Below are positions 1-32,082 of a stretch of 32,082 bases of DNA, one piece after another. This DNA is from a virus. Position numbers and translations under genes: made by a program. The notes beneath the pieces are model-generated. The model searched no databases. It was not told the origin of the DNA and saw nothing but the letters and a program-made list of their open reading frames with translations. The DNA lies in IMG/VR virus record IMGVR_UViG_3300031669_000151, positions 1-32,082 of that record. One strand, given 5' to 3'. Within the stretch, counting starts at the first letter, position 1. Every line of letters starts with the position of its first letter.

Positions 1-64
1 CCTTTCCGCGTGCGGCGTCAGCAAAATGATTTCATGAGTTGAGATCGCGGAGCGGTGCTGAGGG

Positions 65-616
65 ATGTCTGGAGTCAAGGGACAGCGATCGGGTGGGCAC
101 AACCGAAAAAGTGCGCGACTGCACGTGCTCCAGGGCACGTTTCGCTCGGATCGGCATGGCAGTGCCGAGGTTCCCGCGCCGCCGGCGGGGAAACCGGAGC
201 CGCGGATCGCCCTCGCCGGTCTCGCGAAAGCCGAGTGGGCCCGTATCACCAAGGAGCTCGAGGACGCCGGCGCGCTCGCGATGACCGACGGCCCTCGGCT
301 CTATGAATACGTGAACCTCTTCGCCGAAGTCGAAGCGATCAAAACGCAATCCGCCACGACACAGATGCTGATCGGCAAGGCGAAGAAAGCCCTGAAGGGT
401 CTAAATGGCCTCGAGCTGCTCCAGGCGGTCGAGCAGATCGTGAAGCTCCAGCAGCTCGCCGTGCGGCAGACGACCCAGCTCCGCCAGGGTCGGATGGCGC
501 TCCGGCAGTACATCAACGACTTCGGCCTGACGCCCGTGGCCCGCCACGGGAAGGCGCAGGCGGGTAACCCGAAGAACCGCGTGGACCAGTTCCGCGCGTC
601 GAAGGCCGGCGCATGA
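65..616 (+). CDS. terS: Terminase small subunit, P27-like
   Basis: Probable DNA-recognition subunit of the packaging motor, which brings the large terminase to phage DNA. The 183-aa product opens with a basic, glycine-rich segment (SGVKGQRSGGHNRKSA) followed by HVLQGTFRSDRHG, the usual opening of P27-family small terminases. The middle and C-terminal part (about residues 90-165) is predicted helical and rich in Leu, Gln and Lys, suited to oligomerisation. ATG 65 follows AGGG directly, so the ribosome site is short but plausible. The stop overlaps the start of the large terminase (ATGA), which indicates translational coupling. Family call rests on the N-terminal signature plus position immediately before the large subunit. 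Confidence 0.87.
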   Translation: MSGVKGQRSGGHNRKSARLHVLQGTFRSDRHGSAEVPAPPAGKPEPRIALAGLAKAEWARITKELEDAGALAMTDGPRLYEYVNLFAEVEAIKTQSATTQMLIGKAKKALKGLNGLELLQAVEQIVKLQQLAVRQTTQLRQGRMALRQYINDFGLTPVARHGKAQAGNPKNRVDQFRASKAGA

Positions 617-2517
617 GCACCGCAGTAGCTGAGCGACGGCGGAGGACGGCGCCGGCGCGCCGCGCGAAGGCGTCTCGCACGTCGAAGCGCCCTCCCAACC
701 TCGACCCCGTCACCCAGTACGCCCATGACGTTGTCACCGGCCGGATTCTCGCCGGCCGCGCCGTGCGCCTGATGTGCCAGCGGCACCTCGACGACCTCAC
801 CCACCAGCGGACCAAGGCGTTTCCCTACGCGTTCGACGTCGCCGCGGCTCAGCACATCATCGACTTCTTCCCGATGTTCCTCACGCTCGAGAGCGGCGAT
901 CCGTTTGTGCTGCCGCCCTGGCTGCAGTTTTCGTATGGGGCGATCTACGGGTGGAAGCGCACCAGCGACCAGGAGCGTCGGTTTCAGTACGGGTTCTTCG
1001 AGACCTCGAAAGGGTCGGGGAAGACACCGAGCGGCGGCGGCATCGGGCTCTACGGCATGATCTTCGACAACGAGGCCTACGCGGAGATCTATAGCGCCGG
1101 GTACGATGAACGGCAGGCCTCGATCATGCTGAACGACGCGATCCGGATGGCGGAGCAATCACCGGACCTGCGCGGGATGCTCGAGATCAACAAGTACAAC
1201 ATCGCGAATCCGGAGAACGGCTCGTTCTTCCGGGCGGTGTCGAAGGAGCCGCGTGGCAAGAGTGGTCCGCGGCCGTACTACGTGTTGGCTGACGAGATTC
1301 ATGAACACCTCGACGGCCGGGTGCTCAACCGCCTCCTGGCTGGGTTCAAGGGCCGTACCCAGCCCCTCGCCCTGCTCTACACCAACTCCGGCAGCGACAA
1401 GACGTCGATCTGCTGGGAGTACCACCAGAAATCGATCGCCGTGCTTGAGGGCGCGGAACCCGACGAACAGTGGTTCGCGTACGTCTGCCAGCTCGACCCG
1501 TGCGACGCCTGCTACGCGGAGGGCTACCGGCAACCGAAAGACGGCTGCTCGGACTGCGACACTTGGACGGACCCCACGGTCTGGCCGAAGATCGCGCCGG
1601 CGCTCGGCATTGTCATCCAGCCGAAGTACCTGCAGGACGCGATCGCGCTGGCGCGCAGTATTCCGAGCGAGTTCTCGGAACGCCGCCGGCTGAACTTCTG
1701 CCTCTGGACGGAAAGCCACCAGGTCTGGATCCCGTCCGACCGCTGGGACGCCTGCCGCGTCGAGTCCGTGCACGAGGCGAACCCTGAGCTGTTGCCGTGC
1801 GCGGCGGGTCTCGACCCGTCGAGTGTGCTGGACCTGTCATCGCTCGTGGTGGCGTTGCGCATCGACGATCCGCCTGACCAGCGACACCAGGCTGAGCAGG
1901 TCGAGATTCAGGGCCTGGACGAACACGGCCAGCAGGTCCGGCTGGCCTACCGGTTGGATTTCCACGTCGAACTGATCCCCTACTTTTGGCTGCCGGCTGA
2001 GACCCTGCAGGCGCGCGTCCAGGCTGAGCGAATCCCGTACGATGTGTGGGCGCGCACGCCCTCACGTGAGACGCCGTACCTGTTCACCACGCCTGGCCCC
2101 GCGATCGACCACAACGCGATCTATGACTTCGTCATCAAGGACGCGGTCCCCCGCTTCAAGATCCAGCGGCTGGGCATGGACGAGAACAGCGGGCGGTTCC
2201 TGTTCATGAAGATTCGGGACGAGGGGCGGATGGGCGATCGGATCGTCTCGGTCGGCCAGGCCAAGAAGCTCTCAGAGGCCTTCAAGTTCATCGAGATCCT
2301 GATCGCCCACCGCCGCCTGCGGCACAATGGGCACCCGGTGCTTGGCTGGTGTGTCGCGAATGCCGAACCCAAACGCGATCGCATCGGGGCGCTCTGGATT
2401 GAGAAGCCCTCCGAGGTCAAGCGCATCGACGGCGCGGTCGCGTCGGCGATGGCGATCAAGGAGCTGATGGCATTGCCGGCGACGCGGAAGCGATCGAAAG
2501 GAGCGTTCGTTGCCTAA
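613..2517 (+). CDS. terL: Terminase large subunit (ATPase-nuclease)
   Basis: Packaging motor that cuts concatemeric DNA and pumps it into the prohead through the portal. The 634-aa protein has a Walker A-like loop TSKGSGKT at residues 131-138, a Walker B YYVLADEIHE at 222-231, and a coupling segment ALLYTNSGS near 253-261. The C-terminal RNase H-like nuclease shows GLDPSS at 399-404, a DENSG at 523-527, and RIDGAVASAMA at 604-614, the typical family end. Five cysteines (292, 297, 300, 312, 315) lie between the ATPase and nuclease in a CxxC...CxxC arrangement, an unusual possible zinc site. Length is slightly above the usual 500-600 aa because of the basic N-terminus and this insertion. Confidence 0.95.
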   Translation: MSTAVAERRRRTAPARRAKASRTSKRPPNLDPVTQYAHDVVTGRILAGRAVRLMCQRHLDDLTHQRTKAFPYAFDVAAAQHIIDFFPMFLTLESGDPFVLPPWLQFSYGAIYGWKRTSDQERRFQYGFFETSKGSGKTPSGGGIGLYGMIFDNEAYAEIYSAGYDERQASIMLNDAIRMAEQSPDLRGMLEINKYNIANPENGSFFRAVSKEPRGKSGPRPYYVLADEIHEHLDGRVLNRLLAGFKGRTQPLALLYTNSGSDKTSICWEYHQKSIAVLEGAEPDEQWFAYVCQLDPCDACYAEGYRQPKDGCSDCDTWTDPTVWPKIAPALGIVIQPKYLQDAIALARSIPSEFSERRRLNFCLWTESHQVWIPSDRWDACRVESVHEANPELLPCAAGLDPSSVLDLSSLVVALRIDDPPDQRHQAEQVEIQGLDEHGQQVRLAYRLDFHVELIPYFWLPAETLQARVQAERIPYDVWARTPSRETPYLFTTPGPAIDHNAIYDFVIKDAVPRFKIQRLGMDENSGRFLFMKIRDEGRMGDRIVSVGQAKKLSEAFKFIEILIAHRRLRHNGHPVLGWCVANAEPKRDRIGALWIEKPSEVKRIDGAVASAMAIKELMALPATRKRSKGAFVA

Positions 2518-2749
2518 GACGATTCCCGCCCTGCCGGTTCCTGTCCCACCGCCACTGACGTGGCGGCAACGACTCGGCCAGATCGTGGGTCTGAGTGAGC
2601 TGCTAGTGGTCGTCGGCCTGGCCCTCTGGGTCGTCGCCTTCTGGACGACGGCGCGGGAGGCGGCGCTCGGCGTCCCCGCGGCCATTCTCGTGTGGTACGG
2701 CCTGCCGCCTCGGCCGTGGTTCATCAGCGATCACGAGCGGAAAGGGTAA
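2510..2749 (+). CDS. Small membrane protein between terminase and portal
   Basis: A 79-aa protein with a proline-rich N-terminus (PALPVPVPPP) and two hydrophobic stretches, about residues 30-46 (ELLVVVGLALWVVAFW) and 52-63 (ALGVPAAILVWY), so probably a membrane protein. It starts at TTG 2510, eight bases inside the end of the large terminase gene. AAAGGAG at 2497-2503 sits at the right distance and decides this rare start. The position is where many phages have a small head gene, but I do not recognise the family and assign no function. The overlap and ribosome site support it being a real, coupled gene. Confidence 0.7.
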   Translation: MPKTIPALPVPVPPPLTWRQRLGQIVGLSELLVVVGLALWVVAFWTTAREAALGVPAAILVWYGLPPRPWFISDHERKG

Positions 2750-2754
2750 GGACG

Positions 2755-5346
2755 ATGGGATTTCTCGCACGTGTCCACGAACCGCGTTCGTCCGTCCTTG
2801 GGCCCCATAGCTTGCAAGACCCGGCGAGCGCGCGGCTGTACGGGCGCGCGCCGTCGGACGCCGGCGTGCATGTGGATGAGGTGATTGCCCTCACCTATTC
2901 CGCGGTGTGGGACGCCGTGCAGCAAATCTCGTCAGATGAGGCGAAACTCCCACTGTCGCTCATGAAACGGGAGCAAGGGGACATCAAAAAGCCGTACGTC
3001 GAGTCCAAACTCTACCGTCTCCTCCATGACGAGCCGAACCCAGAGATGTCCGCGTTCACCTTCCGTCGGACGATGACCGCGCACGCGCTCACGTGGGGCA
3101 ACGGCTACGCCGAGATCGAACGCGACCTAGCGGATCGCCCTAAGGCGCTGTGGGTGCTGACGCCGGATCGCGTCGCACCCTTCCGCGACAAGGTCTTCGA
3201 TAATGGTACTGGTCGCGTCCGGTTGGGACCCGTGCAGTACCGCATCGACGGGCGCGAGGACATGATTCTGCAGGCGCGTGACATCCTGCACCTCCAGGGC
3301 CCGGGGTTCGACGGGTCGATGGGCTACAACCTGGTGAACCACGCGCGTCAGGCAATAGGGCTGGCGCTCGCCTCGGGACGGTTCGCGTCGACGTTCTTCG
3401 CCAACGGGTCAACCTTCGGCGGTGTCCTGACGTATGCGGACGACCTCGACGACGATCAGAAGAAGGAAATCCGCGACGCAATCGAGGCGTTGCACCAGAG
3501 CGCCGATCGCGCCCATCGATTCCTGATTCTCAGTGGCGGGGCGACCTACGCCAAGACAGGTGTGAACCCGAACGACTCGCAAATGAAGGAGACGCGCGAA
3601 GCGGCCATCGAGGAGGTCGCACGCTTCTTCAATATGCCGCTACACAAGCTCAAGCTGAGCAAGCCCGGCTCGGTGAGCTATGCGTCGGTCGAGATGTTTG
3701 ATCTCGACTACTACAAGGGCTGTCTCCTGAATTGGATCACGAATTGGGAACAGGAACTGAATCGCAAGCTGATCTCGCCGCTCGAATACCGGCGGCAGTA
3801 CTTCAAGCACAGCGTCGAGGGGTTCTTGCGCGGCGACTTCAAGACACGGATGGAGGGGCTCGGCATGATGCACGATCGCGGCATCATCAACGCCGACCAA
3901 TGGCGGGCCCTCGAGGATTGGAACCCGATCGCCGATGGGTCCGGCCAGCTCTACCTGGTGCAGGGCGCCATGGTGCCGCGGAGTCGACTGAACGAGATCG
4001 TGGACAAACAGGTCAAGCCGACGCCCGATCCGCCCCCGCCGCCTGGCGACGTCGACGCGGATGTTGCGGCGGCGGAAGCGAAGGCCGCGCGCGCGGAGGC
4101 GCTCGCCGCCGAGCTACGCGCCGAGGCGCAGCGCGAACGCGATGCACGGGTCGCCCTCGAGGCAACGGGCCAGGCGACTACCGACGCGTTAGCTGCAGCG
4201 CTGGCGACGGAACGGGACGCTCATGCGCGGGCGTCGCACCTCGAGATCGTCGCCGCGGACCTGCGCGCCGAGCATGCGGCGCTGGTTGCCGCCCGCGACG
4301 CCCTCGCCGAACAGCTCGCCGAGCAGAGCACGGCTCGCACCGCGGCCGAACAGCGGGCGCAGCTCGCCGAGGAGGCTGCGGAGCGGGCCGATGCCGATCG
4401 TGTCCAGGCCCACGCCGAGGCCCGCGACGCGGTGGAATGTGAACAGCAGGCCCGGGAGGCGCTCGAGGCGGCGGCCCAAGAGCTCGTCGACGCGCAGGCT
4501 GCCGCGCAGGTCTCGGGCGAGCATCAGGCCGAGGCTGAGGTGGCGCGGCAGGCGGCCGAGGAACGGGCCGAGGCGGCGATTGCGGCGGCGAGCCAAGCGA
4601 CCGAGGAGCGTCAGGCGCTCGAAACGACCGCCGTGGCGGCGAGCGCCGCTGCTGACGCCGCGCGCGCCGACGCTGACCGGCTCGTGGCCGAGGCGCATGC
4701 CGCGACGGAGGCCGAACGGACCGCGCGCGCACAGGACGCCGAGGCCCGCGCGGCGGCCGAAGCGCGCGCGGCTGAAGCCACGGCCGCCCTGGTGGCCGCC
4801 GAGGCGAGGCGAGTGGCGGCGGAGACGGCGGCCGCCGAGGCCGGTGCCGCGGCCTCTCAGGCCGAGGGCGCCCTCACGGCGGCCGCGGCGGTCCTCCAGG
4901 CGCAGCGCGCGGCCGAACTGGCGCGGATGACGGGCATGCTCGGCGCCGTCCGTGGGCTGGTCGAAGACGCGGTCGGGCGGATGATCCGATGGGAGGCCGA
5001 CAAGGCCCGGCGGAACCAGACGACACCCGAGAAGCTGCGAAAGTGGCTGGAGGCCTTCTACGTCACGCACGAGGACACGGTCGCCGACGCCCTCCTGCGC
5101 CCCGTGCGGGTGCATCTCGCGTGGCAGCAGTCGGCGGACGACCCGGCCACCGTGGCGCGAGGGCTGGCCCGCGCGCATGTCGCGGAGTCGGTGCGGCAGG
5201 TGCGCGCGGTGGCCAACGGGGATCCAGAGGACCTGCACGTCACGCTCGAGCGGATGCTGCAGCGGTGGGAAGAGGATAGGCCGGCCGCACTCGCGGACCG
5301 GATTCTGCGCGAGGAGGTCGAGCATGTACGTCGGTACCAGGGCTGA
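2755..5346 (+). CDS. HK97-family portal protein with long coiled-coil extension
   Basis: Forms the dodecameric ring at the capsid vertex through which DNA passes. Residues 1 to about 420 match an HK97-type portal: an N-terminal SVLGPHSLQDPAS region, ETREAAIEEVARFFNMPLHK, and a C-terminal core with MMHDRGIINADQWRALEDW. A PDPPPPPGD linker at about residues 423-431 leads into roughly 290 residues (432-720) of Ala/Glu/Arg repeats, a predicted long coiled coil. Residues 723-863 form a separate helical domain (WLEAFYVTHEDTVADALL). Usual family members are 400-500 aa, so 863 aa is large. ATG 2755 was chosen because AAAGGG at 2741-2746 precedes it and MGFLARV is a natural opening; an upstream in-frame GTG at 2692 lacks a site. 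Confidence 0.92.
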   Translation: MGFLARVHEPRSSVLGPHSLQDPASARLYGRAPSDAGVHVDEVIALTYSAVWDAVQQISSDEAKLPLSLMKREQGDIKKPYVESKLYRLLHDEPNPEMSAFTFRRTMTAHALTWGNGYAEIERDLADRPKALWVLTPDRVAPFRDKVFDNGTGRVRLGPVQYRIDGREDMILQARDILHLQGPGFDGSMGYNLVNHARQAIGLALASGRFASTFFANGSTFGGVLTYADDLDDDQKKEIRDAIEALHQSADRAHRFLILSGGATYAKTGVNPNDSQMKETREAAIEEVARFFNMPLHKLKLSKPGSVSYASVEMFDLDYYKGCLLNWITNWEQELNRKLISPLEYRRQYFKHSVEGFLRGDFKTRMEGLGMMHDRGIINADQWRALEDWNPIADGSGQLYLVQGAMVPRSRLNEIVDKQVKPTPDPPPPPGDVDADVAAAEAKAARAEALAAELRAEAQRERDARVALEATGQATTDALAAALATERDAHARASHLEIVAADLRAEHAALVAARDALAEQLAEQSTARTAAEQRAQLAEEAAERADADRVQAHAEARDAVECEQQAREALEAAAQELVDAQAAAQVSGEHQAEAEVARQAAEERAEAAIAAASQATEERQALETTAVAASAAADAARADADRLVAEAHAATEAERTARAQDAEARAAAEARAAEATAALVAAEARRVAAETAAAEAGAAASQAEGALTAAAAVLQAQRAAELARMTGMLGAVRGLVEDAVGRMIRWEADKARRNQTTPEKLRKWLEAFYVTHEDTVADALLRPVRVHLAWQQSADDPATVARGLARAHVAESVRQVRAVANGDPEDLHVTLERMLQRWEEDRPAALADRILREEVEHVRRYQG

Positions 5347-5941
5347 TCATCGGGCGGCCGGCGACGGCTACGAAATCAGGACGTGTGGCGAAGTGCGGGT
5401 GGACCTCTCCGAGGATCGGCGGATCCGCGGTCACGCCATCGTGTTCAACATGCGGTCAGTGAACCTCGGGGGATTCATCGAGATCATGAAACCCGAGTCG
5501 GTCGACCGCACCCTCCGCGAGGCGCTCGACGTGCGCGCGCTCGTGGACCATGAGACGTCCAAAGTGCTCGGCCGGACGAAGTCGGGCACGCTGGACCTGA
5601 AAAAGGACCGGCAGGGGTTGAAGTTCGCGATCGATCCGCCCAACACCAGCTATGCGAAGGACATCATGGAAGTGGTCGATCGGGGCGACGTGTCCGGCAT
5701 GTCGTTCCGGTTCCGCACGATGCCGGACGGCGACGAGTGGGACGTGGACGAGGAGACCGGTATCTACATCCGGTACGTCACGGACATCACGATCGATGAA
5801 ATCTCGATCGTGACCTTTCCGGCGTACCCGGACACGGATGTGTCAATCGCGAAGCGGTCGCTGAAGGCCTTTCAGGCGGCGCACGGCAACTCGCGCGTGG
5901 ATCAACTGCGCCGGCAGCTTCGGAACACGCTGGCGCGGTAG
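5324..5941 (+). CDS. Prohead maturation protease, HK97 type (peptidase S78/U35)
   Basis: Serine protease that is packaged in the prohead and cleaves the delta domain of the capsid protein and itself during maturation. The 205-aa product has the N-terminal strand IRGHAIVFN at 34-42, the histidine motif VDHETSKVLGRT at 74-85 (His76), and the serine motif GDVSGMSFRF at 121-130. It ends with DEISIVTFPAYPDT at 158-171, typical of the family. ATG 5324 lies inside the portal gene's last codons and follows GAGGAGG at 5311-5317, so this start is preferred to the longer open frame upstream. It is coupled to the portal gene. Confidence 0.93.
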   Translation: MYVGTRADHRAAGDGYEIRTCGEVRVDLSEDRRIRGHAIVFNMRSVNLGGFIEIMKPESVDRTLREALDVRALVDHETSKVLGRTKSGTLDLKKDRQGLKFAIDPPNTSYAKDIMEVVDRGDVSGMSFRFRTMPDGDEWDVDEETGIYIRYVTDITIDEISIVTFPAYPDTDVSIAKRSLKAFQAAHGNSRVDQLRRQLRNTLAR

Positions 5942-5952
5942 GAGGACCACTC

Positions 5953-6162
5953 ATGTCCAGGCCGACCACTTTCAGCACACCCGCCACCGAGGCTATTCGC
6001 GTCAGGGTGACGCCTGAGCAGCGGCAAGAACTGCGACAGGTGGCGAAAGAGAATCAGACGAACGTCGCGACGGTCATCCGTGAGGCGGTCAATACCTACG
6101 TGGCGGACTACCGCGACCGTCCGCCGGGTTTCGTGGTCCAAAACTCACGCCCGGGCGGATAA
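5953..6162 (+). CDS. Ribbon-helix-helix protein
   Basis: A 69-aa protein with the layout of a CopG/Arc-type DNA-binding domain: a strand AIRVRVT (residues 14-20), helix PEQRQELRQVAKE, and helix NVATVIREAVNTYVADY. Such proteins act as dimers and usually repress transcription. TAGGAGGA at 5938-5945 gives a strong ribosome site for ATG 5953. Finding it between the protease and capsid genes is unusual, because regulators normally sit in early regions. The hairpin just downstream could be its operator or a transcript element, but that is inference. Confidence 0.75.
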   Translation: MSRPTTFSTPATEAIRVRVTPEQRQELRQVAKENQTNVATVIREAVNTYVADYRDRPPGFVVQNSRPGG

Positions 6163-6183
6163 TGTCCGCGTCGAAGAGCTGAG

Positions 6184-6223
6184 CCGCGCCCGCCGCGTGC
6201 AGGTGACCCTGCGCGGCGCGCGG
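6184..6223 (+). promoter_or_regulatory. Strong bulged hairpin upstream of capsid gene
   Basis: Three stacked stems fold around a TGAC loop (6204-6207): GCAGG/CCTGC (6199-6203 with 6208-6212), GCCGC/GCGGC (6192-6196 with 6213-6217) and CCGCGC/GCGCGG (6184-6189 with 6218-6223), with two 2-nt bulges on the left arm. It lies in the 202-nt gap between the ribbon-helix-helix gene and the capsid start. There is no T-run, so it may be an RNA-stability, processing or operator element rather than a classical terminator. No convincing -35/-10 pair was seen in the gap. Confidence 0.5.
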
Positions 6224-6364
6224 TGACAACAAGGTGTGGCGGCGCACCCGGTGATCCAGGGCGCAACCCTCCGGCGAACTCGGAAACGAGCGAGATTTCG
6301 CCTGTGTGTTGCGCCCTGACGCATGTACGGGCCTTCCCCCAGGCGAGGACACGAGGGAAGGCCG

Positions 6365-8041
6365 ATGACTCTGAACCGATTCACTGTGACGCCGTTTCTG
6401 CTGGCGCTCGTCGCCGGCCTGGCGGCGATGCCCACCCATGTCTACCGGATCTGCGCCTGGAACGTCGGCACGCTGAAGATCGATCCGTGGCGCCGGCGGA
6501 CCTCGGGGACCCTACGCGCGGTCACGCGAACCGTCCTCAGCTGGTTCGCCAGCCTCTGGAGCCCGCGCCTGGCGTTCGTGGCGTCCGCCGTTCTGCTGGC
6601 GCTGCTGCTCGACCATCTGAGCGGCCCCCATGACGGTCTCCTTCTGGCGGCGATTCCCGGCTTGGCCGGCATGTCGCTGCCGGACCTGCGGCAGCGCAAG
6701 GGCGAACTCGCCCAGCAAGCGGACCAGTGCCTGACCGACGCGGCCTCGCGGGAGTGGACCTCGGAGGACGAGACCAAATTCACCGCGCTCCACGCCGACA
6801 TCGAGGACATCAACAAGCACATCGCGCGCCGCGAAAAACAGGAGGCGGTGAGAACCAGCCTGGAGGACGGCCAGGGCCGGCGGACCGACCCGGCGCAGCC
6901 GACTCAGACCCAGCGGACCGAGACCTCACAGGGCCGTGGCGTCACGCGCGCCTCAGCGGCCGACCACGCCATGGCCCTCGTCGGCTGGTTCCTGGCCGGG
7001 TCGAACCGCCGCAGCGACGCGCACGTCGCCGCGGCGAAGCGCTGCGGCATCGACATCGACGGTAAATCGCTCTACCTGGGCCTCGCGGCGCGGCCGCCGG
7101 CCAGTACGCGTCAGGGCGATCTCGAGGACTGGGAGAAGCGGTACCTCGGCGTGGCCATCGAAAGCCCGGACAATGGCGGGCACTATCTCGTGCCGGACGA
7201 GACAATGCGCGGGCTCGAAGTGGCGCTCCTGGCCTTCGGCGGCATGCGCAGTGTCGGCACGGTCCTCCGGACCGACACGGGCGCCAATCTCCCGATCCCG
7301 ACGATGAACGACACGGCGAACGAGGGGGCGATCATCGCGGAGCAGATCCAGGAGACGACCGACCTCGAACCGACGATCGGCCAGCTCGTACTCGAAGCGT
7401 TCACGTACAGCTCGAAGAAGATCCCGGTGTCCGTCGAGTTTATGCAGGACAACGCGATCAACTTCGCCGCCCGGGTGGGCGAGCTGCTCGGTACCCGTAT
7501 CGCGCGGATCACGAACCGGCACTTCACGGTCGGCACCGGGAACGGCCAGCCGAAGGGTGTCGTGACGGCCGCGACCGATTCGGGCGTGACGGGCGCCAGC
7601 GCGACGTCGATCAGCTACGACAACATCGTGGACCTGACGCACTCGGTGGATCCGGACTACCGGAACAACGGGGCGCGATTCATGTTCCACGACAACATGC
7701 TGAAGGCGCTGAAGAAGATCAAGATCCCGCAGTACTCCGGCGACACCGCCGGTCAGCCCCTGTGGCGTCCGGGTCTCGCGGCCGGTGTGCCGGACACGAT
7801 CGACAGCTACCCGTACTCGATCAACCAGCACATGCCGCTGCCGACCTCGGGCCTGAAGGCGATGATCTTCGGCGCGCTGAGCAAGTACCAGATCCGCGAC
7901 GTGCGGCTCGTGGAGGTGATGCGGCTGAACGAGCTGCGCGCCGAGTACCGGCAGGTGGTCTGGCTGGCCTGGTCGCGGCACGACGGCGACCTGCTCGACG
8001 CCGGCACGCACCCGGTCAAGTACCTCACGATGGGCACGTAG
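6365..8041 (+). CDS. Major capsid protein, HK97 fold, with hydrophobic N-terminal extension
   Basis: Main shell protein. From residue 103 (MSLPDLRQRKGELAQQA) to about 162 is a helical delta/scaffold domain typical of HK97-type precursors. The rest is the shell domain, with GGHYLVPDETMRGLE, TYSSKKIPVSVEFMQDN, GTGNGQPKGVV and a C-terminal DVRLVEVMRLNELRAEYRQ. The oddity is upstream. ATG 6365 has GAGGGAAG at 6353-6360, the best ribosome site, and adds about 102 residues with hydrophobic stretches at 11-22, 66-83 and 90-102. The conventional start, ATG 6671, has no visible site. An earlier ATG at 6323 also lacks one. The protease probably removes the extension with the delta domain. Confidence 0.93.
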   Translation: MTLNRFTVTPFLLALVAGLAAMPTHVYRICAWNVGTLKIDPWRRRTSGTLRAVTRTVLSWFASLWSPRLAFVASAVLLALLLDHLSGPHDGLLLAAIPGLAGMSLPDLRQRKGELAQQADQCLTDAASREWTSEDETKFTALHADIEDINKHIARREKQEAVRTSLEDGQGRRTDPAQPTQTQRTETSQGRGVTRASAADHAMALVGWFLAGSNRRSDAHVAAAKRCGIDIDGKSLYLGLAARPPASTRQGDLEDWEKRYLGVAIESPDNGGHYLVPDETMRGLEVALLAFGGMRSVGTVLRTDTGANLPIPTMNDTANEGAIIAEQIQETTDLEPTIGQLVLEAFTYSSKKIPVSVEFMQDNAINFAARVGELLGTRIARITNRHFTVGTGNGQPKGVVTAATDSGVTGASATSISYDNIVDLTHSVDPDYRNNGARFMFHDNMLKALKKIKIPQYSGDTAGQPLWRPGLAAGVPDTIDSYPYSINQHMPLPTSGLKAMIFGALSKYQIRDVRLVEVMRLNELRAEYRQVVWLAWSRHDGDLLDAGTHPVKYLTMGT

Positions 8042-8055
8042 GCGGAGCATCGCTG

Positions 8056-8913
8056 ATGAGGCTGCAATTCATGACGTCGATCTCGGACGGTTATGTCGAG
8101 GGCCGCGTGATCGACGTCGCCCGTCCCACGCCGCAGCACCTGGACTGGCTGCGGCGCGGGATTCTCAAAGCGCTCCCCGACCGCGAGGCGGAGACCGCCC
8201 TGGCGCCGGCGGCGGTCGAACAGGCGATCGCCCGCCGCACGGGCCGCGGGCGGCGGTCCCCGCGGCGGTCCCCGCGGCGGGCTGCGCGACCGGCGGCCGA
8301 CGCCTCCGACGAGGGCGACCCGGTGGTGCCGGTGCTCTGTCCGGGCGGGACCGTCGTCTGTCTGGGCGGCGGACCCAGCCTGACCCGCGAGGACGTGGAG
8401 GCCTGCCGCGGCAAGGCCACGGTCCTCGCGATCAACGACGCGTACCGGCTGGCCCCGTGGGCCGACGTGCTGTACGGGGCCGACAGCAAGTGGTGGGGAT
8501 GGCACAAAGGCGTGTCGTCCTTCGCGGGCCTGAAGTTCTCGCTGCAACCGGACGCCGGGCAGTGGCCGGGCGTGCAGGTCCTACGAAACACCGGCGAGGG
8601 GGGGCTCGAGCTCGACCCCTCCGGTCTGCGGACGGGCCGAAACTCCGGCTACCAGGCCATCAACCTGGCCGTGCACTTGGGAGCCACGCGCGTGCTGCTG
8701 CTCGGGTACGACATGGGCCCCGGCCCGAAGGGCGAAACGCACTGGTTCGGGGACCATCCGGACCGGAACGTGTCCCCGTATACGACCTTCCTCGCGCGGT
8801 TCGAGGCCATCGTCGAACCCCTCCGCCAGCTCGGCGTCGAGGTTATCAACTGCTCGCGCCGAACAGCCCTGACAGTCTTCCCCTGCCAGCCGCTCGAGGA
8901 GGCGCTGCCGTGA
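8056..8913 (+). CDS. DUF115/MptE-like protein fused to a short head-type domain
   Basis: A 285-aa two-part protein. Residues 1-45 (MRLQFMTSISDGYVEGRVID...) resemble the small protein often found right after phage capsid genes. Residues 60-85 are a basic linker with SPRRSPRR encoded by a 12-nt tandem repeat. Residues 98-275 resemble the DUF115/MptE-like family: VVCLGGGPSLTRED at 100-113, AINDAYRLAPWADVLYGAD at 125-143, NSGYQAINLAVHLGA at 196-210 and LLLGYDM at 214-220. Relatives occur in flagellin-glycosylation loci and phages, and their exact reaction is often unknown. GGAG at 8044-8047 supports ATG 8056. It opens the six-gene modification cassette. Confidence 0.75.
   Translation: MRLQFMTSISDGYVEGRVIDVARPTPQHLDWLRRGILKALPDREAETALAPAAVEQAIARRTGRGRRSPRRSPRRAARPAADASDEGDPVVPVLCPGGTVVCLGGGPSLTREDVEACRGKATVLAINDAYRLAPWADVLYGADSKWWGWHKGVSSFAGLKFSLQPDAGQWPGVQVLRNTGEGGLELDPSGLRTGRNSGYQAINLAVHLGATRVLLLGYDMGPGPKGETHWFGDHPDRNVSPYTTFLARFEAIVEPLRQLGVEVINCSRRTALTVFPCQPLEEALP
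8251..8280 (+). repeat. 12-nt tandem repeat in DUF115 gene linker
   Basis: Two and a half copies of CGGCGGTCCCCG, encoding SPRR repeats, mark the junction between the head-type N-terminal part and the DUF115-like part of the protein. Length change by whole units would keep the reading frame. Confidence 0.85.
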
Positions 8914-9500
8914 TCGAGTCCGTGGCCGCCTTCTACGCGCGCGAGCTCCAACATCCCGAGCGCGCCACGACCGCGCATCTGCCGCGGCTGCGGGCGCTCG
9001 CCGAGGGGCTGGAGCTGGCCGTCGAATTCGGCGTCAAGCGCGGGGCGTCATCCTCGGCATTGCTGCTCGGCGCGCACGAGGTCGTCAGCTACGACGTCGT
9101 CGAGACCGCCGACGCGCGGCTGCTCGAACGGCTGGCCGGCGAGCGGTGGACGTACTGCCTAGCCGACTCCCGCACAGCCGACGTGCCCCCCTGCGATCTC
9201 CTGTTCGTCGACTCGCTGCACACCTACGACCAGGTCGCGGCGGAACTTACGGCCCACGCCGGCAAGGTGCGGCGCTGGCTCGTCTTCCACGACACGATCA
9301 CGTTCGGGTCGATTGGCGCGAAGGGCGAAAGCGGTCAGCACCTCTGGACCTACGCGGCGGGGCAGTCGGTGCCGCGCGGGGCGCTCGGGATTCGGCCGGC
9401 GATCGACGAGCTGATGATCCGCGATCCCTCCTGGCGGCTGCGCGCGCACTACACCGACAGCCACGGGCTGTTGGTCCTGGAGCGTCATGCGATCCGTTGA
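8910..9500 (+). CDS. Class I SAM-dependent methyltransferase (first of two)
   Basis: Probable S-adenosylmethionine-dependent methyltransferase of the Methyltransf_24 type, 196 aa. It shows the glycine-rich loop AVEFGVKRGASSSALL (37-52), the acidic end of strand 2 (YDVVE, 61-65), DLLFVDSLHTYDQV (96-109) and LVFHDTITFG (124-133). The DSxHTY and HDT motifs occur in small-molecule and sugar methyltransferases and in cephalosporin-hydroxylase-like proteins. GTG 8910 overlaps the preceding stop (GTGA) and follows GAGGAGG at 8896-8902, so this start is preferred over the long open frame upstream. The target is unknown; the neighbours suggest a glycan. Confidence 0.78.
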   Translation: MIESVAAFYARELQHPERATTAHLPRLRALAEGLELAVEFGVKRGASSSALLLGAHEVVSYDVVETADARLLERLAGERWTYCLADSRTADVPPCDLLFVDSLHTYDQVAAELTAHAGKVRRWLVFHDTITFGSIGAKGESGQHLWTYAAGQSVPRGALGIRPAIDELMIRDPSWRLRAHYTDSHGLLVLERHAIR

Positions 9501-10059
9501 TGACGTCGTCGCCCACGCCTCGACGGTGCCGGGCTACATGCACGCGCACGAGCTCCGCTGGCTCTGCGATCAGGCACGCCGCCTGACCGTGCCGGCCGCG
9601 TGGTGCGAGATCGGGTGCTGGCAGGGGCGCTCGGCTACGGCCGTGGCGGGGGGCTTACCGCCCGGGCCGGGCACGCGGCTGGTGCTGGTCGATAACTTCT
9701 CTGGCCCGACGACCCGGGAGATGCCGGATCCCGCCGCGTGCCGGCGCACGATTGAGGCGGCGATGGCCTCAATGCGCGTGTTTGCGCCGGGCGTGGACAT
9801 CGCGCTGGCCATCGGCGACAGCGCGGCCCTGGCGACCACCTATCCCGACGGGACGTTCGACGTGGTGTTCATTGATGGCGATCACCAGTACGCGAAGGTG
9901 GTCGCCGACATCACGGGGTGGGCGCCGAAACTGAAACCCGGGGGGCTGCTCTGTGGGCACGATTTCACGAATCCCTGCGGGGTCGAGCAGGCCGTCCGTG
10001 ACCTAGTGCCGGGGTTTGCCCTGGTCCCGACGTCTTCCCTCTGGCACGCGCGAGTCTAG
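9487..10059 (+). CDS. Class I SAM-dependent methyltransferase (second)
   Basis: A 190-aa methyltransferase. Motif I is WCEIGCWQGRSATAVA (39-54), motif II has LVLVDNFSG (65-73), the motif IV region is FDVVFIDGDHQYAKVVAD (124-141), and KLKPGGLLCGHDF (148-160) follows. This is the Methyltransf_24 pattern common in polysaccharide clusters. ATG 9487 lies 14 nt inside the previous gene, so the two are coupled. It shares the fold of its neighbour but has clearly different motifs, so they may act on different positions or substrates. Acceptor unknown. Confidence 0.82.
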   Translation: MRSVDDVVAHASTVPGYMHAHELRWLCDQARRLTVPAAWCEIGCWQGRSATAVAGGLPPGPGTRLVLVDNFSGPTTREMPDPAACRRTIEAAMASMRVFAPGVDIALAIGDSAALATTYPDGTFDVVFIDGDHQYAKVVADITGWAPKLKPGGLLCGHDFTNPCGVEQAVRDLVPGFALVPTSSLWHARV

Positions 10060-10062
10060 GGC

Positions 10063-10755
10063 ATGGCGACCTTCAATCCTCGTCCCGACCGCTTCGACGC
10101 CTACCTGCAGGCGCTGCAGACACGGGTGCCGTTCGCGCTGTCGCGCTGGGGCGATGGGGAGTGGCAGTGCCTCCTCGGGCACCAGGGCGCTAACTGCGAC
10201 GGCCAGCCCTACACGCTGGCGCTGCGGCGCGACCTGATCGCGGTGCTCCGCGACCGGCCGCGCTACGACCTCGGTCTGCAGGGATTCGCCCTCCAGCGGT
10301 TGGGCGACGCGATCGCCGCCTGGCTCGACAGGGAGGGCATGGACGTCTCGTGGGTGGACGCGGACAGCTTGGCGCGGCGGTCGCGCGATGGCCGGTTGGC
10401 CCCGTTCGTCTACGCGCTCGCCGCGCGCGACGTCGTGCTCGTCGGGCCGGCGTATCTGCGCATGCTCGCGCTCTTTCCAGTGGTCGCGCACGTCGAGGTG
10501 CCGGCGCGGGCGGTGCATGAGGACGTCCTCGAGCGGCTCGTGCGTGAGACGGCGGCCGCGATCGCCGCGTGGCCCGAGGCGGTCGTCGCGATCAGCGCGG
10601 GGATGAGTGCCAACGTGGTGGTGCACCGCCTCCACGCCTCGTCGCCCGCCGCGACGCTGCTCGACTGCGGCTCCCTGTGGGAGCCCTATGTCGGACGGGT
10701 CACGCGGACCTATCACCGCGCCGTCATGGCGGCGCGCGCACAGGCGCCGGCATGA
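10063..10755 (+). CDS. GT-D fold glycosyltransferase (DUF1792-like)
   Basis: Probable glycosyltransferase, 230 aa. PFALSRWGDGEWQCLLG at 23-39 matches the signature of the GT-D fold (family first described as DUF1792), where the D-x-E pair (Asp31, Glu33) binds metal and nucleotide sugar. Later segments DVVLVGPAYLRML and AVVAISAGMSANVVVHRL fit the second nucleotide-binding half, followed by a CGSLWEPY segment. GT-D enzymes are known from serine-rich adhesin glycosylation in streptococci and occur in phage clusters. It begins three bases after the preceding stop and ends overlapping the next start (ATGA). Confidence 0.75.
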   Translation: MATFNPRPDRFDAYLQALQTRVPFALSRWGDGEWQCLLGHQGANCDGQPYTLALRRDLIAVLRDRPRYDLGLQGFALQRLGDAIAAWLDREGMDVSWVDADSLARRSRDGRLAPFVYALAARDVVLVGPAYLRMLALFPVVAHVEVPARAVHEDVLERLVRETAAAIAAWPEAVVAISAGMSANVVVHRLHASSPAATLLDCGSLWEPYVGRVTRTYHRAVMAARAQAPA

Positions 10756-11405
10756 CGATTACCGCCTTCACCTGCGTCATCGGCCCGACACGGGATCGCC
10801 TCCGCACGCCGACGGTCCGCAATCCGGCCGTGCGCTATGTCTGCTTCACCGATCGCGCGCCCGCGCCGGAACCCTACGAGCACGTGCTCGTCGAGGTGCC
10901 GCCCAACGGCGCCCGGAGCGCCGAACTCTTCTCGCGCCAGCTCAAGATCTTGGCCGACCATCCCGCGCTCGGCACGCCCGATGTCCTCTTGTGGCATGAC
11001 GCCGCCTTCGAGTTGCAGTGCGATCCCGTGGCTGTGGCGCGTCAGCATCTCCAGTCGTTCGACCTGCTCGCGTTTCGGCATCCCCACCGCACCCGCATCG
11101 AGGACGAAGGCACCGCCATTGCCGCGCTGGGCTACGCCGCGCCGGAGGTGCTGGCGCAGCAAGCGGCCAGCTATCGCGCCGAGGGCTTCACGGAGGCGTC
11201 CGTGATCACCTCCACCGGCTTCAGCCTGCGCCGCCTCACACCGGCCGTGCGGGCGTTCAGCCGTCTCTGGTGGGACGAGGTGCGGCGCTGGACGTGGCGC
11301 GACCAAATGAGCGTCGACTACGCGCTGTGGAAGACGGGCCTGCGCGTGGGCTACGTGCCCGGGCACTATCGCGACAACCCCTTCGCCCGGTGGTATCCGT
11401 CATGA
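10752..11405 (+). CDS. DUF616-family glycosyltransferase-like protein
   Basis: A 217-aa protein with the pattern of DUF616 (TOD1/MUCI70-like glycosyltransferases): VRYVCFTDRA at 27-36, SRQLKILADHPALG with VLLWHDAAFEL (79-89, Asp83 as probable metal/donor ligand), FRHPHRTRIEDEGTAI at 108-123, and WRDQMSVDYALWKTGL at 182-197. These elements occur in order and at normal spacing. The acceptor is unknown. ATG 10752 overlaps the previous stop (ATGA); the longer open frame starting at 10569 is embedded in the previous gene and was not used. Coupled downstream by ATGA at 11402. Confidence 0.8.
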   Translation: MTITAFTCVIGPTRDRLRTPTVRNPAVRYVCFTDRAPAPEPYEHVLVEVPPNGARSAELFSRQLKILADHPALGTPDVLLWHDAAFELQCDPVAVARQHLQSFDLLAFRHPHRTRIEDEGTAIAALGYAAPEVLAQQAASYRAEGFTEASVITSTGFSLRRLTPAVRAFSRLWWDEVRRWTWRDQMSVDYALWKTGLRVGYVPGHYRDNPFARWYPS

Positions 11406-12112
11406 CGGTCTCGGTGATCACCCCCACGGCGGATCGGCCGGTGGCCGTCGCGCTCGCCGAGCGGTGGATGGCGCGGCAGACGCGCCCGCCGGACGAGTGG
11501 ATTGTGGCCGATGGCGGTCTGGTGCCGGTCGCGTGTTCGCAGGGGCAGGTCCATCTCCATGCGGCCGCCCCCGCCGGCGCGCAGAACTTTCTCGCGAACC
11601 TCCTCCGCGGCCTGGATCGCGCGCGCGGCGACCTCATTGTGTGGTGGGAGGACGACGACTGGTATGCGCCGACCCATCTGGACACGGTGTGCCGCCAGTT
11701 CACGCCCGGCGTGCAGGCCGCCGGCGACGACCTGCAGCAGTACTACCACGTCGCGCGGAGACTGTTCCGGACGTTCCACAACCGGGGCGCGTCGCTCTGT
11801 CAAACCGCGTTCACGCGCGAGGCCGCGCCGATCTTCCGCGCGAGCGTCGACCGGTGCCGACGCCTGAACACGTACGGCGTCGACGGGGGCTTCTGGGCGG
11901 CTGTCCCCGCCCACGCGCAAGCCCTTCGGCGCACCCAGACGGTCATCGGCATCAAGGGCCTGCCGGGTCAAGCTGGCCTCGGCATCGGGCATCGGCCAGC
12001 CCCAACCCAGTGGTCCGCTGACCCCGACCTCGTGCAGCTGCGCGCCTGGATCGGGGATGACGCCGATGTCTACGCCGCGCTCTGGCGGGCGGACGAACGA
12101 GGAGCGGCCTGA
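11402..12112 (+). CDS. GT2-like glycosyltransferase (GT-A fold)
   Basis: A 236-aa protein opening with SVITPTADRP (4-13) and RQTRPPDEWIVADGG (25-39), a classical GT-A beginning. DLIVWWEDDDWYAPTHL at 77-93 holds the D-x-D metal site. A later region LNTYGVDGGFWAAVP could carry the acceptor base. It is short, so a stand-alone catalytic domain. ATG 11402 overlaps the DUF616 stop (ATGA) and its own stop overlaps the connector gene's ATG by one base. It closes the cassette and ties its expression to the head-tail genes. Confidence 0.8.
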   Translation: MTVSVITPTADRPVAVALAERWMARQTRPPDEWIVADGGLVPVACSQGQVHLHAAAPAGAQNFLANLLRGLDRARGDLIVWWEDDDWYAPTHLDTVCRQFTPGVQAAGDDLQQYYHVARRLFRTFHNRGASLCQTAFTREAAPIFRASVDRCRRLNTYGVDGGFWAAVPAHAQALRRTQTVIGIKGLPGQAGLGIGHRPAPTQWSADPDLVQLRAWIGDDADVYAALWRADERGAA

Positions 12113-12759
12113 TGGCGATCATGCGCGACGTCCCGTGGCACTTCGAGCTGCTCGCGCCGCCCACGCAGGAACCGGTGACCGTGGCGGTGGTGCGGGACGA
12201 CCACCTGAAGTCCCCCAATGGGTCGCTCGAGGACGCGTACATCGCGCGGCTGATTCTCGTGGCACGACGGATGGCCGAGCGGACGACGCGCCGGGCCCTG
12301 ATGCCGCAGGCGGGATCCGTCGTGCTCGACCGGTTCCCGAGCGGCGAGATCGTGCTCCCGTGGCCGCCGCTCCAGCGCGTGGAATCGATCACTTACGTGG
12401 ACACCGCCGGCGTCGAGCAGACGCTCGCGGCCGAGGCCTACCAGGTGAGCGCGCCGCAGGGACCGACGGCGCCGCGCGGCCGGATCTGGCCGGCCTACGG
12501 CACGACCTGGCCGTCCACGCGGTCGCAGATGGACGCCGTGGTGGTGAGCTTCGATATGGGCTACCCCCTGACCGACCCGGGTAGCCCGCCGTCGAGTCCG
12601 CCGGAGGAGCCGCAGCCGACCACGCCTGACGACATCGTCCACGGCATGCTGCTGGTGATCGGCGAGCTCTACAAGCAGCGGAGCGAGTCGGTGCATACGA
12701 CCCAGACCCCCGCGGTGATCCGCGCCCGGGACCTCTGGATGAGCTACCGGGTGTACTGA
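12112..12759 (+). CDS. Head-tail connector (HK97 gp6 / phiE125 gp8-like)
   Basis: Probable adaptor ring under the portal. The 215-aa protein has an N-terminal helical part SLEDAYIARLILVARRMAER (residues 38-57), a mid beta section with LPWPPLQRVESITYVD and SVVLDRFPSGEIVLP, and a C-terminal helix PDDIVHGMLLVIGELYKQR, the order seen in gp6-like connectors. A proline-rich stretch (PSSPPEEPQPTTP) is inserted before the last helix. GAGGAG at 12099-12104 supports ATG 12112. It resumes the structural operon after the cassette. Confidence 0.85.
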   Translation: MAIMRDVPWHFELLAPPTQEPVTVAVVRDDHLKSPNGSLEDAYIARLILVARRMAERTTRRALMPQAGSVVLDRFPSGEIVLPWPPLQRVESITYVDTAGVEQTLAAEAYQVSAPQGPTAPRGRIWPAYGTTWPSTRSQMDAVVVSFDMGYPLTDPGSPPSSPPEEPQPTTPDDIVHGMLLVIGELYKQRSESVHTTQTPAVIRARDLWMSYRVY

Positions 12760-12761
12760 CC

Positions 12762-13145
12762 ATGGCGCAACGCGACCTAGCACTCGGCGGGGCCATCCCG
12801 ATGGACCCCGGCGCGCGGGATCGGTCGGTGACGATTCAGCAGCTCGCGGAGTCAGTGGGCGGGTCGAACTATCCGGTGGGCACCTGGTCGACGCTGACGA
12901 CGGCGTGGATGCGCAAGCGGGATCTGAAGGGCTGGGAGCGGTTCAAGGCCGCGCAAGTGTCGGCGCCGGCCGAGACGCTCTGGGAGATGGGCTACCGCCC
13001 GGACATGGACCCGGACCTCGTGGACGTGCCCAAGACGCGGCGGCTGGTCTATGAGGGTCGGATCTACGACATCACGGCCGCCTCGCAGATCGGGCGACGC
13101 GAAGGGGTCGAGCTCATGACCTTGGGCAGCACGAAAGTGGCGTGA
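12762..13145 (+). CDS. Head closure / head-tail adaptor protein
   Basis: A 127-aa protein with the short beta-barrel pattern of the phage head-tail joining family (HK97 gp7, SPP1 gp16): MDPGARDRSVTIQQL near the start, VGTWSTLTTAWMRKRDLKG, and a C-terminal LVYEGRIYDITAASQIGRR followed by VELMTLG. Such proteins close the neck after packaging and receive the tail. It starts two bases after the connector's stop and fits its order in the operon. Confidence 0.87.
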   Translation: MAQRDLALGGAIPMDPGARDRSVTIQQLAESVGGSNYPVGTWSTLTTAWMRKRDLKGWERFKAAQVSAPAETLWEMGYRPDMDPDLVDVPKTRRLVYEGRIYDITAASQIGRREGVELMTLGSTKVA

Positions 13146-13148
13146 CCG

Positions 13149-13601
13149 ATGAAGTTCTCGATGACGGTCCTGAACGGGAACGAGCTCGCGCGGCGCCTTG
13201 AGGCGCTCCCGGAGGCGCTGACCAAGGCGATCCTCCTCGAGGCCTTGACGGCGGCCGCTGAACCGATTCGCAGCACGGCGGCGACGCTGGCCCCGCGCGG
13301 CCCGGGGCCCGGCCCGCATCTGGCCGACCACATCGGGATCAGCCGCGGGAAGACGGGACACAGCGTGGCGATCGGCCCCACCCATGCGAAGAAGGACAGC
13401 GAGACCGAGGATTACGCGGTGCGTGGGCTCATGCAGGAATTCGGGACCGTGCGTCACGGCGCCCAATCGTTCCTGCGGCCGGCCTTCGATGCGCACGGGC
13501 AGACAGCGCTCTCGATCCTGCAGCAGCGCTTGTGGACGGCCCTTCGCAAAGCGGCGGGGAAGACCACCGACCCCGGCACGATCGGTCAGGGGCGGCTGTA
13601 G
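13149..13601 (+). CDS. HK97 gp10-like neck/tail protein
   Basis: A 150-aa protein with the HK97 gp10 pattern: a helical N-terminal half (LARRLEALPEALTKAILLEA), then IRSTAATLAPRGPGPGPHLADHI, a beta section with KTGHSVAIGP, and GTVRHGAQSFLRPAFDAHG near residues 99-117. It functions at the head-tail interface in long-tailed phages. Three bases separate it from the head-closure gene, and it abuts the tail terminator gene. Confidence 0.87.
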   Translation: MKFSMTVLNGNELARRLEALPEALTKAILLEALTAAAEPIRSTAATLAPRGPGPGPHLADHIGISRGKTGHSVAIGPTHAKKDSETEDYAVRGLMQEFGTVRHGAQSFLRPAFDAHGQTALSILQQRLWTALRKAAGKTTDPGTIGQGRL

Positions 13602-14042
13602 ATGACGGTGGAGGAAGCGATCTGCGAGCGAATCGAGCAGCTCGGCGCCGTGACGGCGCTGGTGGGCACGCGTGTCTATCTCGACAAGCTGCCGCAGGCG
13701 CCGACCTATCCCGCCGTGCGGGTGCAACTCGTGGACGATCTGTCGTCGCAACACCTCCGTGGGCCGAACGGGCTCGCTCGGGGGCGCGTCCAGGTCGATG
13801 CCTTCGCGCACGAAGAGAGCGGCGTCGATCCATACGCGCAAGTCGCGCGCCTGGCCGCCGCGATTCATGGGGACGGTCTCGGACCCTCGGCGAGCGGCCT
13901 CGAGGGGTGGATCGGGACGCTGGGGAGTCCGGCGGTTGAGATCGTGGAGTGCGCTCGGGTGTTGCGCTTGCGACGGTACGACCCCGACGAACTCCAGGTG
14001 CTGACGATGTCTCAGGACTACATCGTGGGGTACCGCGCGTAG
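13602..14042 (+). CDS. Tail terminator / tail completion protein (DUF3168)
   Basis: A 146-aa protein of the DUF3168 type that caps the tail tube and joins it to the head. It shows EEAICERIEQLGAVTALVGTR at the start, YPAVRVQLVDD, GLARGRVQVDAFAHEE and the helix YAQVARLAAAIHG, all in the usual order. ATG 13602 directly follows the gp10-like stop codon. Position between gp10-like and tail tube genes is the standard one. Confidence 0.87.
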   Translation: MTVEEAICERIEQLGAVTALVGTRVYLDKLPQAPTYPAVRVQLVDDLSSQHLRGPNGLARGRVQVDAFAHEESGVDPYAQVARLAAAIHGDGLGPSASGLEGWIGTLGSPAVEIVECARVLRLRRYDPDELQVLTMSQDYIVGYRA

Positions 14043-14067
14043 AACCAACAACGAAGGAGCAGAGGCC

Positions 14068-14565
14068 ATGCCAAACGTCACAGACACCTACTATCCGTCC
14101 GAAGGCTTCAGCGGGTACGGATCCCAGCTGATGGTCGGGGATGGGGCGAGCCCCGAGGTCTTCGAGGCCGTCGCGTTCATCGAGATGATCACGCCGGGCG
14201 ACATGAGCACGGATGTGATCGAACGGACGCACCTGCGCAGCCCGGAGGCCCACAAGGAGAAGCTGGCGGGCCTGCGGGACAGCGGGCCGTTCACGATCGA
14301 GGGCATCTGGGCACCGGGGCACCAGTCCCAGTCCAACACCGGCGGTGGCACGGGCGCCTTCGCCGGGGGCGGCCTGATCAAGATGTGGCGGGATCGGCTG
14401 GCCCGGAACTGCAAGATCGTGCTCGCGGACGGGTCGCCGGCCACGGAATGGCCGTTCCGCGGATTCGTCTCGAAGTTCCAGCCGGGTGCGATCGGGGGCG
14501 GCGACAAGGTGAAATTCACCGCCGAGATCACACCGGTGGCCGACTTCTCGGCCGACCTGCCGTAG
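14068..14565 (+). CDS. Major tail (tail tube) protein
   Basis: Forms the hexameric rings of the tail tube. The 165-aa protein begins YPSEGFSGYGSQLMVGDG and contains EVFEAVAFIEMITPGDMS, VIERTHLRSPEAHKEKLAGL, and ITPVADFSADL at the end, as in single-domain siphophage tube proteins. AAGGAG at 14054-14059 is among the strongest ribosome sites in the window, fitting a highly expressed structural gene. A perfect palindrome follows the gene. Only one tube gene and no sheath gene are present, so the tail is non-contractile. Confidence 0.9.
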   Translation: MPNVTDTYYPSEGFSGYGSQLMVGDGASPEVFEAVAFIEMITPGDMSTDVIERTHLRSPEAHKEKLAGLRDSGPFTIEGIWAPGHQSQSNTGGGTGAFAGGGLIKMWRDRLARNCKIVLADGSPATEWPFRGFVSKFQPGAIGGGDKVKFTAEITPVADFSADLP

Positions 14566-14590
14566 GCGAGCCGCGCGGGCGCGGGGTGGT

Positions 14591-14618
14591 CACGCTCCGG
14601 CACCGGTGCCGGAGCGTG
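14591..14618 (+). terminator. Perfect 28-bp palindrome after tail tube gene
   Basis: CACGCTCCGGCACC (14591-14604) is followed directly by its exact reverse complement (14605-14618), giving an 11-bp stem with a 6-nt loop or a 12-bp stem with a tetraloop. No T-run follows. It may be a partial terminator, a 3' stabilising hairpin for the abundant tail-tube message, or a dyad for a DNA-binding protein. Confidence 0.6.
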
Positions 14619-14648
14619 TCGCAGGACGATGAGGGACACAGGTGAGGT

Positions 14649-15083
14649 ATGGCGAATCGAGCCAAAGGGGAAGTGTCGCTGGAGATCGACGGCCAGGCGT
14701 ACACGCTGATCATGACGACCGACGCGATGGCGCAGCTCGAGGCCCTCTTCAGCACGCCGGCACGCGAGGTGACGTTCCAGCAGATTCTCGATCGCGTCAA
14801 CGCCGGCAGCGTGCGGCACATTCGCGGCTTCGTGTGGGCCGCCCTGCAACGGCATCATCCGGCCTTGACCGTCACCGCCGCCGGCGAGCTGATCGATGCG
14901 GCGGGGGGCCTGGAGGGGTTCGGCGCGCAGTTGCTGGCGCTGGCCGGGACGACGACGCCGGCGCCTGAGGATCTCCAGGCCCTCGGCGTGGCGCCCGAGG
15001 CCCGCCCTCATCCGGCTCAGGGGACGAAGCGTCAGCGTGGGACTGGCGGGCGCTCTACCGCCACGCCCGCCGCGTCAGCCTGA
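14649..15083 (+). CDS. Tail assembly chaperone, short form (gpG-like)
   Basis: Binds the tape measure during tail assembly. The 144-aa product has the pattern of gene-transfer-agent-type chaperones: EVSLEIDGQAYTLIMTTDAM, AQLEALFS, and a helical middle (HIRGFVWAALQRHHP). Its last ~20 residues (TKRQRGTGGRSTATP...) are low-complexity basic sequence with no resemblance to a domain, as expected for readthrough beyond a frameshift site. GAGG at 14644-14647 supports ATG 14649. It is followed in the -1 frame by a conserved-looking second domain. Confidence 0.82.
   Translation: MANRAKGEVSLEIDGQAYTLIMTTDAMAQLEALFSTPAREVTFQQILDRVNAGSVRHIRGFVWAALQRHHPALTVTAAGELIDAAGGLEGFGAQLLALAGTTTPAPEDLQALGVAPEARPHPAQGTKRQRGTGGRSTATPAASA
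15020..15023 (+). other. Probable -1 slippery site
   Basis: Frame-0 codons CAG GGG ACG contain a G4 run. The GGG codon can re-pair perfectly one base upstream, after which GAC GAA GCG continues in the -1 frame. The site lies where the chaperone's short-form sequence stops looking like protein and the -1 frame starts to. Confidence 0.55.
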
Positions 15084-15370
15084 GCCGGGACGAGTTCTGG
15101 GGTCTGACGATTCGGGATCTCTTTCAGGAGTTTCGGATCGCCAGAGAGCGGATCGACGACGCACACGACCGGGACGTCGCGATGGCCTGGCGGATCGAGG
15201 CCCTGTCCCGGCGGAAACGTTTGCCGCGGCTGGAGTCGCTCCTCATGAGACGGGCCCAGCGTGGCCAGACCGTCACGCAGCAGCGCAGCATGTTGCAGAT
15301 CTTGAGCGCGCAATACGGCATCGCCCTTCGGACCGCCGGCGCGCCGGCCACGAAGAAGGGCCAGGAGTAG
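15023..15370 (+). CDS. Tail assembly chaperone C-terminal domain, reached by -1 frameshift (gpGT-like)
   Basis: The -1 frame is open from 14969 to 15370 but has no ATG, GTG or TTG before 15182. From 15023 it encodes DEASAWDWRALYRHARRV, then LSRDEFWGLTIRDLFQEF and a helical basic part (MAWRIEALSRRKRLP). The SxxEFWxLTxxEL pattern is typical of the second part of phage tail chaperones. A slip on GGG at 15021-15023, inside the G4 run 15020-15023, would join 125 codons of the upstream gene to about 115 codons here, a fusion near 240 aa, in the range of lambda gpGT. The stop lies 7 nt before the tape measure gene, as expected. Confidence 0.72.
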   Translation, partial: DEASAWDWRALYRHARRVSLSRDEFWGLTIRDLFQEFRIARERIDDAHDRDVAMAWRIEALSRRKRLPRLESLLMRRAQRGQTVTQQRSMLQILSAQYGIALRTAGAPATKKGQE

Positions 15371-15377
15371 TCAGCAC

Positions 15378-18300
15378 ATGGCGAACAGTGCGCTCGTCGG
15401 ACTACTCCGCGTCCTCCTGAGTGCCAACACGGCCGAGTTCCAGGCCGGGATGAAGGCGTCCGCCGCGTCCGCCAAGGCGTTCAGCCGGGATCTGGCGACG
15501 ACGGGGCGGCAGGCGTCACAGGTCGGCCTCGCGCTGACCAAGACGCTCACGCTCCCGATCCTGGCGGCCGGGGCGGCCTTGATCAAGGTCGGCGTCGACT
15601 TCGACAAGGGGACCGATACCATCCGCGCGGCGACGGGCGCGACGGGCAAGGCGCTCGACGGCCTCCGCGCCTCGTTCAAGGTGGTTTTTGCGAGCGTCCC
15701 TGCGTCCATCCAGGACACGGCGACGGCCATCGGCGACCTCAACACACGCACGGGCGCCACGGGCCCGGTCCTTGAGGGGCTCGCGACCCAGCTCCTCAAC
15801 CTCTCGCGCATCACCAAGACGGAGGTGGCCGCGAACGTGGCCGGCGCCACGCGCCTGTTCGGGGACTGGAGTGTCGCCTCCATCGATCAGGCCGCCGCGC
15901 TCGACCAGGTGTTCCGCGCCTCGCAGTCCACCGGGATCGGCGTGACGGCGCTCATGGACCGCGTCGTGCAGTTCGGCGCCCCGCTGCGACAGATGGGGTT
16001 CAGCCTCGAGGAATCGATCGCGCTCCTCGGGAAATGGGAGAAGGAGGGCGTCAACTCTGAGGCCATCCTCGGAGCGCTGAAGATCGGCGTGGCGAACTTC
16101 GCGAAAGCCGGCATCGACGGCAAGGCCGGGCTCGAGCAGTTCGTGCAGCAGGTCACGGCGCTCGGGCCCGGGGCGGAGGCGACGAGCCTCGCGGTGAAAA
16201 CGTTCGGGTCGCGCGCGGGCCCGGATATGGCGTCGGCGGTCCTGGAAGGCCGGTTCGCGATCAGCGACTACCTCACGGTGATCGAGGGCGGCACCGACAC
16301 GATCAATGGCGCGGCGGCCGACACGCTGAGTCTCGGCGAGAAGTTCACGCTGCTGAAAAACAAGCTCATGAGCGCGGTCGAACCGCTGGGGACCGCGCTC
16401 GTGGATGCGCTCGAGTCGGCCTCGGATGCGGCCCAGCCGATCATCGGCGCGATTGCACTCCTGGCGAAAGGCTTCACCGCGCTCCCGGGGCCCGCCAAGA
16501 CCATGATCGTCGGGCTCGGCCTGCTCGCGGCGGCCACGGGACCGGTGCTCTTCATCTTCGGGAAGCTCGCCCTGATGGGCTCGACGCTGGTCGGCGCCTT
16601 CACGAAGGCGGGGCTCGCGTCGAAACTGCTGGGCACGGATCTGGCGACCACGGGCATGAAGGCCACCGCGACCGGCAGCGCACTCGGCAAGCTGGGCGCG
16701 GCGGCCTCGATTGCGTCGGCGGCCTTCGTCGGGTGGCAAATCGGGCGGCTGATTGCGGACTGGACCGGGTCCGATGTGGCGATCGGGAATCTGCTCAACC
16801 GGATGCGCGGGATCAAACCGGGTGCGCAGGAAGCCGCCGCGGCGCAGGACACGATCACCCTCGCGCTGCAGCGCATGACGGCGGCGGAACGAGCCGCGAA
16901 CGAAGGCACGCTGACCTACGCTAAGGCCGTCGTCTTCCTCACCGAGTGGGATCGGGCGCGCATCGAAGGCTTGAAAGCCACGGCCGACGAACAGCACCGG
17001 ACCACGAGCGCCACGGACGACTTGACCGCGGCGCTCGCGGAACAGTCGGCGAAGATTCGGGAGGCCGATACCGAGATCGCGCAGCTCTCCGCCACGGCCC
17101 GAACCAAGCTGGCGGAGGCCATTCGGAGCGGTGCCTTCTCGATGAAGGATCTCTCGGCCGCGACCGGGCTGAGTGAACTCGCGCTCAAGCGATTCGAGGA
17201 TCGGCTGGAGGCGGGCACCAAGGCCCTCGACAAACAGCAGCAGGCGGCCGAGAAGGCCCAGGCGGCGCAGAAGGCCCTGCGCGACGAGCTCGACACATAT
17301 GTCCTCACGCAGGCGAGCCTCGACGCCAAGCTGGAGCATTTGTCGGTCCTGCTGAACCTCGCGGCGAAGGAAAGCACTCCGGCCCTGCGCGAGGCGCTCC
17401 GGACGCTCTCCCCGCAATTCCGCGAGCTCGAGACGCGCGCGCTCGCCGCCGGACTCCAGGTGGACCGGGTGCGGCAGGTCTTCGAGGAGTTCGACGTGCA
17501 GGCCGGTCTGCTGCAGTCGAGGAATCTTGGCGCGATCTTCACGAGTGTGCTCGCGCCGACGGCGCAGGTCGATGCCGCGACACAGGGATTGCTGCGCACG
17601 GTGCGCGAGCAGATCACCGCGCAAAACGACTTGAACGCCGCGTACGACTACTTCGGGCTGAAGACGCCCGAGGCGCTTCAGCGCGCCGCCGAGGCGGCCC
17701 GTCAGCACTACGCCGCACTCGTCGAGGGGGGCTTGGCGACGAAGACCGAGCTGACGGCGGCCTACGACCAGATGATCGCCGCGCAGCTGAAGGCCACGGG
17801 GCAGTTGCCGTCGATCTGGAAGACCGAGGTGTTGCCGGGCATCACGAGCGTGATCGGGACGATCCAGACCGCGGTGAGCGGATCGTTCGCGCAGATGCTG
17901 CTCGGCGCGAAGGGGTTCAAGGACGGTTGGCTGGACATCTGGCAGTCGATCAAAGCCGGCGTGCTGAACATCCTGAACAGCCTGCTGTCCTGGTTCATGA
18001 ACAGCTTCCTGAAAGGCCTCCTGGGCGCGCTCCGGGGCCAGCAGAGCGCCTTCGCGCAGGCCTTCGGGGGGCTCTTCGCCGGCGCGGGTGGCGGGGGCGG
18101 CGGCCTTCCGGGTCTGGGTAGCGTGTTTGGTGGCGGTGGCGCAGCTGCCGGGGGCCTGCCTGGCACGGCGGTCGGACTCCCGGGCGGGCTGGGCGGGGGC
18201 GGGACGGCGGCCGGTGGGGGCGCGGCGGCCGGCGTGGCCGGCGGCGCCGCGGCGGCCGGGGCCGGCATTGCTCTGGGGTTACTCGGGAAGCAGCTGTTCG

Positions 18301-19511
18301 GCGGCGCGGGCTGGAAGGCGGCCGGCTTCGGGGCGGGCACGGGCGCTGCCTCAGGGGCAGCGATCGGCTCGATCGTGCCGGGTCTGGGCACCGCGATCGG
18401 CGCGATCGTCGGCGGGCTCGCCGGCGCCATCAGCGGGATCTTCGGGAAGTCCCAGGGCATGAAGACCAACGATCTGCGGGACCAATTCCTGGCCCAGTTC
18501 GGCGGGGCGGGCACGGGCGCGGGCTCCGGGTTCGGCACCCTGGCGGCCGAGTTAGCTCAGCTGTCCACCGCCAGCGGCGGCGGGGAAGGCGGCGGCACGC
18601 TGTTCAAGGATCTGATCAGTGCGAAGACGGTGGACGACCTGAAGGCGGCCGTGGACCGCGTGACGGCGGCCCTAGGAAGCGCGGAATACGCGGGCCTCAA
18701 GGTCAGGGATGCGTTCGACACACTGCAGCAGGAACAGACGCGCCTCGTGGACGGTGGCGAGGCCCAGGAAGCGGTTGTGGCCAGCCAAGCCGTGGCCTAC
18801 AGCCAGCTGCTGGCGACCATCCAGGCCACGGGCGCGGAAGCCCCGGCGGCGATGCAGCCGATCCTGGAACAGCTGCTGGACATGGGCCTGCTGGTGGACG
18901 CGAACGGCGAAAAGATCACGACCCTGGCCGACGTTCACTTCCAGGAAGTGGCGACGGCGGGCCAGGAAGCCCTGGACCAGGTGGACCAAGCCCTGGAACT
19001 GAACGCGGACAGCTGGCAGACCTGGCGCGAACGCGGCGGGGTCTACGGGAAGGAACTGTCGGCGGACATGATCGCGGTGGGCGACGCGGCGCAGCGGTCG
19101 GCTGGCAATATCCTCAAGGCTTTCGACGTCACCGTCCCACCGATCGAGGTGCCCTATATCTACCAGCAGCACGGCGGCGGCATTCCTAATCTGCCGAACT
19201 CCTCACCGCCGCCCGGATTCGCCACGGGCACGCATGGACAGTATCCGGATTTCGGATCGGGGATGTTGGTGGAGCTGCACGGCCGGGAGCGCATCACGCC
19301 ACTGGGTGAGCGCGAGAGCGACCGAGGGGGTGGGCAGGCCCCGGTCGCCCTCACCGTGACGAACTACTTCGATGTCACGGGCGTCCTCGATGAGGGCGCG
19401 TTGGTGCAGACGACGCAGCGGAAGATCGTACCGATCATCACGCGCACGATCGAAGACGGCGTGGACGGGCTTCGGACCAAGTGGCGCGAAGGACTCGGCG
19501 TGAGCGGGTGA
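15378..19511 (+). CDS. Tail tape measure protein
   Basis: Sets tail length and is ejected ahead of the DNA. The 1377-aa protein begins like TP901-type tape measures (LRVLLSANTAEFQAGMKA) with the core at about 55-300 (FDKGTDTIRAATGA, TGIGVTALMDRVVQFG, GFSLEESIALLGKW). Hydrophobic segments lie at about 350-415 (AKTMIVGLGLLAAATGPVL). Helical stretches follow, and a very glycine/alanine-rich section spans about 895-1030. The C-terminal part is soluble-looking. At about 0.15 nm per residue the length predicts a tail near 200 nm. AGGAG at 15363-15367 precedes the ATG. It is the largest gene in the window. Confidence 0.93.
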   Translation: MANSALVGLLRVLLSANTAEFQAGMKASAASAKAFSRDLATTGRQASQVGLALTKTLTLPILAAGAALIKVGVDFDKGTDTIRAATGATGKALDGLRASFKVVFASVPASIQDTATAIGDLNTRTGATGPVLEGLATQLLNLSRITKTEVAANVAGATRLFGDWSVASIDQAAALDQVFRASQSTGIGVTALMDRVVQFGAPLRQMGFSLEESIALLGKWEKEGVNSEAILGALKIGVANFAKAGIDGKAGLEQFVQQVTALGPGAEATSLAVKTFGSRAGPDMASAVLEGRFAISDYLTVIEGGTDTINGAAADTLSLGEKFTLLKNKLMSAVEPLGTALVDALESASDAAQPIIGAIALLAKGFTALPGPAKTMIVGLGLLAAATGPVLFIFGKLALMGSTLVGAFTKAGLASKLLGTDLATTGMKATATGSALGKLGAAASIASAAFVGWQIGRLIADWTGSDVAIGNLLNRMRGIKPGAQEAAAAQDTITLALQRMTAAERAANEGTLTYAKAVVFLTEWDRARIEGLKATADEQHRTTSATDDLTAALAEQSAKIREADTEIAQLSATARTKLAEAIRSGAFSMKDLSAATGLSELALKRFEDRLEAGTKALDKQQQAAEKAQAAQKALRDELDTYVLTQASLDAKLEHLSVLLNLAAKESTPALREALRTLSPQFRELETRALAAGLQVDRVRQVFEEFDVQAGLLQSRNLGAIFTSVLAPTAQVDAATQGLLRTVREQITAQNDLNAAYDYFGLKTPEALQRAAEAARQHYAALVEGGLATKTELTAAYDQMIAAQLKATGQLPSIWKTEVLPGITSVIGTIQTAVSGSFAQMLLGAKGFKDGWLDIWQSIKAGVLNILNSLLSWFMNSFLKGLLGALRGQQSAFAQAFGGLFAGAGGGGGGLPGLGSVFGGGGAAAGGLPGTAVGLPGGLGGGGTAAGGGAAAGVAGGAAAAGAGIALGLLGKQLFGGAGWKAAGFGAGTGAASGAAIGSIVPGLGTAIGAIVGGLAGAISGIFGKSQGMKTNDLRDQFLAQFGGAGTGAGSGFGTLAAELAQLSTASGGGEGGGTLFKDLISAKTVDDLKAAVDRVTAALGSAEYAGLKVRDAFDTLQQEQTRLVDGGEAQEAVVASQAVAYSQLLATIQATGAEAPAAMQPILEQLLDMGLLVDANGEKITTLADVHFQEVATAGQEALDQVDQALELNADSWQTWRERGGVYGKELSADMIAVGDAAQRSAGNILKAFDVTVPPIEVPYIYQQHGGGIPNLPNSSPPPGFATGTHGQYPDFGSGMLVELHGRERITPLGERESDRGGGQAPVALTVTNYFDVTGVLDEGALVQTTQRKIVPIITRTIEDGVDGLRTKWREGLGVSG

Positions 19512-19516
19512 CAGTC

Positions 19517-20356
19517 ATGTCAGAGGCATCGGCGATCTATCAACGGTACAGCGACGAGGTGGGGCGCCTTGCGACCATCACGATCGAGACAGGGGTCGAT
19601 CCCGGCGACCCGAACTACGGGCCCGCCACGCTCGTGGACGACAATCCGGCGAAGGTCGCCAAGATCGACTCGACGACCGGGGCGTGGCTATTCAGCTACG
19701 CCGCGAAACAACCGGTCGCGATCGTGGCCCTGATCCACCACGCCTTCGACGCGGGCGCCGACGTGAAGATCCAGGGAAACGCGACCGACGACTGGCTGGG
19801 CTCGCCCGGCCCCGCGTTCGAAGCGAGCCTCACGATCCCTGCGTGGCTCGGCACAGGCGCCGGTCGCTGGCCGGTCAATCCCTGGCTGGACCTGACGGCG
19901 CAGCCCGGGTACGACGCGACCGGCTTCCAGTACTGGCGTCTTGTCATTACCGGGAACTCGCAGAACCTGCAGCTGGGTCAAGTCTGGTTCGGTTCGGCGA
20001 TCCGTCGCCTGGATCCCGATCTGCGGTGGGACTTCGTGCGCACGCGCGACAAGCCGATCATCGAGAACAAGACCGCCTTCGGCGTCTCGACCATCTATGC
20101 GCGTGGCACGACGCGCTGGCAGCTGCAGGGTGATCATCGCGTGACCGATGCCCTTGAGGCGGACCTGGACACGCAATGGTTCGAAGCCGATGGGCGGGCT
20201 TACCCGTGGCTGCTGGTGCCAGACGGGCTGGAGAATCGATGCGCGCTCGTCCGCTGGGCTGAAACGAATCGCGCGGTGACCAAGCACTTTCTGGATGTCC
20301 ATGACCATCGATTCGTCGCGGAAGAAGTGGCGCGCGGCCTGCGCCCCGGAGTCTGA
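19517..20356 (+). CDS. Distal tail-type protein
   Basis: A 279-aa protein directly after the tape measure, the usual place for a distal tail or minor tail protein. It is rich in beta-prone sequence: GAWLFSYAAKQPVAIVALI, a discoidin-like middle (FQYWRLVITGNSQNLQLGQVW) and a C-terminal half with RWDFVRTRDKPIIENKTAFG and WQLQGDHRVTDALEADL. The family is not firmly recognised. ATG 19517 starts five bases after the tape measure stop; a GTG at 19508 overlapping that stop (GTGA) is an alternative, and neither has a clear ribosome site. A role in joining tube to hub is inferred from order. Confidence 0.65.
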   Translation: MSEASAIYQRYSDEVGRLATITIETGVDPGDPNYGPATLVDDNPAKVAKIDSTTGAWLFSYAAKQPVAIVALIHHAFDAGADVKIQGNATDDWLGSPGPAFEASLTIPAWLGTGAGRWPVNPWLDLTAQPGYDATGFQYWRLVITGNSQNLQLGQVWFGSAIRRLDPDLRWDFVRTRDKPIIENKTAFGVSTIYARGTTRWQLQGDHRVTDALEADLDTQWFEADGRAYPWLLVPDGLENRCALVRWAETNRAVTKHFLDVHDHRFVAEEVARGLRPGV

Positions 20357-20359
20357 CCG

Positions 20360-20764
20360 ATGCCGATGACTATCACGAACGTGGCGAAGGGTCGGATGCT
20401 GCAGATGCGGCTGAACACGCTGGCGCCGCAGGACCTGGTGCTGCGCCTGTACAGCAACGACAAGACGCCCGCCGTGGGCGACGTCGCCGGCGACTACACC
20501 GAGGTGACCGGCGGCGGGTACGCCGCGATCACGCTGGACCCGGCCGACTGGACCGTGACTGAGGCGAGTCCGGCGACCGCCGCGCTGGTCGAGCAGGTCT
20601 TCGCGTTCGCGAGTGCCGTGGGTAACGTCTACGGCTACTTCGTCACGGAGGCCGTGAGCGGCCTCCTCCTCGGTGCCGAGCGGTTCTCGGACGGCCCGTA
20701 CAACGTGCAGGGGATCGCGGAGATCGGCGTCAGCATCGACACGCTGGACCTGACCGACGCGTAG
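20360..20764 (+). CDS. Small tail protein
   Basis: A 134-aa beta-rich protein with LVLRLYSNDKTPAVGDVA, DYTEVTGGGYAAITLDPADW, GNVYGYFVTEAVSGLLLGAERF and a closing GVSIDTLDLTDA. This GYA...W...GYFVT...GLLLGAERF pattern is familiar from small tail-tip or fibre-associated proteins of many phages, though without a settled function. It starts four bases after the previous gene and precedes the hub gene by six. Confidence 0.6.
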   Translation: MPMTITNVAKGRMLQMRLNTLAPQDLVLRLYSNDKTPAVGDVAGDYTEVTGGGYAAITLDPADWTVTEASPATAALVEQVFAFASAVGNVYGYFVTEAVSGLLLGAERFSDGPYNVQGIAEIGVSIDTLDLTDA

Positions 20765-20770
20765 GGGGCC

Positions 20771-23700
20771 ATGGCGAGCGACCGAAACCTGTGCGGGTTC
20801 AACGCTGGTGATAACAGCGGCCTCTCGGCCGCGTCCGGCTTGGGCTCTGTGCTGTTCATCAGCGCGGCGGCGAAGCACCTGGGCGCCTACGGCCTGGAGC
20901 TGCTGAAGACGGTGGCCAGCGCCAGCGGCTACGCGCAGCTCCCGATCGCCACCATCACCAGCGCCAGCGGCTCTCACCTCTACGGCGCCTTGCGCGTGTT
21001 CTTCCAGGTCCCGACCGGTGGCCTGCCGAGCGCGGCCGATCACCTCGTCTGCGGCTTCTGCTCGATCGCCAACATGCAGCACGCCGCGACCATGGAACTG
21101 GACACGGCGGGGCACTTCCGCGCGCGCGCCGCGACGATCGTGTCCGCCTACTCCGCGGCCGCGCTGGCGGTCGACACGTGGTACGAGGCCATCGTCACCT
21201 TCGACACGTTCGACAAGAGCAGCGGCGTCGACACGATGGACGTCACGGTGTCCGTCTACGACATGGCGGGCGCGCTCGTGGAGGCGGTCACCGCCAACAA
21301 CACCATCATCGGCTTCGGCCCGTACACGATCCAGCCGCCGACGCTCGGCTCGAACAACGCCGTCTCGGCCACGGCGCATTTCTTCTACGCGAACTGGGTC
21401 TTCGCGGCGGACACGGCGGCGCCGCCGACGCTGCCGGCCGGCAAGATCATCTACCCGTGCCGGATCTCCGGCCAGGGCGCGTCGGACGGGTGGACGCCGG
21501 CGGGCGGCTGGGAACGGATCGACGAGATCCCGTTCAACCCGAGCGGCGGCGCCAGCGAGGAGATCACGAGCGCGTCGGTCGTGGACACGACCTATACCCA
21601 TGAGGCGCTGGGTGGGATGGCCGTCGCGACGGTCTACGCCTGGAAAGTTTACGCGAACGTGAAGGGGTCCGGCGCGCAGGCGGTCCTGCTCGATGGTGTC
21701 GAGTACCCGCACACGCCGATCGCGGCGTACTCCGTCGGCCCCGGCACCGGCGTGGCGCTGGACTGGACCGAGCGGACCGCCGCCACGTTCAATGCCATTG
21801 CATTCGGCTACCGCAACAAGACGAGCGCGGCGCTGGGGATGGGCGGGCTGACCTCCGAGATCCTCGGTGATCCGCCGGCCTGGCACTACGTGGGCGGCGG
21901 TGCGTTGGCGATCGGGGGGTCGTCGGTGGCGAGGTTCACCGAGGAGGCCGACTTCGGCGCCGCGGACGGGCGGACCTCGGTGCCGGTGGCCTGGGTGGAG
22001 TTAACCGACCGCGAAGGCACGATGACGCCGTTCGCGGAGGTCGACCTCAACGATCGCGCCAGCTACTACGGCGGCTACAAGCGGCCCTGGGTGCTCTCCT
22101 GGCTCCCGGTGAGCCGCGGCCTCTCCGACCGGGCGGGCCAGATGGAGCACGCCAGCTTCGGCGCGCTCCTGAGTGACGTGACCCGCTTCTTCCGCGCGCT
22201 CCTCGCCGGCCCGAAGACGCGCTACCTCACGAACCGGCCGCTGGTCGAGCGGATCATCGACGACGAGGCCCGCCGGGCGGAACGGGTCCCGCGCGTGCTG
22301 GCCGTGGGCTATACCGCGGACTATGGGCCGCGGTCCGACCTGAAGTTCGAGGTCCGCGGCAGCGACTGGCTGAAAAAGAAGTTCTCCCGCAAGGCCCAGG
22401 CCGGCCAGGCGTGGCAGCCCTTGATCACGCTGGAGGACTTCCCGCACGCCGCCGACGAGTACCTGACCGACACGACGGCCAAGCGCGCCGTCGGCGCGGT
22501 CGGTCTCCCCGTGCCGATCATCCTCGGCACGCTCAGCGACTACGCGCTGGAGGCGCGCCAGGTCCCGGACCCGGACGTGAGCACACCTGGCAATCCGGGC
22601 GACCCCGGACACACCACCGTGCTGCCGTACAACGCCACGCTCGGTCAGGTCCCGGCCGCGCAGGCCAACCGCATCACGGACGGGCTCAGTTCATTCGCGG
22701 CTGGGGAGCGCGTGAACTTCATCGTGACCGCGATCTACGCCGGCGTCGAAGGCGCGTCGCCGATCTTGTTCGGCATCAATGTCGGACCGGAGGCCGGCTG
22801 CACGGCGAAGGTGAACTTCAACGGCGCCCCCGGTGCGGACAGCTACCGCGTCTACCTGTACGACGGCTGGGGCTACGACCCGCACGGCGACGCCTACGAC
22901 AGCACGCGGATCCGCATGCAGGAGCACGACAACAGCACGATGGACGGCGACTACGGCCTGGACCACGGCGTGGTCTGGCGCTCCTGGGACGACGGCGAGA
23001 TGTATCCGAACGTCACGGGCGGCACGGCGCCCACGCCGCCAGTGGTGCTCTACAAAACGATCTACGTGGACGTCGGAAAGGGGTTGTACCGGCCGCGCTA
23101 CGTGGGTGACTACGAGATCGGCGGCGTCGTGTACCGCGGCGCGCTCGTGGCTGGCCACGCCTGCGCCTACCTCGAGTCCGCCTACGTCAACGGCGTCGCG
23201 GTGGATCTCGAGAGTAACCCGGACTGGCTCACCCCACGCAACGCCGCCGCCTGGGCCGCGGCCGGCTTCGCCACGGACTACACGGACGTCAACGGCCGGC
23301 GCTACACCCTCATCTACCTCAAGGGCGCCGCGGGCGATCTCTTCGCCGGCGTGACGCAGCCGGATGAGGGCCAGGTCGCGATCGCGATGAACGTGTGGGG
23401 CGCGGAGACGGTCGGCGACGGCTCGGGCGCGGCGATCGAGACGCCGGCCGAGCAGGCGCTCTGGTTGCTCAACAACTTTCTGGCCCCGGACACGCCCTAC
23501 CAGAGCGGCGCGTACCTCACGGCCGAGGACACGACCTACCCCCACGTGGCGAACCTCCCGCTCGTGGACGCGGCCAGCTTCGCAGCGGTCGACGTGGCCG
23601 CCGTCGAGCGGTGCCCGGGCGGCTACGTCTCGGCCGTGGCGATCCAGGACGTGATCACCGCGCTCGATCTGCTCGCCTGGTTCGCCGTGGGCGGCGATTT

Positions 23701-24400
23701 CGACCTCTACTTCAACCGGAAGTTCCAGGTCGCCGCGTCGATGGAGCCGATCTACCAGACCACGGGCGAGGCTGCCGTGGACGACGTCACGAACATCGTC
23801 GATCGGTCCTTCAAGATCGTGGACGAGGTCACCGGCAGCTTCTACAACATTCTCCCGTTCGCGCATTCCCGCGACGTCGTGGGGCGGTTCGCCGACGGCT
23901 GGAACGTGATCGATGAGACGCGCAGCGACGTGTCGATCGCGATGTACGAGCAGGAGCGCGTCGCGCCCCGGACCGAGCTGCAGATCCTCCGCGGCGAGAC
24001 GGCCCAAGGGGCCGCGACGATCGCGGACGTCATGGCGCGCAAGCGCGGGCGCTTCCAAGATCCGCGCCGCCGCGTCACGCTGGCCCTGCCCTTCTCGGGC
24101 CTGGCCTACGAGCCGGGCGACGTGCTGCCCGTCACGCACCTCGAGGGCATCGGCGCCGAGGGCTGGACGGACCATGACGTCCGCGTGGTCCGCCATGAGG
24201 TCGACCTGGACGCCGGCCAAGTCCGCCTGGACTGCTACGACCTCGAGAGCCTCTGGGATCTGACCGGTCTCTGGGCGCCGGAGGACTGCCCGGATCGCGA
24301 CAGCGCCACGGAGGAACAGAAGCACCTGTATCTCTTCTGGGCGCCCGAGGCGCCGGACAACTTCTACTCGGACGGCCCCGCCGTCAAGAGCTGGTCGTAA
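20771..24400 (+). CDS. Tail hub/tip protein with lectin-like N-terminal domain
   Basis: A 1209-aa mosaic protein. Residues about 60-215 look like a LamG/concanavalin-type domain (HLYGALRVFFQVPTGGLP, TWYEAIVTFDTFDKSSG, HFFYANWVFAAD). About 395-600 and 840-1170 form the hub-like core: EGTMTPFAEVDLNDRASYY, RGSDWLKKKFS, VTNIVDRSFKIVDEVTGSF, PRRRVTLALPFSGLAYEPGD and DVRVVRHEVDLDAGQVRLD. A fibronectin-III-like stretch sits near 635-700 (FNGAPGADSYRVYLYDG). Its place after the small tail proteins and before the adhesin fits a tail-tip base. The lectin-like domain suggests contact with host sugars; that part is inference. Confidence 0.72.
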   Translation: MASDRNLCGFNAGDNSGLSAASGLGSVLFISAAAKHLGAYGLELLKTVASASGYAQLPIATITSASGSHLYGALRVFFQVPTGGLPSAADHLVCGFCSIANMQHAATMELDTAGHFRARAATIVSAYSAAALAVDTWYEAIVTFDTFDKSSGVDTMDVTVSVYDMAGALVEAVTANNTIIGFGPYTIQPPTLGSNNAVSATAHFFYANWVFAADTAAPPTLPAGKIIYPCRISGQGASDGWTPAGGWERIDEIPFNPSGGASEEITSASVVDTTYTHEALGGMAVATVYAWKVYANVKGSGAQAVLLDGVEYPHTPIAAYSVGPGTGVALDWTERTAATFNAIAFGYRNKTSAALGMGGLTSEILGDPPAWHYVGGGALAIGGSSVARFTEEADFGAADGRTSVPVAWVELTDREGTMTPFAEVDLNDRASYYGGYKRPWVLSWLPVSRGLSDRAGQMEHASFGALLSDVTRFFRALLAGPKTRYLTNRPLVERIIDDEARRAERVPRVLAVGYTADYGPRSDLKFEVRGSDWLKKKFSRKAQAGQAWQPLITLEDFPHAADEYLTDTTAKRAVGAVGLPVPIILGTLSDYALEARQVPDPDVSTPGNPGDPGHTTVLPYNATLGQVPAAQANRITDGLSSFAAGERVNFIVTAIYAGVEGASPILFGINVGPEAGCTAKVNFNGAPGADSYRVYLYDGWGYDPHGDAYDSTRIRMQEHDNSTMDGDYGLDHGVVWRSWDDGEMYPNVTGGTAPTPPVVLYKTIYVDVGKGLYRPRYVGDYEIGGVVYRGALVAGHACAYLESAYVNGVAVDLESNPDWLTPRNAAAWAAAGFATDYTDVNGRRYTLIYLKGAAGDLFAGVTQPDEGQVAIAMNVWGAETVGDGSGAAIETPAEQALWLLNNFLAPDTPYQSGAYLTAEDTTYPHVANLPLVDAASFAAVDVAAVERCPGGYVSAVAIQDVITALDLLAWFAVGGDFDLYFNRKFQVAASMEPIYQTTGEAAVDDVTNIVDRSFKIVDEVTGSFYNILPFAHSRDVVGRFADGWNVIDETRSDVSIAMYEQERVAPRTELQILRGETAQGAATIADVMARKRGRFQDPRRRVTLALPFSGLAYEPGDVLPVTHLEGIGAEGWTDHDVRVVRHEVDLDAGQVRLDCYDLESLWDLTGLWAPEDCPDRDSATEEQKHLYLFWAPEAPDNFYSDGPAVKSWS

Positions 24401-24403
24401 GCC

Positions 24404-24892
24404 ATGAGCTACACGCCGCTGACCGCCGCCGATCTCCAGCCGAACAAGCCCGCGCGGGCGAGCCAGATCCTCCTTGTCCACACCAACGCCGAGAACCACG
24501 AGGCGCGGCTGCTCGGCCTGGCGGCCCTGTCCGTCATCCCGCTCGGTGGCGATCCGGGCGCGGCGTACGAGCAGGTTGCGTACGCGTCGATCAGCTTCCC
24601 CGTCTACGCCACGGTGGACGGGACCGCGCTGGGCGACCTGACGTTCCGCCTGCGCTTCATGGGCCGCGTCACGGCGGGCGACACCTGTTACGTGCGGCTC
24701 TACAACCGCACCGCGGCGCTCGAGGTCGCGGCGTCGGAGATCACGTTCGACAACACCGACTTGGCGCTGGTTGAGTCCGGCGCGTTCTCGCTCGTCGAGA
24801 GCGAGGCGGAGTACGAGATCCAGGTGAAGGCGACCACGGGCGGCGCGGCGTCGCCCTTCAACGCGTACGGCTTCGTGCTGGCGCTGGCCTAA
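24404..24892 (+). CDS. Beta-rich tail-tip protein, unknown
   Basis: A 162-aa protein with no recognised family. It contains alternating beta-type segments (YASISFPVYATVDGTALG, DLTFRLRFMGRVTAG, TCYVRLYNRTAALEVAASE, YEIQVKATTGGAASP) suggestive of a jelly-roll or immunoglobulin-like fold. It lies three bases after the hub gene and 13 before the adhesin gene, so it may be an accessory fibre or adaptor. No signal peptide. Confidence 0.55.
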   Translation: MSYTPLTAADLQPNKPARASQILLVHTNAENHEARLLGLAALSVIPLGGDPGAAYEQVAYASISFPVYATVDGTALGDLTFRLRFMGRVTAGDTCYVRLYNRTAALEVAASEITFDNTDLALVESGAFSLVESEAEYEIQVKATTGGAASPFNAYGFVLALA

Positions 24893-24905
24893 GGGAGACC
24901 TGACG

Positions 24906-26585
24906 ATGAGAAACCGACTGATGCGATACACGGCCGTCGTGGCCGCAGTGACCGCGCTCGGGATCGCCACACCGCTTTTGGCGCAGACCACGCAGTTTGC
25001 GTCCTGCCTCCAGCCGAACGCCACGCTCGGCACCGCGGGGGGGCGCGTCTGCTCTGGTGCGGGCGACCCGGAAGGCGCGCTCGTGGGCTGGGTGGGCGAC
25101 GTCTACCTCCGTCGCGACGGCGGCGCCGGCGAGACGGTCTACGTCAAGGAGTCTGGCGCCGGCACGAACACGGGCTGGCAGGTCGTGCCGGGTGGGCTGT
25201 CGATTCCCGTCCCTGCCACGCAGGGCGGGACCGGGCAGACGAGCTACACGGTCGGCGAGGTGCTCTACGCCGACACCACGACGAGCCTCGCCAAGCGGGC
25301 GCTCCTCGTGCCAGGCACGGGCAACGCCGCCCTCGCGTGGGCTTCCGCCACGACGGTGGATCTCGTCGAGCGGGACACGGGCGCCGACCCCAGCGCGGAC
25401 ACGCCCGTGGTGCTCACCGTGGGCGGCCAGGAGCGGATCGTCACGGCTGCGCAGGCCGTGGTGCTCCCCACCGACCTCGACACCGGCGCGGAAGCGGCCG
25501 GCACGACGTACTACGTGTGGGCGACGCGTGATGGGTTGGACACCGGGATCGACCTGAAGTTCTCCGCCTCGAAGACCGCCCCCACTGGGTTGACCACGAA
25601 GCTCCTCCTGGGCGCGGTCCACAACAGCCCGAGTAGTGACCTGATCGCGAACTCGGCCTGGTCGCTGAGCCGGGGTGAGCGTGACAGGGACGGCATGGTC
25701 AAGGTCGGCGACCAGTGGGTGGACATCTACGAGGCGTCGGTCTGGACGACGATCACGGGCGGCACGCAAAAGGGCGCGTCGAGCGACGATTACGGCTGCG
25801 CCGACACCGGCAACGATTGTAGCGGCCTCTACGCCCGCAGCGTGTACAACGTGACGCCGTCGCGGTACCTCTCCTGGTTCCAGGCCGCGCGGTTCTGCGC
25901 GGCGAGCGGGAAGCACCTGATCTTGGACGCGGAGTGGCAGACCCAGGCCCTGGGCACGCCGGAGGTGGCGAACAAAGCCGTCACGTCCATCACGCGCGTC
26001 CTCCAGGTGGCGCATCTCACCACCACCGCGCCACACGGCTGGGTGACGGGGCAACAGGTCATCGTCGGTGGCGGAGACCAATCCGAATATCGAGGCGCCT
26101 ATACCATCACCGTCATCGACGACGACGAGTTCGAATATACGATTGTCGGGACGCCGGCGACGCCGGGGACGGGCACGTTCACGCTCCAGGAGCGGGATGA
26201 TTGCATCGTCGGCGCGAGCACGCCCTTCGGGACGGGCACCGCGACGAGCTGTCAGAGTTGGGCGGGGACCTACGACAGCGTCGGGAATCTCTGGGAGTGG
26301 ACGGGGAACTGGTGGGCGGGCACCCGCGCCAGCGCGTCGCCCGCCGCCGAGACACCCGGGACGACCACCACGTGGGGGCCGGGGCTCATCGACACGCTCT
26401 GGAACATCCGCGGCGCGGCGTACGCCGACGGCAACGGATCGGGCTACAAGGACAACATGCCGGCCGCGGTTTTCCGGGGCGGCAACTGGTTCACCGGCGC
26501 GACCGCCGGGGTCTTCTCGCTGAACCTGAGCTCCTCGCCATGGAACGTGGACAGCGTCATCGGATTCCGGTGCGCCGGGCGGTGA
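24906..26585 (+). CDS. Tail-fibre-like adhesin with signal peptide and C-type-lectin/FGE fold
   Basis: A 559-aa mosaic. Residues 1-26 are a signal peptide: RNRLMR, a hydrophobic core, and LLA|QT as a likely cleavage site. About 50-150 carry tail-fibre motifs (VGDVYLRRDGGAGETVYVKE, TQGGTGQTSYTVGEVLYAD). From about 265 it follows the formylglycine-generating-enzyme/C-type-lectin pattern: FQAARFCAASGKHLILDAEW (325-344), YDSVGNLWEWTGNWW (456-470), FRGGNW (523-528) and VIGFRCAGR at the end. An extra beta domain (about 360-428) is inserted. The ending matches variable regions of DGR target proteins. AGGGAG at 24892-24897 supports the start. Likely receptor-binding; catalysis is unlikely. Confidence 0.8.
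   Translation: MRNRLMRYTAVVAAVTALGIATPLLAQTTQFASCLQPNATLGTAGGRVCSGAGDPEGALVGWVGDVYLRRDGGAGETVYVKESGAGTNTGWQVVPGGLSIPVPATQGGTGQTSYTVGEVLYADTTTSLAKRALLVPGTGNAALAWASATTVDLVERDTGADPSADTPVVLTVGGQERIVTAAQAVVLPTDLDTGAEAAGTTYYVWATRDGLDTGIDLKFSASKTAPTGLTTKLLLGAVHNSPSSDLIANSAWSLSRGERDRDGMVKVGDQWVDIYEASVWTTITGGTQKGASSDDYGCADTGNDCSGLYARSVYNVTPSRYLSWFQAARFCAASGKHLILDAEWQTQALGTPEVANKAVTSITRVLQVAHLTTTAPHGWVTGQQVIVGGGDQSEYRGAYTITVIDDDEFEYTIVGTPATPGTGTFTLQERDDCIVGASTPFGTGTATSCQSWAGTYDSVGNLWEWTGNWWAGTRASASPAAETPGTTTTWGPGLIDTLWNIRGAAYADGNGSGYKDNMPAAVFRGGNWFTGATAGVFSLNLSSSPWNVDSVIGFRCAGR
26475..26582 (+). other. Candidate DGR variable region (VR) at adhesin 3' end
   Basis: This encodes the last 36 residues, from RGGNW to IGFRCAGR. 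In C-type-lectin DGR targets the same segment, between the RGG and GFR landmarks, is the hypervariable ligand surface. Codons at the expected variable positions mostly end in C (TTC, ACC, GTC, TTC, AGC, TCC, GAC, AGC), as they would if derived from AAC codons of a template. A 5-bp hairpin (GCGGT/ACCGC, 26579-26593, loop GAAGA) follows directly. No template repeat or reverse transcriptase was found in the window. Confidence 0.45.
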
Positions 26586-26670
26586 AGAACCGCTGACCCT
26601 CTGTGTGTCTGAACCTCTTGGGGTGCGTGATGGGCGTACGACATAAGCGACGAGACGAAAGGATACGGAA

Positions 26671-26910
26671 ATGATTCTCACCCTCACCCTCACGGACGAA
26701 GAGAGTCGGCTGCTCACTTACGCGACGAAGGCGAGCGGCGCCAGCGTCGAGAGCATCGCCCTCACACTCATCCGGTCCGGCTTGGACGGCTACAAGGCCC
26801 CCATGCTCCAAGCCGAGGCCGAGGACGCGCTGGCGCTCAAGGTGAAGTTCGACGCCGCGGCCGCCACCGACACCAAGGCGACAATCGTGTCGCGGCTGGC
26901 TACGAAATAG
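26671..26910 (+). CDS. Small protein, unknown
   Basis: A 79-aa protein with ILTLTLTDEESRLLTYATK, an amphipathic helix SVESIALTLIRSGLDG and a second helix ending in TIVSRLATK. The first 40 residues resemble a strand plus two helices as in ribbon-helix-helix proteins, but the basic strand pattern is weak, so no function is assigned. AAAGGA at 26659-26664 precedes ATG 26671. It follows the adhesin gene after an 85-nt gap in which I see only the VR-linked hairpin. Confidence 0.55.
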   Translation: MILTLTLTDEESRLLTYATKASGASVESIALTLIRSGLDGYKAPMLQAEAEDALALKVKFDAAAATDTKATIVSRLATK

Positions 26911-26912
26911 CC

Positions 26913-26929
26913 GGGGGGGGGGCGGGGGG
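26913..26929 (+). repeat. Poly-G tract (G10-C-G6)
   Basis: Ten G residues (26913-26922), one C, then six G (26924-26929), lying just after a stop codon and 5-22 nt before a small ORF start. It could act as an exaggerated ribosome site, be prone to slippage, or hide a sequencing length error. Confidence 0.85.
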
Positions 26930-26934
26930 TGGTC

Positions 26935-27042
26935 ATGCTCATGTTGACATTGTTCCGCGATTCGCCGCGCCGCACGCGCTGGGTGGAAGGGACGTTCGTC
27001 GTGATGCTCCTGCTCCGGTTGCTGGTGGAGTGGGTGCGCTGA
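26935..27042 (+). CDS. Small hydrophobic peptide (35 aa)
   Basis: An ORF of 35 codons starting at ATG 26935, with a basic middle (FRDSPRRTRW) and a hydrophobic C-terminal half (TFVVMLLLRLLVEWVR). Its TGA overlaps the ATG of the next gene by one base, which suggests coupled translation. The poly-G stretch just upstream could pair with the 16S anti-Shine-Dalgarno. It may be a membrane peptide of the lysis region or a leader for the next gene. Confidence 0.4.
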   Translation: MLMLTLFRDSPRRTRWVEGTFVVMLLLRLLVEWVR

Positions 27043-27434
27043 TGCCGGAGTGGACGAGCATCGCCAGCGTGGCGCTGAACGTCGCGGTCATCGTGGCGGG
27101 CGTCGCCTACGGCGCGGGCATCTGGCGCGAGCGCGTCGAAGCGAAGGACATCAAGCGACGCCTCGCCGACGTCGTGAAGTGGCTAGGGACGCACGACAGG
27201 GCCGACGAGAAACGCCAGGCGGAGATCGAGGACCGCTTCGACGAAGCCAGCGGGCGCATGAGCACCCTCGCGAGTAAGGTCCAGGCGATGCCCGATCAAA
27301 TCGAAGAGCGCGTGGCCCGGCGGTACTACGAGGCGGGTGTGGCGCGGGCGGAGATCGCGGCGCTCGATCGACGCCTCAGGATGGTCGAGGACCGCCTGAC
27401 GATGCACAACGGGAAGGCGATCCATGACCGCTGA
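27042..27434 (+). CDS. Membrane-anchored coiled-coil protein, lysis region
   Basis: A 130-aa protein with one N-terminal membrane span (about 5-27, SIASVALNVAVIVAGVAYG) and a long charged helix to the C-terminus (KDIKRRLADVVKWLG, RVARRYYEAGVARAEIAALD). This layout, N-in anchor plus periplasmic coiled coil, is seen in i-spanins and in uncharacterised phage membrane proteins. ATG 27042 overlaps the preceding stop, and GGTGGAG at 27024-27030 is available. A GTG four codons upstream is possible. A spanin-like role is a guess from location. Confidence 0.55.
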   Translation: MPEWTSIASVALNVAVIVAGVAYGAGIWRERVEAKDIKRRLADVVKWLGTHDRADEKRQAEIEDRFDEASGRMSTLASKVQAMPDQIEERVARRYYEAGVARAEIAALDRRLRMVEDRLTMHNGKAIHDR

Positions 27435-27449
27435 CGCGGAGGCGGACTC

Positions 27450-28016
27450 GTGACGACGACACCGAACGGAGCACGGTCGCGTGGCGTGTGGACAATCGAG
27501 GCGTACGTCGCGCACAACGAGGCGCTCCGCACGGCCGAGGAGAAGTTCCAGGCCGAGCGCGACCGACGGTACGCTGAGGTCCAGATCGAGCGGGAGAAGG
27601 CGCTGCGGATCAAGGAGCGCGGGGACACGGCCGCGCTCCTCCTCGCCCGAGAGATCCAGACCTACAAGGACATGAAGGCCAACGAGCTGCGCGAGCAAAT
27701 CTCCAGCGAGCGCGGCCTCTACGCGACGAAGCCCGACCTCGTCACGCTGTCCGACAAGTTCGCAGCGGCCGTGAAGCCGTTGGACGACTACGTCTCGGTC
27801 GCACGGGGTCGCGGCTTCGGCGCGCAGGACAATCGCACGCTCATTGCGTGGGCCATTACCGTCATCGCGTCCCTGCTGGCGATTGGCTCGTTCGTGCTCA
27901 ACCGCGCCGATGAGGCGGTGCCCCCGCAGCAGCCGATGTACATCTACACACCGGCGTTGCCGGGGACGCTCCTGCCGCAGCCGTCACCGCCACAACCTCA
28001 ACAGCCGGTGAAATGA
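27450..28016 (+). CDS. Coiled-coil membrane protein with proline-rich tail
   Basis: A 188-aa protein. Residues 17-90 form a charged helix (EKFQAERDRRYAEVQIERE, KANELREQISSERGLYATK), residues 130-150 a membrane span (TLIAWAITVIASLLAIGSF), and the tail is proline/glutamine-rich (PQPSPPQPQQP). Similar proteins are frequent between tail and lysin genes of high-GC phages, without known function. GTG 27450 with GGAGG at 27438-27442 decides the start. The stop overlaps the M15 peptidase start. Possible part of the lysis machinery. Confidence 0.6.
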   Translation: MTTTPNGARSRGVWTIEAYVAHNEALRTAEEKFQAERDRRYAEVQIEREKALRIKERGDTAALLLAREIQTYKDMKANELREQISSERGLYATKPDLVTLSDKFAAAVKPLDDYVSVARGRGFGAQDNRTLIAWAITVIASLLAIGSFVLNRADEAVPPQQPMYIYTPALPGTLLPQPSPPQPQQPVK

Positions 28017-28453
28017 TGACGACGATGACCGGACCATCCGCGCACCTGTCCTGGCGAGAACTCGCCTGCCACGACCCGGCGCGCACCCCGTACCCGCCGG
28101 ACTGGCGGTTGTCCCGCGCCGTGGAGCTGGCCGAGATGTTCGAGGCGTTCCGGCACTGGTGCGGCGACCAGCCGCTCATCGTCCTGAGCGGCTACCGGAC
28201 GCCAGGCTGGAACGCGCACGTGGGCGGCGCCCGGCGCAGCCAGCACGTGCAGGGCCGGGCGCTTGATCTGATGCGACCGCGCTGGACCGCGGCGCGGCTG
28301 CACCGCGAGGCGCGCGCGTTCGCGGAGGCGCGCCCCGAGCTCGTCGGCGGGCTCGGCTACTACCCGACCTTCGTCCACTTCGACACGCGCCCGACGGACC
28401 GTCTCATCGTGTGGGGCGGCGGCCGACCCACCGCCGACAGGGAGACATTATGA
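28013..28453 (+). CDS. M15-type peptidase, probable endolysin
   Basis: Probable zinc peptidase that cuts peptide bridges of the cell wall at lysis, 146 aa. It shows LSGYRTPGWNAHVGGA (58-73), SQHVQGRALDL (76-86; ligands His78 and Asp85) and FVHFDTRP (120-127; third ligand His122), the M15 HxxGxAxD plus HxD pattern. There is no signal peptide and no separate binding domain, so release would rely on a holin. ATG 28013 overlaps the preceding stop; ATG codons at residues 2 and 5 are alternatives. The stop overlaps the next gene (ATGA). Confidence 0.87.
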   Translation: MMTTMTGPSAHLSWRELACHDPARTPYPPDWRLSRAVELAEMFEAFRHWCGDQPLIVLSGYRTPGWNAHVGGARRSQHVQGRALDLMRPRWTAARLHREARAFAEARPELVGGLGYYPTFVHFDTRPTDRLIVWGGGRPTADRETL

Positions 28454-29856
28454 GTTGGATCTTCGGTCAGCACGCGCCGCACCGCCCGCCAGCGCCGCCG
28501 CCGCCCGACCCCGCCGTGGTCGCGGCGCGGACGGCGACCATCACCGCCATCTACCAGGAGGAGTTAGGCCGCCCGCCCGACCCCGTCGGGTTGGCCGAGT
28601 ACCTGCTCGACTGCGAGACCGGCGCGACGGCTGAGTCCATCCGGGCCAACGTGCGGACGAGCGACGAGTACGAGGAGCATTGGCTGGACCGCATCCGCGC
28701 GCTGTATCGCGAGGTACTACACCGACCACCCACGACCGACGAGTTGATCGAGGCGCTCGTGCGGTTCGACGGGCAACCGATCGCCGTCCTGTCCCCGACC
28801 ACCTTCGCCGCCCTCGAGGCGGACGTGCGGGCGCTGGCGCCAACCCTGGATCGACTCGCGATCCAGGACACCGCGTTCCTCGCGGCGGGGGCGATCTGGA
28901 AGTGGCACGGCGCGTCCGACTTCCGACAGTTCCGGCACTATCTCGACGGGCTGGATTTCTCTCCACTGTGGGCCTGGGCTCGCGGCCTCGGCGTCAACAT
29001 CTTTCGCGTGTTCACGATGCTCGACTGGGCCGACCTCTTTCCCGAGCAGTACACTGACGAGCAGCTGCGCGCCTACGCCGTCGAGGTCGGCGCGCAGGGC
29101 TTTAGATTGGAGCTGGTCGGGCTGGCCGATTGCGCGATCCTCAAATGGTCGCTCGCCGATCAGCAGCGACACATCGCCCGCGTGGCCGACGTCGTGGGCG
29201 ATCTCCCGCATGTCATGCTTGAGCTCGCCAACGAGCCGTCACACCCGACGAACCGGGTGGACCCGCTCCGGTTCACGAAGCCGACGAAAGGGCTGTGGTC
29301 GCGCGGCTCCTCGCACGGCGACCAACTCGCCATCATGCCGCCGTGGGACTACGGCACCGACCACCCACCGCGCGATGGGGAATGGCCGAGAAAGGCGAAG
29401 AACCTCCTCGAATGGAGCGACATGGCGGGCGTGCCGTATGTCGGTGACGAGCCGAACAAGATCGTCGGGGCGCGCCTCACGCGCGAGGACTGCGCCGACT
29501 TCAGCGCCGTTGCGGAGTTGTTCGCGGCCGGCTCGACCATCCACACGCAGGCGCTCGGCATCGAGGGGCAGATCCCGACCGGGGACGAGCAAGCCCGCTG
29601 CGAGGCGTGGGCGGAGTCGTGGCGCATCGTGCCGCCCGAGGCGCAGCTCGGCACCTACACCCGAGGGGGCTTCGGCAACTGCCCGCTCATCCATTCCGAC
29701 GCCACCGCGCTCCGCACGTTCGCCATGATCCACCAGGGCGGGCGGGAGGCGACGGCCGTGGTGGTGCGTCCGACGGCCGCCTACCACGCGGTCGCCGCGC
29801 CGGGTTGGCGGATCGTGACTCAGGTGGGTCACGTCGTCCGATTGACCCGAGGTTGA
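28450..29856 (+). CDS. Clan GH-A-like glycoside hydrolase with DUF4214-like domain
   Basis: A 468-aa protein. After a proline-rich start, residues 25-75 read IYQEELGRPPDPVGLAEYL and SIRANVRTSDEYEEHW, the DUF4214 pattern, with a partial second unit at 81-108. From about 140 it looks like a (beta/alpha)8 barrel: GLGVNIFRVFTMLDWADLF (179-197), VMLELANEPSH (255-265, Glu262 as acid/base) and GVPYVGDEPNKIVG (327-340, Glu334 as nucleophile), as in GH5-like enzymes. There is no signal peptide. It may degrade a host surface or wall polysaccharide. The start overlaps the M15 stop and has AGGGAG upstream (28438-28443). Confidence 0.68.
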   Translation: MSWIFGQHAPHRPPAPPPPDPAVVAARTATITAIYQEELGRPPDPVGLAEYLLDCETGATAESIRANVRTSDEYEEHWLDRIRALYREVLHRPPTTDELIEALVRFDGQPIAVLSPTTFAALEADVRALAPTLDRLAIQDTAFLAAGAIWKWHGASDFRQFRHYLDGLDFSPLWAWARGLGVNIFRVFTMLDWADLFPEQYTDEQLRAYAVEVGAQGFRLELVGLADCAILKWSLADQQRHIARVADVVGDLPHVMLELANEPSHPTNRVDPLRFTKPTKGLWSRGSSHGDQLAIMPPWDYGTDHPPRDGEWPRKAKNLLEWSDMAGVPYVGDEPNKIVGARLTREDCADFSAVAELFAAGSTIHTQALGIEGQIPTGDEQARCEAWAESWRIVPPEAQLGTYTRGGFGNCPLIHSDATALRTFAMIHQGGREATAVVVRPTAAYHAVAAPGWRIVTQVGHVVRLTRG

Positions 29857-29871
29857 AAAAGAGAGGGACTC

Positions 29872-30144
29872 ATGAACGCCGAAGCGATCATCCTGATTGG
29901 CGGTGCGGTGGCGGGTCTGCTGCAAGTATTGAAAACGTCCGCGTTCGTCAAGCGGCACGCGCTCCTATGGGTCTTCGCCATCTCGCTCCTCGCCACCCTC
30001 TTGTGGGGCTGGTCGGAGGGGACACTGATGCGGGAGACGGCCTTTCAGTTCTTCGCCGGGTGGGTCGCGGTGACGACGACGGCCGCCGGCGTGTTTGGAC
30101 TCATCCGCGCCACGCCGGACGCCGTGGCGGCATTCACGAAGTGA
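29872..30144 (+). CDS. Holin-like membrane protein
   Basis: A 90-aa protein with three hydrophobic segments, about 5-21 (AIILIGGAVAGLLQVLK), 31-47 (LLWVFAISLLATLLWGW) and 57-80 (TAFQFFAGWVAVTTTAAGVFG). Size and topology fit class I-type holins, which form inner-membrane holes to release the endolysin. GAGAGGG at 29861-29867 gives a strong ribosome site. It lies downstream of the M15 lysin and upstream of a lipoprotein, a common lysis arrangement. Confidence 0.7.
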   Translation: MNAEAIILIGGAVAGLLQVLKTSAFVKRHALLWVFAISLLATLLWGWSEGTLMRETAFQFFAGWVAVTTTAAGVFGLIRATPDAVAAFTK

Positions 30145-30151
30145 GGCACTC

Positions 30152-30568
30152 ATGAACGTCAGACGCTCCGCGCTCGTGCTCGTCGTCGTCTTCCTGGCCG
30201 GCTGCGCGGCCTCCCTCTCCCAGTACCACCACGCCACGGTCGGCGCCGTGGGCCTCCACGATGCCCTGGCCGTCGTGCAGGACACCGCCGACGTGCTGCA
30301 CGACGCCGGGCAGATGACCGACGCCCAGTACCGGACGCTCAACGTCAAGCTCGTGCCCCTGCTCGAGCTCGGCGACGAGATCACGGTCACGATCCGGCAG
30401 TGGCCGGTCGGGGCGTCGATGCCCGCTATGCTGCCCGTCTTGATCGCGCAGGTGGACCCGTTGGTCCAGGCGCTCCTGGACGTGCTCCCCGACGGCGTCG
30501 CGCAATCGACCCTGCTGCGAAAAGTCCTGGCCGTCCAGGTGCTCATCACCCAACTGCTACTCGCCTGA
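30152..30568 (+). CDS. Lipoprotein of the lysis region
   Basis: A 138-aa protein with a lipoprotein signal: basic NVRRS, a hydrophobic core ALVLVVVFLAGC and a lipobox LAGC with Cys at residue 16. The mature part is helical (DALAVVQDTADVLHDAG, LIAQVDPLVQALLDVLP). It follows the holin-like gene by seven bases, so an outer-membrane spanin role is possible, implying a diderm host, but it is longer than Rz1-type spanins. ATG 30152 was chosen because it begins the signal peptide. Confidence 0.65.
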   Translation: MNVRRSALVLVVVFLAGCAASLSQYHHATVGAVGLHDALAVVQDTADVLHDAGQMTDAQYRTLNVKLVPLLELGDEITVTIRQWPVGASMPAMLPVLIAQVDPLVQALLDVLPDGVAQSTLLRKVLAVQVLITQLLLA

Positions 30569-30577
30569 GGTGCTCCG

Positions 30578-30778
30578 ATGAAGGTGAACGCGAACGACGT
30601 CGTGGTCTGGATCGGGGTCGGCGAGAAGTTGTTTCGGGTCGGCGCCGGGGTCTACGACTCGGTGATGTCGGCGCTCCGGTCGGCGGGGGTCGAGGCCGAC
30701 CAGCGGCAACTGGACGAGATCCACGCGGACTATCAGGCGCGGATCGCCCGGGCGAAGGCGGCGGCGGACGGCCAGTGA
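30578..30778 (+). CDS. Small helical phage protein, unknown
   Basis: A 66-aa protein with DVVVWIGVGEKLFRVGAGVYD, then SALRSAGVEADQRQLDEIHAD and a basic helical end. Similar small proteins occur next to lysis genes of phages, function unknown. GAGGTG at 30567-30572 precedes ATG 30578. The stop overlaps the GTG of the zinc-ribbon ORF. Confidence 0.6.
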   Translation: MKVNANDVVVWIGVGEKLFRVGAGVYDSVMSALRSAGVEADQRQLDEIHADYQARIARAKAAADGQ

Positions 30779-30921
30779 CGGCGGGCCCCTCGAACGACAG
30801 AGAGCCGCTCGCCAAGCCGACGTGTCCAGCCTGCTCGTTCGGCCAGCTCCGGCCGGCGAAGGGCAAGCCTGGCGTCTGGGTGTGCAGCGTGTGTGGGAAG
30901 GAATTTCGCCCGCCGCGGTAG
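30775..30921 (+). CDS. Zinc-ribbon peptide (48 aa)
   Basis: GTG 30775 overlaps the stop of the preceding gene (GTGA). The product has CPAC and CSVC pairs separated by 16 residues, followed by GKEF, a compact zinc-ribbon. It is the last + strand gene before the terminator-like hairpin. No specific function can be given; zinc ribbons of this size can bind nucleic acid or protein. Confidence 0.6.
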   Translation: MTAGPSNDREPLAKPTCPACSFGQLRPAKGKPGVWVCSVCGKEFRPPR

Positions 30922-30928
30922 GGAAGTC

Positions 30929-30959
30929 GGGCGGGGGAGGGTTCCGGCCTCCCCGACCC
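30929..30959 (+). terminator. Terminator-like hairpin at end of late operon
   Basis: GGGGAGG (30934-30940) pairs with CCTCCCC (30948-30954) around a 7-nt loop, extended by a C-G pair and GGG/CCC (30929-30931 with 30957-30959) across two single-base bulges. It follows the last + strand gene by eight bases. No T-run is seen, as is common in high-GC genomes. Confidence 0.6.
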
Positions 30960-31227
30960 GGCGGTCCTTGTCTCAGGCCCGCGTGCGCGCGGCCCTATAT
31001 TGACACGGGTCGTATCAAGGTTGCAAGGCCGGGCGGCTGACCGCCTCCAAGCTGGGAACGTCGGCTGCCCCGCCGGCGAGTGGAGGTGGATCGGCCCCCG
31101 GCCTCCGAGGCTGGCCCAATCCGCTGGCCCAATCGCCAGCGGAGCCCACTGGATTCTACTGGAGAAACGTGGCGTGTTGAGGAATGGCGGCGGCGGCAGA
31201 AACCACGGGAAACGGCCTGTAAGTGCT
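30960..31227. other. Non-coding region left of the tRNA fragment
   Basis: About 270 nt without a credible gene. It contains an imperfect GC-rich inverted repeat near 30975-30996, a TTGACA hexamer at 31000-31005 without a good -10, a GGCGG/CCGCC hairpin at 31032-31045 and two direct-repeat copies at 31109-31137. It probably forms one arm of a phage attachment site. Confidence 0.55.
31109..31137. repeat. Two tandem copies of GCTGGCCCAATC, candidate integrase arm sites
   Basis: Copies at 31110-31121 and 31123-31134 (the second followed by GCC) lie about 90 nt left of the tRNA-Arg fragment. A third copy lies on its other side, in the same orientation. Confidence 0.6.
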
Positions 31228-31280
31228 TGGCGCGCCCGGCAGGACTCGAACCTGCGACCCCCGGCTTAGAAGGCCGACGG
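31228..31280 (-). tRNA. 3' fragment of tRNA-Arg (UCU), candidate attP core
   Basis: On the minus strand these 53 nt run from the anticodon stem (loop CTTCTAA, anticodon TCT) through variable loop, T-arm (GCAGG/CCTGC with loop TTCGAGT), acceptor 3' strand and encoded CCA. The D-arm and acceptor 5' strand are missing: sequence beyond 31280 does not fit a tRNA. It is therefore not a working tRNA gene. Many phages carry the 3' part of a host tRNA gene as the attP identity block so that integration restores the gene. Confidence 0.85.
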
Positions 31281-31303
31281 TGTGTCTCGAAGTGATTGCT
31301 CTC

Positions 31304-31504
31304 TCAGCCTTTCTTAGGCTGGCCCAATCGCCGGCCCAGCCAGTCCACTACTTTCGGGAGCCTCAGCGTGGTCGTGAGCTGTAGGAAGAACGCCCGTCCG
31401 GCGCGCGCGAGGTTGGCGTTGGCGGCCTCGAAGGAGTCGGGGTGCGGCTCAAGCCCAAGTTGCCAGCGCTTGAGACGATCGGGCCGCTCACGATTGTCGG
31501 TCAT
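31304..31504 (-). CDS. Small basic protein, unknown
   Basis: A 66-aa minus-strand ORF from ATG 31504 (MTDNRERPDRLKRWQLGLEP...), ending WLGRRLGQPKKG. It starts four bases after the stop of the 72-aa gene upstream, suggesting one operon; an earlier ATG at 31537 would overlap that gene. Its 3' end covers the third candidate arm repeat. Adjacent to a putative attP, it could be an excision or accessory factor, but no family is recognised. Confidence 0.5.
   Translation of the reverse strand: MTDNRERPDRLKRWQLGLEPHPDSFEAANANLARAGRAFFLQLTTTLRLPKVVDWLGRRLGQPKKG
31317..31332. repeat. Third GCTGGCCCAATCGCC copy, right of the tRNA fragment
   Basis: GGCTGGCCCAATCGCC, sharing 15 nt with the copy at 31123-31137, lies 37 nt right of the tRNA fragment and overlaps the 3' end of a minus-strand ORF. 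A 6-bp hairpin CAGCCT/AGGCTG (31305-31320) adjoins it. Confidence 0.6.
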
Positions 31505-31508
31505 CGCT

Positions 31509-31727
31509 TCACCGACCGTTGCTGCGCATGAGCGCATCCACGGGATACATGCCGGTCTGGCGCGCTGCCCAATATGCCGCGCGCCGCGCTCGTGGCAATC
31601 GCCGAACCGCGGCGGCGACCCAGCGGCGCCCGGCTTGGCTCATGGCCGTGACGGCGGCGGCCGCGTCCGCGGCTCGCATTCCGTACACCTCAAGGTGCGC
31701 CGCCAGGGCGATTAGGTGAGGATTCAT
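31509..31727 (-). CDS. Small helical protein, unknown
   Basis: A 72-aa minus-strand ORF (MNPHLIALAAHLEVYGM..., RRWVAAAVRRLPRARRAAYW), alanine/arginine-rich and predicted helical. ATG 31727 overlaps an upstream stop as ATGA, and its stop is four bases before the next ORF start. Codon use fits the rest of the phage. No function assigned. Confidence 0.5.
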   Translation of the reverse strand: MNPHLIALAAHLEVYGMRAADAAAAVTAMSQAGRRWVAAAVRRLPRARRAAYWAARQTGMYPVDALMRSNGR

Positions 31728-31789
31728 TGTTCTCTGGCCTTTCGCGTGATCGGGAACCCGTGCTCGACGTAGAACCGGACGAGCGCCAT
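31724..31789 (-). CDS. Micro-ORF or frameshifted tail of upstream gene
   Basis: Twenty-one codons from ATG 31789 (MALVRFYVEHGFPITRKARE...), ending in ATGA overlap with the next gene. The same frame is open upstream to about 31880 (EGRTFRGLLMALVRF) but without a standard start, and no ribosome site precedes the ATG. The peptide looks protein-like, so it may be the C-terminal part of the 79-aa gene upstream joined by a frameshift, or a coupled leader peptide. Confidence 0.35.
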   Translation of the reverse strand: MALVRFYVEHGFPITRKAREQ

Positions 31790-31814
31790 CAGGAGCCCGC
31801 GGAAGGTGCGCCCC

Positions 31815-32054
31815 TCAGCCGCCGCGCCTCGCCCATCGCGCCCGGGCAGCGTGACTGGCGTTCGCGCGCCTCGCCTCGGCCGTCATCGCCGCGCCACGCG
31901 CGCGCCCGCCGCGCGCCCGCGCGGCCTGATGATCGAGGGCGATGGTGAGGAGCTGCGCGCCCGCGGCGGACACGGCGAGTCCAGTGGACCGTGCGTAGCG
32001 CCGGACACGCGTCATCAGGCGCGGTGAGATGTCGATCAATCGGAGTGTCGGCAT
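31815..32054 (-). CDS. Small basic protein, possibly DNA-binding
   Basis: A 79-aa minus-strand ORF starting MPTLRLIDISPRLMTRVRRYA and continuing with GLAVSAAGAQLLTIALDH, a strand-helix-helix pattern that could be ribbon-helix-helix. It ends in an Ala/Arg-rich tail (MTAEARRANASHAARARW) of a kind common in small plasmid and phage proteins. Only 28 nt upstream are in the window and no ribosome site is visible there. Confidence 0.5.
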   Translation of the reverse strand: MPTLRLIDISPRLMTRVRRYARSTGLAVSAAGAQLLTIALDHQAARARGGRARGAAMTAEARRANASHAARARWARRGG

Positions 32055-32082
32055 GGTGTGACGTGCCGGGGCCTACGTCCCC

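Follow-up and report, generated by a model that had tools for sequence, protein, structure and literature searches.

The six genes between the major capsid protein (MCP) gene and the head-tail adaptor gene of an uncultivated virus of bacteria most likely encode enzymes that attach sugars to the virus's own particle and methylate them. We consider it probable that these genes constitute a transferable virion-glycosylation set with methyl decoration, read within the head operon. To date, the literature that we found demonstrates capsid glycosylation by phage-encoded enzymes for a few mycobacteriophages only; in the present analysis, equipment of the same kind, built from another enzyme set, appears as a transferable island within head operons, both in many uncultivated phages and in cultured ones. 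If this is true, tailed phages would commonly display a rapidly changing surface coat of methylated glycans, which bears on adsorption, particle stability and immune recognition.

Layout of the cassette

The window, i.e., the whole stretch of DNA that was analyzed, comprises 32,082 nt, and the six consecutive genes fill positions 8056-12112. The features are as follows:

6671-8041, + strand: MCP, left border (Pfam Phage_capsid, E = 4e-57; phrog_10)
8056-8913, + strand: gene 1
8056-8322, + strand: small head protein portion at the N terminus of gene 1 (encoded on its own, with an overlap, in relatives)
8323-8913, + strand: catalytic part of gene 1, putative DUF115/Maf-like/GT42-like glycosyltransferase (phrog_4603; AlphaFold)
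8910-9500, + strand: gene 2, Methyltransf_24 SAM methyltransferase (GTG start; Methyltransf_24 match over the cut-off)
9487-10059, + strand: gene 3, Methyltransf_24 SAM methyltransferase (Methyltransf_24, E = 8.9e-18; PDB 6g7d)
10063-10755, + strand: gene 4, predicted GT-D fold glycosyltransferase, DUF1792-like (AlphaFold fold; D31-G32-E33)
10752-11405, + strand: gene 5, TOD1/MUCI70 (formerly DUF616) glycosyltransferase (Pfam match over the cut-off)
11402-12112, + strand: gene 6, GT2-like glycosyltransferase (Glycos_transf_2, just under the cut-off)
12112-12759, + strand: head-tail adaptor, right border (phrog_442, E = 1e-20)

The original prediction of a six-gene DUF115/methyltransferase/glycosyltransferase cassette between capsid and connector genes is confirmed by gene calls, families and folds, and a codon-usage gene caller independently called all six genes. 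The tight packing that it described, through overlaps or gaps of a few bases and extending to the connector, is equally evident: the junctions within the cassette are, in order, -4, -14, +3, -4 and -4 bases (a range of -14 to +3), the MCP stop lies 14 bases ahead of the gene 1 start, and the junction of gene 6 with the adaptor is -1, the adaptor start sharing one base with the gene 6 stop. The flanks form an HK97-type head-tail module, in which alignment with relatives places the start of the MCP proper at 6671; a start at 6323 was rejected on this ground. Neither promoter-like sites nor + strand terminator-like sites were found across 6200-14700, and the cassette would be expressed late. A defence-system library gave no match to the six genes, and the searched part of the window held no repeats of a diversity-generating retroelement.

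Predicted enzymes of the cassette

The first gene had been described as DUF115-like; the domain is present, but the gene also carries a fused small head gene. Comparison with relatives indicates an apparent fusion, because all eight relatives of the same arrangement keep the small head gene and the DUF115 gene as two overlapping genes; residues 1-71 of gene 1 are 47% identical to the stand-alone small head gene of one relative (L006). The reading frame changes within 8230-8340 in relatives, and an assembly indel in this interval may account for the fusion. Gene 1 matched the phage-specific family phrog_4603 with an E value of 5e-45, whereas its match to MptE-like/DUF115 (PF01973; E = 3e-4) reached 21.3 bits against a Pfam cut-off of 34.6, so that its placement in the Maf/GT42-like group is by the DUF115/GT42 fold. 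The DUF115 domain was modeled by AlphaFold with a pLDDT of about 97, and the model was nearest to the flagellin glycosyltransferase Maf (5mu5; Z = 15.6 over 183 residues), which serves in the O-glycosylation of flagellin. Sialyltransferases followed with Z scores of 11-12 (Cst-I, 2p2v, 12.0), and CstII was the top match in Foldseek (E = 4e-4). The structure of the HPPK MptE, however, scored nearly the same (Z = 11.2), and thus the fold of gene 1 is by itself no proof of glycosyl transfer. Gene 1 shares with Maf 5mu5 and the GT42 enzymes Cst-I and Cst-II not only the fold but also a GGGPSL-type motif at the first strand, although the identity is about 15% and the protein has a single domain of ~200 residues. 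A sequence search of the PDB yielded nothing useful for gene 1 or for gene 4.

Gene 4 is clearly placed on the GT-D fold by its model, with membership assigned by the predicted fold and the DXE motif. The sequence match to the GT-D-like Pfam family (E = 0.12) stayed below the cut-off, but the AlphaFold model (pLDDT 95) matched the GT-D (DUF1792) structures 4phr (Z = 18.3) and 5v4a (Z = 17.4) at 15-16% identity, and the acidic motif that it has in common with them, D31-G32-E33, is invariant across 32 relatives. The DUF1792 enzymes serve O-glycosylation of streptococcal adhesins. As a single query gene 4 retrieved no viral relatives, and a two-sequence profile retrieved 46. Gene 5 matched TOD1_MUCI70 over the cut-off (E = 8.8e-12). 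The match of gene 6 to Glycos_transf_2 (E = 1e-4) fell just short (22.7 bits against 23.3), and its homologue in the relative L037 exceeds this cut-off.

Both methyltransferases matched Methyltransf_24, gene 2 with an E value of 1.7e-7, and copies of gene 2 that are 60-73% identical occur in the relatives L037, L073, L194 and L195. Many phage glycosyltransferases glycosylate DNA, and the PHROG family of gene 3, phrog_2675, is labelled DNA methyltransferase; these enzymes could accordingly act in phage DNA modification (glycosylated or hypermodified bases) or on some other non-virion molecule. We regard this as highly improbable, given that the domain matched by gene 3 is Methyltransf_24 and its best PDB sequence match is 6g7d (E = 4.6e-6), a mycobacterial sugar O-methyltransferase; moreover, no base-hypermodification gene was recognized among the head-tail genes of the window, and coupling to the head operon would be unexpected for such a function.

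Occurrence and mobility in relatives

The expectation that this site normally holds only a short gene was borne out by eight capsid-sampled relatives lacking DUF115, in which the MCP gene, one to three small genes and the adaptor gene follow one another; 13 others carry DUF115 at the site of the window, with some near-duplicates in these counts. The nearer capsid relatives are thus filled and empty versions of one site. The adaptor as the sole query retrieved four relatives only. The statement that many uncultivated phages carry such islands refers to 375 IMG/VR stretches that match two short patterns. Among DUF115 loci sampled by sequence rather than by location (62 non-redundant clusters), a head or neck gene bounds the cassette run in 61, on both sides in 37; in bacterial genome assemblies, the cassette adjoins head or neck genes in 15 of 18 loci, and in CcrColossus it adjoins tail genes.

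The same gene order in a related phage, for which the original prediction had called, was found in L037, which holds all six genes with protein identities of 59, 60, 63, 51, 53 and 57% (genes 1-6). There the cassette separates the adaptor gene of L037 from its head-closure gene, in a head type other than that of the window, and the L037 portal is only 26% identical. Genes 2-6 occur in L194 and genes 2, 4, 5 and 6 in L195, at a third slot, after the terminase and before a presumed portal gene that we read as lambda-type. These positions suggest that one block occupies different slots of different head operons. Among 90 further cassette genes, comparison with Pfam revealed GT2, GT1-like, GT8, GT9 and GT92 families together with many methyltransferases (including FkbM), radical SAM/B12 proteins and a sugar epimerase/dehydratase. 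Such sets are common and variable in content, and even transfer to unrelated phages leaves them within the head-gene region.

The main rival explanation is that the enzymes modify the host surface to exclude superinfection, altering LPS, capsule or teichoic acid while the phage infects its host or persists as a lysogen. Phage glycosyltransferases that change serotype are classical, GT9 and similar families are known from LPS synthesis, and a 3' tRNA-Arg-like fragment at 31239-31287, near the right end of the window, suggests an attachment site and hence a temperate phage, so that lysogenic conversion would be possible. Yet the late head-operon location is kept across phage types and slots, and no locus examined lies in an early surface-conversion region, all of them adjoining structural genes. 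The GtrA flippase and the membrane-anchored or polytopic transferases that characterize Gtr-type serotype conversion are found neither among the window genes nor among the families listed for the 90 cassette genes, which likewise include no other membrane family, polyprenyl-phosphate glycosyltransferase or polytopic acyltransferase; the sole hydrophobic peak among the cassette genes of the window, in gene 4, falls inside a confidently folded soluble domain. We therefore consider host-surface modification unlikely.

That content varies greatly, with cassettes gained and lost, might also suggest a decaying or selfish moron parked at a site of strong transcription and playing no part in the particle, and P1 PmgO/PmgP, a distant DUF115 region, is dispensable in the laboratory (PMC10695390). 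This appears improbable, in that all six genes have intact frames, conserved motifs and high GC3, their order persists at 51-63% protein identity, and they keep to the head region instead of occurring in just any late operon.

Proposed action and comparison with known systems

For virion glycosylation, the original prediction is supported in part: the gene order of L037 and the head-operon location speak well for enzymes of glycan and methyl transfer that are expressed together with the head genes; the virion as acceptor and the methyl capping are what we infer. The order of action, donor sugars and acceptor protein may be pictured as follows. Upon late expression, gene 1, as a soluble enzyme of the Maf/GT42 type, would act in the cytoplasm and add the first sugar to Ser/Thr of a newly made head-associated protein; the glycan would then be lengthened with different sugars by genes 4, 5 and 6, and genes 2 and 3 would O-methylate sugars. 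The finished particle would then bear a short, lineage-specific, methylated glycan, the benefit of which may be particle shielding or tuning of adsorption. No Ser/Thr-rich acceptor stretch stood out among the structural proteins of the window.

In many relatives, the first or second gene upstream of DUF115 is collagen-like (the copy in L008 bears CBM5/12), although neither the window nor its nearest relatives have one. Among portal-sampled phages, such a gene is present in 18 of 18 with DUF115 and in 17 of 32 without it, but the portal tree provides just three to six independent pairs and the sign test was not significant; the collagen-like protein as glycan acceptor was consequently reduced to a lead, and a literature search for a link between phage collagen and glycosyltransferases returned nothing relevant. 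We can only tentatively entertain a large class of block-exchangeable virion-glycosylation islands, begun by Maf/GT42-type (possibly nonulosonic-acid) transferases that act directly on head-associated proteins, often by collagen-like head proteins; here, fusion to a small head protein may dock the starter enzyme on the capsid.

Phage glycosyltransferases and a methyltransferase within a structural operon, the hallmark of a virion self-glycosylation cassette, are found in the window as in Corndog, which has an O-methyltransferase and three glycosyltransferases between portal and protease (gp35-gp38: O-methyltransferase, two glycosyltransferases, GlcNAc-transferase; PMC4351075). Corndog gp38 and Che8 gp110 are reported, in a secondary account citing Freeman 2023, as glycosyltransferases needed for capsid glycosylation (PMC12363180). 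Unlike the window, Corndog uses the portal-protease slot, and no DUF115 gene is named there. In tblastn searches of 50,697 phage records, genes 2, 4 and 6 had no match and genes 3 and 5 had no Corndog/Che8-type phage among the matches listed; these precedents therefore stand without a claim of homology.

Related arrangements occur in the Pseudomonas phages D3, PAJU2 and Psp6, which have DUF115 in the head operon with an unknown gene and a methyltransferase, in D3 and Psp6 directly after the MCP and a small gene and ahead of the connector. Their DUF115 proteins are only about 33-37% identical to that of the window, no GT-D or DUF616 gene is annotated, and the D3 genes are split over two slots. 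In Cellulophaga phage phi17:1, a Methyltransf_24 gene and a DUF616 glycosyltransferase gene (gp41-gp42) are adjacent in the head operon, before the protease and MCP, but DUF115 is not annotated and a collagen-repeat protein (gp52) is present. D3, Psp6 and phi17:1 are cultured and thus offer testable carriers of arrangements related to that of the window.

Composition and setting of the cassette

The left part of the window, a 32,082-base IMG/VR virus record, is an HK97-type packaging, head and tail module of ordinary make-up (terminase subunits, portal, protease, capsid, adaptor, head closure, neck, tail terminator, tail tube, a chaperone-like gene and tape measure), and its interval between the capsid (6671-8041) and adaptor (12112-12759) genes holds six genes:

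8056-8913, + strand, gene 1, DUF115 protein
8910-9500, + strand, gene 2, methyltransferase
9487-10059, + strand, gene 3, methyltransferase
10063-10755, + strand, gene 4, GT-D glycosyltransferase (GT)
10752-11405, + strand, gene 5, DUF616 protein
11402-12112, + strand, gene 6, GT2-like protein

The junctions, ending with that to the adaptor gene, measure -4, -14, +3, -4, -4 and -1 bases; an independently run codon-usage gene caller returned the same six genes; their GC3 agrees with that of the head genes; and neither a promoter-like nor a + strand terminator-like site was detected in 6200-14700. These features make it very likely that the six genes are transcribed jointly with the head genes.

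Genes 2 and 3 matched Methyltransf_24 and gene 5 matched TOD1_MUCI70 (DUF616) above the Pfam cut-off, and gene 6 was GT2-like at slightly below it. The best sequence match of gene 3 among solved structures was 6g7d, a mycobacterial sugar O-methyltransferase. Gene 1 matched phrog_4603, labeled alpha-2,3-sialyltransferase (E 5e-45); the nearest solved fold to its model, built from 32 homologues (domain pLDDT ~97), was the flagellin glycosyltransferase Maf (Z 15.6), followed by the sialyltransferases Cst-I/Cst-II (Z 11-12) and MptE-type HPPK (Z 11.2). The sequence of gene 4 alone gave no significant family; its model (pLDDT 95) matched the GT-D enzymes 4phr, 4pfx and 5v4a (Z 17-18) far ahead of other structures, and its D-G-E motif showed no variation among 32 relatives. 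The Pfam and PHROG matches and the fold matches of genes 1 and 4 therefore bear out the families that the original prediction had assigned to the six proteins.

The open frame of the capsid gene continues upstream of the actual capsid start and would there encode a hydrophobic, possibly membrane-spanning segment (6323-6670); L025 and similar related loci have a separate small membrane-like gene at the matching position. The portal protein (2692-5346) has a long alanine-rich extension past residue ~440, probably a coiled coil, and can be aligned with the portal of the related locus L006 almost to its end. ARAGORN tRNA calls at 18319-18392 and 23732-23828 lie within long structural ORFs and are probably false positives.

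Gene 1 and movement of the set

Residues 1 to ~80 of gene 1 correspond to a small protein whose gene follows that of the capsid in related phages. Each of the eight relatives with the same arrangement has the end of the small gene overlapping the beginning of DUF115, in a different frame; only in the window do both parts share one frame. The linker contains a 12-base tandem repeat (CGGTCCCCGCGG twice), and the one-frame gene could therefore be either a true fusion or an assembly indel.

Gene order in related loci indicates that the six genes move together as a block. All six are present in the window's order in L037 (51-63% identity), where they lie between that phage's adaptor and head-closure genes; its portal is just 26% identical to the window's. 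L194 keeps genes 2-6 in order, and L195 has genes 2, 4, 5 and 6 with two different sugar genes interspersed; a terminase gene lies upstream of both blocks, and the gene downstream is, by our own reading, a putative lambda-type portal. In L193, genes 4-5-6 adjoin the head-closure gene; in L073, genes 1, 2, 5 and 6 are present and a methyltransferase occupies the gene 3 position. Sampling by the window's capsid protein returned 13 sites with and 8 without DUF115 between capsid and adaptor (near-duplicates counted). In a second phage group, explaining which members carry DUF115 takes 6 changes on a portal tree, and well-supported branches force at least 3 of these. That the several slots reached by transfer all lie within head regions is what would be expected of gene products that have to work together with head proteins.

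DUF115 loci and the target of the enzymes

Of 375 IMG/VR stretches matched by a four-sequence DUF115 profile, the 80 best were labeled by gene calling and iterative HMM searches, and the 79 that could be judged formed 62 clusters at 90% identity. Among these best matches, a head/neck gene bounds the DUF115 run in 61 clusters and lies on both sides in 37. Runs comprise one to nine genes in the clusters (up to ten across the full set) and occupy two main slots, from capsid/portal to adaptor and from adaptor to head closure. Among 90 other cassette genes, many families of GTs and of methyltransferases are represented, along with radical SAM/B12 enzymes and a single sugar epimerase/dehydratase. 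In bacterial assemblies, whose titles include Kiloniellaceae, Thiobacillus and Omnitrophota, DUF115 adjoins head/neck genes in 15 of 18 loci. Four loci (L098, L093, L061, L170) have two DUF115 genes per head region, and L098 has eleven cassette genes between capsid and adaptor.

We consider it probable that the cassette glycosylates the virion and adds methyl decoration. The main rival, modification of the host surface by the same enzymes, draws on a tRNA 3' part near the right end (31239-31287, - strand; Arg-like, anticodon loop TCT; Rfam tRNA E 0.049), which has matching fragments on plasmids and looks like the attachment site of a temperate phage; we regard this rival as unlikely, since the cassettes examined stay in the structural region and no membrane component was recognized in the window's six genes or among the families listed for 90 other cassette genes.

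A collagen-like gene (Gly-X-Y repeats) follows the portal in many relatives, both with and without the glycan cassette, including L007, L008 (2989-4065, with a CBM5/12 domain) and most second-type loci; none was found in the window. Such a head protein is an attractive candidate glycan acceptor in other phages; its association with the cassette was lost once relatedness was corrected for. In the window, a tail protein (24906-26582) with an Mtd second domain and an FGE-sulfatase (C-type-lectin-like) domain is similar to proteins targeted by diversity-generating retroelements; a search of 24900-32082 revealed no template repeat.

Comparison with known phages

DUF115 sits between capsid and connector in D3 and Psp6 and between head closure and neck in PAJU2, and the head region of each also encodes a methyltransferase. 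In Tetraselmis virus S20, two DUF115 genes, GTs and a methyltransferase belong to a long run ahead of head closure; phi17:1 has Methyltransf_24 and DUF616 genes upstream of its protease and capsid genes, and between head closure and neck it encodes a collagen-repeat protein; in CcrColossus, DUF115, GT and methyltransferase genes lie between tail and lysis genes. The O-methyltransferase and GTs of Corndog, encoded between portal and protease, were detected in infected cells, not in virions; capsid modification was the role proposed for them (PMC4351075). Later work names Corndog gp38 and Che8 gp110 as GTs required for capsid glycosylation (PMC12363180). A distant DUF115 match in P1 falls at pmgO/pmgP, which are dispensable under laboratory conditions (PMC10695390), as expected of surface decoration. 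The principle that phage GTs of the head operon decorate the capsid is already known; new, as far as our searches go, are the enzyme set headed by a Maf-like transferase, the spread of the DUF115-led set in uncultivated phages, its movement en bloc across slots and head types, and the putative fusion of the leading enzyme to a small head protein.
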